64,000 nucleotides of DNA, taken from a virus. Positions 1 through 64,000 of this stretch are shown piece by piece. The position numbers and the translations under genes are program-made. The notes beneath the pieces are model-generated. The model was not told the origin of the DNA, ran no database searches, and saw nothing but the letters and a program-made list of their open reading frames with translations. Where the stretch lies: positions 62,001 to 126,000 of IMG/VR virus record IMGVR_UViG_3300043539_000897, one strand, 5' to 3'. The stretch's first letter is position 1. Each line of letters starts with the position of its first letter.

Positions 1-1
1 C

Positions 2-691
2 TTAGAAGATAAACTTTACGAAGGATTAATCTTCCATTACTCAGACGAGAAGAAGAATAACAACGGAGAGCATTTTGTTACTGCGAAAGACTTACAGGAG
101 TTCTACGAAGACGGCTGCACTATCCTTAAGTATATTAAAAAGAATAGAGCAGCTTACTTCGGCAAACAGGGTTGGCATTTAGTAGGAGTTGAAATTCCAC
201 TAATGATTCAACCTATTGAAGACCATCCGGGAGTATTATTCAAAGGCTTTATTGACTTAGTTCTATATCATGAACCTTCAGACGAGTATCATATCTTTGA
301 TATCAAGACTTCGACCAGAGGTTGGGGTGACAAGGATAAGAAAGACGAGATGAAACAATCTCAATTGATCCTCTATAAGAATTTCTTTAATAAGCAGTTC
401 GGAGTTAATCCGGAGAAGATTCATATTAAGTTCTTTATTGTTAAAAGAAAGCTTTGGGAACAATCTGATTTCGTTCAGAAGAGAGTGCAGGAGTTCATTC
501 CAGCTTCAGGTCCGATTAAGACTAAGAAAGCAGTTGGTAAGATGGAAGAGTTTATTAAAGAATGTTTCGAACCGACAGGGGAGATAAAAGAGAGAGTGTA
601 TGCAAGAACACCCTCGGCTAGTGCTTGTAAGTTTTGTCCGTTCTACGAACAGCCAAGGCACTGCGAGCATGCAGGGGCGAAGTTTAAATAA
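2..691 (+). CDS. RecB-like PD-(D/E)XK nuclease, 5' end missing
   Basis: The frame is open from base 2, so the gene starts upstream of the window. The visible part has the PD-(D/E)XK core: a GFIDLVLY strand with the metal-binding Asp, followed by FDIKTS with the D-x-K pair. The C-terminus holds a Cys cluster (CKFCPFYEQPRHC) like the Fe-S cysteines of Cas4/AddB-type nucleases. It probably acts in phage DNA recombination, repair or packaging-related processing. A second RecB-like nuclease lies at 56448-57242, so the phage has two. The fold is well supported, the exact role is inferred. Confidence 0.75.
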   Translation, partial: LEDKLYEGLIFHYSDEKKNNNGEHFVTAKDLQEFYEDGCTILKYIKKNRAAYFGKQGWHLVGVEIPLMIQPIEDHPGVLFKGFIDLVLYHEPSDEYHIFDIKTSTRGWGDKDKKDEMKQSQLILYKNFFNKQFGVNPEKIHIKFFIVKRKLWEQSDFVQKRVQEFIPASGPIKTKKAVGKMEEFIKECFEPTGEIKERVYARTPSASACKFCPFYEQPRHCEHAGAKFK

Positions 692-741
692 ATCTAGATC
701 GCGAATTTAGGACAGTATATATTTATTATAAAGATATATTT

Positions 742-930
742 ATGACAAAAGATACAACTAAAACAATGGTATTAACCTCCGTGAAGGTGGAACAAGACCA
801 GTTCAATGATTTTAAAGTAGAGTGCGTACGCGACCGGTTCACTCTGCATAACCTTGTAAATAAATGCATTCACCTTTATTTGAACGATAAAGACTTTCGA
901 AAGGCAATTATCGATTATCAAGAGAAATAA
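742..930 (+). CDS. small ribbon-helix-helix-like protein
   Basis: A 62-residue protein. Residues 12-50 read as a beta strand (LTSVKVEQDQ) followed by two amphipathic helices, the layout of Arc/MetJ-type DNA-binding proteins. The start is preceded by an AT-rich tract (TATATTTATTATAAAG) that could be a promoter. It stands alone just before the glycan island and could regulate it. The RHH assignment rests on pattern only; no residue proves it. Confidence 0.55.
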   Translation: MTKDTTKTMVLTSVKVEQDQFNDFKVECVRDRFTLHNLVNKCIHLYLNDKDFRKAIIDYQEK

Positions 931-932
931 GC

Positions 933-965
933 TTGCCTTCCTCCCACTAATTAGTTATTTTAAAG
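933..965 (+). promoter_or_regulatory. promoter of the glycan island
   Basis: TTG at 933-935, exactly 20 bases, then TATTTTAAAG, the spacing found at the other promoters in this window. ATG follows at 973. It is the first candidate promoter ahead of the long coupled run of glycan genes. Confidence 0.5.
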
Positions 966-972
966 TTATATT

Positions 973-2409
973 ATGAAAGACGGTTACATACGAAAAGACA
1001 AACGAAAGAAAATTTTATTAATGTGCGATGACATTCGGGTTCATTCCGGTATCGCTCACATGGGTCGGGAGCTTGTGATCAATACAGCTCACCACTTTAA
1101 TTGGGTTAACTTAGGAGGAGCTGTCAAGCATCCAGAAGCTGGTCAACGCTTTGATCTCTCCGAGGATACTAACAGGCAAGCCGGCATCCAGGATTCCTCG
1201 GTGATGCTCTATCCGACAGACGGGTACGGAAATCCCGATCTAACCCGCCAGTTAATTCAAATGGAGAAGCCGGATGCAATCTTCATCATTACCGATCCAA
1301 GATATTGGACTTGGTTATTCCAAATGGAGAATGAGATCCGGAGACACATCCCGATCGTGTATTTGAATATTTGGGATGACTATCCGGCACCTCTCTACAA
1401 TAAAGAGTTTTATGAGTCGTGTGATGCATTGTTCGGCATTTCAAAGCAGACAGTTAATATCAATAAATTAGTCTTAGGAGATAAAGCTCAATATAAAATG
1501 ATTGAGTATGTACCTCATGGAGTAAACGAAGACAATTTTAAACCGTTAACTGAAGACGTATTAGGTTCAAAAGAGTTTACGGAGTTTAAAAAGCAGATGT
1601 TTCAAGGAAAGGAGATCGACTTCGTCGTTCTATTTAATTCCAGGAACATTCGCCGGAAACAGATCCCGGATACAATCTTAGCATTCAGACACTTCGTGGA
1701 TAGTCTTCCAAAAGAGAAAGCAAAGAAGTGTTTACTTCTTATGCATACCCAGCCGGTTGAAGAGCATGGAACAGACTTAAATGCAGTCGTTGAATTATTC
1801 TGTTCGGAGGAGCATATCAACGTTCATTTCACAGGAGGTATGTTCGATCATACTCGGATGAACTGGTTGTATAACCTCGCAGATACTTGCATACTATTAA
1901 CCTCGAATGAGGGATGGGGTTTATGTTTGACTGAGGCTCTACTTGTAGGTATGCCTATTATTGCAAACGTTACCGGTGGAATGCAAGACCAGATGAGATT
2001 TGTTAAAGATGGAGTATGGATGGACTTTGATTACGATTTCCCATCCAATCACAGAGGTACTTATAGAGAGCATGGAGAGTGGGCATTCCCAGTCTATCCA
2101 GTCTCAAGATCAATCCAAGGTTCAGTACCAACTCCTTACATCTGGGATGATAGATGTGAAGCAGAGGATGCTGCTCAGATGATCGAGGAGGTGTACTTGC
2201 TTGGAAATACAGAGAGAAAGAGGAGAGGTGAAGCTGGTAGGAAGTGGGCTGCAGGTCCGGAAGCAGGGTTTACTTCTAAAATCATGGGAGAAAGAATCGT
2301 TAAGCATATGGATACTCTATTTGAAACTTGGACACCGAGAGAAAAATACGAATTAATCCTTGCAGGAGAAGTTGCTAGAAAGAAGATAGTTCATAAATTA
2401 AAATATTAA
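973..2409 (+). CDS. GT4-type glycosyltransferase
   Basis: A 478-residue GT-B fold glycosyltransferase. The N-terminal half starts with a Rossmann-like strand (KKILLMCDD). The C-terminal half has FNSRNIRRKQ at the start of the donor domain and the group-1 donor signature near residues 311-325 (NEGWGLCLTEALLVG), where the two Glu residues bind the nucleotide sugar. It transfers an unknown sugar. The stop overlaps the next start (TAATG), so translation is probably coupled to the second GT4 gene. Family confident, substrate unknown. Confidence 0.85.
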   Translation: MKDGYIRKDKRKKILLMCDDIRVHSGIAHMGRELVINTAHHFNWVNLGGAVKHPEAGQRFDLSEDTNRQAGIQDSSVMLYPTDGYGNPDLTRQLIQMEKPDAIFIITDPRYWTWLFQMENEIRRHIPIVYLNIWDDYPAPLYNKEFYESCDALFGISKQTVNINKLVLGDKAQYKMIEYVPHGVNEDNFKPLTEDVLGSKEFTEFKKQMFQGKEIDFVVLFNSRNIRRKQIPDTILAFRHFVDSLPKEKAKKCLLLMHTQPVEEHGTDLNAVVELFCSEEHINVHFTGGMFDHTRMNWLYNLADTCILLTSNEGWGLCLTEALLVGMPIIANVTGGMQDQMRFVKDGVWMDFDYDFPSNHRGTYREHGEWAFPVYPVSRSIQGSVPTPYIWDDRCEAEDAAQMIEEVYLLGNTERKRRGEAGRKWAAGPEAGFTSKIMGERIVKHMDTLFETWTPREKYELILAGEVARKKIVHKLKY

Positions 2410-3710
2410 TGAAGCCATTATACGTAATTAGTTGCCCGATAGATACCTATTCCGGGTATGGATCAAGATCAAGAGACTTAGTTAAAGCAATCATCGAACT
2501 CGACAAGTATGATGTTAAGATACTACCACAAAGATGGGGAAGTACTCCCTGGGGCTTTATCGAAGACTTTAAAGAGGATTGGGGCTTTCTTAAAGAACAT
2601 ATTTTAACATCTCCTCAATTACCCCGTCAGCCAGAAATCTGGTCTCAGTTAACAGTTCCTAATGAATTCCAGGCTGTAGGTAAATACAACATCGGCTTTA
2701 CAGCCGGAGTTGAGACTACGATGTGTGCGCCGGAGTGGATTGAAGGACTAAATAGAATGGATATTACTTTCGTATCATCTACATTTTCAAAAGAGGCTTT
2801 AGAGAAATCAAACTTCGAAGAGAAAGATAAAAAAACAAATCAGTTAATACGAACTATTAAGCTTGAAAAGCCTTTAGAGGTTTTATTTGAAGGAGTAGAT
2901 ATTACGAAATATCTTCCTTTAGAATCTAAAGAGGTAGTTGATATTAATCTTTCTAGCATTAAGGAAGACTTCGCTTATTTATTTGTCGGTCATTGGCTGC
3001 AAGGAGACCTTGGAGAGGATAGAAAGAATGTTGGGTTACTCATCAAAGCATTCTATGAAACATTTAAGAATAAAGCTAAAAAACCTGCATTGATACTTAA
3101 AACTTCAATGGGCGGAACTTCTTATATGGACCGAGAAGAGATACTAAAAAGAATTGCCTCAATCAGAAAGACTGTCAATTCTGTTAATATCCCGAACGTC
3201 TACCTACTTCATGGAGAGTTTTCCGATCAAGAGGTTAACCAGCTATATAATCACCCTAAAGTAAAAGCAATGGTTAATCTAACCAAGGGTGAAGGCTTTG
3301 GAAGACCTTTATTAGAATTTTCGTTAATAAAGAAACCGATCCTAGTTAGTGATTGGTCTGGACACTTAGATTATTTAGATTCAGAATTCGTTACCTTAAT
3401 CCCAGGAAAACTAAAACCAGTCCATCCAAGTGCTTACGTACCGGGAATTATTTTAGAAGGCGCTCAATGGTTTTCACCTGATGCAGGTATGTTAGGAGCA
3501 AAAATGAGGGATGTATTTGAGAACTACAAAAAGTATACTGACGGAGCAAAGAGACAGGCTTATAGGTCGAAAACTGAATTCTCTTATGATAAGATGAAAG
3601 AGAGATTAGATACGTTATTAACCAAGCATATACCTGAATTCCCAAAGGAGATAAAGCTTCAACTACCTCAGTTAAAGAAAATTGAACTACCTAAACTTAA
3701 AAAGCTATAA
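2409..3710 (+). CDS. GT4-type glycosyltransferase
   Basis: A 433-residue GT-B glycosyltransferase. The N-terminus has a nucleotide-fold strand with a glycine-rich acceptor loop (CPIDTYSGYGSRSRD). The donor-site signature is near residues 290-308 (TKGEGFGRPLLEFSLIKKP). The C-terminal tail is a Leu/Lys/Pro repeat (LPQLKKIELPKLKKL), unusual for the family and perhaps a membrane or partner anchor. It is sandwiched between overlapping neighbours and likely works on the same glycan as the gene before it. Confidence 0.83.
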   Translation: MKPLYVISCPIDTYSGYGSRSRDLVKAIIELDKYDVKILPQRWGSTPWGFIEDFKEDWGFLKEHILTSPQLPRQPEIWSQLTVPNEFQAVGKYNIGFTAGVETTMCAPEWIEGLNRMDITFVSSTFSKEALEKSNFEEKDKKTNQLIRTIKLEKPLEVLFEGVDITKYLPLESKEVVDINLSSIKEDFAYLFVGHWLQGDLGEDRKNVGLLIKAFYETFKNKAKKPALILKTSMGGTSYMDREEILKRIASIRKTVNSVNIPNVYLLHGEFSDQEVNQLYNHPKVKAMVNLTKGEGFGRPLLEFSLIKKPILVSDWSGHLDYLDSEFVTLIPGKLKPVHPSAYVPGIILEGAQWFSPDAGMLGAKMRDVFENYKKYTDGAKRQAYRSKTEFSYDKMKERLDTLLTKHIPEFPKEIKLQLPQLKKIELPKLKKL

Positions 3711-3907
3711 TGAAAGACTTACTAACAGTTATCTTAAACTTTAGATACCTCTTCAGACGTACCCGGAGAGAGGTACAGAAACTAACCCACGAAAGACTTC
3801 TGGGTAAGTATATGAATAACTACGTGACTAAAACTAAAGTAGTTCAAAGAAAAGCATCCTTGAAAGCTTTAGAAGACTATAAAAAAAAGACTAAATGGAC
3901 AATTTAA
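3710..3907 (+). CDS. small basic protein of unknown function
   Basis: A 65-residue, Arg/Lys-rich protein whose ATG overlaps the stop of the preceding glycosyltransferase. No recognised domain. The N-terminus (DLLTVILNFRYLFRR) is hydrophobic then basic and could associate with membrane. Its end overlaps the next gene by 13 bases, which supports it being translated. Confidence 0.55.
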   Translation: MKDLLTVILNFRYLFRRTRREVQKLTHERLLGKYMNNYVTKTKVVQRKASLKALEDYKKKTKWTI

Positions 3908-4350
3908 CAATCTGCGATAGATGCGGCTCCGATGCTTGCTACACTCAGGAAGTCTCTCCTGAAGTTACTAACTACCTTTGTTACGGTTGCGGGTTTATTA
4001 CCAACACTGTTATGACTGAAGGAAGCGAATTTATTACTTTACAGGCAGAAATTCTTCCTGAGCTCTACAAAGATCTATTCTTTAAAGATGCAGAAGGTAA
4101 GATCTGGATGCCAAATACGGTTAACCAGCCCGATAAAGGAATGGTATTTGCTCAAGGATCAAATAAGAGTGAATGGAGATGGACCGGAGTTAAGGCAGTT
4201 CCTGTCAAGGAAGAGGAGAAGAAGAAGTATCCTAAGCCAGGCAAGAAGAACGAATACTATGAATTCAGAATGGATATGTCTACAGCTAAGTACTTTGAAG
4301 AAAAAGACTTCATGGATGCTCTAGAATATATTGGCATTTTAGGAGCTTAA
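3895..4350 (+). CDS. zinc-ribbon protein of unknown function
   Basis: A 151-residue protein that begins with two Cys pairs (CDRC at residues 7-10 and CYGC near 29-32), a zinc-ribbon knuckle. The remainder is charged, with aromatic residues typical of small phage beta-sheet proteins (MPNTVNQPDKGMVFAQG). It overlaps the preceding gene. Function not recognised; a nucleic-acid or protein-binding role is only a guess from the zinc ribbon. Confidence 0.6.
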   Translation: MDNLTICDRCGSDACYTQEVSPEVTNYLCYGCGFITNTVMTEGSEFITLQAEILPELYKDLFFKDAEGKIWMPNTVNQPDKGMVFAQGSNKSEWRWTGVKAVPVKEEEKKKYPKPGKKNEYYEFRMDMSTAKYFEEKDFMDALEYIGILGA

Positions 4351-4362
4351 TTCATATATTAA
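4331..4362 (+). promoter_or_regulatory. candidate promoter before the GT2 gene
   Basis: TTG at 4331, 21 bases, then TATATTAAT, with ATG at 4367. It resembles the host-type promoters elsewhere but the spacer is one base longer and the -7 element lacks TTTAGG. Confidence 0.4.
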
Positions 4363-4366
4363 TAAT

Positions 4367-4981
4367 ATGAAAATTAGCTATGCTATTACAGTCTGTGATG
4401 AATTAGAGGAGATTAAACGCTTAGTTGATTTCCTTATTTCTAACAAACACAAAGAAGATGAGATAATAATCCTATTCGATCAGAGTAAAGGCACTCAAGA
4501 AGTAATAACCTACCTTGATACAATTAAATCAGAAGGATGTTTAGTAAGCAACCGCTTTGAAGGACATTTTGCAGACTGGAAGAACTTATTATCATCACAC
4601 TGTACCGGCGATTTCATATTCCAGATAGATGCTGATGAATACTTACCTGCAGAGTTTATCGACCTCCTTCATCAAATACTGGAAGCTAACCCCGAAGTTG
4701 ATCTGTACTATGTTCCTAGGATTAATACTGTAAGTGGTCTCACCCCGGAGCATATACAGAAATGGGGTTGGAGAGTACAGAACGGAAGAGTGAATTGGCC
4801 TGATTACCAGAGCAGAATCTATAGAAACAACCCAGAGATCAAATGGGAGAATAAAGTTCATGAAAAGATTGTTGGGTTCAAACAATATACTACCTTACCT
4901 GCAGTAGATGAATTAGCTTTGATTCACCCTAAGACTATCGAAAGACAGGAAAAACAAAACAATTATTACGAAACATTATGA
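4367..4981 (+). CDS. GT2-type (GT-A) glycosyltransferase, short
   Basis: A 204-residue GT-A enzyme. It opens with the family-2 strand (ISYAITVCDELEEIKRLV) and has the metal/nucleotide-binding DADE motif near residue 88 (FQIDADEYLPAEF). At about 200 residues it is a minimal catalytic domain without accessory parts. The KVHEKI segment near the C-terminus is typical of this subfamily. The ATGA overlap with the following FkbM methyltransferase suggests coupling. Confidence 0.8.
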   Translation: MKISYAITVCDELEEIKRLVDFLISNKHKEDEIIILFDQSKGTQEVITYLDTIKSEGCLVSNRFEGHFADWKNLLSSHCTGDFIFQIDADEYLPAEFIDLLHQILEANPEVDLYYVPRINTVSGLTPEHIQKWGWRVQNGRVNWPDYQSRIYRNNPEIKWENKVHEKIVGFKQYTTLPAVDELALIHPKTIERQEKQNNYYETL

Positions 4982-5601
4982 TAAAATACGAAGATAAAGA
5001 GTATGAGATACAGTACCACCCAGACCTTATAGGGCGGATAGCTTCAGAAAATAATACTTTTTTTGAGGAATGGCTATTGACACCGTTAAAAGAAAAAGTA
5101 AAGTCTTTTGATTTTGTTATAGATGTAGGTGCAAACATTGGTAATCACGCTTTGTTTTTTAAGAAAGTATGTAAAGCAGATCGGGTGGTTTGTTTTGAAC
5201 CTCACCCCGATAACCTTCCTTTATTACACAAAAACTGCTCAGATTGTGAAATTTATGATGTAGGAATCTCTTCTGACAATATACAAGGGTTCCTAGAATT
5301 TGTAAATAGTATGGATCATAACTCAGGAACATCTAAAGTAAGTTCAAACGGACATCCAATAGTACTAAGAACATTAGATAGTTATGATTTTTTAAATGTT
5401 ACTTTTATTAAAATAGATGTTGAAGGTTTAGAGTTAGAAGTTTTAAGAGGAGCTCAAAAAACAATTGAGCAAAATCATCCTGATGTTATGGTCGAAATAC
5501 ATTTAGGAGTGACAGTGGAAGCTGTACAAGCATTACTACCAGGTTACGTATGGGAAAAAGTATCTTTTGAAGATCATTACCTTTTCACCTACGTTAAGTA
5601 A
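4978..5601 (+). CDS. FkbM-family methyltransferase
   Basis: A 207-residue SAM-dependent methyltransferase. The SAM-binding motif (VIDVGANIGNHALFF) is near residues 48-62, followed by CFEPHPDN (the acidic SAM ribose contact). The family's hallmark FIKIDVEGLELEVLRGA is near residues 144-160. FkbM enzymes O-methylate sugars or other small acceptors, which fits this island. Overlaps the preceding glycosyltransferase by 4 bases. Confidence 0.85.
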   Translation: MIKYEDKEYEIQYHPDLIGRIASENNTFFEEWLLTPLKEKVKSFDFVIDVGANIGNHALFFKKVCKADRVVCFEPHPDNLPLLHKNCSDCEIYDVGISSDNIQGFLEFVNSMDHNSGTSKVSSNGHPIVLRTLDSYDFLNVTFIKIDVEGLELEVLRGAQKTIEQNHPDVMVEIHLGVTVEAVQALLPGYVWEKVSFEDHYLFTYVK

Positions 5602-5603
5602 TT

Positions 5604-6560
5604 ATGACAAAGGTAGCATTAATAACAGGAGTTACTGGGATGGTTGGAAGCCACATGGCGGATTTTCTGTTAGAGAAAGGCTATACCGTTTATGGATCAA
5701 CCAGGGATATAAACACATCTAAAAAAGATAACATTGTTCAGATTCAAGATAAAATAAATTTCTTACAAGTCGATATAAATGACCAAGCATCACTCTACAA
5801 AGCAGTCACCCAAGCCAACCCGGATGAAATCTATAACTTTGGTGCAGTATCTTTTGCACCGAATAGCTGGATTACCCCAGAGTATACCGCTAACGTAAAT
5901 GGTGTTGGTGTATTAAGATTCTTAGAAGCAATTAAACAGGTCAATCCTGATATTAAATTTTACCAAGCAGGCACTAGTGAAATCTTTGGTAACTTAAAGT
6001 ACACTACGGCTAACGAACAGACTATTCCTTACCCAAAGTCACCTTACGGAGTAGCTAAGTTATACGCTCAATGGATCATTAGAAACTACAGAGAGTCCTA
6101 TGGACTGTTTGCCTGTAATGGTATCAGCTTTAACCACGAATCAGAAAGAAGAGGCTTGGAGTTTGTTACTAGAAAGATTACTAATGGAATAGCTAAAATA
6201 GCTAAAGGAGAAATCGATAGTATTGAACTAGGTAATTTAGATGTGACAAGGGATTGGGGTTATGCTCCTGACTTCGTTGAAGCTATGTGGTTGATGTTAC
6301 AAAATGATACCGCTGAAGACTTTGTTATATCAACTAACGAGTCTCACTCTCTAAGATATTTGCTAGAGGTTGCTTTTAAAGCAGTTGGAATAACTGACTA
6401 CAATGCCTATATTACAATTAATCCAAAGTTTGTCCGCAATAACGATATTCAAGATTTAAAAGGAGATTACAGTAAAATAAACAATCATTTAGGATGGGCT
6501 CCTAAAACCTCATTCGAAGAAATGATTACAAAAATGGTTAACCACGATTTAAAGAGATGA
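5604..6560 (+). CDS. gmd: GDP-mannose 4,6-dehydratase-like SDR enzyme
   Basis: A 318-residue extended short-chain dehydrogenase. It has the NAD(P)-binding TGVTGMVGS at residues 8-16, TSEIFG near 122-127 and the catalytic Tyr/Lys in SPYGVAKLYA near 144. NHESERRGLEFVTRKIT and GNLDVTRDWGYAPDFVEAMW are diagnostic of GDP-mannose 4,6-dehydratases. The product would be GDP-4-dehydro-6-deoxymannose, the precursor of fucose, rhamnose and perosamine type sugars. No second-step reductase or aminotransferase is visible, so the next step may be the adjacent methyltransferase or a host enzyme. Confidence 0.82.
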   Translation: MTKVALITGVTGMVGSHMADFLLEKGYTVYGSTRDINTSKKDNIVQIQDKINFLQVDINDQASLYKAVTQANPDEIYNFGAVSFAPNSWITPEYTANVNGVGVLRFLEAIKQVNPDIKFYQAGTSEIFGNLKYTTANEQTIPYPKSPYGVAKLYAQWIIRNYRESYGLFACNGISFNHESERRGLEFVTRKITNGIAKIAKGEIDSIELGNLDVTRDWGYAPDFVEAMWLMLQNDTAEDFVISTNESHSLRYLLEVAFKAVGITDYNAYITINPKFVRNNDIQDLKGDYSKINNHLGWAPKTSFEEMITKMVNHDLKR

Positions 6561-7783
6561 AAACAAATACAGTATTAAAGTTAAACTCACACTACGTTTC
6601 AGATTTTATTAAAGACGAAACAGATTATGAAGGCAGAAACAAATACAGCCTGGATTTGCAGATAGAAGAAAGTACAGGTGCTGTTAGATTAGTAGAAGAT
6701 GCTCCCAACGAAACAATGTGGGGTAAGTATTGGTACCGTTCTGGTATTAATGCTACCATGACTAAAGAGCTAGGGAACATTGTTAGCGAAATTACCTCTC
6801 GGGTGAAGTACAAGGAAGGGGATGTGTGGTTAGATATTGCCTGTAATGATGGCACAATGCTTAAACAGATTCCTAATGAGTTTGTTAAGCTAGGTATCGA
6901 CCCTTGCGATGATTCCTTTTACCAAGAATCTTCTAAACACGGAACAGTCATTCAGGATTATTTTTCTTATGATGCTTACCAAAGGACCGGTCATGGTGAT
7001 AAGAAAGCAAAGGTAATTACAACCATTGCAATGTTTTACGACTTATCTGATCCGAATTCATTTGTTCACGATGTTACAAAGATCCTAGATGATAATGGTG
7101 TTTGGGTATTACAGTTGAGTTATACTCCACTAATGATCCAACAGCTTGCATTTGACAATATTTGCCATGAGCATCGCTACTACTATTCACTGAAGACAGT
7201 TATGAATCTCTTTGCTAACCACAGCTTAAAGATTGTTGATTGTGAATTGAATGATGTTAACGGAGGAAGCTTCCGCATCTACGTACAGAAGAATAATGCC
7301 GATGTTACTTCGTTTGGAACTTCACCATTAAGAGATGTTTGCAATTATCGAATTCAATCAATACTTTCTTTAGAAGAGAAGATCAATATTGAATCTCCAG
7401 AGGTATGGGCTGAGTATCAAAATCAAATTGATGCTTTAAAAGAAGAAACAGTTTCCTTTATCAAAGGAGAAGTAGCCAAAGGAAAAACAATTTACGGATA
7501 TGGAGCATCAACAAAAGGAAACACTCTGCTTCAGTACTTTGAATTAGACCACACTTTGATTACAGCTATTGCCGAACGCAGTCCTTATAAGTTCGGATTG
7601 AAAACAATCGGAACAGACATTCCAATCATCTCAGAAGATGAAATGAGAGCAGCTAAGCCTGATTACTTATTAGTACTTCCCTGGCACTTTATTAGCGAGT
7701 TTGTTTCAAGAGAGCAAGAGTTCTTAAATAAAGGTGGTAAATTTATTGTACCTTGTCCTAAATTTGAGATCATCAGTAAATAA
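6557..7783 (+). CDS. sugar C-methyltransferase-like protein
   Basis: A 408-residue protein like the C-methyltransferases of deoxysugar pathways. The SAM motif (WLDIACNDGTML) is near residue 92, the family signature ICHEHRYYYSLKT near 200, and a C-terminal Rossmann-like domain starts with GKTIYGYGASTKGNTLLQYF. These enzymes methylate 4-keto sugars made by a dehydratase, and the dehydratase is the gene immediately upstream. The zinc-binding CxxC N-terminal module common in the family is not visible. The 4-base overlaps on both sides indicate operon coupling. Confidence 0.78.
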   Translation: MKTNTVLKLNSHYVSDFIKDETDYEGRNKYSLDLQIEESTGAVRLVEDAPNETMWGKYWYRSGINATMTKELGNIVSEITSRVKYKEGDVWLDIACNDGTMLKQIPNEFVKLGIDPCDDSFYQESSKHGTVIQDYFSYDAYQRTGHGDKKAKVITTIAMFYDLSDPNSFVHDVTKILDDNGVWVLQLSYTPLMIQQLAFDNICHEHRYYYSLKTVMNLFANHSLKIVDCELNDVNGGSFRIYVQKNNADVTSFGTSPLRDVCNYRIQSILSLEEKINIESPEVWAEYQNQIDALKEETVSFIKGEVAKGKTIYGYGASTKGNTLLQYFELDHTLITAIAERSPYKFGLKTIGTDIPIISEDEMRAAKPDYLLVLPWHFISEFVSREQEFLNKGGKFIVPCPKFEIISK

Positions 7784-9255
7784 TGAGTTTAGTAAAACCT
7801 TACATAATAGGTATTGCTGGAGAATCTGGAGTAGGTAAATCTACAATGACCGGGATTGTGCAATTGTTTTTTGGAAAAGAAAATACAATCACTCTTAGTA
7901 CAGATGATTTGCATAGGTGGGAAAGGACAAGTCCGAATTGGGATATCTTTACCCACCTTAACCCAGAAGCTAATAACTTAGAGTTAGGAGATATTCACTT
8001 AAAGGAACTATCTGAAGGTAATTCTATTTATCGTTCTGCTTACGACCACGGTACAGGAACATTTAAAGCACCTGAAAAGATTGAATCTAATAGAATAATT
8101 ATCAATCAAGGCCTTCATGCATTCTATACTGAACAATCTCAGCAGTTAACTGATCTTAAAATCTTTATTAATACAGACGAAACATTACGTACTCACTGGA
8201 AGATAATCAGAGATACTGAAAAGAGGGGCTATAAGTACAGTGCTGTCATAGATGCAATCAATAGGAGGAAGCTTGATGCTATAAAAATAAACGAAAGGCA
8301 AATTGCTATTGCGGATGTTATTGTTGATATGATACCAGAAAAGCCAATTAGGAACATTGGAGATAAGAATGAAGTAGTTGATGTAGTAATAAGTTACCGG
8401 TTTATAAAACCTGCTAATGAATACTTATTTACTTTTGTTAAAGACTATAACACAGACATAAAAGACTTTATTGAACTTTCTAATAACCTTGGAGCTGATA
8501 TCTTACTATGTCAACACACAGGAGGAAATATCTCTATAAAGACCGGTGATCATATGTTTATAAAAGCTTCTGGCTTTAAGATGAAAGATGTGAGTAGAGT
8601 GAATGGTTACTCAATTGTTCGACCTGCTATGATGAAAGGTATTTCAACCTCTGAGAGGTATGATGCTTTATTTGAATCTGATATATTCTACACAGGTAAA
8701 AGACCTTCGATGGAAGTTGGCTTACATGCTTTATTAAACAAATACACTATCCACCTGCACCCTGTTTACCTGACAGCTATTCTTTGCTTAGGTAATGTAA
8801 AAGAAGTTCTTCAGGAAATTTATAACGATTATGAATATACCTATGTTCCTTATACAGCACCTGGGTATTCCCTATTCAAAGCTTTAGAGCGATTGAAAGA
8901 CAAACCAAGCATTACCTTCTTACAGAACCACGGATTGATAATAAGTTCAGATTCAAAGGAAGAAGCGTTAACTTTGGTGAAAGATATTACATACAAAGCA
9001 CAGAAGTATTTGCAGAACCAGATATTAAGCTTTATAACATTTACATTAGCTTTTGCTAAAGAGAAGAAGAGTGAGCATTATTACTTCCCTGACGCAGTAA
9101 TCTTCTCAGATAAAAAACAAAGCCTGGAAGTACTTGCCTTCAACAACTATATTCACTACATTACAGAAACACTACAGTCCAGACATACATTATTCAGTGA
9201 TGATATGTTTGAGCTTTTAAGTTTAGAATCAGAAAAATACAGAAAGAGTTTATGA
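7783..9255 (+). CDS. fusion of uridine-kinase-like P-loop kinase and class II aldolase
   Basis: A 490-residue two-domain protein. Residues 1-200 form a uridine kinase/phosphoribulokinase-like domain: P-loop GESGVGKST at 13-21, then LSTDDLHRW and INQGLHAFY, the family's substrate-loop motifs. Residues about 225-430 are a class II aldolase/epimerase domain with HTGGNISI near 244, the zinc ligands HLHP near 324 and QNHG near 383. The enzyme probably phosphorylates and cleaves, forms or epimerises a short sugar phosphate that the downstream nucleotidyltransferase could activate. The fusion is unusual; the order of reactions is not known. Confidence 0.8.
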   Translation: MSLVKPYIIGIAGESGVGKSTMTGIVQLFFGKENTITLSTDDLHRWERTSPNWDIFTHLNPEANNLELGDIHLKELSEGNSIYRSAYDHGTGTFKAPEKIESNRIIINQGLHAFYTEQSQQLTDLKIFINTDETLRTHWKIIRDTEKRGYKYSAVIDAINRRKLDAIKINERQIAIADVIVDMIPEKPIRNIGDKNEVVDVVISYRFIKPANEYLFTFVKDYNTDIKDFIELSNNLGADILLCQHTGGNISIKTGDHMFIKASGFKMKDVSRVNGYSIVRPAMMKGISTSERYDALFESDIFYTGKRPSMEVGLHALLNKYTIHLHPVYLTAILCLGNVKEVLQEIYNDYEYTYVPYTAPGYSLFKALERLKDKPSITFLQNHGLIISSDSKEEALTLVKDITYKAQKYLQNQILSFITFTLAFAKEKKSEHYYFPDAVIFSDKKQSLEVLAFNNYIHYITETLQSRHTLFSDDMFELLSLESEKYRKSL

Positions 9256-10082
9256 AAGTAATTATACCAATGGCCGGATTTGGTAACCGGTTTGTAAAAG
9301 CAGGGTACAGAGATCCAAAACCTCTTATTACAGTTAACGGAAAAAGGATTCTTGAATACATCTGCGGTATGTTTAATAAAGAAGATGAGTTGATTTTTAT
9401 CTGCAATCACCATCACCTAACAACAACCTCCATGAGAGAAATTATAATTAATATTAGGTCTGATGCTACCATCGTTGGAGTACCTCCTCACAAAAAAGGC
9501 CCGGTATACACTATGACAGGAATGGAGAGCTATATTGATGATAATGAAGAGGTTATAGTTTGCTACTGTGATAATCCCTACTTGTGGAACTACGCAGAAT
9601 TTAAAAAATGGATTAAGGAAAGTGAAAGTGATGGATGTATTTTGAGTCATGTTGGATTTCATCCTCACCGATTAAGCTCTACCTTTATGGCTTATATGAA
9701 AGAAAGTGACTTAGCGGTTTCTGAGATAAAAGAGAAAGAGCCTTATACGGAAGATCCGATGCAGGAGCATGCCTCTACCGGGACTTACTACTTTAAGAAA
9801 GGATTTTATATTAAGAAGTATTTCCAACAACTCATGGACTTAGATATAAACTACAACGGAGAATATTACGTTACGTTAGTTTATAATTTATTGATTCAGG
9901 ATAATTTGAAAGTGACTTGCTACCCTACCGACTTCGTTACAGTGTTCGGCACTCCAGAAGAGGTTGAGAACTTTGAAGCATGGCAAACAATCTTAAGAGG
10001 TCTACAAGTTAGAAGCGAAGAGGATTTAATTAGAACTTATAGGTACTGGAAGGAATATAATGAACAAGGAGATACACAATAA
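9252..10082 (+). CDS. sugar-phosphate nucleotidyltransferase
   Basis: A 276-residue NTP-transferase-fold protein. It starts with MKVIIPMAGFGNRF, the GxGxR nucleotide-binding loop, followed by DPKPLITVNGKRIL, which carries the conserved Lys of this superfamily. ATG overlaps the stop of the kinase/aldolase fusion, suggesting it activates that enzyme's product with CTP, GTP or another NTP. The following HAD gene starts inside its last 23 bases. Substrate unknown. Confidence 0.75.
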   Translation: MKVIIPMAGFGNRFVKAGYRDPKPLITVNGKRILEYICGMFNKEDELIFICNHHHLTTTSMREIIINIRSDATIVGVPPHKKGPVYTMTGMESYIDDNEEVIVCYCDNPYLWNYAEFKKWIKESESDGCILSHVGFHPHRLSSTFMAYMKESDLAVSEIKEKEPYTEDPMQEHASTGTYYFKKGFYIKKYFQQLMDLDINYNGEYYVTLVYNLLIQDNLKVTCYPTDFVTVFGTPEEVENFEAWQTILRGLQVRSEEDLIRTYRYWKEYNEQGDTQ

Positions 10083-10410
10083 AAACAATGCTTACCCTAT
10101 AGCTTTTGTTGATATAGATGAGACGATTTGCTTCTATGAAGGAGATAGAGTCTATGAATTAGCTACACCAAGCCGGGAAAACATTCAGAAGATAAACAAG
10201 CTTTATAATGAAGGTTGGATTATTACTTATTGGACAGCTAGAGGAAGTTCTGATCCTACCAACAAAGAGCGTATGGAAGAATACCGAGCATTAACTTTAA
10301 AGCAATTAAAGGAATGGGGAGCAAAGTTCCACAACCTAGAGGTTGGAGATAAAAAACCTCTTTATGATTTAGTTGTTGACGATAAAGCAAAAAGAATAGA
10401 AGAATTATGA
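10060..10410 (+). CDS. HAD-superfamily phosphatase
   Basis: A 116-residue minimal HAD protein. The nucleophile loop is DIDET at residues 18-22, motif II is the Thr/Ala in YWTARGSS, and the Lys and DD motifs are present at the end (DKKPLYDLVVDDKAKR). Small capless HAD enzymes of this type occur in capsule and lipopolysaccharide loci as sugar-phosphate phosphatases. Overlap with both neighbours ties it to the nucleotidyltransferase. Confidence 0.75.
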   Translation: MNKEIHNKNNAYPIAFVDIDETICFYEGDRVYELATPSRENIQKINKLYNEGWIITYWTARGSSDPTNKERMEEYRALTLKQLKEWGAKFHNLEVGDKKPLYDLVVDDKAKRIEEL

Positions 10411-10865
10411 TTTTAATTTCACATAGAGGAAACATTACCGGCAGGATACCGGACTCCGAGAACCGACCTAGCTACATTCAGGATACTATTACTTTAGGAT
10501 ACGATGTTGAGATTGATGTTCGAATGAAAGAAGGTCAACTGTATCTAGGTCACGACCATCCGCAATATCGAGTTGAGTTGAGCTGGCTACTGGAAAGAAA
10601 AGATAAGCTGTGGGTGCATACAAAAGATTTTGAGAGTCTGGATTTCCTAATCGAGACAGGTCTAAGAATCTTTTTCCACGAACAGGAAAGGCAAACTATT
10701 ATTAACAATACTAATCTGATCTGGTCTCATGACTTAGAATCTGCTAATAGTAAATCAATTATCCCTTTGCTAGATCTTCAAAGCATTAACGAGTATGGTT
10801 ATATAGCTCAAGATGTTTATGGAGTATGTTCGGATTATTTACATGAAGTAGAAACTCTGTTATGA
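10407..10865 (+). CDS. GDPD-like phosphodiesterase-fold protein
   Basis: A 152-residue protein with the first catalytic elements of glycerophosphodiester phosphodiesterases: ISHRGN at residues 4-9, a conserved ENRP, then DVEIDVR and GHD. At 152 residues it is much shorter than the usual 240-300 and lacks the second half of the barrel, but it is bounded by overlapping genes, so it looks like a genuine short family. It may act on a phosphodiester in the glycan made here. Confidence 0.6.
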   Translation: MILISHRGNITGRIPDSENRPSYIQDTITLGYDVEIDVRMKEGQLYLGHDHPQYRVELSWLLERKDKLWVHTKDFESLDFLIETGLRIFFHEQERQTIINNTNLIWSHDLESANSKSIIPLLDLQSINEYGYIAQDVYGVCSDYLHEVETLL

Positions 10866-11689
10866 TACCTATAGATATTGTTCTGCAAGGACCTTTGCAG
10901 CCATACACTGCTCGTATTGCTGATCACTATACAAAATTACCTTTTGTAAATGCTGTAGTAATATCCTGCTGGGAGACTTGCCCTGATATTGACGATACTA
11001 TGATTGATTGGGAAAATCCAAAGATCTATGTATTGAAGAGTAAGGATGTAGAATTTCCTGGAAGCTGGAATAGAAACCGATTAGTTAAGTCCTCTTACGA
11101 AGGTATTAAAGCAACCGCTGCTGAGTATGTAATAAAGATGAGAGGAGATCAAATAGTTTCTTTGGAGAGCATGTTGAAGCTTTATGATTACTACTTCAGC
11201 AAAAATGAAATCAACTCAGAGTATTTTAGAGAAGAAACTAAACCATTAGCTAAAATCGGTATTATGGCTATGTGTAAAGATTATCCTTACCATCCGATTG
11301 ATCATATATTCTGGGGCAGAAAAGAAGACCTACTTACCTTATTTGGAATTGAGTATGATATGTCTTGGCATGATGAAGCAGCGTTAAGTAGGCCTTACGA
11401 AGAGCTTTATACAAGGTCAGAAGTTTACCTAACCATTCCTTACGTTGCTAAATATAACAAAGAGGCAGCTAAGCACCTTACAGATGCTGATACATACTTA
11501 AAAGATAAAGCACCGAAAGTATCAGAAGCTTTAAACACAAGTCAGGAAGTGATGGAAGAACTGTTCCTACTTTTTCCAAAAATACAAATGCAGTGGCCTA
11601 AAAATGGAATGCAACAATACCACTACGATGTAATGGAGACAGAAAGAGGCGGTCATGCTTACTGGGCAACAGATGTAGATTTTTCTTAA
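10862..11689 (+). CDS. WavE-like lipopolysaccharide biosynthesis glycosyltransferase
   Basis: A 275-residue protein resembling WavE-family proteins: DIVLQGPLQPYT at the start, VISCWETCPD and the K-x-R-x-D motif (VIKMRGDQIV), which serves as the nucleotide-sugar site of GT-A enzymes. A conserved HIFWGRKEDL segment follows. WavE proteins help build LPS core. It ends the first coupled block; a separate promoter follows. Confidence 0.7.
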   Translation: MIPIDIVLQGPLQPYTARIADHYTKLPFVNAVVISCWETCPDIDDTMIDWENPKIYVLKSKDVEFPGSWNRNRLVKSSYEGIKATAAEYVIKMRGDQIVSLESMLKLYDYYFSKNEINSEYFREETKPLAKIGIMAMCKDYPYHPIDHIFWGRKEDLLTLFGIEYDMSWHDEAALSRPYEELYTRSEVYLTIPYVAKYNKEAAKHLTDADTYLKDKAPKVSEALNTSQEVMEELFLLFPKIQMQWPKNGMQQYHYDVMETERGGHAYWATDVDFS

Positions 11690-11695
11690 GATAAA

Positions 11696-11728
11696 TTGCT
11701 ATTTACTAAACTAATCCTTATATTATAA
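11696..11728 (+). promoter_or_regulatory. internal promoter of the glycan island
   Basis: TTG at 11696-11698, exactly 20 bases, then TATATTATAAT, ATG at 11733. It lies in a 43-base gap, one of the few real gaps in the island, and nearly matches the promoter at 18260. Confidence 0.6.
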
Positions 11729-11732
11729 TATT

Positions 11733-12362
11733 ATGTTAAACAACTACGAATTAACACAGGACGGTGTTATTAAGCAAATCGAATGTAAGCCTTACAACTA
11801 CGACATTGATTATTCAGATAGTAGATACTCTCACTTCAATGACAGAGGAAACATTTTGAATTTGAGATTGGGTTATATTATTGGCGCAACTGGAGAGGTC
11901 CCTAAATCGCTTATGGATGTTGGATACGGTAATGGAGACTTTTTAGAATCTTGCCGAGGATTTATTGGAGAGCTTTACGGTAACGATATACAGCCAGCCT
12001 ATCCTTTGAACCCGGGAATTAACTTCGTTGATGATATTACTAACCAGTACGCTGACGTTATTACATTCTTTGATAGCTTAGAACATTTTGGCGATATTGA
12101 GTTCGTTAAGAACCTTCAATGTAAGTATGCTGTTATCAGCTTACCTTGGTGCGTTAATGGCTTAGATGATGCTTGGTTTGAAACCTGGAAGCATAGAAAG
12201 CCTGATGAACACTTGTACCATTTCACAGAAAAGAGTTTAGAAGCTTTTATGAACAGGCAAGGGTTCGATATGATTAATTACTGCAATGTTGAAGATAAGG
12301 TTCGAGTTGATAAAGCATTGTCACCAAACATCTTAACAGCTTGCTTCAAGAAGAGAATTTAA
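11733..12362 (+). CDS. SAM-dependent methyltransferase
   Basis: A 209-residue class I methyltransferase of the Methyltransf_23 type: SLMDVGYGNGDFLES carries the SAM glycine-rich loop, VITFFDSLEHFGD is the post-II motif, and a YHFTEKSLEAFMNRQGF segment closes the domain. First gene after an internal promoter and overlapped by the next gene (TAATG). Acceptor unknown, probably a sugar or lipid-linked intermediate. Confidence 0.75.
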   Translation: MLNNYELTQDGVIKQIECKPYNYDIDYSDSRYSHFNDRGNILNLRLGYIIGATGEVPKSLMDVGYGNGDFLESCRGFIGELYGNDIQPAYPLNPGINFVDDITNQYADVITFFDSLEHFGDIEFVKNLQCKYAVISLPWCVNGLDDAWFETWKHRKPDEHLYHFTEKSLEAFMNRQGFDMINYCNVEDKVRVDKALSPNILTACFKKRI

Positions 12363-13183
12363 TGAGAACTGAGAACTTTACTATCTGCGGTAAGCTTGGT
12401 GACTTTATGCATATGATGTTCGGTATGAAGCATCTATGTGAGAAGAATAATACAATGGCAGATATTTACCTCTACCATGTTGAAGGAGGGTTCGAATTAG
12501 GAACTGATACAGCATACAAGGAACTTCGCGACTTGGTAATGAACCAACCATTTGTTAATTCCTTTCAGATGCTTGAGGACTTTAAGATAGTGCCTACTAA
12601 TCCAAATGTTATTAGTGGGCCTATTGAAGTCTACGAACCTAAATTGGTAGAGGAAGGCTTTACGCACCTAGAGCATTTTATGAGATCTCCTCACCTCTAT
12701 AAGACTTGCTGGTCTGAAATCTTTAGCTTAACTTTTGATTTTGAAATTAAAAAGCCTTATCAGTGGATACAGTTCAATGAGATTGATCCATACTTTACCG
12801 ATAAGGTTATTATTAACAGGAGGTACAGTCACTCAAGGATTAATAATGAATTCCCTTACCAAAGTATTATGGAAGCTTATCCGGGACAGGTTGTCTTTAT
12901 CGGTACTGAGCAGAAGGATTATGATTTATTCCCATTCAAAGATCAATGTGAGTTCTACCAAATAGGGGATGTGCATAATTGGTTTACAGCAATTAACTCA
13001 GCAGCACTCTATGTAGGTAACTTATCAGGACCATCCTCAATTGCTTCCGCTTTAGATAAGAAACGAATTATTGAATTACCAATGACCGGAGATGCTTACC
13101 ATTGGATAGGTGAAGAGAAGTATTCAGACAATATCGGTTGGTTCGTTAACCCAGAAATTAATTATATTAACTTTAATGAATAA
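12362..13183 (+). CDS. GT9-like glycosyltransferase
   Basis: I start this at 12362, where the ATG overlaps the upstream stop; an ATG 21 bases earlier is less likely. The 273-residue protein looks like the heptosyltransferase/GT-B group: VVFIGTEQKDYDLFPF opens the donor half and SAALYVGNLSGPSSIASAL matches the family's (G/S)N-S-(G/x)-x-x-IA loop. The acceptor-domain N-terminus ICGKLGDFMHMMFG resembles the glycine-rich start of GT9 enzymes. Substrate unknown. Confidence 0.65.
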   Translation: MRTENFTICGKLGDFMHMMFGMKHLCEKNNTMADIYLYHVEGGFELGTDTAYKELRDLVMNQPFVNSFQMLEDFKIVPTNPNVISGPIEVYEPKLVEEGFTHLEHFMRSPHLYKTCWSEIFSLTFDFEIKKPYQWIQFNEIDPYFTDKVIINRRYSHSRINNEFPYQSIMEAYPGQVVFIGTEQKDYDLFPFKDQCEFYQIGDVHNWFTAINSAALYVGNLSGPSSIASALDKKRIIELPMTGDAYHWIGEEKYSDNIGWFVNPEINYINFNE

Positions 13184-13976
13184 AAATTTACTTATAGGAG
13201 CAATCAGTAATAACTATTCTGTTGCTGATATTAAGAATTGGGTGCAAACTTCTAAGTTCGAAGATACAGACAGAGTCTTGTATTTATATAATGGAAATTC
13301 AAATTCACCTTTAGTATCATACTTAGCTGAAAATAATGTAGATGTTTACCTTCCACAGGTTAATTTCTTTGGAGCGATACAGGATGAGTTTTTGACAGAC
13401 ACCGGAAGAGTAACCCCGGAAAGCTCTTACAACCTAGTACATAATATTCGGTTCCTTCACATTGCTAACTTCCTTAATGATATGCAGTATGAGAAAGTAT
13501 TCATAACAGATGTGAAGGACGTTGTGTTTACTCAATCACCTTTTTCAAGAGTACCTTTAGAAGGCATCATTGCAACCGGGGAGGTTATTAAGTATGAAGA
13601 TCACAGATGGAACTTAGAACATCTTTATGTTAACTTAGGCTTCCTAGGATCTGAATTAGCAGAAGAGGAAGTTCTTAATGTTGGAGTATTTGGAGGCGGA
13701 GCAGAGGATGTTAAAGCTCTATGTAAAGATATCTTCCTAATGTCTTGTGGTAAATTTAAAGTTGCCGATCAGACTTCTTTTAATTATCTTACAAGAAATT
13801 CTTACAAACATAAAACAACCTTCACAAGTCTAGAAGATAAATTTGCAGTTCATCTACATGTTATTAAAGAAGGAGTGGTTAAGTTTGATTTGAATACTTT
13901 AAAAGACTACACAGTTATTCACCAATATGATAGATTCGGAGATGAAATACTCAATTATTATACCTTACCGGAATAG
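13176..13976 (+). CDS. glycosyltransferase-like protein (GT-A fold)
   Basis: Start chosen at 13176, overlapping the upstream stop; the longer reading frame to 13110 is inside the previous gene. The 266-residue protein has an N-terminal beta strand (KNLLIGAISNNYS) and a DxD-like motif in EKVFITDVKDVVF near residues 107-119, as in GT-A enzymes that bind a metal-nucleotide sugar. LNVGVFGGGAEDVK and ADQTSFNYL resemble the acceptor loops of GT8-like enzymes. Assigned by pattern. Confidence 0.6.
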   Translation: MNKNLLIGAISNNYSVADIKNWVQTSKFEDTDRVLYLYNGNSNSPLVSYLAENNVDVYLPQVNFFGAIQDEFLTDTGRVTPESSYNLVHNIRFLHIANFLNDMQYEKVFITDVKDVVFTQSPFSRVPLEGIIATGEVIKYEDHRWNLEHLYVNLGFLGSELAEEEVLNVGVFGGGAEDVKALCKDIFLMSCGKFKVADQTSFNYLTRNSYKHKTTFTSLEDKFAVHLHVIKEGVVKFDLNTLKDYTVIHQYDRFGDEILNYYTLPE

Positions 13977-14670
13977 GGAAGAGCATCTGGAGGTATTGCT
14001 ACCAAGACTGCAAGATAAGTTTGCAGATAAAGAATATGAAATTATAATCTCCGAACAAGGTAACGAAGATAATTTCCAGATTGCTATTGTAAATAATATT
14101 GGCTTCAAAGAAGCAACCGGGGATGTTATTATTCTACATCAGGTTGATTATTATCCAGCTGACGATTTAGATTATACTTTTACCGGAACTGTTACTCTAA
14201 TGGGAGCAAAAGCATTCTTCCTTGATAAGGACAACGCAAGCTTAAGGCCTGAGCATGACATTCCAGGCGGTTACAGAAGCTTCTCTCAAGCAATCGATCC
14301 TAATTTTTACGGCGGGGTTGTAATGATGTCAAGAGAGCAGTTTGAGGTTATTAACGGTTTAAATCCTCTATATAAAGGGTGGGGTAACGAAGATGAAGAC
14401 TTAAGAGAGAGACTAAGATGGGCTAGTATTCCTGTAGTGAGACAGTCTGAAGGTACTTATTTCTGTTTGTACCATGATGATAATGGAGCAATGCATTTGA
14501 AACCAGAACAGGATCAAAGAGACTTCTACGAAGGAAAGATGCTATACCAAAAAGCTTATGAATATAGGCATGTTGGTTATGATAATATTGAATATACTTT
14601 AGAGGAAATACCAATAGGATTAGAGAATGTAAAATGGATTAAATCAAACAACTACAAAATAAATTTATGA
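13942..14670 (+). CDS. galactosyltransferase-like GT-A glycosyltransferase
   Basis: A 242-residue protein beginning MKYSIIIPYRNREEHL, a GT-A start. The C-terminal half has NPLYKGWGNEDEDLRERLRW, the WGxEDxD signature of the beta-4-galactosyltransferase C-terminal domain, which binds the acceptor sugar. A DxxPxD-like stretch (HQVDYYPADD) stands where the metal site belongs. It overlaps the upstream gene and is overlapped by the next. Likely adds Gal or GalNAc or a related sugar; donor not provable. Confidence 0.75.
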   Translation: MKYSIIIPYRNREEHLEVLLPRLQDKFADKEYEIIISEQGNEDNFQIAIVNNIGFKEATGDVIILHQVDYYPADDLDYTFTGTVTLMGAKAFFLDKDNASLRPEHDIPGGYRSFSQAIDPNFYGGVVMMSREQFEVINGLNPLYKGWGNEDEDLRERLRWASIPVVRQSEGTYFCLYHDDNGAMHLKPEQDQRDFYEGKMLYQKAYEYRHVGYDNIEYTLEEIPIGLENVKWIKSNNYKINL

Positions 14671-15044
14671 AAGTAGAAATATCAGACGGAGAGTTGCTAG
14701 ATAAAATTAGCATACTGCAAATTAAATTAGAACGGATTTCAGACGAAAGTAAACTGAAGAACATACATACAGAGTATACAGAATTAACTAATATAGGAGC
14801 TAGCCTTTTAGAAGATGAGCAGGTTCGTATCCTATACGAAAAAGTGAAAACAGTTAACGAAACACTTTGGGATCTAGAGGATGATATTCGAATGAAAGAG
14901 AAGAATAAAGTCTTTGATGAAGAGTTTATTCATTATGCTAGACAAATTTATGTTACTAACGACAAGAGAGCAGAAGTTAAAAAAGAAATTAACCTACTGA
15001 CAGGTTCATTATTTGTGGAAGAAAAATCCTATGAGCAATACTAA
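14667..15044 (+). CDS. DUF6165-like protein
   Basis: A 125-residue, mostly helical protein that starts EISDGELLDKISILQIKLERI and continues with VNETLWDLEDDIR and FIHYARQIYVTND. This matches my memory of a small bacterial family (DUF6165) found in polysaccharide loci; no biochemical role is known. Its location between glycosyltransferases fits that context. The next gene starts inside its last codons. Confidence 0.6.
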   Translation: MKVEISDGELLDKISILQIKLERISDESKLKNIHTEYTELTNIGASLLEDEQVRILYEKVKTVNETLWDLEDDIRMKEKNKVFDEEFIHYARQIYVTNDKRAEVKKEINLLTGSLFVEEKSYEQY

Positions 15045-15921
15045 TTGTTTAGTAGTAACTTTTGGCTTCTTTGGAGATATTATCTTCGCAACATCCTTAG
15101 CTGAAAAGCTAAAAGGAGAAGGTTATTCTCAAGTAGATTACTTAATCGGCTTTCCACAAGTAGCTCAATTAGTTGAGAACAATCCATTTATAGATAGGGT
15201 CTTTATATCACAAATACCAGGCCCTAAACCTTATCATCCCTGTACTGGGAATAATTACAGCAAGGTTATTGAGTTAGGAGCTTTAGACTATCAAATTACT
15301 CCTTGCGAACAATACCAACAGCAAGCCGGCTTTGAAGAATTATCCTCCGGGTATGTAGTTTACACCACTCCGGAATATGATGCTATTGCTAGAGATGTTG
15401 TTGTTGAATTAAGACAGACAGGTAACAAACCAGTTCTTGCTTTTATGACTAATTGGCAACCAAAGACTTACCTATTTACTCCTGAGCAGTATGAAGCAGG
15501 TGTAGATGTTCCAAACCTAGGTTACGGAGGAGCACATAGAGACATTCAATACATAGTAAACGAACTGCAGGAGCATTTTACTTTATACCCAATCGGTGTT
15601 GGAGATGCCAACCAGCAACAGACTTTATATTTGCCAGATGATGATCAAAAATCACTTTTGTTTGAAGCTTCTATAATGAAGCATTGTGTTGCATTTATCG
15701 GAACTGATGGAGGATTAGCTACAATTGCTGCAGGAGTAGGGACTAAGACTGTAATTACAGGCGACTTTAATTTACAGCTTTACGGTTGGAATGGAGTGTT
15801 AAAGCAGATTAAACAGCCTCGTTTAGGTCCTAGAGAATATTTTGGAGATCCTCATACGGTACTAGATGCCTACTTAGCCGATAAAGAAGTTGCAAATCAT
15901 ATAATAAATTTGCTATCATAG
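15031..15921 (+). CDS. GT9-family (heptosyltransferase-like) glycosyltransferase
   Basis: Start placed at 15031 because the preceding in-frame Met codon lies deeper in the upstream gene. The 296-residue protein has the GT9 N-terminal GDIIFATSLAEKL motif and the donor-side LLFEASIMKHCVAFIGTDGG followed by LATIAAG, the SxDGG-like loop of ADP-heptose transferases. It likely transfers a sugar to a growing oligosaccharide. Paired functionally with the other GT9-like gene at 12362. Confidence 0.75.
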   Translation: MSNTNCLVVTFGFFGDIIFATSLAEKLKGEGYSQVDYLIGFPQVAQLVENNPFIDRVFISQIPGPKPYHPCTGNNYSKVIELGALDYQITPCEQYQQQAGFEELSSGYVVYTTPEYDAIARDVVVELRQTGNKPVLAFMTNWQPKTYLFTPEQYEAGVDVPNLGYGGAHRDIQYIVNELQEHFTLYPIGVGDANQQQTLYLPDDDQKSLLFEASIMKHCVAFIGTDGGLATIAAGVGTKTVITGDFNLQLYGWNGVLKQIKQPRLGPREYFGDPHTVLDAYLADKEVANHIINLLS

Positions 15922-15924
15922 TAT

Positions 15925-16620
15925 ATGAAAATAATCTATAGAATATCCGATTCAGGTTATAGCAAAGTAAAACCAGTTTACATAAACAATGAGGCCTGTC
16001 TGAAGAATGCTATCCAGACCTTCCCTTGGTTTGATAACGACTGGACTATCCTTGCAGATAATATCTCAGAAGAGACTAACGATATGATTCAAAAGCATAG
16101 CCCTAGAAACTTTATTGAGTATATTTCTGTCGGTCATGGAGCAGGTACCTTTAACTTGGCTTTAGATGAAGCGCTGCAATTACCGGATGAAGAAGTTGTT
16201 TACTTCCTAGAGAATGATTACTTACATAAACCAAACTCAGATAAAATTATTAAAGAAGGTTTGCAATTAGGAGCTTCGTTCATATCTTTATATGATCATC
16301 CTGATAAGTATCTACCGCCATCCCGAGGAGGGAATCCCTACTGTGAAGGAGGAGCAGAAGATACTCGAGTATACTTAACGGAATCAACTCATTGGAAGAT
16401 AACAAACTCAACTACTATGACCTTTGCAGCTACAGTCTCAACATTAAAGAGAACAGAAGAAACTCTCCGTAAGTATACTCAAGGAAGCTATCCTGAGGAC
16501 TTTAAAATGTTCTTAGATTTGAGAGAGCAGGGAGAGTTATTAATAAGCTCTATTCCCGGGTATGCAACTCATGGAGAGACAGCTTGGCTATCACCTCTAA
16601 CAGATTGGAGCTTAGTATGA
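15925..16620 (+). CDS. GT-A-like glycosyltransferase
   Basis: A 231-residue protein. The acidic motif FLENDYLHKP near residues 92-101 stands in the position of DxD in GT-A enzymes. HGAGTFNLALDEAL precedes it, as in family 2-like enzymes. The C-terminal GYATHGETAWLSPLTDW suggests an acceptor site. Separated by 3 bases from the upstream gene and coupled downstream through a TATGA overlap. Confidence 0.6.
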   Translation: MKIIYRISDSGYSKVKPVYINNEACLKNAIQTFPWFDNDWTILADNISEETNDMIQKHSPRNFIEYISVGHGAGTFNLALDEALQLPDEEVVYFLENDYLHKPNSDKIIKEGLQLGASFISLYDHPDKYLPPSRGGNPYCEGGAEDTRVYLTESTHWKITNSTTMTFAATVSTLKRTEETLRKYTQGSYPEDFKMFLDLREQGELLISSIPGYATHGETAWLSPLTDWSLV

Positions 16621-17372
16621 TCTCAGTAATCATCCCTACATATAAAGAGCCTGAAACGCTGGACTTATGTTTAAGATCAGCCATTAACGGACAGAGGTTA
16701 AACAACCAAATTATAGTAGTGGTAGATGGGTTCTATGAGGTTAATAAGGAGGTTCTTGATAGGTATAAAGACTCTGTTGAGATTCTAGTTTTAGAAGAGA
16801 ACGTCGGGCTTTGCCGGGCAACTAACTTAGGAGTTTATAATGCTAAGTTTGATAAGATTCTGATTGTAAATGATGATAATGTCTTTCCGGATGTATGGGA
16901 TCAAGTGTTACTTGAGGAATATAAACCCGGATATGTATTAGCTCCTAATCAAATCGAGCCTTCTCCTTCTATCTTCAGACAATTCCATATTAAGGATCTA
17001 GGAAGAGATCCTAAAACGTTTGACCTACAAACTTACTGGGATTACGAAAATTCAGTCAGGGAGGGTAAAACAGAAGAATCGGGATCAACTTTACCGATCT
17101 TTATGAACAAATATGATTACATAAGATTAGGCGGATGGGATGAAAATTATGAAGCAGGTATGGTAGCTGATTGGGATTTCTTTTTAAAATGTGCTATATC
17201 AGATTTAAAAATGGTTAGAACATATAATTGTCACTTTTACCATTTTGCTTCCATTTCAACTAACGGCGAAAAAAGACTGCAGGCAGAACAAAAAGGACAC
17301 GAGTATGCAAAATACAAATGGAGTAGCTATATTTATTCTCATCCAGAAACTAATTTAAAATTTATACTATGA
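16617..17372 (+). CDS. GT2-family glycosyltransferase
   Basis: Start taken at the ATGA overlap (16617). The 251-residue protein begins MISVIIPTYKEPETLDLCL, a classical GT2 start, with ILIVNDDNVFPDVWD as the DDN metal site near residue 85. LGGWDENYEAGMVADWDFFLK is the acceptor/ED motif. It is the last clear glycan gene of the island. Confidence 0.82.
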   Translation: MISVIIPTYKEPETLDLCLRSAINGQRLNNQIIVVVDGFYEVNKEVLDRYKDSVEILVLEENVGLCRATNLGVYNAKFDKILIVNDDNVFPDVWDQVLLEEYKPGYVLAPNQIEPSPSIFRQFHIKDLGRDPKTFDLQTYWDYENSVREGKTEESGSTLPIFMNKYDYIRLGGWDENYEAGMVADWDFFLKCAISDLKMVRTYNCHFYHFASISTNGEKRLQAEQKGHEYAKYKWSSYIYSHPETNLKFIL

Positions 17373-17686
17373 AGAAAATAGATGAGCCAATCTACCTCGA
17401 AGTTTATTTTGAGGACGAAGAAGATATTGAACAAAGCTTTGCCGAAACTCTCAAGACTCCTGAGTTCAAAGAAGTTATTAAGTTGAGAGTATTAGAAAGA
17501 ATCACCGATGCAATCAATGATGGAAGAGACGAACTAGTCTTATTTAGAATGGTTTACTATGGATTAGATCTTTCAGTCGAGAGGAAGCAGTTCAAGAAAT
17601 TATTAAACCTTATTCTAACTATTTATCAGCAGGAAGAAGATTACTTAAAATGTGTTGAAATTAAAAACCTAATAGATAAAATATGA
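17369..17686 (+). CDS. small acidic helical protein with C-terminal DYxxC motif
   Basis: A 105-residue acidic protein with no known domain. Its C-terminus, YQQEEDYLKCVEIKNLI, resembles the ends of the proteins at 19342 and 38422 (DNELYEQCREVVEAI and LEEYEKCSFIKNII) and recalls the short UVR helix-loop motif. The ATGA overlaps on both ends show it belongs to the same transcription unit as the glycan genes, although its job may be unrelated. Confidence 0.6.
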   Translation: MKKIDEPIYLEVYFEDEEDIEQSFAETLKTPEFKEVIKLRVLERITDAINDGRDELVLFRMVYYGLDLSVERKQFKKLLNLILTIYQQEEDYLKCVEIKNLIDKI

Positions 17687-17853
17687 AATTCGGATTCTAT
17701 AGAAAGAATGATCCTAACAAGGAGGTAATAATGACCCAAGCAGCTGAAACTATGCAGCAAGCAGTTAGCTTCTTTGCAGCAATGAAAGGCTTACCAGTCG
17801 AACAATTTTTAGAGATATTCTCAGTTACAAATATAAAATCACGTCTTAGATAA
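17683..17853 (+). CDS. 56-residue hypothetical protein
   Basis: ATG overlaps the upstream stop (ATGA). The translation starts MKFGFYRKNDPNKEV and continues with a predicted helix (AAETMQQAVSFFAAMKG) and a hydrophobic stretch (EQFLEIFSV). An internal ATG preceded by AAGGAGGTAATA, an unusually strong Shine-Dalgarno-like sequence for this genome, could give a 40-residue product from 17731. Function unknown. Confidence 0.5.
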   Translation: MKFGFYRKNDPNKEVIMTQAAETMQQAVSFFAAMKGLPVEQFLEIFSVTNIKSRLR

Positions 17854-17857
17854 TCTT

Positions 17858-18256
17858 ATGGAAGGTTTTGAAAGTATTAAGAAGGGTCTTGAAAAGGCTC
17901 TTGGGGTTAGGTTTAAAGTTATTGATATAACAGAGGATGGAATCTTGGAAGAAGAAAAGAAACTCTTCACCAAGATGATTAATCATTTAGAGAAGTTAGT
18001 TACTAACGAGCATAAAACATTCACTCAGACAGGGATCGATACCTCAACTATCGTTGCTCCATACTGGACTATGATGGAAGAGATGTTAAGCTTTGCCTTT
18101 AATGAAGAGGTTGCTAGTATTGTTTGGTGGTATGTTTATGAGAGAAAGAATGCAGCTGGAGATATAATGGCCTGGGAGGATGAAGATGGAACAGAATACT
18201 TCTTTAAGACTCCCGGAGATCTTTATGAGCTAATTGTTTTTAAGTTCGACTTATAA
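17858..18256 (+). CDS. hypothetical acidic protein
   Basis: A 132-residue protein starting 4 bases after the previous stop. It is helical and acidic, with an aromatic patch in the middle (EVASIVWWYVYERKN) and a C-terminal YFFKTPGDLYELIVFKF. Nothing I recognise. The promoter that follows suggests it ends the transcription unit. Confidence 0.6.
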   Translation: MEGFESIKKGLEKALGVRFKVIDITEDGILEEEKKLFTKMINHLEKLVTNEHKTFTQTGIDTSTIVAPYWTMMEEMLSFAFNEEVASIVWWYVYERKNAAGDIMAWEDEDGTEYFFKTPGDLYELIVFKFDL

Positions 18257-18259
18257 AAC

Positions 18260-18293
18260 TTGCTATTCCCTAAAGAAATTCATATATTATAAC
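18260..18293 (+). promoter_or_regulatory. promoter
   Basis: TTG at 18260-18262, 20 bases, TATATTATAAC; ATG at 18312 after an A-rich leader (AAAATAAAATAGTAAGTT). It shares the TTGCTATT start and TATATTATAA end with the promoter at 11696. Confidence 0.65.
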
Positions 18294-18311
18294 AAAATAA
18301 AATAGTAAGTT

Positions 18312-18569
18312 ATGACAGTACAGTGTATTAAATGTAAAGAAGCAATCCCGGAAGGTCGATTGAAAGCACTTCCAAGTGCTACAACATGCGTTAGTTGTTC
18401 ATCATCTAAGATGAAAAGATCTATCACAATAACAAAAGGAGAGGGTGAAGATACTTTCAACGACTTAGTTATCATGGAAGCAGATCAGTATGACCAAGTC
18501 TTTGGAAAGAAAAATCAATCAACATCAAACTTTCGGGATGATGAATTGATAGACAATGACCAAGATTAA
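18312..18569 (+). CDS. DksA/TraR-type C4 zinc-finger protein
   Basis: An 85-residue protein. Residues 5-32 form the DksA/TraR zinc finger: CIKC, the family signature AIPEGRLKALPSATTC, and CVSC. It lacks the long coiled coil of DksA, so it resembles the small phage versions (about 70-85 residues). Such proteins can enter the RNA polymerase secondary channel or simply be zinc knuckles. First gene behind its own promoter; overlaps the HNH-like gene by 14 bases. Confidence 0.75.
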   Translation: MTVQCIKCKEAIPEGRLKALPSATTCVSCSSSKMKRSITITKGEGEDTFNDLVIMEADQYDQVFGKKNQSTSNFRDDELIDNDQD

Positions 18570-19188
18570 GTTTCTATCTAAGGATATGGTCTTATCGGCG
18601 ATGAGCCGAACTAGATCTAACCGAGCAGCTGCCCGGTATCTTTCAGTATCTTTTGTGCATTATAAAAAATATGCTAAACAATACAAGGATGAAGCACTAG
18701 GAATATCTCTATGGGAAAAGCATAAAAACCAATCCGGTACAGGCATTCCAAAGTTCTTAACAGGTAAATCAGATGAACCATCTTTATTGGATATCGTAGA
18801 AGGTAATGCATCACCGCATTCCTTTACACCGGCAAAGATAAAAGATCGAATGATCACTGAAGGTTACCTACTAGAGGAATGTTACAATTGCCATTTTAGT
18901 GAGAGGAGAGTCCTTGATTACAAAATGCCTCTCCTTATGCACTTTAAGGATGGTAATAAAAAGAACTACCGAGCAGAAAACTTAGACCTACTTTGCTACA
19001 ATTGCTTCTTCTTAACAGTAGGAGACGTATTTGAAAATAAACAAATACAAGGACTTGAAGATCACGTAACTATTTATAAGCAGGAAGAACCTAGCTGGGA
19101 ACTTGACGAATACCAACTTCAGAGATTAAAAGAGTTGGGATTGACAGATGAAGAACCGAAGCAGGATGATTTCATCAGCCGCTTATGA
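18556..19188 (+). CDS. HNH-like nuclease or DNA-binding protein
   Basis: A 210-residue protein. The N-terminus (SRTRSNRAAARYLSVSFVHY) reads as a helix-turn-helix. The middle has two CYNC knuckles, LLMHFKDGNKKNYRAENLDLL between them: the His and Asn of a degenerate HNH (treble-clef) site. This resembles homing or packaging-associated HNH proteins. Whether it still cuts DNA cannot be told from sequence. Confidence 0.6.
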   Translation: MTKIKFLSKDMVLSAMSRTRSNRAAARYLSVSFVHYKKYAKQYKDEALGISLWEKHKNQSGTGIPKFLTGKSDEPSLLDIVEGNASPHSFTPAKIKDRMITEGYLLEECYNCHFSERRVLDYKMPLLMHFKDGNKKNYRAENLDLLCYNCFFLTVGDVFENKQIQGLEDHVTIYKQEEPSWELDEYQLQRLKELGLTDEEPKQDDFISRL

Positions 19189-19340
19189 AGAAGACAAAGC
19201 ACGAAAAGATCCTAGAGAATAAGGAAAAAGAGAAGAGAAAGCATTTGGAGAGAATTGCAACCGAAATGCTCAAAGCAGATGAGAAAGCCACTCAGATGAA
19301 AAAATACACCCTAAAAAGAAATCCCCTTGATTTATTCTGA
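19185..19340 (+). CDS. 51-residue basic helical protein
   Basis: Too short to be seen by a 60-residue cutoff. ATG overlaps the upstream stop (ATGA). The translation MKKTKHEKILENKEKEKRK onward is a lysine/glutamate-rich helix ending YTLKRNPLDLF. The next gene starts 1 base after its stop, so it sits in a tight operon. Function unknown. Confidence 0.5.
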   Translation: MKKTKHEKILENKEKEKRKHLERIATEMLKADEKATQMKKYTLKRNPLDLF

Positions 19341-19341
19341 G

Positions 19342-19662
19342 ATGAGAACATATAAGGTTAAGTCTGAAGCAGATTTTATGGAAAGAGTTAAGCAAGGAGA
19401 TGCCAAGCTTGCCTCTATTATATGTACTGCAATTATAGCTAATCTAGATTGTACTAAGAAGCATGTGCATATTATCTCAGTAGAGATGGAAGATGAAGAA
19501 GAATTTTATGATTTAACTTGCAATCCTGAAGAATTTATCGTTACTTTAGAGAAGAATTTAAAAGTACTGGTAGATAATGAATTATACGAACAATGCCGGG
19601 AAGTAGTTGAAGCAATAAAACATTTAAAACAAAAAGAAATAAGTTATGAAAAATCTAATTAG
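19342..19662 (+). CDS. small acidic protein with DNELYEQC motif
   Basis: Start put at 19342, immediately after the upstream stop. A 106-residue acidic protein; the C-terminal helix pair (NELYEQCREVVEAIKHL) resembles those of the proteins at 17369 and 38422, suggesting a small paralogous family. Function not recognised. Confidence 0.6.
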   Translation: MRTYKVKSEADFMERVKQGDAKLASIICTAIIANLDCTKKHVHIISVEMEDEEEFYDLTCNPEEFIVTLEKNLKVLVDNELYEQCREVVEAIKHLKQKEISYEKSN

Positions 19663-19963
19663 TACAGAACAAAAAGACAAGTTGAAAGTTATCTTCAACC
19701 GATTTATGAACGTTGCAATTGTTACTGCAACCTTAATTGGAGGCTTTGGTCTCGGTTACTACTTCAATGAATTGAAGATGAAACCTAAAGCAGTTAATGA
19801 AACTATCTTGAATAAAGAAGTTCGAATCGCAATCGATTCAGAAGACAAATTGATTATGATGGATCGCAAGACTGGTAGCTATACTATTTATAGTGACTCA
19901 ATCGGACGAATTATCTTTAAGATGTATGCTTCTAAGATTGCTAGTCCGGTATCAACTAAATAA
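19646..19963 (+). CDS. single-pass membrane protein
   Basis: A 105-residue protein: a basic N-terminus, a transmembrane segment near residues 22-42 (VAIVTATLIGGFGLGYYF), then a soluble, beta-rich domain. It overlaps the gene before and lies 8 bases before a membrane-anchored lytic transglycosylase. It may be part of lysis or membrane remodelling; this is only positional inference. Confidence 0.6.
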   Translation: MKNLISTEQKDKLKVIFNRFMNVAIVTATLIGGFGLGYYFNELKMKPKAVNETILNKEVRIAIDSEDKLIMMDRKTGSYTIYSDSIGRIIFKMYASKIASPVSTK

Positions 19964-19971
19964 ACTAAAGG

Positions 19972-20499
19972 ATGTTTGCTAAAGTAAGAAACTGGTATTT
20001 AATTATTCTCTTGGGAGTTATTGGGTTGATGTATATTAACTTCAATCAACGCCTGGATTACTTTGAAGAACGTTTAGATTTAGCTAACGGAACTATCTCA
20101 CTCCAGATGTATGAGTCGATTGAGCACTGGAGTGATAGTTTAAAGATACCGAAGCATATTGCATACAACGTTGCTTACTTAGAGACTAGATACCAAGGTC
20201 CTTTTGATTTTGATTATAACCCATACCAGACCTCATTCGCAGGTGCTGTTGGTCCGATGCAGATTATTACTCGATGGGCTAGGCCTTATGTTAGGAAGCG
20301 ATTGAGTGAGAAAGAATTAAAGACTAATATTGATTTGAATGTTAAGATCAGTATGCAGATGCTCCGTAAGTGGTACTCAATGCATGGTGATTGGATGTTA
20401 GCATGCGGTGCTTATAACTCCGGCCGACCTATCAGAAACGGTTACGCTCAGTACGCAGCATCAAATAAGGACTATAAAAATAAATGGATTAAAATATGA
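19972..20499 (+). CDS. membrane-anchored lytic transglycosylase
   Basis: A 175-residue SLT-fold protein that cuts peptidoglycan. Residues 8-22 (WYLIILLGVIGLMYI) are an N-terminal membrane anchor or signal-anchor. The catalytic Glu is E71 in AYLETRYQG; the fold motifs GAVGPMQI (91-98) and GAYNSG (146-151) follow. It is a candidate endolysin, or a virion- or infection-stage muralytic enzyme, because it carries a membrane anchor. Upstream of it is a second small membrane protein. Confidence 0.85.
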   Translation: MFAKVRNWYLIILLGVIGLMYINFNQRLDYFEERLDLANGTISLQMYESIEHWSDSLKIPKHIAYNVAYLETRYQGPFDFDYNPYQTSFAGAVGPMQIITRWARPYVRKRLSEKELKTNIDLNVKISMQMLRKWYSMHGDWMLACGAYNSGRPIRNGYAQYAASNKDYKNKWIKI

Positions 20500-20615
20500 G
20501 CAAAACATCAAACCACCAAAAGCTACACGTTTTGAAAACATGGTTAGACTCCTTTAAGACAAGGAAGCCAAAGCCTGTGATGAAAAAGACCTACGTAGCT
20601 TATGAAGAAGATTAA
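20496..20615 (+). CDS. 39-residue basic protein
   Basis: ATG overlaps the transglycosylase stop (ATATGA). The translation starts MSKTSNHQKLHVLKTW and ends VAYEED, where the next gene begins inside it. Very short and basic; real status depends only on the chain of overlaps. Confidence 0.4.
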   Translation: MSKTSNHQKLHVLKTWLDSFKTRKPKPVMKKTYVAYEED

Positions 20616-20808
20616 GAAAACACCTCAAGAGCACCCTGAAGAGATTGAAAGCTTCAGTCATGTATTTGAATCAATGGAAGACGAACTGCTGGTAGAGATG
20701 GCTCTCATTTACCCTCAACAGCTGCGTGACTTATGTGTATTCCTTTGCTTAGATTACCAGATGGCAGAGGAAGAAATGCAGTTTAAATCAGTTCGTTATA
20801 AAAACTAA
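20602..20808 (+). CDS. hypothetical acidic protein
   Basis: A 68-residue acidic protein (EHPEEIESFSHVFESMED) starting within the end of the preceding small gene. It has two predicted helices and Cys residues (LRDLCVFLCLDYQ). No known domain. Confidence 0.5.
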   Translation: MKKIKKTPQEHPEEIESFSHVFESMEDELLVEMALIYPQQLRDLCVFLCLDYQMAEEEMQFKSVRYKN

Positions 20809-20812
20809 AGTT

Positions 20813-21019
20813 ATGACATTAAAGGAAAAATATAAACTAGGTAGAAAATTTGCAAAAGAAGGTAACATTGCACAAGCAGATAGAATGTTTGATTTATGTA
20901 TTGTTCACCTATCGAAAGAAACCATAAACGGACTCCAGGAGATTGAAGGAATAAGAATAGATCTTTGGAAGACTAGAGTTTGGACTGCAGTAGAAAAAGC
21001 TGGCTTACTCCCAGATTAA
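20813..21019 (+). CDS. hypothetical small helical protein
   Basis: A 68-residue protein starting 4 bases after the previous stop, with TAAAGTTATG as leader. GRKFAKEGNIAQADRMFDLC reads like one TPR-like helix pair. Its last codons overlap the next promoter. Function unknown. Confidence 0.5.
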   Translation: MTLKEKYKLGRKFAKEGNIAQADRMFDLCIVHLSKETINGLQEIEGIRIDLWKTRVWTAVEKAGLLPD

Positions 21020-21033
21020 TTCGTATCTTTAGG
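21001..21033 (+). promoter_or_regulatory. promoter for a leaderless gene
   Basis: TGG at 21001, 20 bases, then TATCTTTAGG, with CATG following so that ATG (21035) lies at the predicted transcription start. The -33 has TGG in place of TTG; the rest matches the region-5 promoters exactly (TTCGTATCTTTAGG). Confidence 0.65.
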
Positions 21034-21034
21034 C

Positions 21035-21361
21035 ATGGGAGAAAAAAGAGGCAATACTGGTAAATTAGAATTTGATTTTAATACCGCATGGGCACATGAA
21101 ATTCAAATGAATAACGGTAAGTGGTACCGAGCATTAGATATTGATTTCAGATCGTTTAATGGACCGAGAAGAATCTCTGGCCCGAAAGGGATAGCATTAG
21201 GAGAGCATTTAGGTAGCGAGACTTTCGAGTATAATGGTCCTGTATACTTCTATAAGACTAATATCCGCTGTAATCCTCACGAGCATGAGAAAGGTAAGAT
21301 CATCTACCAAGGAGGAGAGACTAGAGTAGAAGCAGAAAGAACTTCCGTTGCTGGATTATAA
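21035..21361 (+). CDS. hypothetical protein with predicted beta fold
   Basis: A 108-residue protein, beta-rich with many aromatic and Gly residues (NGKWYRALDIDFRSFNG, YNGPVYFYKTNIRCNP). It appears to be translated from a leaderless message. It sits directly upstream of the base-modification module but has no recognisable domain, so a role there is not supported. Confidence 0.6.
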   Translation: MGEKRGNTGKLEFDFNTAWAHEIQMNNGKWYRALDIDFRSFNGPRRISGPKGIALGEHLGSETFEYNGPVYFYKTNIRCNPHEHEKGKIIYQGGETRVEAERTSVAGL

Positions 21362-21362
21362 G

Positions 21363-21396
21363 TTGCATACTAAAACAAAAGTTACTATATTATATT
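21363..21396 (+). promoter_or_regulatory. promoter of the base-modification module
   Basis: TTG at 21363-21365, 20 bases, then TATATTATATT, ATG at 21398. It would start a message for folE, the DpdA-like and the formyltransferase genes. Confidence 0.6.
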
Positions 21397-21397
21397 T

Positions 21398-22075
21398 ATG
21401 GATTTAAAAGAATTTTCAGACGGTCTTGAATTAGCGAGCATGGGCTTTGCTAACGGCAAGGCACCCGGTTATCCGTTCACCGAAAAAGAGAAATGGAAGA
21501 TGGTTGATAAGGCAGCAGATGCTTACGGAAAGTTTCTAGATGCATTAGGTTGTGATTGGAAGAATGATCCTAACTCTTCTGATACTCCTCGCAGGGTAGC
21601 AAAAGCATACGTATTCGATTTATGGAAAGGACGTTACGATATGATGGATAACGTTACTGCATTTCCTTCAGATGGATACGACGGAATGGTATTTGAAGGC
21701 AATATTCCAATTACCTCTATGTGTTCTCATCATCACCAAACAATCCAAGGCCGGGTTCATATCGGTTACATTCCTTCTCCAGAAGGTAAGGTTGTCGGTT
21801 TATCAAAGCTAAATAGGATTGTTGAATACTTCGGAAGAAGAGGAACAATCCAAGAACAATATACAGTTGCAGTCCATAACGCAGTGAATAAGATTTGTGA
21901 AGGTAATCAGGGAGTAGCTGTAATGGTCGAAGCAACCCACAATTGCGTATCTTGCAGAGGAGTAAAGCATGCAGGAGCTTCTATGAAAACTTCAAAGTTA
22001 TCAGGATGCTTCATGATGGAAGATTCAGCAAGAGCAGAGTTTTACGAATTCGTTAAAGGATATAGCTGCAAGTAA
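21398..22075 (+). CDS. folE: GTP cyclohydrolase I (preQ0 pathway)
   Basis: A 225-residue enzyme that turns GTP into dihydroneopterin triphosphate, the first step to 7-cyano-7-deazaguanine (preQ0) as well as folate. The zinc and active-site residues are visible: C109 and H112 in MCSHHHQT, and Cys in HNCVSCRGVKHAG (C183, C186). SKLNRIVEYFGRRGTIQEQ (136-154) is the family's conserved helix. Because it is followed at once by a transglycosylase and a formyltransferase and then QueF, its role here is most likely preQ0 supply. QueD, QueE and QueC are not in the window and may lie elsewhere or in the host. Confidence 0.93.
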   Translation: MDLKEFSDGLELASMGFANGKAPGYPFTEKEKWKMVDKAADAYGKFLDALGCDWKNDPNSSDTPRRVAKAYVFDLWKGRYDMMDNVTAFPSDGYDGMVFEGNIPITSMCSHHHQTIQGRVHIGYIPSPEGKVVGLSKLNRIVEYFGRRGTIQEQYTVAVHNAVNKICEGNQGVAVMVEATHNCVSCRGVKHAGASMKTSKLSGCFMMEDSARAEFYEFVKGYSCK

Positions 22076-22866
22076 TGATTAAGATAGCGCACGAATCTCC
22101 TATCGATTTATTCTCTTACGTTCAAACTAAGACTGATTACGATTACTGCTTAGTTCATTTGTTAGAGGAGAGTGAAGCCTATAAAGAAGCCTTTGTTGAA
22201 GCCTGTAAAGAACGAGAAGTTATTTTAGATAATTCAATCTTTGAATTAGGAGAGGCTTTTGATATGAAGAAGTTCTTCGAATGGAATAATAAGCTTGAGC
22301 CTACCTGGTACATCATCCCAGATGCTTTAGAGGATGCAAAGACAACAATCTTTAATGCTTACGTATGGAATCAGTTTCATAGACCAACCGCTAAGGGTAA
22401 AAGTATTGCAGTAGTTCAAGGAAAGACTTATGAGGAGATCGTGGAATGCTATCAGACTTTAGATGACAAGCTGGATGTTGATATGATTGCAATCTCTTTT
22501 GATTATTCTCTCTATGAAAAAATAGTTCCTAATCCGAACAAGCTTGTAAGCTGGATGCTAGGAAGAGTTGCTTTGCTAGGCAGATTAGAGAAGGACGGTA
22601 TTATTAATAAGCAAAAGCCTCACCACTTACTCGGTTGTGCATTACCTCAAGAAGGTCAGTTCTACAAAGGATATGATTGGATTTACTCAATGGATACTTC
22701 TAACCCAGTAGTACATGCTATTAAAGGAATTCCTTATCCTCACTCCGGGCTTAAGACAAAAGAGTCTCAGAAGCTATTTGAATTAATTAACTACCCGGCA
22801 GACCAAATCAGCAAGCATAACTTAGATTGGAATATTGACGTCTTTAAAGCATGGTGGAATGGGTAA
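22075..22866 (+). CDS. dpdA: DpdA-like DNA guanine transglycosylase
   Basis: A 263-residue TIM-barrel protein resembling tRNA-guanine transglycosylases. LDNSIFELG at 51-59 carries an Asp (D52) where TGT has its catalytic DSGG loop; IAVVQGKTYEEI at 111-122 matches the TGT QG loop; HHLLGCALPQE at 183-193 and YSMDTSNP at 204-211 carry the second Asp (D207). The zinc-binding C-terminus of tRNA TGTs is missing, as in the short phage DpdA proteins that put 7-deazaguanines into DNA. ATG overlaps the folE stop. Substrate inferred: preQ0 or preQ1 exchanged for guanine in the phage DNA. Confidence 0.8.
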   Translation: MIKIAHESPIDLFSYVQTKTDYDYCLVHLLEESEAYKEAFVEACKEREVILDNSIFELGEAFDMKKFFEWNNKLEPTWYIIPDALEDAKTTIFNAYVWNQFHRPTAKGKSIAVVQGKTYEEIVECYQTLDDKLDVDMIAISFDYSLYEKIVPNPNKLVSWMLGRVALLGRLEKDGIINKQKPHHLLGCALPQEGQFYKGYDWIYSMDTSNPVVHAIKGIPYPHSGLKTKESQKLFELINYPADQISKHNLDWNIDVFKAWWNG

Positions 22867-23404
22867 GTGGATTGCATTCTTCTCTCAGACTGGCAACGAG
22901 ATTGCTGAAGTAAGTAATCATTTAGATCGATGGCCTGATGTTATTATTACCAATGAAAGACCGGCCCGGTTAAGGAAAATAAACCAAGAGGTGCTCTCTA
23001 AAAATATTATAACATTACCGAACCAACCAACCGTAGAAGACTACCGTAGCGTCTTAGCAGAAGCAATCGGTATTGATACATACGTGATCACCTTACATGG
23101 ATGGTTAAGAGTAATACCTACAGAAGTGATTGAAGAGTATTCAACTATCTACAATGGACATCCTGGTTTGATCACTAAATACCCTGAACTGAAAGGAAAA
23201 GATCCTCAGATGAAAGCCTGGAATCTAGATTTGAGTAGTTCCGGCTGTGTAATTCATCAAGTAACAGCAGGAGTGGATGATGGTCCGGTAGTTAGATCTC
23301 AGCAGATAAGCATCAGGAACCTTACAATGGATGAAATGTTTCAGAAGCTGCATAACATCTCAGTCGATATGTGGGTAAACTTTCTTAAAAGACATTGGCT
23401 TTAA
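22859..23404 (+). CDS. DpdN-like formyltransferase (putative preQ1-DNA formylation)
   Basis: Start at 22859, in an ATGGGTAA overlap with the transglycosylase gene; upstream in-frame Met codons lie inside that gene. The 181-residue protein has the formyl-THF transferase core of PurN/Fmt: NGHPGLITKYPELKG near 99-113 (catalytic Asn and His) and SGCVIHQVTAGVDDGPVV near 128-145 (catalytic Asp). PurN itself would be about 210 residues and GAR-specific. Its coupling to a DpdA-like gene instead fits DpdN, the enzyme predicted to formylate the aminomethyl group of preQ1 in DNA. PurN-like function in nucleotide synthesis is the alternative. Confidence 0.75.
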   Translation: MGKWIAFFSQTGNEIAEVSNHLDRWPDVIITNERPARLRKINQEVLSKNIITLPNQPTVEDYRSVLAEAIGIDTYVITLHGWLRVIPTEVIEEYSTIYNGHPGLITKYPELKGKDPQMKAWNLDLSSSGCVIHQVTAGVDDGPVVRSQQISIRNLTMDEMFQKLHNISVDMWVNFLKRHWL

Positions 23405-23428
23405 TCAAATTAACTTCGTATATTAATA
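23395..23428 (+). promoter_or_regulatory. candidate promoter
   Basis: TTG at 23395-23397, 21 bases, then TATATTAATAC, ATG at 23432. The TTCGTATATTAA core matches the sigma-gene promoter at 25332. Confidence 0.5.
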
Positions 23429-23431
23429 CTA

Positions 23432-23968
23432 ATGAGAATATCATTTACAGGAGCTCAATCAACAGGTAAGACTACTCTACTAGAAGCAATTAAGCAGAAC
23501 GAGGAGTTCAGGTACAAATACGAATTCATCGACGAGATTACCCGCCGGATGGTTAAGAAGGGTTTGAAGATAAACGAAGCAGGAGGTAATACTACCCAGC
23601 TTCTAATTATGAATGAGCATATTAAGAATACTCTGTATACTGATGCTATTATGGATAGATGTGTCATCGACGGAGTAGTTTATACTCATTGGTTATACCA
23701 GCAAGGTAGTGTTGAGAAGTGGGTATGGGAATACTCTATGAACGTATTCAATCATTACAAGGATCGCTATGATTATATCTTCTATCTAAAGCCTGAATTC
23801 GATATCGTAGACGATGGAACCAGGAGCACTAATACTCAATTCAGAGATGATATAGTAGACTTATTTGAACGATACATTAAGCATATAAAAGTTCCTGTAG
23901 TATACCTAACAGGATCAGTAGAAGAAAGATTAGAAAAATTTTATACAACAATAAAGAATCATGGATAA
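23432..23968 (+). CDS. P-loop kinase-like ATPase (AAA_28/NadR-like)
   Basis: A 178-residue protein. The Walker A motif GAQSTGKTT is at residues 7-15; EFIDEITRRM and MDRCVIDGVVYTHWL resemble the NadR/AAA_28 phosphate-acceptor loops and Walker B. RSTNTQFRDDIVDLF has a possible lid Arg. The family includes nucleoside and nicotinamide riboside kinases. Set between the formyltransferase and QueF, it could phosphorylate a modified nucleoside or support nucleotide supply. ATG of queF lies inside its end. Confidence 0.7.
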   Translation: MRISFTGAQSTGKTTLLEAIKQNEEFRYKYEFIDEITRRMVKKGLKINEAGGNTTQLLIMNEHIKNTLYTDAIMDRCVIDGVVYTHWLYQQGSVEKWVWEYSMNVFNHYKDRYDYIFYLKPEFDIVDDGTRSTNTQFRDDIVDLFERYIKHIKVPVVYLTGSVEERLEKFYTTIKNHG

Positions 23969-24884
23969 TAATCAAAATACAGTAATTGAAATTGCCGGCA
24001 AACACCTTGGTAAGGTAGGCGGTGAGGGTTACAAGTCAACGTATGCTCCTGAGCTTCTCGTTGCAGTACCTCGCTACTACAACCGAGAGAGTTACAGCAT
24101 TAAAGAAGGTGACCTACCCTTTGTAGGCGGTGATGTTTGGAATGCTTATGAAGTATCAGCAATCACAGAGAATGGACGTCCGGTAAACGGAATGATGAAG
24201 ATCTACTGTCCGGCAGATAGTCCTGCTCACGTAGAGTCTAAGTCAATCAAGCTTTACTTGAACTCCTTTAACATGACCCGTTTGGGTTCTACAGCACACG
24301 AATGTGTTAACTTAGTTGAGCAGATGGTCACTAAAGATCTATCTAAACTATTACAGACAGAAGTTGAAGTTAAGTTCTTTACGAACGAGTTTACTCCTGA
24401 GGTAGAGTTTGGAACAGATTACATACACCTTGACCAGGCAGTTAATTTAGACGAAGAAACTTTCGATACATTCCATTCAGATGCTAGTCAGTTGCAATCA
24501 ATGGAAGTAGCTCCTAATGAGGTAGCAGTTACGACTAAGATAACTTCAAACCTTTTGAGAAGTAACTGTAGGGTAACCAACCAACCAGACTGGGGTGATG
24601 TTTATATCGAGATTGAGACTACCGGAACAAATGCTCCTGATTTCAAATCGTTAGCAAAGTACATCGTATCTCATAGAGAGGTGTCTCATTTCCACGAAGA
24701 GATTTGTGAGATGATGTTTATGCATTTAACAGAAGCTTATCAACCTTCTCGTTTGATGGTAGCTTGTTTGTATACCCGTAGAGGAGGATTGGATATTAAT
24801 CCTATCAGAGCAACTCATACAGATATGATCCCAACAATGTTCACAGATGTAAATTACAGAAACAAAAAAACACTTAGACAATAA
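23961..24884 (+). CDS. queF: preQ0 reductase QueF (long form)
   Basis: A 307-residue NADPH-dependent nitrile reductase that converts preQ0 to preQ1. It is the long, two-domain type (E. coli QueF 282 residues): VESKSIKLYLNSFN at 91-104 in the first T-fold, and SNCRVTNQPDWGDVYI at 201-216 with the catalytic Cys C203 and Asp D210 in the second. HFHEE (243-247) and ACLYTRRGGLDINPIR (near 268-283) bind substrate. With FolE, DpdA-like and the formyltransferase this gives a chain from GTP to a formylated preQ1 base in DNA. Strong call. Confidence 0.94.
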   Translation: MDNNQNTVIEIAGKHLGKVGGEGYKSTYAPELLVAVPRYYNRESYSIKEGDLPFVGGDVWNAYEVSAITENGRPVNGMMKIYCPADSPAHVESKSIKLYLNSFNMTRLGSTAHECVNLVEQMVTKDLSKLLQTEVEVKFFTNEFTPEVEFGTDYIHLDQAVNLDEETFDTFHSDASQLQSMEVAPNEVAVTTKITSNLLRSNCRVTNQPDWGDVYIEIETTGTNAPDFKSLAKYIVSHREVSHFHEEICEMMFMHLTEAYQPSRLMVACLYTRRGGLDINPIRATHTDMIPTMFTDVNYRNKKTLRQ

Positions 24885-24885
24885 T

Positions 24886-25242
24886 ATGACAAACGTACTC
24901 GTACTCGGTATCGTAGGCGCATTTATCATTTTGGTAATCGCTGCCTACCTTCAGTCAAGAAAAACTCGTCAAGAGTTAATCGCTGAAATGGAAGAAGAAA
25001 TTCTTCGTCAAAAAGCTCCCGTAGCAAAACCTGCTCCGGTCGTAGCTAAAGTTAAACCTGCAGTAGTAGCTGTAAAAGAGATTCCTGCAGTAGTAGAAGC
25101 ATTAGCAGCTAAAGCAGTAGTACAGGAAATGGCTGCAGTTAAAGCAGCAGTACAGGAGATGGTAACAACTCAAGAAGCCCCTGCTGTGAAACCAAAAGCA
25201 AAGCGTAAGCGTCCGGCTAAGAAAAAACCAGCGCAAGATTAA
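24886..25242 (+). CDS. membrane-anchored Ala/Pro/Lys-rich protein
   Basis: A 118-residue protein. Residues 3-23 are a transmembrane segment (NVLVLGIVGAFIILVIAAYL), followed by a short charged helix, then low-complexity repeats of Ala, Val, Pro and Lys (VAKPAPVVAKVKPAVVAVK) and a basic tail (KAKRKRPAKKKPAQD). It may be a spanin-like or nucleic-acid-tethering membrane protein. The repeats are direct 5-9 residue units (VQEMAAVKAAVQEM). Two bases separate it from queF. Confidence 0.65.
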   Translation: MTNVLVLGIVGAFIILVIAAYLQSRKTRQELIAEMEEEILRQKAPVAKPAPVVAKVKPAVVAVKEIPAVVEALAAKAVVQEMAAVKAAVQEMVTTQEAPAVKPKAKRKRPAKKKPAQD

Positions 25243-25305
25243 AAAGAAGATCGCGCGAATTCTCAAGAACTTCCCCACACGGGGAGAAGATATGAGTAAG
25301 AGTAA

Positions 25306-25330
25306 GGGGCCTACGGGCCCCATTCTTTTA
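25306..25330 (+). terminator. terminator after the modification module
   Basis: GGGGCC (25306-25311), TACG loop, GGCCCC (25316-25321), then ATTCTTTTA. A UNCG-type tetraloop with a T-rich tail. A second weaker hairpin (TCCCC ACAC GGGGA, 25272-25285) precedes it. Confidence 0.8.
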
Positions 25331-25331
25331 G

Positions 25332-25364
25332 TTGTTTAGTTGAAATATGATTCGTATATTAAGT
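25332..25364 (+). promoter_or_regulatory. promoter of the ECF sigma gene
   Basis: TTG at 25332-25334, 20 bases, TATATTAAGT, ATG at 25367. The start codon is 12 bases after the -7 box, so the message is nearly leaderless. Confidence 0.6.
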
Positions 25365-25366
25365 AG

Positions 25367-25903
25367 ATGGAACAGGAACAGGTAGATACGGTTAAGCTAG
25401 CTCAAGAACTTAAAGCAGGTTCAGAGAGTGCTAAAGCACTTCTCTATACTAGGTATAAGGCATACTTTTCAAAACTAGCATACAAGTATGTCAATAATGT
25501 AGATGATACAGATGATGTAGTCTGTGATAGCTTTGTAAGAATCTTTAGGTATATTGGACAACTAAAGGATGATAATTACTTAGTAGCATGGTGTGGTAGA
25601 GTGGTAATAACCACAGCACTTAATCATATAAAGAAGAGAAAGTATGAGCAATATCAGAAAGATGTAACCGTAGTAAATCCAGGAAGATGTAATGATACTC
25701 ATTCACCTATGGACTTACAGGTGGTTATGAAATGTATAGATAATTTAGCACCGGGATATAAAAGAGTGATTGAAATGTTCTGTATTGAAGGACTATCTGG
25801 ACCAGAGATAGCAAAGGAATTAAATGTAGGGCATGTAACTGTCCGATCACAATTGTATAAAGCAAGAAAGGTATTAAAGAAAGCTATGAGACATGAATAT
25901 TGA
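25367..25903 (+). CDS. ECF-type RNA polymerase sigma factor
   Basis: A 178-residue sigma-70 family protein with only regions 2 and 4. Region 2 is near residues 22-80: LLYTRYKAYFSKLAYKYV, then DDTDDVVCDSFVRIFR (core-binding) and the VAWCGRVVITTALNHIKKR promoter-opening helix. Region 4 is at the end: MFCIEGLSGPEIAKELN followed by VGHVTVRSQLYKARKVLKKA, a helix-turn-helix for the -35. No anti-sigma gene is visible. It may switch the phage or host polymerase to a gene set with a different promoter. The AACCGTA array starts 50 bases downstream. Confidence 0.9.
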   Translation: MEQEQVDTVKLAQELKAGSESAKALLYTRYKAYFSKLAYKYVNNVDDTDDVVCDSFVRIFRYIGQLKDDNYLVAWCGRVVITTALNHIKKRKYEQYQKDVTVVNPGRCNDTHSPMDLQVVMKCIDNLAPGYKRVIEMFCIEGLSGPEIAKELNVGHVTVRSQLYKARKVLKKAMRHEY

Positions 25904-25952
25904 ACCTAGTAAGAAGGAGTAGAGTAATTCAGGGTATAGCCAATATAAAGAA

Positions 25953-26126
25953 AACCGTATAGAAAATCGTAGAAGAGTCAACCGTAGGATAGTATGGTAG
26001 AGGTAACCGTAAGATAGGTAACCGTAGGAACTAGACAACCGTAGTGAGTAAACCGTATAGGGAACTGTAAAGAAAACCGTAAGGAGTCAACCGTAGTGTT
26101 AGACGACCGTAGCTTATTAAACCGTA
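25953..26126 (+). repeat. array of about 12 AACCGTA repeats
   Basis: Heptamers at 25953, 25965 (AATCGTA), 25980, 26005, 26020, 26037, 26051, 26063 (AACTGTA), 26075, 26089, 26105 (GACCGTA) and 26120; nine are exact. Start-to-start spacing is 12-25 bases, mostly 12-17. All in the same orientation. One further AACCGTA lies within the sigma gene at 25666. The spacing is close to, but not locked on, 1.5 helical turns. Confidence 0.85.
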
Positions 26127-26339
26127 GAGTATACTATAGATAAGTATAGACGTATGGTAAGACTATAAGACAATGAGAAAACATAATATAAAGGGTAAGG
26201 GTGATATGGGAAGTGTGTAATGAAAAGTAATGTGTGTTAACTAGTAGTGGGTATAACATGGTACTATATAAAAGAATGGTAATGGTGTGTAGAAAATAGA
26301 CAAGGGAAGAGTGGAGAGTATTTAGGAGAGTTTACCGGC

Positions 26340-26570
26340 ATGTGTACCGCTCCGGTCGATTTCGCAAGACTCGCCGGTCGATCGACTCGAGGTACCGCCC
26401 CGGGCATGGGGGGAGACCTGCAGGAACAGTGGGGGGTAAGGGGAGACCCGCCGCAGGCGGGACATGGGGGGGGGGAGGTCTGGGAAAAGAAACCGCTGGG
26501 GAAGACTTGGGGATGTGGTTCTAGGGGGAGTGGTAAGGTACCACTGAAAGTACCACTTATTCCAGGGCCC
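26340..26570. other. GC-rich, G-run and palindrome island
   Basis: In a genome of about one third G+C this segment is dominated by G runs: GGGGGG at 26408 and 26431, GGGG at 26440, ten G at 26466, GGG at 26482. A strong hairpin (CCCGCC GCA GGCGGG) lies at 26447-26461. Palindromes: CGATCG 26379, CTCGAG 26386, GGTACC 26391 and 26537, CCCGGG 26399, CCTGCAGG 26417, GGGCCC 26565. Open frames on both strands here look like shadows of composition. Confidence 0.75.
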
Positions 26571-26573
26571 AAA

Positions 26574-26643
26574 CTACGTCTGATTTCTTCAACCCCTTTG
26601 GAGCCGCCCTTCGTACTATCTTCCGACATCCTAAAGATACGAA
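26574..26643 (-). ncRNA. leader or small RNA, copy A (leftward)
   Basis: Downstream of a leftward promoter, the first 60-70 bases match a second copy at 28091-28161: ATGTCGGAA, AGTACGAAGGGCGG and TGAAGAAATCAGACGTAG are shared on the minus strand. Between the last two blocks each copy has a different small hairpin (here CTCC AAA GGGG). A frame opens at the shared ATG and runs 121 codons in copy A but ends after 13 in copy B, so the conserved part is more likely RNA than protein. Confidence 0.45.
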
Positions 26644-26661
26644 CATTAGTTCAGGGGACAA
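26630..26661 (-). promoter_or_regulatory. leftward promoter, copy A
   Basis: On the minus strand: TTG (26661-26659), 19 bases, then TATCTTTAGG (26639-26630). The TTCGTATCTTTAGG core is identical to the rightward promoters, but it faces the G-rich island and the AACCGTA array. Confidence 0.65.
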
Positions 26662-26841
26662 ACACTTTTTTTTATTTTTACCATATTTATTAATGTAGTC
26701 TACAGAGACATTGACGTTACATAAGGAAACGAGCTTAGGGCACATAATAAAATAACAATCAAAAGCTTCTAGAACCTACAGAAACACTATAGTGGCCACA
26801 AAAAATGCTTTGGATGGTCGTTATTTTTTTTTGTCTAAAGG

Positions 26842-26874
26842 TTGCTTCTTCGGAGGCTTATTCGTATATTTAGG
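26842..26874 (+). promoter_or_regulatory. promoter with hairpin in the spacer
   Basis: TTG at 26842-26844, 20 bases, TATATTTAGG; ATG at 26897. The spacer contains the hairpin GCTTC TTCG GAGGC (26844-26857), so it may also stop readthrough from the left. Confidence 0.75.
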
Positions 26875-26896
26875 TATCAATAAGATAAAAACAGTT

Positions 26897-27685
26897 ATGA
26901 AAAACACATTTTTAACCACAGAGCAGATCGCCATTATGGCCCCTGCAGTTCTCGAGACTGGTGTCTCTTCAAAAGTATCTTCAAAGTATGTTCACGTACC
27001 CACTATCGATTTAATCGGTGATATGGCTACGATGGGATGGAATGTTGTTGATGCAAAGCAAAGAAAGACTCGCAAAGATGAAGCGGGTGGAAGCTTTAGT
27101 AAGCACATGGTTGTATTCAGAAACGACGATGTAGTTATTAAGAGTGAGGATGGAGAGGTTGTTTACCCTCAGATCCTATTGAGTAACTCTCACGATGGTC
27201 TTTCTTCATTCCAGTTCAGAGCCGGTTTGTTCAGATTGATTTGTTCTAATGGGTTGGTTATTGCAACCAAAGATTTCGGTTCTATGACCATCCGTCATAA
27301 GGGCTATTCTTTTGAGGAGTTAAAGAAGACGGTTATGGGGTTGGTTGAAACCTTACCGGTGACTGTTGAGACCTTGAATAAATTTAGAGAGGTTACTTTG
27401 ACTGAGGATCAGAAGGTTGAGATGGCTTTAGCTGCTTTGGGTATTAGATTTGGAGAAGGTGGAGCTGAGGTTACGGCTGAGGAAATTCTTAAGCCTGTTC
27501 GTTCTGAGGATGAAGGGAATGATCTTTGGACAGTCTTTAATGTGATTCAAGAGAAGATGGTTCGTGGTGGTTTTAAATACAAAGCCTCTACCGGCCGAAA
27601 TAAGACGGCTAGGTCTATCAAGAACTTCAATAGAGATATTGAATTGAATGAGAAGCTTTACGAGCTTGCAGAATCGTTCATTTAA
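26897..27685 (+). CDS. DUF932-family protein
   Basis: Start set at 26897, where AAAACAGTTATG follows the promoter leader; a longer frame to 26792 runs through the promoter. The 262-residue protein shows the DUF932 pattern: a mid-protein SNSHDGLSSFQFRAGLF followed by RLICSNGLV, and the preceding VYPQILL strand. DUF932 proteins are common in phages and plasmids of many bacteria; their function is unknown. First gene of the small-gene region and the only one with a recognisable large family there. Confidence 0.8.
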   Translation: MKNTFLTTEQIAIMAPAVLETGVSSKVSSKYVHVPTIDLIGDMATMGWNVVDAKQRKTRKDEAGGSFSKHMVVFRNDDVVIKSEDGEVVYPQILLSNSHDGLSSFQFRAGLFRLICSNGLVIATKDFGSMTIRHKGYSFEELKKTVMGLVETLPVTVETLNKFREVTLTEDQKVEMALAALGIRFGEGGAEVTAEEILKPVRSEDEGNDLWTVFNVIQEKMVRGGFKYKASTGRNKTARSIKNFNRDIELNEKLYELAESFI

Positions 27686-27689
27686 AGAG

Positions 27690-27715
27690 TGGGCCTTCGG
27701 GCCCATTTTTTTTTT
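27690..27715 (+). terminator. terminator after the DUF932 gene
   Basis: TGGGCC, TTCG loop, GGCCCA (27690-27705), then ten or more T. Textbook intrinsic terminator with a UUCG tetraloop. Confidence 0.92.
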
Positions 27716-27723
27716 TATTTTAG

Positions 27724-27756
27724 TTGGTCCCTTGGAGGCTTATTCGTATATTTAGG
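27724..27756 (+). promoter_or_regulatory. promoter
   Basis: TTG at 27724, 20 bases (containing CTTGGAGGCTTATTCG, close to the 26842 spacer), TATATTTAGG; ATG at 27786 behind an A-rich leader ending AAAGGTTATG. Confidence 0.8.
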
Positions 27757-27785
27757 TATAGGAAAAAAGAAATAAAAAAAAGGTT

Positions 27786-28013
27786 ATGATAATCACAGAA
27801 AAAAACAACATCGAACTCTTCAGATTGAAGACAATCATCACAGGTCTTGAATTTGAAATCAAAACAGGCATGAAGATGTCTAGATTCTCAGCTAGGGATG
27901 CAGCTAAGCAGACATTGGGATTAAGTTCTAAATCCAGAGTCCAAAGCATCGAGCTCTACTTTGCAATGATTGAGCTTCACAATGAGAAGGTAAAAGAACT
28001 CACAGAGCAATAG
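27786..28013 (+). CDS. hypothetical early protein
   Basis: A 75-residue, mostly helical protein (MIITEKNNIELFRLKTIITG, FSARDAAKQTLGLSSKSRV). Own promoter and terminator, so a single-gene unit. No known domain. Confidence 0.65.
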   Translation: MIITEKNNIELFRLKTIITGLEFEIKTGMKMSRFSARDAAKQTLGLSSKSRVQSIELYFAMIELHNEKVKELTEQ

Positions 28014-28038
28014 TTTGGTTTAAGTTATATGAGAAGCT

Positions 28039-28064
28039 GGCCCCGAAAGGGGTCGGTTTTTTTT
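28039..28064 (+). terminator. terminator
   Basis: GGCCCC, GAAA loop, GGGGTC (28039-28054, one G-T pair), then GG and eight T. GNRA-type tetraloop. Confidence 0.85.
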
Positions 28065-28090
28065 CATACCATTTTTTTTTAAAGAACAGC

Positions 28091-28161
28091 CTACGTCTGA
28101 TTTCTTCAGGTTTTTACCCCGCCCTTCGTACTCCATCTTTCCGACATCCTAAAGATACGAA
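28091..28161 (-). ncRNA. leader or small RNA, copy B (leftward)
   Basis: Second copy of the sequence at 26574-26643, 71 bases, with three blocks identical to copy A (18, 13 and 23 bases). The variable middle forms a different small hairpin (GGT AAAA ACC on the minus strand), which preserves structure without sequence. The ATG at the presumed start opens only 13 codons here. The region to the left ends at the rightward terminator at 28039-28064. Confidence 0.45.
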
Positions 28162-28180
28162 AAACAATTTTAATTTCCAA
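28148..28180 (-). promoter_or_regulatory. leftward promoter, copy B
   Basis: On the minus strand TTG (28180-28178), exactly 20 bases, TATCTTTAGG (28157-28148). It is 20 bases from the rightward promoter at 28201, forming a divergent pair. Confidence 0.75.
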
Positions 28181-28200
28181 CAAAAGAATAAATAAATTAG

Positions 28201-28233
28201 TTGTTTGTTTAGAGGCTTATTCGTATCTTTAGG
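28201..28233 (+). promoter_or_regulatory. promoter for a leaderless gene
   Basis: TTG at 28201, 20 bases, TATCTTTAGG, then T and ATG at 28235. The start codon falls on the expected transcription start. Confidence 0.82.
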
Positions 28234-28234
28234 T

Positions 28235-28414
28235 ATGGGAAATAAAGAACTACAAGCTATTGCAGACGACACAAGCAGGACTCCAAAGGAGAGAGACTTG
28301 GCTAGAATCTTAGCATTATCAACAATGATGTTGACTAGCGGTAACTACGAAGGAGCTTCTAACATTCTTAACATTTATGTTGAGGAAAAAAATAAAATAA
28401 AAGTTGGTTATTAA
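28235..28414 (+). CDS. 59-residue hypothetical protein (leaderless)
   Basis: Start at the ATG right after the -7 box; an in-frame ATG at 28205 lies inside the promoter. Predicted helical (KERDLARILALSTMMLTSGN). The end overlaps the next promoter's -33. Function unknown. Confidence 0.6.
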   Translation: MGNKELQAIADDTSRTPKERDLARILALSTMMLTSGNYEGASNILNIYVEEKNKIKVGY

Positions 28415-28436
28415 AGAGAAGATTCGTATCTTTAGG
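28404..28436 (+). promoter_or_regulatory. promoter
   Basis: TTG at 28404 lies within the last codons of the preceding gene; 20 bases; TATCTTTAGG; ATG at 28462 behind AAAAAAAGGTTATG. Confidence 0.78.
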
Positions 28437-28461
28437 TATAGAAAAGAAATAAAAAAAGGTT

Positions 28462-28812
28462 ATGATAAACAATATTAAAAACGCAATCGACAGGGTTTCC
28501 AACAGCTACCCTTCCATCTTTACTAAAGATGATGTAATTAAGTTGTTAGCAGATTTATCTGCAGAAATGCAGGATGAAGCTCCAAAGCAAGTAATTGATA
28601 AGGATGTTCTCCTAACTACTTTCCGACAAATGCTTTCAGAGAAAGATTGGGATGATGTTGCTGATAAGGATCAATTTGAGTTAAGTATTGGTTATGATAA
28701 TAAAATTGAGATTGATAGAATTGCGATTGATGAGGATTTCTTAATTGATTCAGCTGTTGATTCATTGGAAGCTCTTTGGGATGTTTTAGAGGAGGCAGGA
28801 AACGAAGATTAA
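28462..28812 (+). CDS. hypothetical acidic protein
   Basis: A 116-residue, strongly acidic protein (SEKDWDDVADKDQFELSIG, DSAVDSLEALWDVLEEAGN). Own promoter, terminator downstream. The acidity could suit a DNA mimic or inhibitor, but there is no proof. Confidence 0.62.
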   Translation: MINNIKNAIDRVSNSYPSIFTKDDVIKLLADLSAEMQDEAPKQVIDKDVLLTTFRQMLSEKDWDDVADKDQFELSIGYDNKIEIDRIAIDEDFLIDSAVDSLEALWDVLEEAGNED

Positions 28813-28822
28813 AAAAAATTGG

Positions 28823-28850
28823 GGGAGGGTTGGTTCCCTCCCTTTTTTTT
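28823..28850 (+). terminator. terminator fused with the next promoter
   Basis: GGGAGGG (28823-28829), loop TTGGTT, CCCTCCC (28836-28842), eight T. The TTG of the next promoter's -33 lies in the loop and the T run fills its spacer. Confidence 0.9.
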
Positions 28851-28862
28851 CGTATATTTAGG
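28830..28862 (+). promoter_or_regulatory. promoter overlapping a terminator, leaderless
   Basis: TTG at 28830-28832, 20 bases, TATATTTAGG, T, ATG at 28864. The core is the same as at 29230. Confidence 0.88.
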
Positions 28863-28863
28863 T

Positions 28864-29211
28864 ATGGGAGAAAATAAAAAAACACTTGTGGAGTACAACG
28901 AACATGTACTAAGCATTCACAAATTAGTTAAAGAGACTTACGGTGTTGAATGCCACGCTATGGCTAACGCTATTACTACTAAACTAATTTCACCATCTTT
29001 ATTGATGAGACACATGCTGACAGGGGAAGTAGTTCCAGATCCAGAGTATATTATGTTCTCTGTAGCTAAGGACCTTAATCAATGTCAGATCAAGGAAGAC
29101 ACCTTTGGGGATTATGTTTCGGGTCTTGCTGACCCTGATAAGATACACGGTATTTTAGATGAAGCGATGGAGTTAACAGACAATGCCGGGTTCGGCGATG
29201 TTGAAGCTTAA
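28864..29211 (+). CDS. hypothetical protein (leaderless)
   Basis: Start at 28864 directly after the -7 box; the longer frame from 28819 is the terminator read as protein. A 115-residue, acidic, helical protein (YNEHVLSIHKLVKETYG, GILDEAMELTDNAGFG). Bounded by two almost identical terminator-promoter cassettes. Confidence 0.65.
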   Translation: MGENKKTLVEYNEHVLSIHKLVKETYGVECHAMANAITTKLISPSLLMRHMLTGEVVPDPEYIMFSVAKDLNQCQIKEDTFGDYVSGLADPDKIHGILDEAMELTDNAGFGDVEA

Positions 29212-29222
29212 AAAAAGATTAG

Positions 29223-29250
29223 GGGAGGGTTGGTTCCCTCCCTTTTTTTT
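29223..29250 (+). terminator. terminator fused with the next promoter
   Basis: Same as 28823-28850: GGGAGGG, TTGGTT loop, CCCTCCC, eight T. The cassette is repeated exactly 400 bases downstream of the first. Confidence 0.9.
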
Positions 29251-29262
29251 CGTATATTTAGG
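29230..29262 (+). promoter_or_regulatory. promoter overlapping a terminator, leaderless
   Basis: TTG in the terminator loop, 20 bases, TATATTTAGG, T, ATG at 29264. Confidence 0.88.
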
Positions 29263-29263
29263 T

Positions 29264-29572
29264 ATGGTTAAAAAGACAAATAAATCCACCGATGAGACTT
29301 CCTTCCACGGCATTACGATTAAAACGACCTTGGGTAGGTTGAGAGCAGCATTCGGAGATCCGCAATGGGAGAGTAATGACGGGGAGGATAAAACCAACAT
29401 CGATTACAATTTGGAAACTCCCGACGGAGATGTATTCACGGTTTACGATTGGAAAAATTATCGCCCCATTGGTGAGGATGAGGTTTTGGATTTTCACATC
29501 GGAGCAGATTCGAGCCGAATTGCTTTCCAGGCAAAAAATGAAATGCATAAAATGGGACTTTTTGTTGGTTAA
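29264..29572 (+). CDS. hypothetical protein (leaderless), beta-rich
   Basis: A 102-residue protein. The N-terminus (FHGITIKTTLGRLRAAFGDP) and DGEDKTNIDYNLETPDGDVF and YDWKNYRP look like a small alpha/beta fold with conserved aromatic residues. No recognised family. The start is fixed by the promoter. Confidence 0.65.
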   Translation: MVKKTNKSTDETSFHGITIKTTLGRLRAAFGDPQWESNDGEDKTNIDYNLETPDGDVFTVYDWKNYRPIGEDEVLDFHIGADSSRIAFQAKNEMHKMGLFVG

Positions 29573-29597
29573 TTGAAATATAATTCTTATCTTTAGG
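29565..29597 (+). promoter_or_regulatory. promoter, leaderless
   Basis: TTG at 29565 overlaps the end of the preceding gene; 20 bases; TATCTTTAGG; T; ATG at 29599. Confidence 0.82.
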
Positions 29598-29598
29598 T

Positions 29599-29874
29599 AT
29601 GGAAGTTAATAAGGTTATAGAATTGCTAGGAGATAAGATCTTCACAGTTTCCTTCACAAAGAAGGATGGTTCAATCAGATTGATGAATGCTCGTAGGGGT
29701 GTTACTAAAGGAGTCAAAGGAGTTGGAATGTCTTACAATCCCTCTGAGAAAGGATTGGTCGTTGTCTTTGATATGCAGAAAGAAGCATTCAGGATGATTA
29801 ATGCTAATACTATTCACGAGATTAAAGCAGACAAAAATATTTACGTTTTTAAGGATGGAGAGTTGGTTCTTTGA
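29599..29874 (+). CDS. SH3-like beta-barrel protein
   Basis: A 91-residue protein. KIFTVSFTKKDGSIRLMNAR, then RGVTKGVKGVGMSYNPSEKG and LVVVFDMQKEAFRMINANTI match the small beta-barrel annotated in many Bacteroidetes phages as SH3-like. The same domain occurs as the core of the protein at 63328-63903 (residues 49-125), so the phage has two versions. Function unknown; SH3-like barrels often bind peptides or nucleic acids. Confidence 0.7.
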   Translation: MEVNKVIELLGDKIFTVSFTKKDGSIRLMNARRGVTKGVKGVGMSYNPSEKGLVVVFDMQKEAFRMINANTIHEIKADKNIYVFKDGELVL

Positions 29875-29895
29875 ACCAGCTTTCGTATCTTTAGG
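29863..29895 (+). promoter_or_regulatory. promoter inside a gene end
   Basis: TTG at 29863 is in the coding end of the SH3-like gene; 20 bases; TATCTTTAGG; ATG at 29911. A hairpin TGGTTC TTT GAACCA covers the stop codon and the -33. Confidence 0.78.
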
Positions 29896-29910
29896 TATAG
29901 AAAAAAGGTT

Positions 29911-30129
29911 ATGATAAAGCTAGTCGTTGGTTACAGGCCCATTACAGATGAAGGAAGGAAGCTTGAGATTGCTTCTTCAGATAAATTGAAACTTGAATTG
30001 ACAAGCTCCTATAAGAGGGAAACTCTTTATCAGGATTTCGATTGTAACATTTATACTTACGCTCAGCTTATGGGGACTATGGTCCGGTTCATGGATGGGT
30101 CTACTATGGAGCTAGAGATTGCGAAATGA
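29911..30129 (+). CDS. hypothetical protein
   Basis: A 72-residue protein with alternating strands (MIKLVVGYRPITDEG, LKLELTSSYKRE). ATG follows AAAAAAGGTT. Its stop overlaps the next start (ATGA), so two genes share this message. Confidence 0.6.
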   Translation: MIKLVVGYRPITDEGRKLEIASSDKLKLELTSSYKRETLYQDFDCNIYTYAQLMGTMVRFMDGSTMELEIAK

Positions 30130-30308
30130 ACTACAGCAGGATAAGTAGGTCTAGATGGAAGCATCTGAAGGAGGTGGCTGACATGTATGAGGTAGTCGGC
30201 TACCAGAATGGTAAGAACAATATCTACTGTGAGGTCAAAGTCTGGAATAGAGACAAGAATGACAATATCAGATACAATCACGTGGTTATTAATGAGAGTT
30301 GGTATTGA
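30126..30308 (+). CDS. 60-residue hypothetical protein
   Basis: ATGA overlap with the gene before. Basic N-terminus (MNYSRISRSRWKHLKEVADM), then a strand pair (NNIYCEVKVWNRDKND). Unknown. Confidence 0.55.
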   Translation: MNYSRISRSRWKHLKEVADMYEVVGYQNGKNNIYCEVKVWNRDKNDNIRYNHVVINESWY

Positions 30309-30317
30309 AAAATAAAG

Positions 30318-30350
30318 TTGTTTAATAAAAAAATAATTCTTATCTTTAGG
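30318..30350 (+). promoter_or_regulatory. promoter, leaderless
   Basis: TTG at 30318, 20 bases, TATCTTTAGG, T, ATG at 30352. Confidence 0.82.
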
Positions 30351-30351
30351 T

Positions 30352-30528
30352 ATGAAAATAAAGGACTTGATATTAGAATTACAGAAACAGAATCCAGAAT
30401 CAGAAATTGAGTTTGTTGGTCTGGTTGAGTATGGGTTTGGAGAGACAATAGAATTCGTTTCCGAGGAGTGTCACATCCAGGAAGAAGACGGGTTTGTTCA
30501 ATTAATCATTCAAGGAGAAGAAAATTAA
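30352..30528 (+). CDS. 58-residue acidic hypothetical protein (leaderless)
   Basis: Below a 60-residue cutoff but well supported: the ATG sits 1 base after TATCTTTAGG. The protein starts MKIKDLILELQKQNPESEIE and ends with a VQLIIQGEEN strand; acidic. The next gene begins 5 bases downstream with AAAGGTTATG. Confidence 0.65.
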   Translation: MKIKDLILELQKQNPESEIEFVGLVEYGFGETIEFVSEECHIQEEDGFVQLIIQGEEN

Positions 30529-30533
30529 AGGTT

Positions 30534-30824
30534 ATGAAAATAGATACAAAATTTAAGTATGCTGCTATTACTCCAGAAGGAGAAATCTTGAACATGTTTA
30601 CCAACAAGGATATGTTCTCTAAGAAAGAAACAGCAGAGAACAATCTTAAGAAATGGATTGAAGAAGCTAAATTTCATGAAAAGAATGCAAAAGCATATGG
30701 TGAATCTTACCCAGAGTATCTAGAGTTTTGTTTAAAGAGTGTGGAACATTACAGAAATCAAGCAGAGATGTTTGAAGCTTGCCGAGTAGCTAAAATTAAA
30801 ATTACTTTGGAAGTAGTTGGTTAA
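30534..30824 (+). CDS. hypothetical helical protein
   Basis: Start at 30534 (AAAGGTTATG); a longer frame to 30468 is inside the previous gene. A 96-residue protein: beta start (FKYAAITPEGEILNMF) and a long helix (ETAENNLKKWIEEAKFHEKN). Function unknown. Confidence 0.62.
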   Translation: MKIDTKFKYAAITPEGEILNMFTNKDMFSKKETAENNLKKWIEEAKFHEKNAKAYGESYPEYLEFCLKSVEHYRNQAEMFEACRVAKIKITLEVVG

Positions 30825-30849
30825 TTGAATTATATTTCTTATATTTAGG
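30817..30849 (+). promoter_or_regulatory. promoter
   Basis: TTG at 30817 in the last codons of the preceding gene; 20 bases; TATATTTAGG; ATG at 30868 behind AAAATAAAGGTTATG. Confidence 0.8.
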
Positions 30850-30867
30850 TATATTAAAATAAAGGTT

Positions 30868-31119
30868 ATGAAGATATTAGAAAATCACGAAGAACAAATC
30901 ACTGTTCGAACTTACTACATCATGATGGATAATACACGTCATGTCTGGTATAAAGAATTTATGAACCCAGAAGGAACGAAAGTTCTTGATGTTGATATTG
31001 TTGATGAGGATAATTACTCAATCATTCTGGAGTTGGATGATGATGATGTTCAAAGAATTGAAAGCATGGTTGATGCATTCAACGAGCATGGAGAGTTTGC
31101 TTATCAAGATAAATTCTAA
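30868..31119 (+). CDS. hypothetical acidic protein
   Basis: An 83-residue protein: antiparallel strands (EEQITVRTYYIMMDNTRHVW) then a very acidic stretch (VDIVDEDNYSIILELDDDD). No recognised domain. Confidence 0.6.
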   Translation: MKILENHEEQITVRTYYIMMDNTRHVWYKEFMNPEGTKVLDVDIVDEDNYSIILELDDDDVQRIESMVDAFNEHGEFAYQDKF

Positions 31120-31124
31120 GAGCT

Positions 31125-31220
31125 ATGAAAGCATGTCAACATAAAACCACCTACGTTGCAGTAAGACACGTATCAGGGTTAATATTACGCAAATGCCGGG
31201 ATTGCGGTAAAGCGGTTTAA
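31125..31220 (+). CDS. 31-residue zinc-knuckle-like protein
   Basis: Starts 5 bases after the previous stop: MKACQHKTTYVAVRHVSG, ending CRDCGKAV. One CxH and one CxxC pair give four potential zinc ligands. Very small but in line with similar phage mini-proteins. Confidence 0.5.
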   Translation: MKACQHKTTYVAVRHVSGLILRKCRDCGKAV

Positions 31221-31228
31221 AAAAAAAG

Positions 31229-31261
31229 TTGTTTATTTAAAAAATAATTCATATATTTAGG
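31229..31261 (+). promoter_or_regulatory. promoter
   Basis: TTG at 31229, 20 bases, TATATTTAGG, ATG at 31280 behind AAATAAAGGTTATG. Confidence 0.82.
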
Positions 31262-31279
31262 TATAGATAAATAAAGGTT

Positions 31280-31819
31280 ATGGAAAACAAAAAATTATTC
31301 TCAGACACAATTACTGACGAGCAGTACAGAAAGCTTACTCGCCCTACTCTCGATTATGAACGTAAACCTAATCATCCGAATGATGTTCGGTCATCGATTA
31401 ACTTCAATGAATTGCATGAAAGCGTTCGAGAGATTGTTTCTAGTCTTCCGATAGTCGAATTCCCGAACTCATTCTTCGATTACTTTTTGGATGGAGATCA
31501 GCAGTTCTACTTGGTTACTTATAAAGAGAAAATCTTCTTGGTTGATACTCAGGGTTATGATTATGCCCGTTATGTAATTCAGCTAAAGGATTTGGTTATT
31601 CTTGAGAAAGCTGATACTATGCAGATGAAGAGTCACCCTGGAATGGTTGAAGAGATTATTAGCATGCTTAAGCATATGGATGTTGACGGGGAGACTATGG
31701 AGTATATCATTCGGAGTGTAGGGATGGAAGAGCAGATGCTTCGTCAATTATTCTTGACCGGGGATGATTACTTGTTAACTAATTTAGTTGCAGGAAGGGA
31801 ATATGGATTCCATATTTAA
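31280..31819 (+). CDS. hypothetical protein
   Basis: A 179-residue protein, one of the larger early products. Middle part is beta (DGDQQFYLVTYKEKIFLVDT), C-terminus helical (HPGMVEEIISMLKHMDVDG). I recognise no family. The next gene overlaps its end by 17 bases. Confidence 0.62.
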   Translation: MENKKLFSDTITDEQYRKLTRPTLDYERKPNHPNDVRSSINFNELHESVREIVSSLPIVEFPNSFFDYFLDGDQQFYLVTYKEKIFLVDTQGYDYARYVIQLKDLVILEKADTMQMKSHPGMVEEIISMLKHMDVDGETMEYIIRSVGMEEQMLRQLFLTGDDYLLTNLVAGREYGFHI

Positions 31820-32021
31820 CTACTACGATTATATAAACCACTGCGGGAATAGAATGTTTGCAATAGCCGGTGTGAAAGCCATGCCGGCTAGATACTGCAG
31901 CATCCTCTTCACAGGCTCTTTTAAAGAGTGCATGGAGAGGCTTGACCCTCCCGGCTTAGAAGGCTCGGTAGAGGATTTGCAGGCAAAGGTTGCTATCCCG
32001 ATAAATATTTCTTATCTTTAG
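31803..32021 (+). CDS. hypothetical protein
   Basis: Start at 31803, because CAGGAAGGGAAT, a purine-rich ribosome site, precedes that ATG; an ATG 15 bases earlier is also in frame. 72 residues (HCGNRMFAIAGVKAMPARYC). The stop lies within the next promoter. Confidence 0.5.
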   Translation: MDSIFNYYDYINHCGNRMFAIAGVKAMPARYCSILFTGSFKECMERLDPPGLEGSVEDLQAKVAIPINISYL

Positions 32022-32022
32022 A
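31990..32022 (+). promoter_or_regulatory. promoter, leaderless
   Basis: TTG at 31990 inside the preceding gene, 20 bases, TATCTTTAGA, T, ATG at 32024. Confidence 0.75.
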
Positions 32023-32023
32023 T

Positions 32024-32263
32024 ATGATAGAAGAGTTATTAGAGAAGAGAGAAGATCTGTTTGAGATTGCTGCCTTGCTATATGGTGACGCTTTTGTTAC
32101 ATGCAAAGACTTTTGGGGGTCTCCGACTGAGAGACACTTGCAGGAGCTATATGAAGAGCTCTACAACCTGGGGCATAAGTTCCCAGAGCCTTCAGAGGAG
32201 CAGAAAGATGCAGCGATAATTTTAGCAAAAAAGTTAGGATTAGGGTTGCCTCCAGAAGATTAA
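32024..32263 (+). CDS. hypothetical acidic helical protein (leaderless)
   Basis: A 79-residue acidic protein of helices (MIEELLEKREDLFEIAALLY, QLYEEL-like region, EEQKDAAIILAKKLGLG). The start is set by the promoter. Function unknown. Confidence 0.6.
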   Translation: MIEELLEKREDLFEIAALLYGDAFVTCKDFWGSPTERHLQELYEELYNLGHKFPEPSEEQKDAAIILAKKLGLGLPPED

Positions 32264-32278
32264 TTTCATATCTTTAGG
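32246..32278 (+). promoter_or_regulatory. promoter
   Basis: TTG at 32246 in the last codons of the preceding gene; 20 bases; TATCTTTAGG; ATG at 32307 behind AAATAAAAAAAAGGTTATG. Confidence 0.8.
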
Positions 32279-32306
32279 TATAGAAAAAAGAAATAAAAAA
32301 AAGGTT

Positions 32307-33089
32307 ATGACAAAAAATGAAAGTTTAGAAATCGTTAAAGCAGCTCTTATTGAGAAAAGAGATGTAATCGAAGTTACTTGTTCGGCTCTTGAGAAGGAAG
32401 CTAAGGAAGAAAAGAAGGCAATCTTTGAGAAACTATTTGCAGATGAATTAGTATCTTATGCAGATGTTGCTGTTGAGATGGGGTATAGTGGGATGTATTT
32501 TAAGATTGGGCATAAGGAGATTGGGAGCATTACTGAGAGGAGCTATTGGAGAGATGAAGATAAGGATAGGAAGTATTACTTTAATACTTACGCTACTATA
32601 TGTGAGGATGAATTTGAATTCAGGAGATTAATTTTCAATGGTAAGGTTGCTGAAAGGATGCTTAATGATATGGATAGTATTAAAGAAGCGTTTGCAACTC
32701 CTTATAGTAAGAAGGTAGAATTAGCTGCTCTGGCTTCCGAATATGAAATTCTTTCATCAGAAATTAAGCAGAAGGATTATCAGATGCAAGAAGCTAGAAA
32801 GCAAGATATTATCGATAAATTGAACGGAGAGGGAATGGAGTGGAATTCAGATCTATGCTTTGAGTTTAATCGCCAATGGACTTCTTATCTAGTAAAGAAA
32901 TTAAAAATCGTTAAAGCAACTAAATCTGGTAAAACTGTTGATTTAGAAGTTACATACGTTCAATATGATTGGAGCTATGAAGAGGATGGCAGCGGTAAGA
33001 GAGTGGAGAAAGAAGACCGAATTGTTACGCATGAGGGAATCAAAATGGAGTACGTGATGGGTAATTTTAGAAAGACCATCTACAAATAA
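32307..33089 (+). CDS. hypothetical coiled-coil early protein
   Basis: A 260-residue protein. Residues 5-45 form an acidic-basic helix (IEVTCSALEKEAKEEKKAIF), and residues 140-175 a second coiled coil (LASEYEILSSEIKQKDYQMQ), with mixed alpha/beta between and an aromatic C-terminus (VQYDWSYEEDGSGKRVEKED). Largest unknown of the early block. Followed by a terminator. Confidence 0.62.
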   Translation: MTKNESLEIVKAALIEKRDVIEVTCSALEKEAKEEKKAIFEKLFADELVSYADVAVEMGYSGMYFKIGHKEIGSITERSYWRDEDKDRKYYFNTYATICEDEFEFRRLIFNGKVAERMLNDMDSIKEAFATPYSKKVELAALASEYEILSSEIKQKDYQMQEARKQDIIDKLNGEGMEWNSDLCFEFNRQWTSYLVKKLKIVKATKSGKTVDLEVTYVQYDWSYEEDGSGKRVEKEDRIVTHEGIKMEYVMGNFRKTIYK

Positions 33090-33120
33090 GAAACCTTTAT
33101 TTTCTTTTGATAAAAAGTTT

Positions 33121-33148
33121 GGGGGCCAGTAGGTCCCCTGCTTTTGTT
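33121..33148 (+). terminator. terminator overlapping the next promoter
   Basis: GGGGGCC (33121-33127), AGTA loop, GGTCCCC (33132-33138, one G-T pair), then TGCTTTTGTTTT. Confidence 0.75.
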
Positions 33149-33162
33149 TTCGTATCTTTAGG
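33130..33162 (+). promoter_or_regulatory. promoter with degenerate -33
   Basis: TAG where TTG is expected (33130), 20 bases, TATCTTTAGG; ATG at 33185 behind AAAAAAGGTTATG. Confidence 0.68.
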
Positions 33163-33184
33163 TATCAAAGAAATAAAAAAGGTT

Positions 33185-33436
33185 ATGACAAGAGACAGAA
33201 TGATTTTAGCACTCCGAGAAAAAGGAGTTCATGTAGTAGGAACAACAGAAGAGTTCGGCATTGGTGGAGAAGGTATTTGGATATCAGGAGAGTCTCATCC
33301 AAGCCTGTTCGACTACTACTCTGAGAGATGGATGGATACCTTCGGAGTACAGCCTAAATTGAACGACTTCGTTGAAGAGAACGGATGGTACTTTGAGTGG
33401 TACGATGCAGGCACAATGATGGTTTGGCTTAGCTAA
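33185..33436 (+). CDS. hypothetical protein
   Basis: Start at AAAAGGTTATG (33185). An 83-residue protein: N-terminal helix (DRMILALREKGVHVVG), acidic middle, aromatic end (EENGWYFEWYDAGTMMVWLS). Unknown. Confidence 0.6.
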   Translation: MTRDRMILALREKGVHVVGTTEEFGIGGEGIWISGESHPSLFDYYSERWMDTFGVQPKLNDFVEENGWYFEWYDAGTMMVWLS

Positions 33437-33452
33437 ATAATAAAAAAAAGAG

Positions 33453-33485
33453 TTGCCTCTTCGGAGGCTTCTTCTTATCTTTAGG
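33453..33485 (+). promoter_or_regulatory. promoter with UUCG hairpin in the spacer
   Basis: TTG at 33453, then GCCTC TTCG GAGGC (33455-33468), then TATCTTTAGG (33476); ATG at 33516. The hairpin may terminate readthrough. Confidence 0.78.
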
Positions 33486-33515
33486 TATAATAAAAAAGAA
33501 ACAAAAAAATAGGTT

Positions 33516-33800
33516 ATGAACATTCAAACATTATCTTACAAAGAACTAGTAGCAGAAGCTACTACCAAAGGTCTCCAGAAGGCTAGTCAAACCAAGAAGG
33601 AAGACTTGATCAAATTCTTAACCGGGCTAACAGCTCAGAAGAGAGAGAAGAAGCCGGTTGATCCTCGCATCGTTGAGATGGCAGATGGGTCTTTGACCAC
33701 CAGAGAGATTGCTAAGGAGCTTGGAGTGAAGTACTCAGATGTTTATTTTGCTTTGAAGAAGGCAGGTCTAACAGCAAAGCCAGTAAAGAAAAAGAATTAA
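33516..33800 (+). CDS. DNA-binding protein with SAP-like and helix-turn-helix parts
   Basis: A 94-residue protein. Residues 5-33 (LSYKELVAEATTKGLQKASQ and TKKEDLIKFL) read as a SAP/Rho-N-like helix-extended-helix. Residues 50-84 (RIVEMADGSLTTREIAKELG and VKYSDVYFALKKAG) form a helix-turn-helix. Basic tail. It may be a transcription or chromatin-like factor of early infection; assigned by pattern. Confidence 0.65.
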   Translation: MNIQTLSYKELVAEATTKGLQKASQTKKEDLIKFLTGLTAQKREKKPVDPRIVEMADGSLTTREIAKELGVKYSDVYFALKKAGLTAKPVKKKN

Positions 33801-33810
33801 AAAAGATTAG

Positions 33811-33833
33811 GGGAGGGTTGGAAACTCCCTCCC
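33811..33833 (+). terminator. terminator fused with the next promoter
   Basis: GGGAGGG (33811-33817), loop TTGGAAACT, CCCTCCC (33827-33833), short T tail TTATT. Third copy of the fused design, with a shorter T run. Confidence 0.75.
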
Positions 33834-33850
33834 TTATTCGTATCTTTAGG
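33818..33850 (+). promoter_or_regulatory. promoter overlapping a terminator, leaderless
   Basis: TTG in the hairpin loop (33818-33820), 20 bases, TATCTTTAGG, T, ATG at 33852. Confidence 0.85.
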
Positions 33851-33851
33851 T

Positions 33852-34115
33852 ATGGAGAAAAAAATAAACAACCAAACTACTTACTTTAAAAAATCTCAAT
33901 TACTTTATTCCCTCTACGGTCGCCAAGACGACTTTTTAGACACATTTAAAAACGCCCCTTCTATTACCCATAACGACGAAACCTTAATACCAACATCCTA
34001 TGTATTAAACTTATTCGAAGACAATATCATATATCAAAATGGACGCACCGACAACGGTCAGTCTTTATCCGACATACTCATTAACGACCCCACCTTACAC
34101 CAAATAACTCTTTAA
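33852..34115 (+). CDS. hypothetical protein (leaderless)
   Basis: An 87-residue protein. Codon use shifts to C-ending codons and away from the G-rich start of its neighbours (GACGAC, CCCACC), which is why the minus strand is free of such signal and suggests separate origin. Sequence features (TTYFKKSQLLYSLYGRQDDF) give no domain. Confidence 0.58.
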   Translation: MEKKINNQTTYFKKSQLLYSLYGRQDDFLDTFKNAPSITHNDETLIPTSYVLNLFEDNIIYQNGRTDNGQSLSDILINDPTLHQITL

Positions 34116-34128
34116 AAAAAAGTTTGAG

Positions 34129-34153
34129 GAAAGGTTGGATTAACCAGCCTTTC
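34129..34153 (+). terminator. hairpin overlapping the next promoter
   Basis: GAAAGG (34129-34134), 13-base loop with TTG, CCTTTC (34148-34153), then TTCTTAT. Weaker than the GC-rich copies but the same arrangement. Confidence 0.5.
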
Positions 34154-34167
34154 TTCTTATCTTTAGG
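34135..34167 (+). promoter_or_regulatory. promoter overlapping a hairpin
   Basis: TTG at 34135 in the loop, 20 bases, TATCTTTAGG; ATG at 34185 behind AAAAGGTTATG. Confidence 0.8.
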
Positions 34168-34184
34168 TATCAAAAGAAAAGGTT

Positions 34185-34391
34185 ATGATAAACAAAACAG
34201 AACTAAAACCAAACTACACAATCTTTGGGAACAAAGGTAACGTATGGAGCAACACTGCTCACATCTACAAATCAGGAACAGGAAACCTATGTGGTACTCC
34301 AGCTCTAAGTTCAAACCATGCTAGTATCTTAAATGAAGCTGGATGTCCTAAATGTAACGCAATATACTTAGCCGATGAAAAATCTAATTAA
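34185..34391 (+). CDS. small Cys-containing hypothetical protein
   Basis: A 68-residue protein with CPKC near the end (LNEAGCPKCNAIYLADE) and an earlier Cys/His pair (NLCGTPALSSNH), together a possible zinc site. It ends inside the next small gene. Confidence 0.58.
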   Translation: MINKTELKPNYTIFGNKGNVWSNTAHIYKSGTGNLCGTPALSSNHASILNEAGCPKCNAIYLADEKSN

Positions 34392-34473
34392 AGAATCAAT
34401 CATAGGAGGTCTATACCTCTTTGGAGCATCAATGATAGGAGCCATAGTAGTGGTTGCTCTATATAACATTTAA
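34375..34473 (+). CDS. 32-residue membrane peptide
   Basis: Starts within the end of the previous gene: MKNLIKESIIGGLYLFGASM, then IGAIVVVALYNI. One transmembrane helix. Tiny phage membrane peptides can act in superinfection exclusion or lysis, but no evidence singles one out here. Confidence 0.45.
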   Translation: MKNLIKESIIGGLYLFGASMIGAIVVVALYNI

Positions 34474-34866
34474 ACCTTTAGTTTTCATATAGGGGGGAGT
34501 CGGCTACGGTCGGCTCTTTCTGTCTTAGGCAGACGGTAGTAGGTAGGTAGTAGGTACGATGTACGTACTCAATACAAGTGTAGTTAATATCACTATAGTA
34601 GGTATACGGTTAGCTCGTAGCCAGACCTACGCGTATTTTTCCGACAAAATCCTAGTATATAATGTATATATCTATATAATAACATAATAAGTACAAGGTA
34701 GGTATCTCCCAAAGTCTTTTTAAAAGACAATGTAACTTATAATGAATAGTATGAATATGGTGATAACACTTGGATAACCAAACTACCCCTATGAATTCCA
34801 AATTGTAACCTAGGTCAGAAAACCCATAGACTCAATTTTTTTTTCCGGAAGATTTTTAGTGCATAG
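34474..34866. other. non-coding stretch with TAGGTA repeats
   Basis: About 390 bases with no gene I can support. Contains two TCGGCT direct repeats (TCGGCTACGGTCGGCT near 34501), a small hairpin (CTGTC TTA GGCAG), then overlapping GTAGGTA units (34535-34560), GTACGATGTACGTAC, and an AT-rich tail. Second large gap of the window; it separates the small-gene block from the nuclease and tRNA cluster. Confidence 0.6.
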
Positions 34867-34899
34867 TTGGTTATATAAGTATATCTTCGTATATTTACA
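34867..34899 (+). promoter_or_regulatory. promoter
   Basis: TTG at 34867, 20 bases, TATATTTACA; ATG at 34913 behind AATAAAGGTTATG. The -7 differs (TTTACA in place of TTTAGG). Confidence 0.7.
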
Positions 34900-34912
34900 T
34901 ACAATAAAGGTT

Positions 34913-35542
34913 ATGAGAAGATCTCACATTAGTTTGTTTGAATTAGCAATGCTTGAATCCCAAGGGTTCGTTAGGATATATTGCATGTTGAACCCAAGTA
35001 CGGTACCTAACGTACCCGGTAAACTACCTGAATACTATAACAACTTTCAGAAATTACTTTTAAAGTACCCCCGGATACCTTCGGAAAGTGTTTTAGACTT
35101 CATAGGATGTGAGTATGTATCCGATATAGAGGTACGCTCTAATGACGGCGGCGGCTCTATCACTTGGATACTTTTATATGCTAAAGATAAACTTAAGTTA
35201 CAAGACAGAGAAAGAGCTGAGACTTCAGGTAAGTATGTCTACGTCTTAACCAATGAGGCATATCCTAACTTATGTAAGGTCGGTAAGGCAGTAAACCCGG
35301 AGACAAGGATCAACGGTATCAATTCGGCCGGTACCGTGTCCGAATGGATCTTAAGGTATGCTCTACCGGTCACCAATGACTATAAGGTTGAAAACCTGGT
35401 CCATCGTCACCTGCAGGAATTTCGTAGAGACTCTGACCAGGGTCATGCCCGGGAGTTCTTTGAGGTAGACTTTGAGACTGCTGTCAAAGCAGTTGAATAC
35501 TTTGGTAAAGATTTTTATGCCGGTGAATCAATTATTTATTAA
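34913..35542 (+). CDS. T5orf172/GIY-YIG-like nuclease
   Basis: Start at 34913 after AAAGGTTATG. A 209-residue protein whose C-terminal half is a T5orf172 (Mug113) domain of the GIY-YIG superfamily: KYVYVLTNEAYPNLCKVGKA (GIY-YIG-like strands), an Arg helix (NPETRINGINSAG), and NLVHRHLQEFRRDSDQGHAR with the His/Glu helix ending in EFFEV. The N-terminus (about 110 residues) is unassigned. Likely a DNA or RNA endonuclease; homing or defence functions are both possible. Confidence 0.75.
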   Translation: MRRSHISLFELAMLESQGFVRIYCMLNPSTVPNVPGKLPEYYNNFQKLLLKYPRIPSESVLDFIGCEYVSDIEVRSNDGGGSITWILLYAKDKLKLQDRERAETSGKYVYVLTNEAYPNLCKVGKAVNPETRINGINSAGTVSEWILRYALPVTNDYKVENLVHRHLQEFRRDSDQGHAREFFEVDFETAVKAVEYFGKDFYAGESIIY

Positions 35543-35548
35543 AAAGGC

Positions 35549-35581
35549 TTGCCCTGTTTATTTGTTATTCGTATATTTATA
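35549..35581 (+). promoter_or_regulatory. promoter of the tRNA cluster
   Basis: TTG at 35549, 20 bases, TATATTTATA; tRNA-Leu begins 27 bases later (35608). Probably drives tRNA-Leu, the lipoprotein gene and tRNA-Arg at least. Confidence 0.7.
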
Positions 35582-35607
35582 TATATACCTGTAAGGCGAA
35601 CTAGAAT

Positions 35608-35696
35608 GCTACTGTGGGGGAATAGGTAGACCCGCGGGACTTAAAATCCCGTTTGCCGTAAAGCAAGTGCCGGTTCGACCCCGGCCAGTAGTACCA
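35608..35696 (+). tRNA. tRNA-Leu (anticodon TAA)
   Basis: Acceptor GCTACTG pairs with CAGTAGT (first pair G-T). Anticodon stem CGGGA/TCCCG with loop CTTAAAA, so anticodon TAA, reading UUA/UUG. Long variable arm and T loop TTCGACC as for class II tRNA. CCA is encoded (35694-35696). 89 bases. Confidence 0.93.
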
Positions 35697-35700
35697 ACTT

Positions 35701-35883
35701 ATGAAAAAACTAATCTATATCGCCGTGATGGTCGTTTTAGCAGCTTGCTCGAACGAGACCTCAACCACTTCTACGGATTCAACTTCTGTTGATTCTATCG
35801 CTACCGATTCTCTTATTGAGAGTTCAGAAGCTCATGCTGATTCACTCCACATGGAGGTTGAAAAATTAAAGTCAGATAATTAA
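35701..35883 (+). CDS. 60-residue lipoprotein between tRNA genes
   Basis: Starts 4 bases after tRNA-Leu and ends 8 bases before tRNA-Arg. N-terminal signal MKKLIYIAVMVVLAAC with a lipobox LAAC (Cys near residue 16), followed by a Thr/Ser/Asp-rich region (SNETSTTSTDSTSVDSIATD). As a mature lipoprotein of about 45 residues it could act in the outer membrane, for example as a superinfection-exclusion factor (inference only). Embedding in a tRNA array is odd. Confidence 0.75.
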   Translation: MKKLIYIAVMVVLAACSNETSTTSTDSTSVDSIATDSLIESSEAHADSLHMEVEKLKSDN

Positions 35884-35891
35884 TCTGATCC

Positions 35892-35968
35892 GATCTTGTA
35901 GCTCAGCTGGATAGAGCAACTGCCTTCTAAGCAGTAGGTCACAGGTTCGAATCCTGTCAGGATCACCA
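35892..35968 (+). tRNA. tRNA-Arg (anticodon TCT)
   Basis: Acceptor GATCTTG/CAGGATC, D arm GCTCAGCTGGATAGAGC, anticodon stem ACTGC/GCAGT with loop CTTCTAA (anticodon TCT, reads AGA/AGG), T arm CAGG TTCGAAT CCTG. CCA encoded. 77 bases. Confidence 0.95.
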
Positions 35969-35973
35969 AAGTA

Positions 35974-35983
35974 GTTCTTTGAC
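35974..35983 (+). promoter_or_regulatory. boxA-like element, first copy
   Basis: GTTCTTTGAC, close to the boxA antitermination consensus of rRNA leaders, 14 bases before tRNA-Met. A second identical copy lies at 36647-36656. Function inferred from similarity only. Confidence 0.35.
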
Positions 35984-35997
35984 GTATAAAAATTAAT

Positions 35998-36068
35998 CGC
36001 GGATTGGTGTAATGGTAACATATTGGGCTCATAACCCAGAGTTGATAGTTCGAGTCTGTCGTCCGCAA
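35998..36068 (+). tRNA. tRNA-Met, initiator-like (anticodon CAT)
   Basis: Starts at C1 and pairs GCGGAT with GTCCGC, leaving a C1-A72 mismatch. Anticodon stem contains GGG/CCC next to the loop CTCATAA (TTGGG/CCCAG). The C1-A72 mismatch and three G-C pairs are the two hallmarks of bacterial initiator tRNA. Discriminator A73; CCA is not encoded (next bases CAA). 71 bases. Elongator Met is unlikely but not excluded. Confidence 0.85.
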
Positions 36069-36070
36069 CA

Positions 36071-36195
36071 AAGGAAAAGTAGTGAAGCTGTAATTGAGAG
36101 GTAGAGTGTTTTAAATACTGAAAAAGGGTTAATAGTAGGTAGGCGTCACTCATTGCACTTAATCAGAAACCCTGAAAGACCCGAAGCTTTTCTTT
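36071..36195 (+). ncRNA. structured RNA between tRNA genes (candidate)
   Basis: AAGGAAAAG (36071-36079) can pair with CTTTTCTTT (36187-36195), a 9-bp closing stem with one G-T, enclosing AGGGTT/AACCCT (36125-36130 with 36168-36173). Its 5' part resembles a D arm (TTGAGAGGTAGAG) and an AGTG-TTTTAAA-TACT stem-loop, which could be an anticodon arm (TTA). No T arm is found, so it could be a decayed tRNA or another small RNA. Confidence 0.4.
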
Positions 36196-36206
36196 TACAA
36201 AATCCG

Positions 36207-36285
36207 GTGTTCGTGAGGGGGAAGCAACAAGAACGAAAACACTCTCATTAAATATGTTGCACGTGTAAGTAACGGAACCTTACAC
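36207..36285 (+). other. structured spacer before tRNA-Ser
   Basis: Contains GTTCGTGA, CATTAAAT and, 5 bases before the tRNA, a perfect hairpin GTGTAAG TAACGGAAC CTTACAC (36263-36285). A similar order of elements precedes tRNA-Gln. Confidence 0.35.
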
Positions 36286-36290
36286 AAATT

Positions 36291-36377
36291 GGAAGATTGG
36301 CAGAGTGGCCGATTGCGTTAGTCTTGAAAACTAAAGATGTTGAAAAGCATCCGTAGGTTCGAATCCTACATCTTCCG
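36291..36377 (+). tRNA. tRNA-Ser (anticodon TGA)
   Basis: Acceptor GGAAGAT/ATCTTCC, anticodon stem TTAGT/ACTAA with loop CTTGAAA (anticodon TGA, reads UCA), long variable arm, T loop TTCGAAT, discriminator G. CCA not encoded (CAC follows). 87 bases. Confidence 0.93.
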
Positions 36378-36390
36378 CACCTTAATACCA

Positions 36391-36483
36391 GTTCAGGTTC
36401 GTGAACAAAGGAGGCCTGTTCTTCTCGTGCAAGAAAGAAATCACGTTAAATCTCCTCATGTTAGGTGGAGTTGGTGACCTAAC
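36391..36483 (+). other. structured spacer before tRNA-Gln
   Basis: Hairpin GTTCA/TGAAC (36391-36406), then CGTTAAAT and a perfect hairpin GTTAGGT GGAGTTGGTG ACCTAAC (36460-36483) ending 5 bases before the tRNA. It parallels the spacer before tRNA-Ser in order (GTTCGTGA, TTAAAT, terminal hairpin, ACAAA(A)TT). Confidence 0.35.
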
Positions 36484-36488
36484 AAAAT

Positions 36489-36559
36489 TACCCTTTCGTC
36501 TAACGGCAGGACAACTGGTTTTGGTCCAGTTAATGGTAGTTCGAATCTATCAGGGGTAA
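36489..36559 (+). tRNA. tRNA-Gln (anticodon TTG)
   Basis: Acceptor TACCCTT/AGGGGTA, anticodon stem ACTGG/CCAGT with loop TTTTGGT (anticodon TTG, reads CAA), T arm GATAG-like with TTCGAAT. Discriminator A. CCA not encoded. 71 bases. Confidence 0.92.
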
Positions 36560-36564
36560 CAATC

Positions 36565-36636
36565 GCTCGGTTCGTCTATCGGTTAGGACACCAGGTTTTC
36601 ATCCTGGTAAGAGGGGTTCGACTCCCCTACCGAGTA
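36565..36636 (+). tRNA. tRNA-Glu (anticodon TTC)
   Basis: Acceptor GCTCGGT/ACCGAGT, anticodon stem CCAGG/CCTGG with loop TTTTCAT (anticodon TTC, reads GAA), T arm GGGG TTCGACT CCCC. CCA not encoded. 72 bases; only 5 bases after tRNA-Gln. Confidence 0.94.
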
Positions 36637-36646
36637 CAAATTAGAA

Positions 36647-36656
36647 GTTCTTTGAC
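36647..36656 (+). promoter_or_regulatory. boxA-like element, second copy
   Basis: GTTCTTTGAC, identical to 35974-35983, in the leader of the next gene. The two copies flank the tRNA genes from tRNA-Met to tRNA-Glu. Confidence 0.35.
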
Positions 36657-36676
36657 TTAAAAAAAAGAAACAAATT

Positions 36677-36979
36677 ATGAATGAAATTATTTTAGCTTAT
36701 GGTCTAGGAGTTGTCAGTGTTGGTATTTTAATACTAATGAGGGTGGTTCTTAGGGCAGACAAAAATGTTACCGAACTCGAACAGGTGATTGAAAATTCAA
36801 TGCGTGACCATCAAACATCTATACAGGATGTCTATCGACAGATAGAAACTGTAGAGCGTGAGATCGCTTATCGGAATCAAGAATTAGATCGAAAGATCGA
36901 CTCTCGGATCGATAAATTAGATTTTCGAATTACAGATCAATTAAATTACATTAAGAGCAAATCTGCTCAGGATTATTAA
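36677..36979 (+). CDS. membrane-anchored coiled-coil protein
   Basis: A 100-residue protein: transmembrane helix at residues 3-22 (EIILAYGLGVVSVGILILM), then a long coiled coil (DVYRQIETVEREIAYRNQEL). Resembles small anchored proteins of unknown role in large phages; could act in lysis control or in holding a protein at the membrane. Confidence 0.65.
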   Translation: MNEIILAYGLGVVSVGILILMRVVLRADKNVTELEQVIENSMRDHQTSIQDVYRQIETVEREIAYRNQELDRKIDSRIDKLDFRITDQLNYIKSKSAQDY

Positions 36980-37022
36980 TCAAATGTCTAACCCGTCGAG
37001 GGATTTCTAATTTACTATTATA

Positions 37023-37054
37023 GACCTATCGTTAACTCGGTAGGTCTTTTTTTT
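37023..37054 (+). terminator. terminator
   Basis: GACCTATC, GTTAACTC loop, GGTAGGTC, then seven or more T. Closes the tRNA and coiled-coil unit; the first CTATTTAT element follows at once. Confidence 0.88.
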
Positions 37055-37058
37055 ATGT

Positions 37059-37067
37059 CTATTTATC
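37059..37067 (+). promoter_or_regulatory. late-type promoter motif
   Basis: CTATTTATC, 7 bases before the ATG at 37075. First of about ten such sites between here and the window end. Confidence 0.5.
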
Positions 37068-37074
37068 AGGGAAT

Positions 37075-37227
37075 ATGGCACCGACTAAAGGAAAATCAAA
37101 ATCTACCTCTGTTATACTTAAGGTTGCGAAGAAGCAGGTAAAGAGAAAAGGCATTCATGCTAAGACTAAAATGTCTAAAATTAAAACCTCTAAAAATTAC
37201 GTAAAAGTTTCTAGAGGACAAGGTTAA
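37075..37227 (+). CDS. 50-residue basic protein of a conserved phage type
   Basis: Below a 60-residue cutoff. Starts MAPTKGKSKSTSVILK and continues KKQVKRKGIHAKTKMSKIKT, ending NYVKVSRGQG. The HAKTKxSKxKxSKNY...GQG pattern recalls a small basic protein in many T4-like and other large phages (function unknown). High positive charge suggests DNA binding. Confidence 0.6.
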   Translation: MAPTKGKSKSTSVILKVAKKQVKRKGIHAKTKMSKIKTSKNYVKVSRGQG

Positions 37228-37228
37228 T

Positions 37229-37260
37229 TTGCTTCTTTTACTTTTATTACTTATATTAAC
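37229..37260 (+). promoter_or_regulatory. promoter
   Basis: TTG at 37229, 20 bases, TATATTAAC; ATG at 37265, 5 bases after. This places the start of the next gene at 37265, not at the upstream Leu-rich extension. Confidence 0.6.
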
Positions 37261-37264
37261 TGTT

Positions 37265-37495
37265 ATGAACAGTTCATGGAGAATTATTGCAATCCAACCT
37301 GATGAGTATATTACAGGTGTATTAAGATTAAAGGATGGTAAGAAATTCTTTCTCGGTGATATAACACCACACGGTCCTATAAATAGCTTCAGTGTTTACC
37401 AGGGGTCTATTCAAGTAGAGTTAGGTCTTAGCAGTGTTCATGGTATTAAGGAGATTCATCGAGCAACCCTCAAGTATTTGGAAGAGTTACCTTAA
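37265..37495 (+). CDS. hypothetical protein
   Basis: A 76-residue protein, beta-rich (GVLRLKDGKKFFLGDITPHG). The upstream frame would add a run of Leu codons that are really the promoter. No family recognised. Confidence 0.6.
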   Translation: MNSSWRIIAIQPDEYITGVLRLKDGKKFFLGDITPHGPINSFSVYQGSIQVELGLSSVHGIKEIHRATLKYLEELP

Positions 37496-37517
37496 GTTCT
37501 TTTCTATAATTTGACGC

Positions 37518-37526
37518 TATTTATAT
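37518..37526 (+). promoter_or_regulatory. late-type promoter motif
   Basis: CTATTTATA, 17 bases before the ATG at 37543, in a 47-base gap. Confidence 0.5.
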
Positions 37527-37542
37527 AAAAGCGCTTTTTAAA

Positions 37543-38361
37543 ATGAATAAAGAATTTAATAGAATGTTGAAACTTGCTGGTCTTATGACTGAAGGCTTGT
37601 ATACTAATCAGATGACTTCTGAAGAGCCTGTAATGGAAGCTCCTATGAAAAAGATGACTAAGGAGAAATTGAAGGCAAAGATTAAGGAGATGATGCTCCC
37701 TGAAGAGACTATTGGTCAAGAAGCTTATGCTGAGATGGGTAGCATGGATGAGTATGATACTCAAGGTCTTACTAATGCAGCTAGTGTTGTTGATCATTAT
37801 TTAAAGATGGCTTATGATGCTGGATCTATAGGTTCAGGATTTGATAATAACCTTGGTTACGATATGATGGATCATCTAAAGCAATTCTCTGGTGAGATGG
37901 ATGGTATGAATGAGGATGCTTCGGATATCTCTAACTCTGTTTCTAAGTCTTCTGTTGAGGTTTTGGTTGCAGCTGCAAAAAGAATTATTGGTGCATTAAA
38001 GGATGGTGGATTTGAGCAGGAGGATATCTATGACTATATTATGGATAAGGTTAAGACTTTGTCTGTAGATGAAGCTCTTTTTGAGGCTAAGAAAGAAGAA
38101 GAAGAGGTTCCTGAAGAGGTTAATATTGATGTTGAGGCTCCTGTAGAAGATACTGCTGATACTACTGTTGATATTAATATGGATGGAACTCCTGATCTCG
38201 ATACTGGTTCACCGGAGTTTAAAAAGGCATTTACAACTCTGATTGATGCTTACAATGCTGCTAAAGAAATAGGTGATCCTAAATACACTCAAATGCTTGC
38301 TAATGCTGTAACTTATTTTAATAAAAATATGATACTTAAACCAGGTCAACCACAAGCATAA
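37543..38361 (+). CDS. acidic hypothetical virion-region protein
   Basis: A 272-residue acidic protein. It starts MNKEFNRMLKLAGLMTEGLY, a short helix motif also typical of structural-gene neighbourhoods in large phages. Mid-region helical (AASVVDHYLKMAYDAGSIGS), then a run of Glu (FEAKKEEEEVPEEVNIDVEA) and a C-terminal helix. It could be a scaffold- or core-like protein, but that is only suggestive. Confidence 0.6.
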   Translation: MNKEFNRMLKLAGLMTEGLYTNQMTSEEPVMEAPMKKMTKEKLKAKIKEMMLPEETIGQEAYAEMGSMDEYDTQGLTNAASVVDHYLKMAYDAGSIGSGFDNNLGYDMMDHLKQFSGEMDGMNEDASDISNSVSKSSVEVLVAAAKRIIGALKDGGFEQEDIYDYIMDKVKTLSVDEALFEAKKEEEEVPEEVNIDVEAPVEDTADTTVDINMDGTPDLDTGSPEFKKAFTTLIDAYNAAKEIGDPKYTQMLANAVTYFNKNMILKPGQPQA

Positions 38362-38406
38362 TTAAACTTAAAATATTTGGAAAGGATGCCTTATAGTGTC
38401 CTTTTC

Positions 38407-38415
38407 CTATTTATA
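38407..38415 (+). promoter_or_regulatory. late-type promoter motif
   Basis: CTATTTATA, 6 bases before the chosen start at 38422; it decides that start over the ATG at 38377. Confidence 0.5.
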
Positions 38416-38421
38416 ATATAT

Positions 38422-38859
38422 ATGGATCCTAGTTTAGTATTTGGATTATTTCAAGATCCTGAAGATAAGTCAGGTAAGAAAGTTAAAGAGATTTTAGATT
38501 TTTCAGACCACCCGTATGTCTTTATGGGAATGTTTACCCGGATTATTTTCAGGGGAGATGTACTTAATGATCAGGTGATTAGGTTTTTTACCGAGATTAA
38601 TAAAGATTTAGATAAAGTAAATTTAGAACAGCTCAATAAGAGCTTGATTTTTAATAGAGCTTATTCATATCTTTCTCAATTAAATTTAGAAGATTCATTT
38701 CACATAGATACACTCTTAGAGAAGGTAGATGATAACTTTTTACAGGCTTGTACTTTAGCTCTAGACCATTTTCTAGAGTTGGAGGAATATGAAAAATGTA
38801 GTTTTATAAAAAATATTATAGAATTTATAGAGTTTTCACAAAATAAGTTGCCTTTGTAG
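38422..38859 (+). CDS. hypothetical protein with C-terminal YEKC motif
   Basis: Start at 38422 because the CTATTTATA motif precedes it; the frame to 38377 includes that motif. A 145-residue protein: FGLFQDPEDKSGKKVKEILD and a long helical domain, with LEEYEKCSFIKNIIEFI at the C-terminus, the same motif type as at 17369 and 19342. Function unknown. Confidence 0.62.
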   Translation: MDPSLVFGLFQDPEDKSGKKVKEILDFSDHPYVFMGMFTRIIFRGDVLNDQVIRFFTEINKDLDKVNLEQLNKSLIFNRAYSYLSQLNLEDSFHIDTLLEKVDDNFLQACTLALDHFLELEEYEKCSFIKNIIEFIEFSQNKLPL

Positions 38860-38927
38860 TTTTTAGTTCTTATCATCTATACATGGGGTTTGAGACAGGG
38901 GGGAAAAGTTAAAAGGGATATAATAAT

Positions 38928-39137
38928 ATGAGATATAGAGATCAAGTAATTAACAAAGTAGAGGTATTAGAAAGTACCTTAAAGGTGTTGAGGCAGATTG
39001 TTCAAAGACAAGAGCCAATTAAAACATACTTAGAAACTATTGAAAGAGCGGAAGAACAGCTTAACCAAGTTAGACAGTATGTTGAAATGGAGCCGACAAC
39101 TACTAATGAAGTAGGTGGCTTTTCCGGACAAAGGTAA
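38928..39137 (+). CDS. small coiled-coil protein
   Basis: A 69-residue protein that is nearly all heptad-like helix (KVEVLESTLKVLRQIVQRQE, TIERAEEQLNQVRQYVEM). Sits after a 68-base gap. Function unknown. Confidence 0.58.
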   Translation: MRYRDQVINKVEVLESTLKVLRQIVQRQEPIKTYLETIERAEEQLNQVRQYVEMEPTTTNEVGGFSGQR

Positions 39138-39148
39138 TTATCTTTAGA
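39116..39148 (+). promoter_or_regulatory. promoter, nearly leaderless
   Basis: TGG at 39116, 20 bases, TATCTTTAGA, then GT and ATG at 39151. Early-type core in front of the HD gene, inside the late region. Confidence 0.55.
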
Positions 39149-39150
39149 GT

Positions 39151-39939
39151 ATGAATTTAACAGCAGAACAGATCCAATCTAATTGGGAAGAATTTCTAGG
39201 GTATATTGACACCTATATTTCTTCTCCAAGAAAAGAAGACTTGCGTAAGTTTTATGAAGACCGTGTAGATAGGTTTATCTTAATGCCAGCAGCTCATACT
39301 ACTAAGTATCACAACTGTTTCCCCGGAGGATACATTGAACATGTTAATCGTGTTATTAAAGCTTCCTTACACTTTGCAAAACTTTGGGAGAAGTTCGGCT
39401 GTGATATGTCTACCTTTACAATTGAAGAGTTAGTCTTTTCTGCTATGAATCATGATTTAGGGAAAGTGGGAGATAGCCAAAACGATTTGTATTTACCCGG
39501 AAGAGATGAATGGAGAAAGAAAAACCTAGGTGAGGTTTACTCCTACAACAATGAGGTTGCTTTTATGACTATCCCGGATAGGTCCTTATTCTTACTTCAG
39601 GAAGCTAATATTAAATATTCTATGAATGAGATGCTTGCTATTAAAACTCACGATGGACTATATGAAGAAGCTAACAAAGCTTATCTAATTTCCAGAATGC
39701 CAGAGAGTAGACCTAAATCAGTGATTATCTATATTTTACATCAAGCAGATCTAATGGCTTCAGTAGTTGAGATGACAGTCAATCCTACAGAACAACCCAA
39801 GTCAAAACAGTTCTCAATTTCAAAAGAGACTACTCAGAAGAATCCAGTAACTCACCAACAACAGGCAAAAAACAAAGCATTATCTAATATTCAGAGTGAT
39901 GGTTTGAAGAATGCAATGTCTAACTTTTTCACAGACTAA
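39151..39939 (+). CDS. HD-domain phosphohydrolase
   Basis: A 262-residue protein with the HD metal motif: H64 in GGYIEHVNRVI, HD at 101-102 in MNHDLGKVGD, and further Asp in IYILHQADLMAS. HD enzymes hydrolyse phosphomonoesters or diesters of nucleotides or signalling molecules. The extended C-terminus is Gln/Lys-rich and probably disordered. ATGACG overlap links it to the next membrane protein. Substrate unknown; nucleotide recycling or counter-defence are both possible. Confidence 0.75.
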   Translation: MNLTAEQIQSNWEEFLGYIDTYISSPRKEDLRKFYEDRVDRFILMPAAHTTKYHNCFPGGYIEHVNRVIKASLHFAKLWEKFGCDMSTFTIEELVFSAMNHDLGKVGDSQNDLYLPGRDEWRKKNLGEVYSYNNEVAFMTIPDRSLFLLQEANIKYSMNEMLAIKTHDGLYEEANKAYLISRMPESRPKSVIIYILHQADLMASVVEMTVNPTEQPKSKQFSISKETTQKNPVTHQQQAKNKALSNIQSDGLKNAMSNFFTD

Positions 39940-40226
39940 TGACGATATTAATTACTATATTGAGTCTAGCAGTATGTGTATTAGGTTATACGACTTACAA
40001 CTTACTTCGTAAAAATGAAAAGCAGGAAGATGTTTTAACTGCTTATTTACTGTACATGGATAATTTATCTAAGATTATCGAACACAGTGAACAACAACTT
40101 CAAAAAATTGATAGCAAAGGCACATTCCAAAGTGATGATGAGATCGGTTGGTTCTTCGAGCAAATAAAGGTTATTCAAAGTAGATTAAATAACTTTAAAT
40201 TGACCGATGACCGAGAAGAAAAATAA
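39939..40226 (+). CDS. membrane-anchored helical protein
   Basis: A 95-residue protein: transmembrane helix at residues 3-21 (ILITILSLAVCVLGYTTYN), then a coiled coil (NLSKIIEHSEQQLQKIDSKG). The start overlaps the HD gene stop and the late sigma gene begins inside its end. Confidence 0.6.
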   Translation: MTILITILSLAVCVLGYTTYNLLRKNEKQEDVLTAYLLYMDNLSKIIEHSEQQLQKIDSKGTFQSDDEIGWFFEQIKVIQSRLNNFKLTDDREEK

Positions 40227-40941
40227 AAATTACTTTACCCACGATACTCAACTTGCAATAGTTAAATATGTGCACACTGAGGATTATGCAGAACGTAATA
40301 AGATTTATAGAGAAGAGATTCACTATGCATTATATAAGTTAACACAGAACTTAATTCATACTTTTAAATTCTACTACACAGAGGAAACAAACTTAGAAGA
40401 CCTTCAGCACGAAGTAATTACCTTCCTACTAACTAAACTAGATCGCTTCAACCCTGAGAATGGAGCTAAAGCGTATTCTTATTTCGGAACAGTAGCTAAA
40501 AGATACCTAATTGCTTCTAATCAAAAGAATTATAAGAAGAGGTTAGAGTTACTCTCCTTAGATACCTTAAATACGGAACAGGAAGACGGTGAGGTTGTTT
40601 ATGGAGACGTATTAGATGTAAATGGGGTACAGGCTGACACTCAAGTGTACCATCCGGTAGATGAAGTGTCTGAGTTCTTAGATATCTACGTGGAGCATTG
40701 TACAGATAACATCTACGAGTTATTCCCTAAAGATGAAGATGCACAGATTGCAGATGCTATTCTCGAATTATTCAGAAAAAGAGAACATATAACAATCTTT
40801 AATAAGAAAGCTCTTTACATTTACATAAGGGAGATTATCGACGTTAAGACGCCTAGAATCACAAAAGTAGCTAACGAACTAGGGGATCTCTATAAGAAAC
40901 AGTATGCATTCTATGTAGAGAACGGGTACGCAGACTTCTAA
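40207..40941 (+). CDS. gp55-like late sigma factor
   Basis: A 244-residue protein resembling T4 gp55-family late sigma factors, which are diverged sigma-70 region-2 proteins. ETNLEDLQHEVITFLLTKLD (residues 60-79) and RFNPENGAKAYSYFGTVAKR (80-99) match the core-binding and DNA-opening helices in phage late sigmas, and NKKALYIYIREIIDVKTPRI is the C-terminal helical part. T4 gp55 has 185 residues, so this one is longer. It is the natural candidate to recognise the CTATTTATA sites that dominate from here on. Confidence 0.75.
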   Translation: MTEKKNKNYFTHDTQLAIVKYVHTEDYAERNKIYREEIHYALYKLTQNLIHTFKFYYTEETNLEDLQHEVITFLLTKLDRFNPENGAKAYSYFGTVAKRYLIASNQKNYKKRLELLSLDTLNTEQEDGEVVYGDVLDVNGVQADTQVYHPVDEVSEFLDIYVEHCTDNIYELFPKDEDAQIADAILELFRKREHITIFNKKALYIYIREIIDVKTPRITKVANELGDLYKKQYAFYVENGYADF

Positions 40942-40954
40942 ACTGTACTACTTT

Positions 40955-40963
40955 CTATTTATA
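40955..40963 (+). promoter_or_regulatory. late-type promoter motif
   Basis: CTATTTATA, 15 bases before the ATG at 40979, ahead of the baseplate gene block. Confidence 0.55.
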
Positions 40964-40978
40964 AAAAATAGATTAACC

Positions 40979-41314
40979 ATGAGTTTAGATAAATTAATTT
41001 TTAAAAATAAGAAATTCGCAGACCTTCTAGAGGAGATTTACGACAATCAGAAGAAGAAAGAAAAGCAGATTTCAACTCTTATCTCTGAGTTACGTCCTTT
41101 AATTGAAGATACCGGAGATGCAACTTTGATAGTACCTCTTATTAAAGAGTACTTAGAGATCGGAGTTAAGAATGATGACCAACTTGTAAAGGTTGCAACA
41201 ATCATCCAACGTATATTCCAGAATCAAGACTCCGCTACTGACTCGTTCGGGATTACCGATGAAGAAAGGGAGCAGTTACTAAAAGAGATTAACAATATAA
41301 AAGAAGATAAGTAA
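40979..41314 (+). CDS. helical virion-region protein
   Basis: A 111-residue protein, all helix (FADLLEEIYDNQKKKEKQIS, LIVPLIKEYLEIGVKNDDQL). Its stop overlaps the gp5-like start by 1 base. Small helical proteins of this sort flank the baseplate genes in T4-like phages; function not recognised. Confidence 0.62.
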   Translation: MSLDKLIFKNKKFADLLEEIYDNQKKKEKQISTLISELRPLIEDTGDATLIVPLIKEYLEIGVKNDDQLVKVATIIQRIFQNQDSATDSFGITDEEREQLLKEINNIKEDK

Positions 41315-42552
41315 TGGCAAAATTTGGCTTTGGAGCTCTAGATGGTAGTTTTAATAATAGCACCTCCGGTACTAGTAAAACCCTTGATGCATTAAAGTTA
41401 GCAAACTTAAATTCGACCGGGAGAGTACTTAGCGTCGTACTTGACGACTCTCACCCAAAGTATAAAGAATTAGGTGGGCCAAAAGCTATCGGTGCAGTTG
41501 AGATAATTGACCTCTCTGGAGGTACAGGAGACTACTCTACAGTATCTGAAAATCAAAACTATAAAGTTGCTTACCCTTTACAGCCCGGTATTAAGAACTA
41601 TCCGCTCGTAAATGAGGTTGTCTACTTAGTATCACAGCCGACAAAGAAAATAATGCAGAGGAATTCTGCAAAAGCACTATACTACATTAGTGTAGTTAAT
41701 CTTTGGAATCACCCACATCATAACGCTATCCCATATTCTGCAGGATCTTTAACCCCTGAGAATTCTAAAAATTACCAGGACTCTGCTTTAGGAAGTACAA
41801 ATAAATTAACAGATACTTCAGGTACAATTAGGTTTGGCAAATACTTTAAAGAACGTTCAGATATCTATCCACTACAGCCTTTCGAAGGAGATTTAATTTA
41901 CGAAGGAAGGTGGGGCAATAGTATTAGGTTGAGCGGTACAGCTCCTGATAAAAACCCCTGGTCCACTGTGGGCACCCAAGGAGACGCTATAACAATTATT
42001 AGGAACGGTCAAACAGATAACCCTACTAAGAATGGATGGGATTTTACAGTAGAAGATATCAACACAGATGCATCTTCTATCTACTTAACAACAACTCAAA
42101 AAGTACCGCTACTAGCAAATACAAATTACTTTAGTTATAAATCGAATCCCCCTACCCTACCTGATGAATACACGGGCAAGCAGGTAATTATAAACTCTGG
42201 AAGGCTAGTCTTTAATACAACAGAAGATCACCTATTATTAAGTTCAGCAAAAAGTATCAGTTTAAGTTCTGCAGGAACAGTTAACATAGATGCTTCTGAA
42301 ATGATAATTCAAACTAGTAAAATATACTTAGGATCTAAATCTGCAAAAGAACCTTTACTACTTGGAGATACAACAGTAGAGTTACTAAAGACAATGATTG
42401 ACGTGCTTAAAGAACTAGTAACAGCCTCTTTAAAAGCATCTAATTCAGGCGGCCCAATACCAAGTCTAAATAAAAAAGCACCTGCATTATTAAAGAAACT
42501 TTTAACATTAAATCCCGACCTTCTTAAATCTAACTCTAACTTTACAGTATAA
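41314..42552 (+). CDS. gp5-like baseplate hub/spike protein
   Basis: A 412-residue structural protein. The N-terminal half has an OB-like domain (GAVEIIDLSG, VNEVVYLVSQPTKKIM); PFEGDLIYEGRWGNSIRLSG and DAITIIRNGQ near residues 190-230 match the beta-prism/needle proteins that pair with the T4 baseplate hub; then a beta-helix stretch (KSISLSSAGTVNIDASEMII) and a helical tail. It probably forms the cell-puncturing central spike. No lysozyme domain is visible, unlike T4 gp5. Confidence 0.72.
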   Translation: MAKFGFGALDGSFNNSTSGTSKTLDALKLANLNSTGRVLSVVLDDSHPKYKELGGPKAIGAVEIIDLSGGTGDYSTVSENQNYKVAYPLQPGIKNYPLVNEVVYLVSQPTKKIMQRNSAKALYYISVVNLWNHPHHNAIPYSAGSLTPENSKNYQDSALGSTNKLTDTSGTIRFGKYFKERSDIYPLQPFEGDLIYEGRWGNSIRLSGTAPDKNPWSTVGTQGDAITIIRNGQTDNPTKNGWDFTVEDINTDASSIYLTTTQKVPLLANTNYFSYKSNPPTLPDEYTGKQVIINSGRLVFNTTEDHLLLSSAKSISLSSAGTVNIDASEMIIQTSKIYLGSKSAKEPLLLGDTTVELLKTMIDVLKELVTASLKASNSGGPIPSLNKKAPALLKKLLTLNPDLLKSNSNFTV

Positions 42553-43775
42553 TGGCAAACCCCTCCCCACCATACATTAAATTATCAAACGGTGATGTTA
42601 TTATCTTTGAAAAATTAGGACCTCAAAAAAGAGCGGTTTTATTAAACTCTCAAAGCATTAGGTTGAGACAAGGTAGTTATTTAATAGGTGCAACAGAGAG
42701 ACAACTAGCTGATACTATTATCTTAAGTTATCCTGCCCCACCCCCAACAATTATTGAAGAAGTATTATTACCCTCCTCAACAACACCACCCCCCTCCCCA
42801 CCCCCTGCACCTCCCACCACTCCCCCCATTGCTCCCCCTGAATTAGAAAAACAGAGAGAACAAGAAGCAGCTAAAAGAGATACTGTTAACAAAAAATTAA
42901 AGCTTCAAAGAACTCTGACTGCAGCAACCGTCGTTGCAACTGCAACACAATTAGCACCTCTGGATAGGATTAACCAAACAATCAATAGTAAGGTTGCAGA
43001 TTTACAAGATAAAGCAATATCAACTTTACTATCTTTAGCGTCCCAACTAGGAATAGAAGGATTAGATACTGCTAACCCGACCCTGCCAAATATATGCCCT
43101 CCACAGAGTATCCTAGATAGGGCATTACAGATACGTAATTCTTTAGGAACAGATATTGAAAATACTGCAAAATATGTTGATACTATAAATGCATCTTTAA
43201 CAATACTAACTCCAATTGTAAATGGAACAGTTACATCTTTAGACGCTTTAACTTTACTAAAGACTGCTACATCAGTAGCTGCTAAGCTAGCTCCAACATT
43301 ACCCGGAGCAGTTACAGCTTTAATAAGTGATTTAGATGACATTAAAACATCAATTACATTCAAATCAGACGGAACACCTAAACTCCCGGAATTAAAAAGA
43401 GCTTTAGCACTGGGTAGTGAATACACCTCTGATGCAGCAAAAATACTTCAAACAATTTTAATAGTGTTAGACGTAGTTGACCTTGTATTAGTGAAGTGTG
43501 GTAAGAAACCTAACGCACTAGGAGCAAACACTAGTAAACTTCTAGATACCATAAAATTAGCAGCTACCTCTATTATCGATTTGACCTATAAAGGTTTTAC
43601 TTTTGAGATCGTAGAGAAACCGTTTAGCCCAACTCTAAAGCAAAAAATAGGTCAAGCTAAGAATAGTCAAGGAATCGTTTTACTACAAACAGAACCATCC
43701 TTCACAACAGACCCTCAAGTCCTTGTTAATGAATTAAAACTCATTATAGATAGGGATAACCTAAAAGCCAATTAA
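42552..43775 (+). CDS. structural protein with proline-rich linker
   Basis: A 407-residue protein. Residues 1-50 look like a small beta module (NGDVIIFEKLGPQKRAVLL), followed by a long Pro/Thr stretch near 58-98 (PPPSPPPAPPTTPPIAPPEL), then a largely helical domain with hydrophobic Ala/Leu/Ile/Thr runs. The proline linker could join two virion parts. Located between gp5-like and gp25-like genes, so a baseplate or tail role is likely, but no family is recognised. Confidence 0.62.
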   Translation: MANPSPPYIKLSNGDVIIFEKLGPQKRAVLLNSQSIRLRQGSYLIGATERQLADTIILSYPAPPPTIIEEVLLPSSTTPPPSPPPAPPTTPPIAPPELEKQREQEAAKRDTVNKKLKLQRTLTAATVVATATQLAPLDRINQTINSKVADLQDKAISTLLSLASQLGIEGLDTANPTLPNICPPQSILDRALQIRNSLGTDIENTAKYVDTINASLTILTPIVNGTVTSLDALTLLKTATSVAAKLAPTLPGAVTALISDLDDIKTSITFKSDGTPKLPELKRALALGSEYTSDAAKILQTILIVLDVVDLVLVKCGKKPNALGANTSKLLDTIKLAATSIIDLTYKGFTFEIVEKPFSPTLKQKIGQAKNSQGIVLLQTEPSFTTDPQVLVNELKLIIDRDNLKAN

Positions 43776-43778
43776 GAA

Positions 43779-43787
43779 ATATTTATA
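43779..43787 (+). promoter_or_regulatory. late-type promoter motif, variant
   Basis: ATATTTATA, 4 bases before the ATG at 43792. First base differs from the CTATTTATA form. Confidence 0.4.
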
Positions 43788-43791
43788 AAAG

Positions 43792-44169
43792 ATGGATACC
43801 AAAGTATTTAAAAAACTCATCAAAGAAGCCGTAAGAGAAGCTATTCAAGAAGAATTAAAGGAAATTCTACTAGAAGCAGTACGTGCCCCTAAAACAATCA
43901 TTCAGGAGAGCTACTCAGCCCCTGTACCAGTTTCTACTCAACCAATAGTAGCCAGTATTAATGCAAGAGATAAATACAAAGAACTACTAGGTGAAATGAT
44001 GGAATCAAAAAATGGAAACATTTCAATGACCTCAAACGACGCCATGTCTTTCGGAGCACAGCCTGGATACAGACCACCTGCAACAATAAATACTGCCGGT
44101 GAAGGATCAGCACTACCTGCAGGAGAAGTTAACCTAGACCAAATTATGGGTCTTATTAAGAAGAAGTAA
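43792..44169 (+). CDS. baseplate-region hypothetical protein
   Basis: A 125-residue protein. N-terminal helix (KKLIKEAVREAIQEELKEIL), unstructured middle, C-terminal Gly/Ala/Pro segment. Its stop codon overlaps the next ATG by one base, linking it to the gp25-like gene. Confidence 0.6.
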   Translation: MDTKVFKKLIKEAVREAIQEELKEILLEAVRAPKTIIQESYSAPVPVSTQPIVASINARDKYKELLGEMMESKNGNISMTSNDAMSFGAQPGYRPPATINTAGEGSALPAGEVNLDQIMGLIKKK

Positions 44170-44576
44170 TGGCATTTGATGCAAAGAAGATATTCCCAAT
44201 AGATAAGAAACCTTCAGTCGCTGTAGGAGTCGGAATACCCTTTGCTGCACCCGCTGTTTTTACCTCCACCTATACTACTCAACAAGCTATTAAAAACAAC
44301 CTGATTAACTTCTTTTTAACCGGGACCGGGCAGAGGTATTTAAATCCAACATTCGGAGCAGGGTTACAAGTTTATATTTTTGAGCAATTAAACAATAATA
44401 CAGATGCAGCTTTAGAGCAAGACATCCAAAGTATTATAAGCGAGTTTTTTCCGAGTGTTATTGTTGAAAATTTAACGATAACCGGCAACCCTGATACAAA
44501 TCAAATTACAGTCGCATTAAAATATTCAATTAAAGATACAGGTACAATAGATAGCTTACAAATATCATTCAACTAA
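44169..44576 (+). CDS. gp25-like baseplate wedge protein
   Basis: A 135-residue GPW/gp25 family protein. TQQAIKNNLINFFLTGTGQR followed by YLNPTFGAGLQVYIFEQL is the family core (normally EPR-FG-xGL, here NPTFGAGL), then a helix DAALEQDIQSIISEFFP and strands VENLTITGN and ITVALKYSI. gp25 sits in the wedge that triggers sheath contraction and nucleates the sheath. T4 gp25 has 132 residues, so the size fits. Confidence 0.85.
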   Translation: MAFDAKKIFPIDKKPSVAVGVGIPFAAPAVFTSTYTTQQAIKNNLINFFLTGTGQRYLNPTFGAGLQVYIFEQLNNNTDAALEQDIQSIISEFFPSVIVENLTITGNPDTNQITVALKYSIKDTGTIDSLQISFN

Positions 44577-44577
44577 A

Positions 44578-46434
44578 ATGGCAATTAAAAGAGACATAAA
44601 ATATTTAAATAAAGATTTTAGCACACTAAGGGCTTCCTTAATTGACTATGCTAAAACTTATTTCCCTACAACCTATAACGATTTCAGTCCGTCATCTCCT
44701 GGGATGATGTTTATGGAAATGGCAGCATACGTAGGGGACGTTATGTCATTTTACTTAGATAACCAAATTCAAGAAACATACTTACAGTATGCTCGTCAGA
44801 CAGATAACCTATTTGAATTAGCATACATGTTCGGGTACAAACCAAATGTAACAGGTGTTGCTACTACAACCATTGATTTCTACCAACAAATACCATCTAA
44901 ATCATCTGCAAGTGTCTACATACCTGATTTTGACTATACCTTATTAATTGCTGAAAACGCAGTTGTATCTTCAACCTCTAACAGCGAAGTTAAATTTTTA
45001 ATTCAAGACAGCGTAGACTTTTCAGTATCTTCATCACAGGATCCAACTGAGGTTACAATCTTCCAAACAGCAGGAGTAAATCCAGTTAGCTACCTTTTGA
45101 AAAAAAGCAGACAAGCAATTTCTGCCACAATCAATTCCAGCGCCCTAACCTTCACTAGCCCAGTACAATTTGATACACGGTTAATTAACGTAGATAAGAT
45201 TGTTGGAATTTTAGATGCTACAGATAGTGATGGTAATAATTGGTACGAAGTAGATTATTTAGCACAAGATGCGATTTACTCTGGTATTAAAAATACAAAC
45301 CCCAATGACCCTAACCGGTCAATTGATAATGCAGATACACCATATATTCTACAGTTAGAACAAGTACAGAGAAGGTTTGCAACTAGATTTCTTGACTCAG
45401 GATCTCTACAACTACAATTTGGAGCAGGTACTGCAACAGATACAGACGAAACAATTGTACCGAATCCAAACAATGTAGGCCTAGGATTACCCTTCCAACA
45501 ATCTAAACTAACAACTGCCTACTCACCTACAAACTTTATCTTTACAAAGACGTACGGTATCGCTCCTTCAAATACAACTATTAACGTCAGGTATTTAACA
45601 GGAGGCGGAGTAGCTGCAAACGTTCCTTCAAACGACCTAACAGTAATTACAGGAGATATTAGCTTCTTAAACTCAAACCTTAATGCAGCTACAGCTAATA
45701 CTTACAGAGCGTCTTTAGCAGTAAATAACCCAGATGCAGCAGTTGGAGGTCAAGATGGTGATAGTATTGAAGAGCTTAGACAAAATACACTATCTAATTA
45801 TCAAACTCAACTACGTAACGTAACCCAAGATGATTACCTAGTAAGATCATTGTCAATGCCTGCTAAATACGGAGTGATCGCTAAAGCATATATTGAACAA
45901 ACTAAGATTGCTAACTTAGGAATAGGAGAAACACCTACTACATTAGATCTATATGTACTTACATATAACAGCAGTAAAAACCTAGTAATAGCTTCGAATG
46001 CACTTAAGCAAAACCTAAACACCTATCTAGCACAATATAGAGTTATAGGAGATTCGGTTAGAGTTAAAGACGCTTTTGTGATTAACATAGGAGTTAATTT
46101 TGATATTACTGTTGCTGCAAACTACAATAGTAATGAAGTAATTTTTAATGCTATTACAGCAGTTAGAGAGTATTTTAATATAAATAACTGGCAAATTAAC
46201 CAACCTATTTTACTTAAAAACTTAAGTCTTCTAATTGATAACATTGACGGAGTACAGACGGTTAAAAATGTTGAGGTTGTTAATTTAACTGGAGAAGCGC
46301 TAGGATATTCAAACTATTCATACGATACAAAAGGAGCAACTATTGACAACGTGGTATACCCTTCTATTGATCCTATGATCTTTGAAGTTAAGTATCCGAA
46401 TGTAGACATTAAAGGAAGAGTAGTTTCTCTTTAA
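44578..46434 (+). CDS. gp6-like baseplate wedge protein
   Basis: A 618-residue protein. N-terminus MAIKRDIKYLNKDFSTLRAS, followed by FSPSSPGMMFMEMAAYVGDV and FYLDNQIQETYLQYAR, strongly resembles T4-like gp6 (about 660 residues). The C-terminal half has the baseplate-J fold signature (NPDAAVGGQDGDSIEELRQN) with the following YLVRSLSMPAKYG. gp6 forms the baseplate's inner ring with gp7 and gp53 in T4. Immediately after gp25-like gene, as expected for a wedge operon. Confidence 0.85.
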   Translation: MAIKRDIKYLNKDFSTLRASLIDYAKTYFPTTYNDFSPSSPGMMFMEMAAYVGDVMSFYLDNQIQETYLQYARQTDNLFELAYMFGYKPNVTGVATTTIDFYQQIPSKSSASVYIPDFDYTLLIAENAVVSSTSNSEVKFLIQDSVDFSVSSSQDPTEVTIFQTAGVNPVSYLLKKSRQAISATINSSALTFTSPVQFDTRLINVDKIVGILDATDSDGNNWYEVDYLAQDAIYSGIKNTNPNDPNRSIDNADTPYILQLEQVQRRFATRFLDSGSLQLQFGAGTATDTDETIVPNPNNVGLGLPFQQSKLTTAYSPTNFIFTKTYGIAPSNTTINVRYLTGGGVAANVPSNDLTVITGDISFLNSNLNAATANTYRASLAVNNPDAAVGGQDGDSIEELRQNTLSNYQTQLRNVTQDDYLVRSLSMPAKYGVIAKAYIEQTKIANLGIGETPTTLDLYVLTYNSSKNLVIASNALKQNLNTYLAQYRVIGDSVRVKDAFVINIGVNFDITVAANYNSNEVIFNAITAVREYFNINNWQINQPILLKNLSLLIDNIDGVQTVKNVEVVNLTGEALGYSNYSYDTKGATIDNVVYPSIDPMIFEVKYPNVDIKGRVVSL

Positions 46435-46437
46435 TTC

Positions 46438-46446
46438 CTATTTATA
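46438..46446 (+). promoter_or_regulatory. late-type promoter motif
   Basis: CTATTTATA, 4 bases before the ATG at 46451. Confidence 0.5.
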
Positions 46447-46450
46447 ACAA

Positions 46451-47563
46451 ATGGCAGTATATAAAATCTTCCCGGAGAAAGACGCTACCCTGTATAGTGA
46501 ATACCCGAATATGAATTCTGGTATCGATGAAATCATTGAAGCAACCACCGGTACTGCAGTAGATGGAAGTACAGCAACAGTAAGCCGTTTTGTAGTTAAG
46601 TACAATCAATCTGAACTTCAAGATGTAATTGCTAATAAAGCAACCGGGTCAATTGCAGCATATTTAAGAGTTTCCATGGCAAAAGTCGAAGGACTGGGTC
46701 AAGAAACAACTTTATTTTGTCACCCAATATCTGGGTCATGGCAGAATGGAACAGGTAAATACCAAGACAGTCCAGCTACAACTAACGGAGTAAGTTGGAA
46801 TTCTAGAATAACGTCAGGTTCTGGAAACTGGCTGACAGCAGGCTTTGGAACATCTGGAGCTACAGCTTCATTCTCAGCATCAAATCCCGGAGGCGGCAAC
46901 TGGTATACAAGTTCAGTATATGCACAAAGTGCTTCTTACCAATATAGAAGTGATTTTGATATCCTACTAAACACAACGAACACAGTAGTAGCTTGGTATA
47001 CAGGTTCACTCACTAACGATGGATTTATTATTAAGCAAGCTGATTCTGCAGAATTCTCAACAGACCCTACTAAGAAGGTTGAATTTAAATACTTCTCAGT
47101 AGATACAAATACAATATACCCACCACAATTAGAGATTAGATGGGATGATTACTACTTTAATACTGGATCCTCTACACAGACAATCTTAACAGATCCAGAT
47201 ATAGTTACAACCCTTCCCAATAATACAGGAACATACTATTCGGGATCTATACAGAGATTTAGAGTTAACGCAAGACCACAATTCCCACCTAGAACATTTA
47301 CAACAGGTTCTTTTTATACAGTAAACTACTATCTGCCAACAGCTTCTTTCTGGTCTATAAAAGATTTAGATACAAATGAAGTTGTAATTGACTTCGATAG
47401 TACCTATACTAAGATTAGTGCTGACTCTAACAGTAATTACTTTGATGTGTACATGACTGGTTTAGAACCTGAAAGGTATTATCAAATACTGCTTAAAACA
47501 CGTATTGACGGTGCTACGAAGATATTAGATGAAAAGTATTACTTTAAAGTTGTAAATGGATAA
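46451..47563 (+). CDS. baseplate or tail structural protein
   Basis: A 370-residue protein, beta-rich and with Gly/Ser/Thr/Asn-rich surface loops. It starts MAVYKIFPEKDATLYSEYPN, similar to DNRLRE-type beta-sandwich domains, and has PPQLEIRWDDYYFNTGSS in the middle and a C-terminal fibronectin-like DVYMTGLEPERYYQILLKT. The position after gp6-like suggests a wedge or tail-fibre attachment component. Exact T4 counterpart unclear. Confidence 0.62.
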   Translation: MAVYKIFPEKDATLYSEYPNMNSGIDEIIEATTGTAVDGSTATVSRFVVKYNQSELQDVIANKATGSIAAYLRVSMAKVEGLGQETTLFCHPISGSWQNGTGKYQDSPATTNGVSWNSRITSGSGNWLTAGFGTSGATASFSASNPGGGNWYTSSVYAQSASYQYRSDFDILLNTTNTVVAWYTGSLTNDGFIIKQADSAEFSTDPTKKVEFKYFSVDTNTIYPPQLEIRWDDYYFNTGSSTQTILTDPDIVTTLPNNTGTYYSGSIQRFRVNARPQFPPRTFTTGSFYTVNYYLPTASFWSIKDLDTNEVVIDFDSTYTKISADSNSNYFDVYMTGLEPERYYQILLKTRIDGATKILDEKYYFKVVNG

Positions 47564-47919
47564 TGAGTTCGGTAGTTGATTTAAGCAAACAGGTATTTGA
47601 AAAACAGCAATACCAGCAAGTTATTGATACTTCATTTACACAGCTTACGCTAGGAGGTATCTCACCAACAGCCACTACTGCTACACCCATACCTACTGTT
47701 CAAGAATTTTTTGATAACTACGCACAGCTATTCTACCAAATACCGAAAACAGGTGAGACAAACTCTCATCAATATTTAGTAAATCAGAGTAGTGCATACA
47801 TAGGTGGGGAAGGTACTAATGAAGAGGTAACCGCATTACTTGTAGAAGTTACAGCTTTAAGAGAAGAAAACTTACAATTGCAACAACAACTAGTAGATAT
47901 AAAGCCGATTAATGGATAA
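47563..47919 (+). CDS. small structural protein with coiled-coil end
   Basis: A 118-residue protein: a Ser/Thr/Gln-rich N-terminus and a C-terminal coiled coil (VTALLVEVTALREENLQLQQ). Overlaps both neighbours. It could bridge the 370-residue protein and the giant protein that follows. Confidence 0.6.
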   Translation: MSSVVDLSKQVFEKQQYQQVIDTSFTQLTLGGISPTATTATPIPTVQEFFDNYAQLFYQIPKTGETNSHQYLVNQSSAYIGGEGTNEEVTALLVEVTALREENLQLQQQLVDIKPING

Positions 47920-50900
47920 GCAGATATACATACAGGATGTACCCTTAATTGAACTTGGTGGGCAGACTTATACTCCGTCTGATGATTCGCTTATTGCTTC
48001 CTTTAATGCAGACATAACATTTAATAGCTCTACAGACTATATTGAGTATTATGTTTACAATGCCAATAAGCAAATAATTGACACTGTAGAGAAATTACCA
48101 AGCTTTGCAATCTACGGAGAAGATTTAAGTATTAGCCCAGAAAAAGATTTAGAGAGTAGGGCATACCAAGAAGGACAATACTACACAGTTTACAACTTTT
48201 TAAGACCGCTACTATCTTCAAGCATATTAGAAGCATACTATATTTCTGAAATATCAACAGACAGAACTGAAATTAGACTTGCTAGCACAGATGTAATAGC
48301 TGGCGATATAGTTGATTCAACTGTAGCGTTAAAAACTTCAATAGAAACAACTCCATACCAGAGAGATTTTAATTTAAATTTTGGAGCGAACAACTTAATC
48401 ATAGCAAACAACGTTTTACTTGATGATACTGATCCAAACAACGTCACTGTTCTAGTTAAACTTTACGAACCACTTCCCTCTCAGTTTGATATTCAATCAA
48501 AATGTTGGGGTGTAGAAAAAATTGCAGAATCAAAAGCATACCTAATAAACATTAAGACAACTTATAATCCTGAAGATAATACAATTAAATTAAGAGGTCC
48601 TAATGTCAGTTTACAAGTAAGTTCTGAATTAAACAAGACAACAGAATATCAAAACACACAAGGATTAAATGATTCAGATAACTCTGCTTTAACGTATCAA
48701 TTAAACAGTCTACTCGCTGAATCCGGTATAGAACTTAACATTGACTACAGTAGTTACGGTAATTTTGTATTTTTCTCTAGTGCACAAACTAGATTAGAAA
48801 ACTTTTATTATAAGTTAGGTCTAATTGAAGAATATACTGTTAGCGGTAGCTACGGAAGTACCTCTAACGCCTATTACAATTCTGCAAGTGTTAGTCACTG
48901 GGATTCAAAAATAAAAGAAGTTATAACTAATTTCGACGGTTACGAATACTACCTCTACTACGAATCTGGAAGTACAGCATGGCCTAAAACAAACAGTGTA
49001 CCCCCTTATACAAATACTGGAACAACATCAGTATTGGGGCTAAATTGGTTTACAGCACAATCAACAATTGCGCAAGATTTTGACGAAAACAATAAAGACG
49101 GTCTCGTAAGCTCTATACCACTTTATATTAGAGAAGACCCTGCTAATACTAGCTTTGAACTTTTTGTTGAAATGGTCGGGCAACATTTTGATAGTATTTG
49201 GGTTTATACTCAAGCAGTTACTCAGAAGTACAGCTCTGATAACCGAGTAGACTCAGGATTATCAAAAGATTTAGTAGGAACAGCTTTAAAAGATTTCGGT
49301 ATTAAGCTATATCAGAACAACTTTACATCTGATAATTTATACAATACTTACTTAGGGTATACACCTTCAGGAAGTCTATTACCTTATACCGGACAAGAAC
49401 TTATAACAACCTATGTAACAGCTTCTGCAACCGGATCTTTAATTCCATTAGATAATCTTTCATCAGAGGTTTATAAGAGACTTTACCACAACTTACCCTA
49501 CCTTTTAAAGAAAAAAGGAACAGTTGAGGGATTAAATACATTAATTACAACGTTCGGTATTCCAGATACTATACTAAGGGTTTATGAGTACGGAGGAAAA
49601 GATAAAGCGTTAAATACTTGGGACCAGTGGCAGAATGAGTACGATTATGCTTTTGATACAAAAGGTACAAATTACGTAACATCTTCTTTTGTTATAAATT
49701 CTAACTGGAATGCAGACAATAACAGACCTCAAGCTGTAGAGCTTCGATTTCAAACCAGAGGTATTTCAATTGATACTGGGTATTATTCTCAAAGCTTATG
49801 GTCTACCGATTCTGGATCTGCCTTAATACTTAAGTACAGTGGGTCTAATAATACATCAGGGTCATATACCGGTTCAGTAGTTAGTCCTTACAGTCAGTAC
49901 GGAACATTAGAATTCTACCCAGACACTACCAACACTACTGCAACAGCAAGTATATACTTACCATACTTTAACGAAGGTTGGTGGTCTGTATTGATAAACA
50001 AATCGGGGAGTAGTGGATTTACGGTATATGCAAAAAATAACCTTTACCAAGGTCAAGATGGAAATACTTTAGGATTCCAAGGCAGTTCTTCAATAAGCTT
50101 ATCAAACAACTGGAATATAAGCACAAGATCCTACTTCGGATCAGCATCATTCAGTGCTAAAGTATTCTCAGGATCTCTACAAGAGGTAAGATACTATAAA
50201 GGAGCCTTAAGTGAAAGTTCATTTAACGATTACGTAATGAACGCTTCTTCAATAGAAGGTAATAGTATAAACTCAGCACCAGATCAACTAGTCTTTAGAG
50301 CAACCCTAGGAGGAGAGCTTTATACTAGTTCAATCTCAATACATCCTAAAGTTACAGGAAGTCAAGCAACAACATCCTCATTTTCAGGGACAAGCAATTA
50401 TTACTATATAAACACCCCAGTATTTGTACCGAATAGAGAAATTACATTTTACGACCAACCAGCAGTTGGAATTAAAAATGCAGTCTCTAATAAAATCAAA
50501 GTTGGTACTACAGACGTATACGGAACAGTCTTATCAGGACTAAATACCATACAGCAGAACTACGTAGTAAGTCAAAGCTACACCAGGGATGTAAATTACT
50601 TAGAGGTAGGTTTTTCTCCTCAAAATGAAATTAACGAAGATATTAATTCGCAGATTGGATACTTTAACATCGGAGAGTACATTGGAGATCCAAGAAGATT
50701 CTCAGATGATAATTACAAATACCCAGCATTAGATGAGCTAAGCACAGAGTACTTTAAAAAGTATACAGCTTCATATAACTACAATGATTACCTTAGATTA
50801 ATTAAGTTTTTTGATAATTCGTTATTTAAATTAATAAAAGACTTTATTCCTGCTAGAACAGGAGCTGCGACCGGTGCAATTGTTAAACAGCATTTACTTG

Positions 50901-52375
50901 AAAGGAACAGACAAAGACCTGCTCAAGTAGAATATACTCAACCTGAATATACAGCCTCAGTTACATCTGTAGCAAGAGACTATCAAACAGGGTCTATAGG
51001 GGTTTTCACAGGCGGTGCCGGTGGATCAGTTAACAGCTTAACAACTACAGCACAAGCATGGAGCTCTTCTATTCTAACCAAAGCAGGGATTGTATCCGGA
51101 ATAAATTCATCACAATATGAATTCTTTAACGGACAGTATTCCGGTTCAACTTTATACCCACAATTACATTACCAATTAAACACGACACCGTTACTAAATA
51201 ACGTTAGTGGTAGTAGATTGTCGACCGTTTATGAAGACGTAGATTATGGAACAGATGGATCAAATCCAGTTAACCAAGCTCTTATTCTCTCTGGAAGCGC
51301 ATACCCTGCTTCTGTTCAAGATTCGAACTACTCTTCTGGAAGTGCATGGAGTAACACTAGATACGCAGGGGTTAAGTTAAATAGTAAACTATACAACAAA
51401 TACACACCCGGAGATGTTTCTTACGGACAAACAGCTGTTATTGATAACTACTGCAACTACATTGCACAGTTTGACTGGATAGGAGGGTCAGATCCACAAT
51501 ACCCAGGAGGGGGTAACGTTCATATTATTAATTTAATTAACATAGACGGAACCGTAATTGGATTAGATGGAAGTAACAGTAACCTAAATACAGTAGAGCA
51601 GATCTTTAAGCAAGGTGATCTAGCAACAGCTTACATTTCATCTTATAGCTCTAACCAGTCTGTAGGTACTGTTGAGATTGAAATAGGAGGAGGTCTTTAC
51701 CAGACGATATTCTATAATTCAGGATCAAACACCGCCCAATATACTATAAAGTGGAAAAACGATCTTCTTGCAACTACTAAAACACCAGTCTACTTCTTTA
51801 CCGGATCTACAACCGCAACTACGTTAACCGACAATAATCAGAATTGGCTATATCCATTCCTTACTAGTAGTGATGTAAATCTAGGAGAAGTAGAATACCT
51901 TAAACCAGATTCTGCAGACCAAAACTTCTTTTTCTTTAATAAGACCACAGGTACATATCCAGTAACAACCGATACTAACCGAGGTGCAACATTATATAAA
52001 GATACATTGCTACCGTTAAAGTATGGAGATTATATTAGATTTGGCACAACTGGATCTATACAAGATGATAGCGGATCTCTTGACGGTAGTTTCACAGGTC
52101 TTGCCTTAACTGCTATTAGAACTTTAACCTACACAACCTCCAGTGCTACAAGCAGTCTTGAAATAACACCGACAGTAGTTGGAGGTAGCATGCTATTTGG
52201 AGCAACTAGTAATCTAAATCAGAACTACAGAGTATTCAGGAAGATACCAAACGAAACTTTCGTATTAGTAAAGAACAAACCTATTTATGCAGGAGGCGGT
52301 TTACTAATACCTGCAAACTTCAATCCAAACTATAATCCACTAGATGTTGCTAGCAAAGCTGGCATAACATTATAA
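47912..52375 (+). CDS. giant baseplate/tail protein with LamG-like domain
   Basis: A 1487-residue protein, the largest in the window. N-terminus (IYIQDVPLIELGGQTYTPSD) is followed by a long beta-rich series. Residues about 330-470 have a helical wedge-like part (EDPANTSFELFVEMVGQHFD, LVGTALKDFGIKLYQ). Residues about 630-790 resemble a concanavalin/LamG sandwich: PYFNEGWWSVLINKSGSSGF and FSAKVFSGSLQEVRYYKGAL. The C-terminal half is Gly/Ser/Thr-rich. In T4-like order it may stand for gp7 (about 1000 residues) with an added carbohydrate-binding domain. Gene recognition relies on size and context. Confidence 0.65.
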   Translation: MDKQIYIQDVPLIELGGQTYTPSDDSLIASFNADITFNSSTDYIEYYVYNANKQIIDTVEKLPSFAIYGEDLSISPEKDLESRAYQEGQYYTVYNFLRPLLSSSILEAYYISEISTDRTEIRLASTDVIAGDIVDSTVALKTSIETTPYQRDFNLNFGANNLIIANNVLLDDTDPNNVTVLVKLYEPLPSQFDIQSKCWGVEKIAESKAYLINIKTTYNPEDNTIKLRGPNVSLQVSSELNKTTEYQNTQGLNDSDNSALTYQLNSLLAESGIELNIDYSSYGNFVFFSSAQTRLENFYYKLGLIEEYTVSGSYGSTSNAYYNSASVSHWDSKIKEVITNFDGYEYYLYYESGSTAWPKTNSVPPYTNTGTTSVLGLNWFTAQSTIAQDFDENNKDGLVSSIPLYIREDPANTSFELFVEMVGQHFDSIWVYTQAVTQKYSSDNRVDSGLSKDLVGTALKDFGIKLYQNNFTSDNLYNTYLGYTPSGSLLPYTGQELITTYVTASATGSLIPLDNLSSEVYKRLYHNLPYLLKKKGTVEGLNTLITTFGIPDTILRVYEYGGKDKALNTWDQWQNEYDYAFDTKGTNYVTSSFVINSNWNADNNRPQAVELRFQTRGISIDTGYYSQSLWSTDSGSALILKYSGSNNTSGSYTGSVVSPYSQYGTLEFYPDTTNTTATASIYLPYFNEGWWSVLINKSGSSGFTVYAKNNLYQGQDGNTLGFQGSSSISLSNNWNISTRSYFGSASFSAKVFSGSLQEVRYYKGALSESSFNDYVMNASSIEGNSINSAPDQLVFRATLGGELYTSSISIHPKVTGSQATTSSFSGTSNYYYINTPVFVPNREITFYDQPAVGIKNAVSNKIKVGTTDVYGTVLSGLNTIQQNYVVSQSYTRDVNYLEVGFSPQNEINEDINSQIGYFNIGEYIGDPRRFSDDNYKYPALDELSTEYFKKYTASYNYNDYLRLIKFFDNSLFKLIKDFIPARTGAATGAIVKQHLLERNRQRPAQVEYTQPEYTASVTSVARDYQTGSIGVFTGGAGGSVNSLTTTAQAWSSSILTKAGIVSGINSSQYEFFNGQYSGSTLYPQLHYQLNTTPLLNNVSGSRLSTVYEDVDYGTDGSNPVNQALILSGSAYPASVQDSNYSSGSAWSNTRYAGVKLNSKLYNKYTPGDVSYGQTAVIDNYCNYIAQFDWIGGSDPQYPGGGNVHIINLINIDGTVIGLDGSNSNLNTVEQIFKQGDLATAYISSYSSNQSVGTVEIEIGGGLYQTIFYNSGSNTAQYTIKWKNDLLATTKTPVYFFTGSTTATTLTDNNQNWLYPFLTSSDVNLGEVEYLKPDSADQNFFFFNKTTGTYPVTTDTNRGATLYKDTLLPLKYGDYIRFGTTGSIQDDSGSLDGSFTGLALTAIRTLTYTTSSATSSLEITPTVVGGSMLFGATSNLNQNYRVFRKIPNETFVLVKNKPIYAGGGLLIPANFNPNYNPLDVASKAGITL

Positions 52376-52391
52376 AAGTTCATTAAATTAC

Positions 52392-52400
52392 ATATTTATA
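52392..52400 (+). promoter_or_regulatory. late-type promoter motif, variant
   Basis: ATATTTATA, 13 bases before the ATG at 52414. Confidence 0.4.
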
Positions 52401-52413
52401 ATAAAAATACTAA

Positions 52414-53070
52414 ATGGGATACTTATCTAATACCGTAGTTACAGTTGATGCAATCTTAACTAAAAAGGGAAGAGAGCTTCTTGCAAGAGGAGATGGTTCT
52501 TTTAGAATCACACAATTTGCATTATCTGACGACGAAATTGACTACACACTGTACAATCCAACACAACCCTCTGGGTCTGCTTTTTACGGAGAAGCTATTG
52601 AAAATATGCCTCTGCTTGAAGCATTTCCCGACGAGACTCAAATTATGAAATATAAGTTGGTAACTCTACCAAGAGGTACTGCTAAGATGCCTGTTCTAGA
52701 TATCGGATACTCTGCAATTACTATTAAACAAGGTGCAGGTTTAGCAATTACTCCTCAGACTTTAAATTACCTATCTCAGACTGCTCTTTACGAGTCTTCT
52801 GGATACACGTTCACGATTTCTGATGTTAGATTGTTTAATACTTTCAACGGTGTAGGTATCAATACCCCAGACGTTCAAGCTTTAAACCAAACTACTACAA
52901 TCGGTACCACAGTATCCAAGACAGTGATCGGAACCACATTAAACTTAAGTGCAACTACAATTAATACATTGTTCGGATCAAATACTTCATTATCAGCTAC
53001 CTTGCAGGTGATTGGTAGAGATTCTGGTGCAAGACTTCAAATCCCCGTAACTGTTACCAAAACAAGCTAA
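52414..53070 (+). CDS. tail/baseplate structural protein
   Basis: A 218-residue protein. The start MGYLSNTVVTVDAILTKKGR followed by ELLARGDGSFRITQFALSDD is familiar from T4-like phages of several hosts as a virion structural protein. The rest is beta-rich with Thr/Ser loops and a C-terminal sandwich (ATLQVIGRDSGARLQIPVTV). No defined enzymatic part. Confidence 0.65.
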   Translation: MGYLSNTVVTVDAILTKKGRELLARGDGSFRITQFALSDDEIDYTLYNPTQPSGSAFYGEAIENMPLLEAFPDETQIMKYKLVTLPRGTAKMPVLDIGYSAITIKQGAGLAITPQTLNYLSQTALYESSGYTFTISDVRLFNTFNGVGINTPDVQALNQTTTIGTTVSKTVIGTTLNLSATTINTLFGSNTSLSATLQVIGRDSGARLQIPVTVTKTS

Positions 53071-53080
53071 GATATAAACT

Positions 53081-54076
53081 ATGTCATTTAAAAGATTAGA
53101 TCCAGAAGATTTCCTAGTTAGTATCGATTCGGTAACCGCTACTGCATGGTCTACTAACAACCCCACACTTACTACATTTTTCACCTCATCAACCGCTACT
53201 ACAAACGATAGCTATTATAAAAACGTATACCAAACCGGATCAACAGCATCAGGTTCTACAGTACAATTTGCAATCGCCTACGGTAATAGTAAAGGTTCCG
53301 GAAGTGCTAACTTTAATGATTTAGTACCCGGTGTATCTCCAACTAGAACTGTTTACGGGCAGTATAGAAACTTGGTTTACGGAGATGAAAATGCTCAATT
53401 TATTTTTGGAACAGTAACTGCTTCTGATTTCTGGGCAATCTCTATTGATAGAGCAAGGTACAAAGAGCATTTATTAAAAGGTACATTTAACATTAAACTA
53501 TCAGGTTCTACTGTATTACAACTTACAGATAACTCTGCAATGGTATCTACAGATACTTATTTAGATTGCGGAAGAGTTTACCAAATCATTTCTGGTTCAA
53601 ACGGAACTTCTTATAACGGAGGAACAGGTTATTCTGCTTCTTCTGGATCTTATGGATTATTCTTACCTGATATTGCTACAATCATTTTAAACCCGTTAGC
53701 CCTCTCACAATCAATTAATTTAAACCCTTCAAGATCATCAGACATTGATGGCGACAATACAGGGACCCTATTCAGAGCAATCTCCGGATCAGTAGCTGCC
53801 TCTTTCCAAGTAAATAGTGAAGAAACAGTATCATCTGATTACGTATTTGTAAGAGCTAGAAATGCTGAGTTTAACTACTCAGAAAATCCTTCATTTATTT
53901 CAGGATCAACAGGGGATGTTATTTACAGCGTATTTATTAATTCTCCTCAGACCTACATGACCACTGTAGGATTCTACAACGACACTAACGAATTACTTGC
54001 TGTAGCTAAACTATCTAAACCTCTAGTTAAAGACTTCACAAAAGAGTCTTTAGTAAGAGTTAAGCTTGACTTCTAA
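53081..54076 (+). CDS. virion structural protein, paralogue 1
   Basis: A 331-residue protein. Shares with the next gene a C-terminal block: NAEFNYSENPSFISGSTGDV, then TTVGFYNDTNELLAVAKLSK against FKCTFDPSEFNFSLNPSLIS and TTVGLYNENQDLIAVGKLAK. The EFN-S-NPS motif and the VAKLxKPL ending are typical of T4-like phage tail or neck structural proteins. The N-terminus FKRLDPEDFLVSIDSVTATA suggests a conserved opening with the next. Confidence 0.65.
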   Translation: MSFKRLDPEDFLVSIDSVTATAWSTNNPTLTTFFTSSTATTNDSYYKNVYQTGSTASGSTVQFAIAYGNSKGSGSANFNDLVPGVSPTRTVYGQYRNLVYGDENAQFIFGTVTASDFWAISIDRARYKEHLLKGTFNIKLSGSTVLQLTDNSAMVSTDTYLDCGRVYQIISGSNGTSYNGGTGYSASSGSYGLFLPDIATIILNPLALSQSINLNPSRSSDIDGDNTGTLFRAISGSVAASFQVNSEETVSSDYVFVRARNAEFNYSENPSFISGSTGDVIYSVFINSPQTYMTTVGFYNDTNELLAVAKLSKPLVKDFTKESLVRVKLDF

Positions 54077-54081
54077 AATGA

Positions 54082-55053
54082 ATGACTGCGTTCAAACAAC
54101 TACTAGCATCCGACATTATAGTCACGCCCTTTGAGGTAAACAAGTCTTTCCGATTCGTTGGAGCGGCTGAACTCACTGGTTCTGATGTTGGTATTGACAG
54201 GTTGTTAGGACAAAATATTCAAGGGTTATTTAACTTAAGCGAAAACACTACAGGTAATGTAGGAGTAGAGTATAAGCGATTAATCTACAACTCAATTAAA
54301 GAGCTTTACTATTCAAACTACCTAAGCTCTATTTATGGTGACCCAGTATCAGTTCCTTTTAACTTTCCAGGTTCAACCCCAGAAGGAAACGTGTTAATTG
54401 GTTCTGCTAGTTCTGCAGGAAGATACGAAAACTATTTAGAAACAACTTTAACATATGAAAGATACTATCCAACCTCTTCCAGTGCTGTTATAGGGGTAAT
54501 CTCAATACCTTCTAAATTATTTGGAGACACAATTCAACCCGGATCTTTTATAATAACCTCAGATTCTGGAAGTATTACTGATGATAGTAATGGAAACCTG
54601 TATTTTTCACTCGATGGAGAGTATTGCGGTAATATTATTTACCAACATGGATTAGCTATACTAACGAAAGATAACCAGGGAGGAGGTCCCTATTACGGAA
54701 GCGCTATTTACGGAGTCGATGTTTATGGAGGAGATGCGAATCCATTCATTCAGAATATAATACTATCCAACAATGTAACCTGTTCATTTAGCAGTTCATA
54801 CACACTTTACGAAACTCAATTTAAATGTACTTTTGATCCCTCAGAGTTTAACTTCTCACTAAACCCATCACTAATTTCAGGATCCTCTGGAAACGTTTAT
54901 GGCTTTGCAACAGGATCTTATTTTAACCCATACGTTACAACGGTTGGACTTTATAATGAAAATCAAGATCTAATTGCAGTCGGTAAGTTAGCGAAACCGC
55001 TGCCAAGTAATAATGTAACAGATACAACAATATTAATTAACATCGATAGATAA
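54082..55053 (+). CDS. virion structural protein, paralogue 2
   Basis: A 323-residue protein similar in layout to its upstream neighbour: FKQLLASDIIVTPFEVNKSF at the start, and a matching C-terminal domain. Another ATG 4 bases upstream is out of frame. The pair probably arose by duplication and may form two parts of the same virion layer. Confidence 0.65.
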   Translation: MTAFKQLLASDIIVTPFEVNKSFRFVGAAELTGSDVGIDRLLGQNIQGLFNLSENTTGNVGVEYKRLIYNSIKELYYSNYLSSIYGDPVSVPFNFPGSTPEGNVLIGSASSAGRYENYLETTLTYERYYPTSSSAVIGVISIPSKLFGDTIQPGSFIITSDSGSITDDSNGNLYFSLDGEYCGNIIYQHGLAILTKDNQGGGPYYGSAIYGVDVYGGDANPFIQNIILSNNVTCSFSSSYTLYETQFKCTFDPSEFNFSLNPSLISGSSGNVYGFATGSYFNPYVTTVGLYNENQDLIAVGKLAKPLPSNNVTDTTILINIDR

Positions 55054-55057
55054 AAAT

Positions 55058-55507
55058 ATGCCCAATTGGTTTTATGAAAATAAAGAAGTTACAGACGAAT
55101 ATCAATTTAACGAAAAAGCAGTCGGATTTGTTTACAGAATAACAAACATCGAGACTGATAAGTTTTATATTGGTAGAAAAGTATTTACTAATACACTGAC
55201 TAAAAGACTCACAAAGAAAGAAATTTCTGAACAGTCCGGCCCAGGGAGAAAGCCTACTAAAAAGAAAGTTAGTAAGGAATCTAATTGGAGAGAATATTGG
55301 GGTTCATGTAAGCCTCTACTTGCCGAAGTTAAGGAGATTGGCGAAGATAAATTTAAAAGAGAGATTTTAAAGTTGTGTTTCTCTAAAAAACAATTAACTT
55401 ATTATGAAATTGCTTACCAATGTAAATATGATGTACTTGAAACAAACTCATACAACGACAACGTTAATTCCAGATTTTTCCGAAAAGACTTGCTCTTACC
55501 CGATTAA
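55058..55507 (+). CDS. GIY-YIG-type endonuclease
   Basis: A 149-residue protein: GFVYRITNIETDKFYIGRKV carries the GIY-YIG-like strand pair (VYRIT and YIGRK), with ESNWREYWGSC and a Glu helix (REILKLCFSKKQLTYYEIAY) behind it. Related small GIY-YIG proteins are common in T4-like phages, sometimes inserted between structural genes as mobile nucleases. Position between late genes and primase supports either a homing nuclease or a genome-maintenance enzyme. Confidence 0.75.
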   Translation: MPNWFYENKEVTDEYQFNEKAVGFVYRITNIETDKFYIGRKVFTNTLTKRLTKKEISEQSGPGRKPTKKKVSKESNWREYWGSCKPLLAEVKEIGEDKFKREILKLCFSKKQLTYYEIAYQCKYDVLETNSYNDNVNSRFFRKDLLLPD

Positions 55508-55519
55508 GTTTATATATTC
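55490..55519 (+). promoter_or_regulatory. candidate promoter before the primase gene
   Basis: TTG at 55490, 20 bases, TATATTC; ATG at 55525. The -7 departs from TTTA so it is weaker evidence. Confidence 0.4.
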
Positions 55520-55524
55520 GGTTA

Positions 55525-56451
55525 ATGGTCAATCATCTACTAGTAAACCTAGTAAGTAGTGTTTTAGGAACGGGTAAACCTACATCGGGTACAAACTACT
55601 CGTACAACTGTCCATTCTGCAATCACTACAAGCCAAAATTAGAGATTAACTTTCAAGAAAACGAAGAAGGTGTTAATCACTGGCATTGCTGGGTTTGTAA
55701 TAAGAAAGGAAAAAAGCTAGTTAGTCTTTTCAAAGCAGTATCAGCTCCTGATCATAAGATTCAAGAACTTAAGAATTACGTTAAGATTTCCTACCAGGAA
55801 GAGCATGGAGTTAAAGTTGAAGCTTTAGCTTTACCTAAAGAATATAAAACCCTCCACGATGCCAGTAGTTCCGAAGTTACTGTACGTCAGGCATTAAGGT
55901 ACTTAAAGGAGAGAGGAATAACACCGACGGATATAAAAAGATACAGCTTAGGGTACTGTGAATCAGGTCGCTACAAGGATATGATTATTATCCCAAGCTA
56001 CGATGAAAATGGAGTACTAAACTACTTTGTAGGACGTAACTTCGGACCTGGCGATATAAAATACAAGAATCCACAAGCATCTAAAAATATTATTGGATTT
56101 GATTTACTTATAAACTGGGATAGTCCAATTATACTATGTGAAGGTACATTTGATGCAATGGCAATTAAGCGTAATGCAATTCCGCTACTAGGGAAGACAT
56201 TGCCGGAGAAACTTATGAAGAAGATTGTATCTTCTAGTGTTAAACAAATATTCATTGCATTAGATAATGATGCATTAAAGCAAGCAATACAGTACTGTGA
56301 GACCTTGCTAAACCATGGAAAAGAAGTATTTTTAGTAGATCTTAACGAAAAGGATCCGTCCGAGTTAGGGTTTGTTAATTTTGCAAAGTTATTACATAAA
56401 AGCACTCCCTTAACGCTTAGAACGTTGATGGAGAAAAAATTTGAATTATGA
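55525..56451 (+). CDS. DNA primase (zinc ribbon + Toprim)
   Basis: A 308-residue phage primase. The N-terminal zinc site is CPFC (29-32) and HWHCWVC (52-58). A Toprim domain follows: ILCEGTFDAMAIKRNAIPL near 204-222 (catalytic Glu) and FIALDNDALKQA near 243-254 (Asp pair). It makes RNA primers for lagging-strand synthesis, like T4 gp61. The overlap with the RecB-like nuclease gene (ATGA) suggests coupled replication genes. Confidence 0.88.
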   Translation: MVNHLLVNLVSSVLGTGKPTSGTNYSYNCPFCNHYKPKLEINFQENEEGVNHWHCWVCNKKGKKLVSLFKAVSAPDHKIQELKNYVKISYQEEHGVKVEALALPKEYKTLHDASSSEVTVRQALRYLKERGITPTDIKRYSLGYCESGRYKDMIIIPSYDENGVLNYFVGRNFGPGDIKYKNPQASKNIIGFDLLINWDSPIILCEGTFDAMAIKRNAIPLLGKTLPEKLMKKIVSSSVKQIFIALDNDALKQAIQYCETLLNHGKEVFLVDLNEKDPSELGFVNFAKLLHKSTPLTLRTLMEKKFEL

Positions 56452-57242
56452 TAGAAAAAAACAACAACGTAAAGAAGGATAAACGAATTAATCGTATTGT
56501 TCAAACCGACCCAACATCAAGGCAGATTACTATTCTAGACTCTAGATACTACCAGAGAAACGAAGATACTTACTACCCGTCAGTAACTTACGTACTCTCT
56601 TATTTCCCCAAAGATAGGTTCTTTGAAAGCTGGATTAAAGACGTAGGTCATAACTCCGACATCATTATGCGTAGAGCTGGAGATGAAGGTACTCAAGTAC
56701 ACAATGCTATTGAGGATTACCTAAAAGGAGAAGAGATTATCTGGATTGACGATAACGGAAACGTAAAGTATAACTTAGAGGTTTGGAAAATGATTTTAAA
56801 GTTTGCTGACTTTTGGGAAACACATAAACCTGAATTAATTGAATCAGAAGTACATTTATTTTCAGACGAATTACAGATTGCAGGGACAGGTGACTTAATT
56901 TTAAAAATTGCAGATGAATTATGGTTAATTGATATTAAAACCTCCAACGCTCTTCACGATACCTATGACTTACAGCTTGCTTGTTATAGAAAAGCTTGGT
57001 CTGAATTATTTGATACTCCCGTACAACGAACCGGGATTTTATGGCTAAAAGCATCAACCAGGAGTGCTGATAAAACAGGTAAGAAGATCCAAGGTAAAGG
57101 GTGGCAGTTAAAGGAGACAGAATCGGACTACGAAGAGAATATAGAGACATTTAAACACCTTTACGAAATTTTTAAGTTTAAAAACCCAGAGCTTAAACCA
57201 TACTCACAATTATTGCCAACATCTATTAAGTTACAAGCGTAA
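56448..57242 (+). CDS. RecB/Cas4-like PD-(D/E)XK nuclease
   Basis: A 264-residue nuclease-fold protein. RAGDEGTQVHNAIEDYL is the start helix; IAGTGDLILKIADELWLIDI followed by KTSNALHDTYDLQLACYRKA contains the D...DxK catalytic set and the QxxxY helix typical of RecB nucleases. Probably a single-strand or double-strand DNA exonuclease in recombination. Together with the partial nuclease at 2-691 the phage has two RecB-like enzymes. Confidence 0.82.
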   Translation: MIEKNNNVKKDKRINRIVQTDPTSRQITILDSRYYQRNEDTYYPSVTYVLSYFPKDRFFESWIKDVGHNSDIIMRRAGDEGTQVHNAIEDYLKGEEIIWIDDNGNVKYNLEVWKMILKFADFWETHKPELIESEVHLFSDELQIAGTGDLILKIADELWLIDIKTSNALHDTYDLQLACYRKAWSELFDTPVQRTGILWLKASTRSADKTGKKIQGKGWQLKETESDYEENIETFKHLYEIFKFKNPELKPYSQLLPTSIKLQA

Positions 57243-57251
57243 CTATTTATA
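57243..57251 (+). promoter_or_regulatory. late-type promoter motif
   Basis: CTATTTATA, 4 bases before the ATG at 57256 and directly after the upstream stop. Confidence 0.5.
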
Positions 57252-57255
57252 GTAT

Positions 57256-57945
57256 ATGGAGTTGAACGGTCTAGTATACGACATGATAAAAGATCTCCTA
57301 CCGGAAGGTATGGAGGAAACCTATAAGGGTAAGAGGACTGACAACGGTGCTCCTGGAACTTTTAAAGCAAAGATTACAAAAGCATATGGCGGAGATGTTA
57401 CTATCGAGAAAGCCAGAAAGTTTAAAAGTAGGGAGAATGCTACTCCGTTAGATAAACAACAAGCAAACTGGTTTATTAATTTTCATTCTAAGAATGAGAA
57501 TCTAGAACCGTCTGATTTAAAAAATAATAGAAAATCAGCACCTTACGGATCTGAATATACTCCAGTGCAAGAGGTATTAGTAGGATACATTCAGGAACTA
57601 TCAAACTACATGAAGGAAGAGGGTTTAAATATTGAACCTGCACCTGCTGTAAAGATGGAAGATGATGCAGAGAATGCAAAAGATCCTCTAGGTAAAACTG
57701 CATATTACGATCCAAATAACAAAGTAATCGTATTATACATTACCGGAAGGCACTTAAAAGACATTTTAAGATCGTTTGCTCATGAAATGATTCACCATAA
57801 CCAAAACCTAGAAGACAGGTTAGGTAAGATTGAAACAACTGACATTAACGAAGATGATAACCTAAAAGAGATTGAGAGAGAGGCTTACACAGAAGGAAAC
57901 ATGTACTTTAGGGGTTGGGAAAATTCAAAAAGAAGTAAAGTTTGA
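57256..57945 (+). CDS. zinc metallopeptidase-like protein
   Basis: A 229-residue protein with HExxH: FAHEMIHHNQNLEDRLG near residues 174-190, the zinc-binding catalytic helix of metallopeptidases, followed by an acidic Glu-rich region (EIEREAYTEGNMYFRGWENS) that may supply the third ligand. N-terminal half is unassigned (GDVTIEKARKFKSRENATPL). It could process virion proteins or modify a host protein. No inhibitor or signal peptide seen. Confidence 0.68.
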   Translation: MELNGLVYDMIKDLLPEGMEETYKGKRTDNGAPGTFKAKITKAYGGDVTIEKARKFKSRENATPLDKQQANWFINFHSKNENLEPSDLKNNRKSAPYGSEYTPVQEVLVGYIQELSNYMKEEGLNIEPAPAVKMEDDAENAKDPLGKTAYYDPNNKVIVLYITGRHLKDILRSFAHEMIHHNQNLEDRLGKIETTDINEDDNLKEIEREAYTEGNMYFRGWENSKRSKV

Positions 57946-57974
57946 TAATAAGAATAAAAATTCGTATCTTTAGC
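57942..57974 (+). promoter_or_regulatory. early-type promoter in the late region
   Basis: TTG at 57942, 20 bases, TATCTTTAGC; ATG at 57979. One of the few early-type sites beyond 40 kb. Confidence 0.65.
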
Positions 57975-57978
57975 AAGA

Positions 57979-58581
57979 ATGAGAACATACAATAATTTAC
58001 ACGAGGATGACGATCAGGACTTTTACCTACTGCAAGATAGGGATTTAGTAGTAACGATTAAGAAACCACATACTGTTGAAGATGCAGATAAAGCTTTAAA
58101 CAATAAGGATAACTACGGAAGGTATACCAGCACTATGAGAAACTCTAAAGTTTCTGATAAAGATGTGGAAGACTATTTTGGACCTCGAAGTACTAACGTT
58201 AAGAATTTGAAGTTACAAGCTCGCTATGAAAAATTTAAAGAAGCAAATCCAGAATCAAAAATGGAGTATAATGAATGGCTAACAAAAGGACCTGTGGGAA
58301 CCGATATGGGACCTTATCCAGTTAGAACAAAAGATAACTACGATGCTTTTATAAATCCATCTATATCTAAACCAAACTTACTACACTGGGGTATTCAAGA
58401 TAATACTTTAATCTTCCCTAAGGATGCTAATCCGGGTAGAAACGAAATTAAATCAATCGTTACTACGGTTTTAAAAAATGCTGGCTTTGACGAAAAGTCT
58501 TTTACTTTTAAAACAGACGTAACAGAATCAAAGCTAAAAGCATTCTTAAAAGAAGAAATTCTTAAAACATACAAAAAATAA
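57979..58581 (+). CDS. hypothetical protein
   Basis: A 200-residue acidic protein with a short basic C-terminal helix (SKLKAFLKEEILKTYKK). The middle (NPESKMEYNEWLTKGPVGTD) and VTTVLKNAGFDEKSFTFKTD look like an alpha/beta fold. Own promoter. No family recognised. Confidence 0.6.
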   Translation: MRTYNNLHEDDDQDFYLLQDRDLVVTIKKPHTVEDADKALNNKDNYGRYTSTMRNSKVSDKDVEDYFGPRSTNVKNLKLQARYEKFKEANPESKMEYNEWLTKGPVGTDMGPYPVRTKDNYDAFINPSISKPNLLHWGIQDNTLIFPKDANPGRNEIKSIVTTVLKNAGFDEKSFTFKTDVTESKLKAFLKEEILKTYKK

Positions 58582-58584
58582 TTT

Positions 58585-59154
58585 ATGTCTGAATCGGTTT
58601 TAAAGAAAGAATTTAGAGGAGCAGATCTTCAAAGGCTACGTAATTTAGTACAAGGAAAGATGGGGGATAAAACTTCTGTTTCTTCTGGATACGTTAAAGA
58701 TCATGTTGACCGCAAAGAAGGAGAGATTTGGGAAGAGGATAGCCGTCAATGGACTATTAAGAACGGAGTTAAACAAACTATCTCAAAACTACAAGCAGTA
58801 AGAGATGTTGCTCTAACACCTTTATTCTGCCCGGACTGTAAAGCCTTAATGAAACATCGATACGATAATCAGTTCTACAAGATCCACCGTCACTGCTTTG
58901 ACTGCCATGTTAAATTTGAAACAGAATTAAAAAGAACAGGTAAGTGGGACGAATACCAAAAACAAGTTGAAAACTCTGAAATTGATGGAATGATTAACAA
59001 TTATGAGATTTGGGTTGACGATTTACTAAATGAAACTAACGATGGGTTTGTAACTGAACTTGGAGAAGTCGAAAGCTGGTCCAAAGTTAACAGAGATAAA
59101 ATTATAAAGCAGAAGGAAGAAGCTATTGAGTACTTGAAAAAGTTAAAGAAATAA
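58585..59154 (+). CDS. zinc-ribbon protein
   Basis: A 189-residue protein. Residues 78-110 hold CPDCKALMKHRYDNQFYKIH and HCFDCHVKFE, a treble-clef/zinc ribbon with two CxxC pairs and a His. Charged helices surround it. Similar proteins appear in T4-like phages; function unknown, DNA binding plausible. Confidence 0.65.
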   Translation: MSESVLKKEFRGADLQRLRNLVQGKMGDKTSVSSGYVKDHVDRKEGEIWEEDSRQWTIKNGVKQTISKLQAVRDVALTPLFCPDCKALMKHRYDNQFYKIHRHCFDCHVKFETELKRTGKWDEYQKQVENSEIDGMINNYEIWVDDLLNETNDGFVTELGEVESWSKVNRDKIIKQKEEAIEYLKKLKK

Positions 59155-59156
59155 AG

Positions 59157-59165
59157 CTATTTATT
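59157..59165 (+). promoter_or_regulatory. late-type promoter motif, variant
   Basis: CTATTTATT, 3 bases before the ATG at 59169. Confidence 0.42.
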
Positions 59166-59168
59166 AAT

Positions 59169-59795
59169 ATGACGAACTCATTTAACATGTCTAATTGGAG
59201 ACGTAAGCATATTTTAATGGCTGAAAACGATAGTGATCCTAAAGCTGCTCGAGAATATGATCAAGCTATCCACGGTAAAATAACTAGTTTTGAGGATGTG
59301 CTCTTCGAACCAGAAGAAGCTCCTACAAATATTATCTTTAGCGTAGCTACAGAAAAGGATACAGAAAATGCAAAAGACATTACAGTACCTTTTGAAAAAT
59401 TTGCAAAATGGGCTAACGAAGAGGGTTTTGATCTTGAAGATGAAAATATAAGTAGAGATGCTGGTAAAAAGTATTTTGAAGAGTACTACTCCAACTACTT
59501 AACCGACGAAGGTAAAAAGTCTTTAAGAGCTCAAATGCAAGAAGCAGAAGAACCTTCACAAGAAGAAAATCCTATTGATATTATCAGCGTGGATGTACCT
59601 TTATTCATTAGAATGCTTGAATTTGCAAGAGAAGATGCTTCTACAGATATGGACCTACATGACTTAGCTCAAAAAGCAATTAAAATGAGTAGCAAAGGTG
59701 AGCCATTAACTATGATACATTACGATGAATTAACCAGTAAAGAAGCTCCTGTAACTGATGCAATGAGCTTATACGAAAAATACTTTAACGCTTAA
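59169..59795 (+). CDS. acidic hypothetical protein
   Basis: A 208-residue, strongly acidic protein (LRAQMQEAEEPSQEENPIDI) with helices (VPLFIRMLEFAREDASTDMD). ATG lies 3 bases after CTATTTATT. No known domain; could be a virion or scaffold protein. Confidence 0.6.
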   Translation: MTNSFNMSNWRRKHILMAENDSDPKAAREYDQAIHGKITSFEDVLFEPEEAPTNIIFSVATEKDTENAKDITVPFEKFAKWANEEGFDLEDENISRDAGKKYFEEYYSNYLTDEGKKSLRAQMQEAEEPSQEENPIDIISVDVPLFIRMLEFAREDASTDMDLHDLAQKAIKMSSKGEPLTMIHYDELTSKEAPVTDAMSLYEKYFNA

Positions 59796-59799
59796 CAAT

Positions 59800-60981
59800 A
59801 TGCCAATCAGAAAGAATGCACCAATGAGCACTTACATTAACGATTTTAGGAAGTCTGATGCTCCTCAATTTCAAGGTAAGTCTGAAGATAAAAGAGATGA
59901 AATGGCTATAGCTGCAAAATTACAAGCTATGGATAAAATGATGGAAGAAGGCACTAATAAATACCAACCTCTTTTTAATGATCTATATACAAAGTATAAA
60001 GATACTTTAAATACTTTAGAAGTACATAATGAATTCGACCTGATGGATAAAGTTAGGAAGAATAATAAATTTATGGATATCTACAAGCTACTTCCTAATC
60101 ACAGAAAACAAGTAGATGCGTATATAGCCTCTTTAAAACCAAAGACCGAACTCACTGAAAAGAAAGCTACTTACTGTTACGCATGTAAACACACTCACGT
60201 TAAAGGAACTGCATGCCTTAAAGAAGAAGCTGCAATGACCGATATGTATGATGATGCTCCAGAACTAAAAGGAGGTCAAAAAAGACTTCCTGACATGTTG
60301 CAAAAGGCAATCGTCGATAAAGTAGTTGGTAAAATTAAAGAAGCAGCACTTACCATTAACTATGATAATCCGACACAAACAGACGATATTTTAAATATAA
60401 GCACAGCAGCCGATACAACAGCAGCAGCCAATACATTTAAGACTAGCCCTAGCTTTAAAGGAACAGTTAAAAATGATAAAGGCAAAGTACTAGTACGTAG
60501 GGAAAATCTAGCTGAAGGATTGGAGAGAGATTACGAAGGTGAAATGGCTAAATCTCAATTATTCTCTATTGTAAAAAATGCCAAGGAACTTTTTGATATG
60601 ATAGATAACAGTACACAGCTTGAAGGTTGGGTACAATCCAAATTAACAAAAGCAGAGGACTACCTTTCAGCAGTTACGAGCTACCTAGAAGGACAAAGCA
60701 TTACTTCAACCACTCCAGTAATGGTAGCTGAAGAAGCTATTAAAGATGAAGAAGGTAGCAGCCTGAGTGTAGGAGATGTGGTTAAGGCTGGTGACGGTGG
60801 CATCTACCAGATTATTTACTCTCATTCAATGTCTAAACCTTTTTTAGTACCTTTTGATTTAAAGAAGAAAAGAATCGGTAATTTACGAACTAAAATCGCT
60901 TTTGATAGTGATTCAATGATACCTAAAAAACTCCACAAAGTAATGTCACATTCAGCCACTAAGGGTGGTTTTACGAAATAA
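59800..60981 (+). CDS. hypothetical protein with CxxC-H motif
   Basis: A 393-residue protein. A small zinc-like knuckle (YCYACKHTHVKGTACLKEE) lies near residues 126-144. N-terminal helices (MAIAAKLQAMDKMMEEGTNK) and a C-terminal beta barrel-like piece (LSVGDVVKAGDGGIYQIIYS). No family recognised. It follows the acidic protein after 4 bases. Confidence 0.6.
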   Translation: MPIRKNAPMSTYINDFRKSDAPQFQGKSEDKRDEMAIAAKLQAMDKMMEEGTNKYQPLFNDLYTKYKDTLNTLEVHNEFDLMDKVRKNNKFMDIYKLLPNHRKQVDAYIASLKPKTELTEKKATYCYACKHTHVKGTACLKEEAAMTDMYDDAPELKGGQKRLPDMLQKAIVDKVVGKIKEAALTINYDNPTQTDDILNISTAADTTAAANTFKTSPSFKGTVKNDKGKVLVRRENLAEGLERDYEGEMAKSQLFSIVKNAKELFDMIDNSTQLEGWVQSKLTKAEDYLSAVTSYLEGQSITSTTPVMVAEEAIKDEEGSSLSVGDVVKAGDGGIYQIIYSHSMSKPFLVPFDLKKKRIGNLRTKIAFDSDSMIPKKLHKVMSHSATKGGFTK

Positions 60982-60990
60982 CCACAGTCA

Positions 60991-61503
60991 ATGCTGAACA
61001 AACATCAACTTAGGTCATTAATTAAAAAAACCATTGTAGGAAAACTACAAAGGCAAGGTATCAACAAATACAAAGAATATAAGGTTTTAAATCACATACC
61101 TGATTTGATTTCAATTTTAACAGACTTAATGTCTCCAAAGTTTGATTTGTTCGTTAAGGATATTGAATGGGTATCACCAAAGCCGCCTACGTTTAGAGTC
61201 GTACTTGAAAACGATCAGTATTACTACCTATCAGACCTTACTAGGTCTTGGGTTGCAGAAGTACAGGGTAAAAAATTCTACCTACTAAACTTAGGAGAGG
61301 AAGAAATGGCAGTCTCTGCTATTTCAAGACTACTTCGCTACGGTAAGCCAGTTAACCCCGATATGGGCTTTGCTGAAACAGCTAACAGTGCAGGAGGGGG
61401 CGGTGGAATGGAAGCACAGCTTGACCAAGCACCCGAAGGGGGAGCAGCAGAAACAGGTACAGAAGAAAGACCAGAAGGAATTCCTGACGAACTATTATAC
61501 TAA
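60991..61503 (+). CDS. hypothetical protein
   Basis: A 170-residue protein. Basic N-terminal helix (QLRSLIKKTIVGKLQRQGIN), a beta core (DPFKSL-like region with FRVVLENDQYYYLSDLTRSW), then a Gly-rich linker (ANSAGGGGGMEAQLDQAPEG). Its stop overlaps the next start. Confidence 0.6.
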   Translation: MLNKHQLRSLIKKTIVGKLQRQGINKYKEYKVLNHIPDLISILTDLMSPKFDLFVKDIEWVSPKPPTFRVVLENDQYYYLSDLTRSWVAEVQGKKFYLLNLGEEEMAVSAISRLLRYGKPVNPDMGFAETANSAGGGGGMEAQLDQAPEGGAAETGTEERPEGIPDELLY

Positions 61504-62210
61504 TGGACGCATTACAGCGCTTTATAGAACTTAACAGTTATAGGTTTCCGAAAGGATACCCAGACATTAATCTTAAAGAAGACAAGGATCTGCTATTCGC
61601 TCTCGTAAGGGAAGCAATAGACGGTATGGATGTAGGGTATCACATAGGAGACTTTAAGAACCCCGCAGAAAGCCTTTCTGATAGAAACTGGAACTTTAAG
61701 AATAAAACAGGTTACTTAGGTACCGGATTTTACTTTTATGGAGATCTAGAGAATGCAAAGCAGGACAGTGATTATCTGAAGGGAATCGGGAAGGGAGAAA
61801 TTTACGAAATAGATTTATCAAAATACAAACTTTACCGCAGCTCAAATCCCACTAACTTCTACGATACAATGTCGGAAGTAACCAAGCAGGTAGGTCAAGT
61901 AGCTCCTAACATTCAAGAAGAAGACTTACAATCTCCGGAAATTAAAGAGGCTATGAAAGAAATAGTGGACGTAATTACTAAGGAGTTAGGACTTCCTATA
62001 GAAGAAGGTACTGTCGTAGGAATTGTTTCTAAATTCATAAAGGATGTTAGAGAGAAAGTGAACGGAGAGATGCTTAGTAATAGACTACTAAAAACATTAG
62101 GATACGAAGGTATCGACAATAGAGATACTAACCTAGACCACTTTGGAGTAGGTTCAGTACTATTTACTTATAAACCAGGTTCTGCAAAATTAGTTGCAAA
62201 CACAAAATAA
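61503..62210 (+). CDS. ADP-ribosyltransferase-like protein (candidate)
   Basis: A 235-residue protein. GYHIGDFKNPAESLSDRNWN and KNKTGYLGTGFYFYGDLENA (residues 60-85) resemble ART-fold enzymes, in which a His and a G-x-G-x-YF strand hold NAD. The C-terminal TLGYEGIDNRDTNLDHFGVG followed by SVLFTYKPGSAKL could be the last strand with a catalytic-site region. Phage ARTs modify host polymerase or other proteins. The catalytic Glu is not certain, so this is a cautious call. Confidence 0.45.
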   Translation: MDALQRFIELNSYRFPKGYPDINLKEDKDLLFALVREAIDGMDVGYHIGDFKNPAESLSDRNWNFKNKTGYLGTGFYFYGDLENAKQDSDYLKGIGKGEIYEIDLSKYKLYRSSNPTNFYDTMSEVTKQVGQVAPNIQEEDLQSPEIKEAMKEIVDVITKELGLPIEEGTVVGIVSKFIKDVREKVNGEMLSNRLLKTLGYEGIDNRDTNLDHFGVGSVLFTYKPGSAKLVANTK

Positions 62211-62226
62211 AATCGTTATATTTAGA
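62194..62226 (+). promoter_or_regulatory. early-type promoter in the late region
   Basis: TTG at 62194, 20 bases, TATATTTAGA; ATG at 62231. Confidence 0.65.
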
Positions 62227-62230
62227 ACAC

Positions 62231-63325
62231 ATGAATACTGAAAAAGTTATAACCTCTGAGGTGACCAACCGTGTTGTCACTATTGAGAAGTTATTAGAAA
62301 TCTACAACATCGACTTAGAAATTTGGGAGATTGAGAAAAAAGTAGTTAATACATGGGAAGTAGGGGCTAAAGACCCTAACGGAGCAATTGTAACTACACC
62401 GTTATTCCAAGTAAAGCTTTGGTTAAAGAAAAAGCAAGTTGCTTATGATTTAAATGTACTAAGAACACAATTCTTAGAAGACCTTAAAAAACTATCACCA
62501 TCAGTTAAAGAATACAAAAGAACTTTATCTTTAGAAACTCCTAAGTTATTAGAGATCAACGTTTTCGATTTACACTTTGGGAAAGTAGCTTGGGATGAAG
62601 AAGTGGGTGAAAACTACAGCATCGATATTGCGACCAAGCGTTTTAACGACTGTATTGAATATTTTATCAATACTTACAGAAACCACAATATTGAAAAGAT
62701 TCTTCTACCAATTGGAAACGACTTCTTTAACTCAGATAGATCTCATCCATTCAATTCTACAACAAGCGGTACTCCTCAAGAAGAAGATGCTCGTTGGCAG
62801 AATACATTCAGAAAAGGAAGAGAATTAATTATTAGCAACGTACAGAAGCTAACACAGCTTGCCCCTGTTGAAATTAAAATTATACCAGGTAACCACGACT
62901 ACGAAAGAACTTTCTACTTAGGAGATTCTTTAGAGGGTTGGTTTTCAAACAATCAGAATGTAGTGGTAGATAACAGTGCAAACCCACGTAAGTACTATAT
63001 GTTTGGTAAATGTTTAATTGGATATACACACGGTAACAATGAAAAAATTACAGACTTACCGATGATTATGGCTCAAGAGAATCCTGTACAGTGGGCTAAG
63101 ACTTTCTACCGTGAATTTCACTTAGGTCATTTACACCACAAGAAAGAAACTCAGCTTAAATCTACCAACGAATACCAAGGAGTAATCGTAAGATTTATGA
63201 ACTCATTATCAGGGACTGATAGCTGGCATCATAAGAAAGGATACATCGGAGCTAGAAAATCTGCAGAAGCTTTCCTATGGGATAGCGAAAAAGGATTACA
63301 AAACCAGACTTACTTCAATATTTAA
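62231..63325 (+). CDS. calcineurin-like metallophosphoesterase
   Basis: A 364-residue protein. Metal motifs in order: DLHFGK near 113 (D-x-H), PIGNDFF near 160 (GND), IPGNHDYERTFYLG near 217 (GNHD), THGNN near 265 (GH) and FHLGHLHHKKE near 294 (GHxH). It hydrolyses phosphoesters; nuclease, nucleotide phosphatase or 2',3'-cyclic phosphodiesterase roles are possible. N-terminal 100 residues, including EIWEIEKKVVNTWEVGAKDP and IVTTPLFQVKLWLKKKQVA, form a separate DNA-binding-like module. Confidence 0.82.
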   Translation: MNTEKVITSEVTNRVVTIEKLLEIYNIDLEIWEIEKKVVNTWEVGAKDPNGAIVTTPLFQVKLWLKKKQVAYDLNVLRTQFLEDLKKLSPSVKEYKRTLSLETPKLLEINVFDLHFGKVAWDEEVGENYSIDIATKRFNDCIEYFINTYRNHNIEKILLPIGNDFFNSDRSHPFNSTTSGTPQEEDARWQNTFRKGRELIISNVQKLTQLAPVEIKIIPGNHDYERTFYLGDSLEGWFSNNQNVVVDNSANPRKYYMFGKCLIGYTHGNNEKITDLPMIMAQENPVQWAKTFYREFHLGHLHHKKETQLKSTNEYQGVIVRFMNSLSGTDSWHHKKGYIGARKSAEAFLWDSEKGLQNQTYFNI

Positions 63326-63327
63326 TA

Positions 63328-63903
63328 TTGATGGAGGATATCCTTTTTGAAGATTTAATCAATAAAATGTATGCACTTCTGGAAGAAGAAAATCCAGAAG
63401 AGCCAGAACCTTTGCCTGGAATTGATACCTTAAGTAAGGAGCAGTTGCGTTATATTCTAAAAAATAGTAAAGGTAAAATTATGACCGTCGTATATAGAAA
63501 AAAAGACGGAAGCATTAGAACCATTAACACGCGTACCGGAGTTCAGAAAAACATTACCGGAGCAGGATTAAAATACAATCCAGATGAACATGGTTATGTT
63601 ATTTTATGGGATTTAGGAAAACAAGCTTACAGAACAGTTAATTTAAACACAGTAACTGCACTAAAAGGCGGTGGAAAAGTATATGCCATAAAAGAAGCTT
63701 TGGATAAAATACCGCTATCTTTTAAAAGCGGGGGTATAAATTTAACCGGAGAAGCTGCTTGGAATAAATGGAAAAGATGGGCTGACCTTAATAGAAGAGA
63801 TAACTATATCTATAAAGTCTTAGATACCATTAAAAAGCAGAGCTACTTTGCCACCCCTAGACAGTATCAAGTATTAGTAAATTGGTTTAACCGGAAGAGG
63901 TAA
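63328..63903 (+). CDS. SH3-like barrel protein with extra C-terminal domain
   Basis: A 191-residue protein. Residues 49-125 (KIMTVVYRKKDGSIRTINTR, then VILWDLGKQAYRTVNLNTV) match the small SH3-like barrel at 29599-29874. Residues 140-190 add a helical, basic domain (WNKWKRWADLNRRDNYIYKV). It is thus a fusion of the early small domain with a basic part. Function unknown. Confidence 0.68.
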   Translation: MMEDILFEDLINKMYALLEEENPEEPEPLPGIDTLSKEQLRYILKNSKGKIMTVVYRKKDGSIRTINTRTGVQKNITGAGLKYNPDEHGYVILWDLGKQAYRTVNLNTVTALKGGGKVYAIKEALDKIPLSFKSGGINLTGEAAWNKWKRWADLNRRDNYIYKVLDTIKKQSYFATPRQYQVLVNWFNRKR

Positions 63904-63912
63904 CTATTTATA
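63904..63912 (+). promoter_or_regulatory. late-type promoter motif
   Basis: CTATTTATA, 4 bases before the ATG at 63917. Confidence 0.5.
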
Positions 63913-63916
63913 CCAT

Positions 63917-64000
63917 ATGAGTACCGAGACTAAATCCTGTTCTTGTGGATGCAATTCTTGCGGAAACAAAGCACCTCTGCTTACGGAAGGGATAATTTTT
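63917..64000 (+). CDS. Cys-rich protein, cut by the window end
   Basis: The frame is open to the end: MSTETKSCSCGCNSCGNKAP and on. Four Cys in CSCGCNSC suggest a metal site. Only 28 residues are visible. Start placed 4 bases after CTATTTATA. Confidence 0.5.
   Translation, partial: MSTETKSCSCGCNSCGNKAPLLTEGIIF

Follow-up and report, generated by a model that had tools for sequence, protein, structure and literature searches.

It is quite probable that the phage analysed here synthesizes a 7-deazaguanine of its own and installs it in its DNA as 2'-deoxy-7-(formylamino)methyl-7-deazaguanine. In the stretch of 64,000 nucleotides that was studied (the window), the ORF list contains a module of five tightly packed plus-strand ORFs (21398–24884), coding for FolE, a predicted short-form DpdA-type DNA guanine transglycosylase, a PurN-like formyltransferase, a P-loop kinase and QueF. 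FolE and DpdA overlap by 1 base, kinase and QueF by 8 bases. This reading draws on the gene families, the active-site residues, the finding of the complete pathway within a single record and a conserved gene set, and on the predicted folds of two proteins; from these we infer the substrates, the product and how far guanine is replaced. DNA containing 7-(formylamino)methyl-7-deazaguanine, likely the product, would carry an already published base: Cui et al. 2023 reportedly described the formylated form (fdPreQ1) and predicted the formyltransferase (DpdN), and are said to have named a DpdA subfamily (DpdA3) that allows full replacement. The module would add another phage in which the complete route from GTP to preQ1 is accompanied by a DpdA and a formyltransferase.

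Organization of the module and the proposed pathway

The initial annotation had listed FolE, a DpdA-like protein, a formyltransferase and QueF and had assigned them to one route. All four are present, as judged by Pfam, PHROG, fold and residues, and the route is supported by the most similar phage of the collection searched, Flavobacterium phage vB_FspM_immuto_2-6A (NC_055915, KNV73_gp210 to gp202; immuto in the following). The five genes recur there in this order, with four other genes interspersed, at protein identities of 72% (FolE), 60% (DpdA), 56% (formyltransferase), 36% (kinase) and 63% (QueF); the immuto transglycosylase is annotated as DpdA and the reductase as QueF. In immuto, QueD and QueE are encoded close upstream and QueC further upstream. 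Immuto differs in that a PRA-PH gene separates FolE from DpdA and an XGPRT-like gene precedes FolE, whereas in our phage no PRA-PH was found and the phosphoribosyltransferase (PRT) is HGPRT-like. The host of our phage is probably a member of the Bacteroidota.

FolE (21398–22075, plus strand) is a GTP cyclohydrolase I, the enzyme for the first step from GTP, as indicated by Pfam (PF01227 GTP_cyclohydroI, E 4.2e-44) and PHROG (2197, E 1.8e-61); the CSHHH and CVSC motifs pointed out earlier are indeed visible in the translation. QueC, QueD and QueE had been expected either outside the window or from the host. The first proved correct: the record carries the three genes upstream of the window (G000 47888–48706, 49301–49765 and 50403–51194, respectively), and the GTP-to-preQ1 route is therefore phage-encoded. 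QueF, QueC, QueD, QueE, FolE, DpdA and a DNA polymerase A are all found in this one record of 166 kb. The HGPRT-like gene is located near QueCDE; its score against the NCBIfam HGPRT model is below the curated cut-off.

In the proposed pathway, FolE, QueD, QueE and QueC would convert GTP to preQ0, which QueF would reduce to preQ1. The PurN-like enzyme would place a formyl group from 10-formyl-tetrahydrofolate on the preQ1 amine, before or after insertion into DNA, and the TGT-fold DpdA would replace guanine in DNA by the 7-deaza base. The guanine freed at each exchange could be converted to GMP by the HGPRT-like enzyme and so return to FolE. The altered major groove should block restriction, a protective role that likely amounts to evasion of host DNA-cutting defences. 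There is precedent in PMC6884629, which reports 7-deazaguanines in the DNA of phages that encode DpdA together with the preQ0 pathway, dPreQ1 in the DNA of Dp-1 and HVTV-1, viruses encoding QueF/QueF-L, and loss of the modified base upon dpdA deletion in CAjan.

The short-form transglycosylase and its kinase neighbour

The DpdA gene (22075–22866, plus strand) codes for 263 residues. The protein matches no Pfam family above cut-off and belongs to PHROG 19058 (E 7.7e-47), a family of unknown function; besides the annotated immuto DpdA, a hypothetical protein of Campylobacter phage CP220 (Firehammervirus) is homologous (40% identity). The predicted model (pLDDT 96.8) retrieved exclusively TGTs among the best 50 matches, both with Foldseek (2pot, E 1.0e-7) and with VIA-align 2 (top match 1iq8, Z 17.8, rmsd 2.9, 230 of 263 residues aligned). 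A profile comparison with Escherichia coli Tgt gave E 2.2e-4 at a probability of 45% and placed D207 opposite the Asp of the Tgt motif FDCVMP, which we take to be the catalytic nucleophile. D207 is invariant in the 48 aligned sequences (of 73; alignment A3; alignment A4 comprises 36 of 39), as is D52, to which the profile alignment with Tgt did not extend and which may be the second catalytic Asp. A placement outside the TGT/DpdA superfamily had been named beforehand as one outcome that would refute the earlier claim; instead, fold, profile and D207 place the protein inside this superfamily. We therefore predict a DpdA that would exchange guanine in DNA for a 7-deazaguanine, a name that rests on the annotation of the immuto homologue, and presumably of the DpdA3 subtype. 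Isoelectric point and net charge did not help to tell binding of DNA from binding of nucleotides, since both DpdA types are acidic (DpdA1, 10 of 11 proteins at pI 5.46–6.63 and one at 9.43; the window's type, median 5.45, n=122).

Relatives of this short form are common: one scan of viral contigs confirmed 264 loci, of which 80 were retained, and another at least 532, of which again 80 were retained. Gene families around them were counted with local profiles, seeded with genes of the window, immuto or CP220 and iterated. As single-sequence scans of viral contigs gave just three loci with a DpdA1 query and two with a DpdA2 query, the control set was taken for the most part from annotated phage records. 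With 12 DpdA1 loci and one DpdA2 locus (L186 and L191 have less than 3.5 kb on one side) it is small, and thinning leaves eight DpdA1 representatives at 60% identity and five at 45%. DpdA1 phages such as 9g and CAjan and the DpdA2 phage KVP40, whose KVP40.0122 was named DpdA2 (PMC8056088), share with our phage the preQ0 pathway and a DpdA. Their DpdA proteins (240–459 residues) are not matched by the profile of the window's type, and no formyltransferase match was found in 14 loci. DpdA is often near a DNA polymerase in DpdA1 phages, and for this reason proximity to a DNA polymerase was discarded as evidence.

The fifth gene of the module (23432–23968, plus strand) had been given no role in the initial annotation. 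AAA_28 (PF13521, E 1.6e-19) is the one Pfam family to pass its cut-off, dNK (E 4.9e-5) staying below, and PHROG 2107 is labelled ‘thymidylate kinase’ (E 2.4e-25). The model (pLDDT 91.8) folds like a nucleoside or nucleotide kinase and is nearest to NadR (Z 17.9) and deoxynucleoside kinases (dCK with dG, 16.8; human dGK, 16.3), with thymidylate kinase at 15.8. When members of the kinase profile from four loci were compared with AAA_28, those of the window, immuto and CP220 passed the cut-off and that of L110 was just under it.

A kinase of this family lies within 3.5 kb of a short-form DpdA in 33 of 47 representatives at 80% identity (those of 66 with 3.5-kb flanks) and in 14 of 27 at 60%; in contrast, the 13 DpdA1/DpdA2 loci contain no kinase-size P-loop ORF within this distance (same-strand ORFs). 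At loci that lack the formyltransferase the kinase still adjoins DpdA (CP220, L149, L131 and L178) or is separated from it by one ORF (L151), and it is retained despite altered gene order in L110 and L113. In CP220 it follows DpdA directly, but the 8-kb flanks contain neither formyltransferase nor QueF according to annotation and profile matches. Campylobacter phages are heavily modified with dADG according to a report cited in PMC6884629. Some phages have other P-loop proteins next to DpdA: those of MA9V-3 and phiST pass the cut-off for AAA_18, and those of Youna2 and BSTP12 pass the cut-off for no Pfam family; the counterpart in BSTP5, 8 and 10 is annotated as putative thymidylate kinase.

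These associations, together with the resemblance to NadR and deoxynucleoside kinases, would fit an exchange at the nucleotide level, in which the substrate of the short DpdA is free deoxyguanosine or dGMP and the altered nucleoside or nucleotide is phosphorylated by the kinase on its way to a dNTP for the phage DNA polymerase; in relatives, the dGMP would come from dGTP through a MazG/PRA-PH pyrophosphohydrolase. Of 39 representatives, 17, including immuto, have PRA-PH near DpdA, and phiST has MazG there. We consider this route unlikely. The contrast with the controls is lost under strong matched thinning: at 45% on both sides it is 6/18 versus 0/5 (p 0.27), or 9/18 versus 0/5 (p 0.12) if the P-loop proteins of MA9V-3, Youna2 and BSTP12 are included. 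With the controls thinned merely to 60% (6/18 versus 0/8, p 0.13; 9/18, p 0.023), significance is reached in the second case and disappears once thinning is matched. Ten of the 27 loci at 60% are without a counted kinase (among them phiST, yet with its AAA_18 protein), and at L098, L102, L107 and L111 a DNA polymerase adjoins instead. PRA-PH is largely confined to one clade (1 of 27 at 60%), and our phage has no match to PRA-PH or MazG. Further, TGT-family enzymes are known to act on polynucleotides, and Cui et al. 2023 reportedly read DpdA insertion as post-replicative. In phages with Z genomes the base is replaced at the precursor level. By that model, near-complete replacement of dG before polymerization, with guanine returned by a dedicated guanine phosphoribosyltransferase, is conceivable here and likewise doubtful; as a probe of kinship between the immuto PRA-PH and MazZ of such phages, phmmer against PDB gave four weak matches (best E 0.048, an unrelated molecule). 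Exchange in DNA remains our preferred reading.

A guanine phosphoribosyltransferase is a recurrent companion and is fused to FolE in three DpdA1 phages; Vibrio phage 2.117.O encodes a PRT-FolE fusion. If the kinase and phosphoribosyltransferase associations hold, guanine recycling and nucleotide-level exchange become testable through the companion genes, as do the fate of the guanine released at each exchange and the way in which some phages replace guanine so extensively. Phage dNMP kinases have been speculated to have evolved to accept bases such as preQ0 and preQ1 (PMC10653934). The literature searched contained nothing linking a kinase or phosphoribosyltransferase to DpdA; its coverage is incomplete, with two key papers outside it, and we claim no priority.

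QueF and the formyltransferase

QueF (23961–24884, plus strand) is a two-domain preQ0 reductase by its matches to PF14819 (QueF_N, E 8.3e-33) and PF14489 (QueF, E 3.6e-18); against NCBIfam TIGR03138 it scores 251.3 bits (E 1.3e-74; curated cut-off 293.45). C203 and D210, which had been singled out before, are conserved in the E. coli reductase together with H245 and E246 (alignment of four sequences), and we take these four to be the active-site residues.

The formyltransferase (22859–23404, plus strand) belongs to PF00551 (Formyl_trans_N, E 1.6e-12), with PurN as best match, and is presumably of the DpdN type. In an alignment of three sequences it shares N96, H98 and D137 (numbering from 22868) with E. 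coli PurN, presumably the catalytic Asn, His and Asp of 10-formyl-tetrahydrofolate formyltransferases. In place of the phosphate-binding loop of PurN (SGNGSN), the window protein has SQTGNE and that of immuto SQTGSE, with just the Ser and one Gly kept, and the score against TIGR00639 (PurN) is 51.8 bits versus a curated cut-off of 150.1.

An enzyme that formylates an amine is expected to co-occur with QueF. Among 39 of 66 representatives at 80% identity, the same set that was used for PRA-PH (DpdA ORFs below 220 residues dropped, 5 kb needed on both sides), the formyltransferase is present in 20 of 21 loci with QueF and in 4 of 18 without it (p 4.7e-6). After thinning to 35% identity the direction is the same (2/2 versus 0/8, p 0.022). 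A formyltransferase also occurs at L088 without QueF within 14 kb. The role of finishing enzyme proposed earlier gains support from this tracking, and family, residues and neighbourhood lead us to predict that the enzyme acts on the aminomethyl group of preQ1.

Sequence hardly distinguishes QueF from QueF-L, as stated in PMC6884629, and the top match of the formyltransferase is PurN, so that QueF might be an amidotransferase yielding dG+ (archaeosine) beside a gene of purine synthesis. This is highly improbable, as the two-domain layout and active site are those of the E. coli reductase, most of the PurN GNGSN loop is absent, and the formyltransferase gene travels with QueF and DpdA. A supply of preQ1 to the host for queuosine in its tRNA, DpdA and the formyltransferase having other roles, is hardly credible: the steps from FolE to QueF also belong to that route, and such supply has been considered for phages in which no DpdA was found (PMC6884629), but the set contains a TGT-fold enzyme similar to a phage protein annotated as DpdA, and formylated preQ1 should be unusable for queuosine. 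The formyltransferase gene probably starts at the ATG at 22859 and not at the mechanically called TTG at 22835.

The five-gene module and its transglycosylase

Positions 21398–24884 are filled by five consecutive plus-strand genes, coding for FolE (21398–22075), a predicted DpdA-type transglycosylase (22075–22866), a formyltransferase (probably 22859–23404), a kinase (23432–23968) and QueF (23961–24884). The first two overlap by one base and the last two by eight bases. Pfam and PHROGs assign FolE, the formyltransferase, a QueF of two domains and the kinase, which falls under AAA_28 in Pfam and under ‘thymidylate kinase’ in PHROGs. The Pfam search with the second gene gave no family above cut-off.

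Twenty-four phage records were matched by the second gene product. The best match (60%) is a protein of Flavobacterium phage vB_FspM_immuto_2-6A (immuto), the nearest annotated relative found, where it is annotated as DNA guanine transglycosylase, DpdA. Campylobacter phages match at 38–40%, and weaker relatives occur in Bacillus, Weizmannia and Chryseobacterium phages. A structure model was built from 48 aligned sequences (mean pLDDT 96.8). The best 50 matches listed were all TGTs, both by Foldseek (top E 1.0e-7) and by VIA-align 2 (top Z 17.8, rmsd 2.9 over 230 residues), which places the product in the TGT/DpdA superfamily. Profile comparison with Escherichia coli Tgt (E 2.2e-4, probability 45%) sets VVQGKTYEEI opposite IIQGSVYEDL and D207 opposite the Asp of FDCVMP; D52 and D207 are invariant across the 48 sequences. 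DpdA has 263 residues, against 375 in E. coli Tgt.

Pathway completeness and conservation of the gene set

The surrounding virus record comprises 166,276 bases, its completeness being unstated, and the window covers bases 62001–126000. The predicted 7-deazaguanine route is complete within this record. With immuto proteins as tblastn queries, QueC (63%), QueD (73%) and QueE (68%) were found upstream of the window, as were ThyA and DNA polymerase A. These assignments are backed by Pfam, with the radical-SAM match of QueE slightly below cut-off, and by NCBIfam matches scoring below the curated cut-offs. QueC, QueD and QueE had been expected outside the window or from the host; the former holds. 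QueF shares C203, D210, H245 and E246 as well as the two-domain build with the E. coli enzyme. In the formyltransferase, the Asn, His and Asp of PurN are retained, whereas most of the GNGSN loop is not, as would suit a substrate different from GAR. A formylated base, DpdN and DpdA3 were reportedly described by Cui in 2023.

Two scans of viral contigs contributed 80 loci each (80 of 264 and 80 of at least 532 confirmed loci). Close relatives show the recurrent order PRT, FolE, PRA-PH, DpdA, formyltransferase, kinase, QueF, often with DNA polymerase next; in many remote relatives the order is altered, yet formyltransferase, kinase and QueF are still near DpdA. Among 39 representatives at 80% identity with 5 kb of sequence on both sides, 21 have the formyltransferase and 20 of these 21 also QueF, the sole exception being L088, while both genes are absent from 14 of the remaining 18 (Fisher p 4.7e-6). 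Thinning to 60% left five loci with both genes, one with formyltransferase only, two with QueF only and 13 with neither (p 0.0055); at 35%, two had both, none had either alone and eight had neither (p 0.022). Such co-occurrence is expected if the formyltransferase acts on preQ1. Together with the complete pathway it supports the initial reading of one route to a 7-deazaguanine DNA base, and the gene set proposed there (FolE, DpdA-like, formyltransferase, QueF) is borne out by Pfam and PHROGs, the TGT fold and the QueF residues. In one close relative (L020, 8841–10563), two extra ORFs lie between DpdA and a shortened formyltransferase ORF (137 residues); one of them, of 261 residues, looks GIY-YIG-like by eye.

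Among the results of PMC6884629 are 7-deazaguanines in phage DNA, dPreQ1 in two viruses encoding QueF or QueF-L, and loss of the base upon dpdA deletion; protection from restriction is claimed in its title. We regard the module as a further example of a system type already known.

The kinase companion

The kinase, overlooked in the initial annotation, is a frequent neighbour of DpdA of the window's type. Defined by a local profile, the family of the window kinase occurs within 3.5 kb of DpdA in 33 of 47 representatives at 80% identity, 14 of 27 at 60% and 6 of 18 at 45%. The profile had no match in 14 control loci with other DpdA types, and no same-strand P-loop ORF of 100–300 residues lies within 3.5 kb in 13 control loci (12 DpdA1, one DpdA2). 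The contrast is clear among the closer loci (33/47 versus 0/13, Fisher p 3.9e-6) and persists with both sides thinned to 60% (14/27 versus 0/8, p 0.012); after strong matched thinning to 45%, where few loci are left, it is not significant (6/18 versus 0/5, p 0.27). When MA9V-3, Youna2 and BSTP12 are included on account of their P-loop proteins, the counts become 17/27 (60%, p 0.0029) and 9/18 (45%, p 0.12). The AAA_18 kinase of phiST, missed by the pattern, was left out of all kinase counts. The nearest folds to the kinase model (pLDDT 91.8) are NadR and deoxynucleoside kinases, dGK among them.

Possible guanine salvage genes and flanking features

The associations with PRA-PH and PRT are mostly a trait of the clade around immuto and hold up less well than that of the kinase: at 80% identity, 17 of 39 representatives carry PRA-PH close to DpdA, whereas at 60% a single one of 27 does, and three of the 27 have PRT there. 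A search for PRA-PH or MazG in the window phage gave no match. The PRT encoded in the record resembles HGPRT (TIGR01203, E 6.5e-37, 126.8 bits, cut-off 150), whereas that of immuto is XGPRT-like. In 60 of 73 PRT-bearing loci (not de-duplicated), FolE begins 25–77 bases after PRT. In 3 of 12 DpdA1 loci, the FolE N-terminus aligns over almost full length to the immuto PRT (pairwise E 9e-14 to 9e-13), as an XGPRT-like domain fused to FolE in phages MMDA13, Vibrio 2.117.O and Baskent_P4_1 (loci L187, 5095–5982; L189, 5007–5930; L195, 5108–6001). NCBIfam supports XGPRT in two fusions (1.1e-5 and 0.0034); for that of MMDA13, Pfam gives no better than 0.0096. From this linkage we infer that guanine freed by base exchange may be recycled through PRT. 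A ParB-like gene lies near or adjoins DpdA1 in phages Nadezda, Finch and phi3ST:2 (L191, L194 and L192).

Two sigma-70-like genes are found at 25367–25903, just behind the module, and at 40207–40941, the second below its Pfam cut-off. Positions 26264–26693 show raised GC, a strong G-over-C skew and overlapping, spurious-looking ORFs on both strands. At 26841–34170, TTCNTATNTTTAGGTAT occurs 17 times at intervals, just ahead of small ORFs and in most cases preceded by GTTG; across the window, 19 matches were observed against 0.67 expected. We take them to resemble the consensus of promoters of the Bacteroidetes type. A copy with one mismatch lies at 21020, ahead of the ORF preceding FolE.
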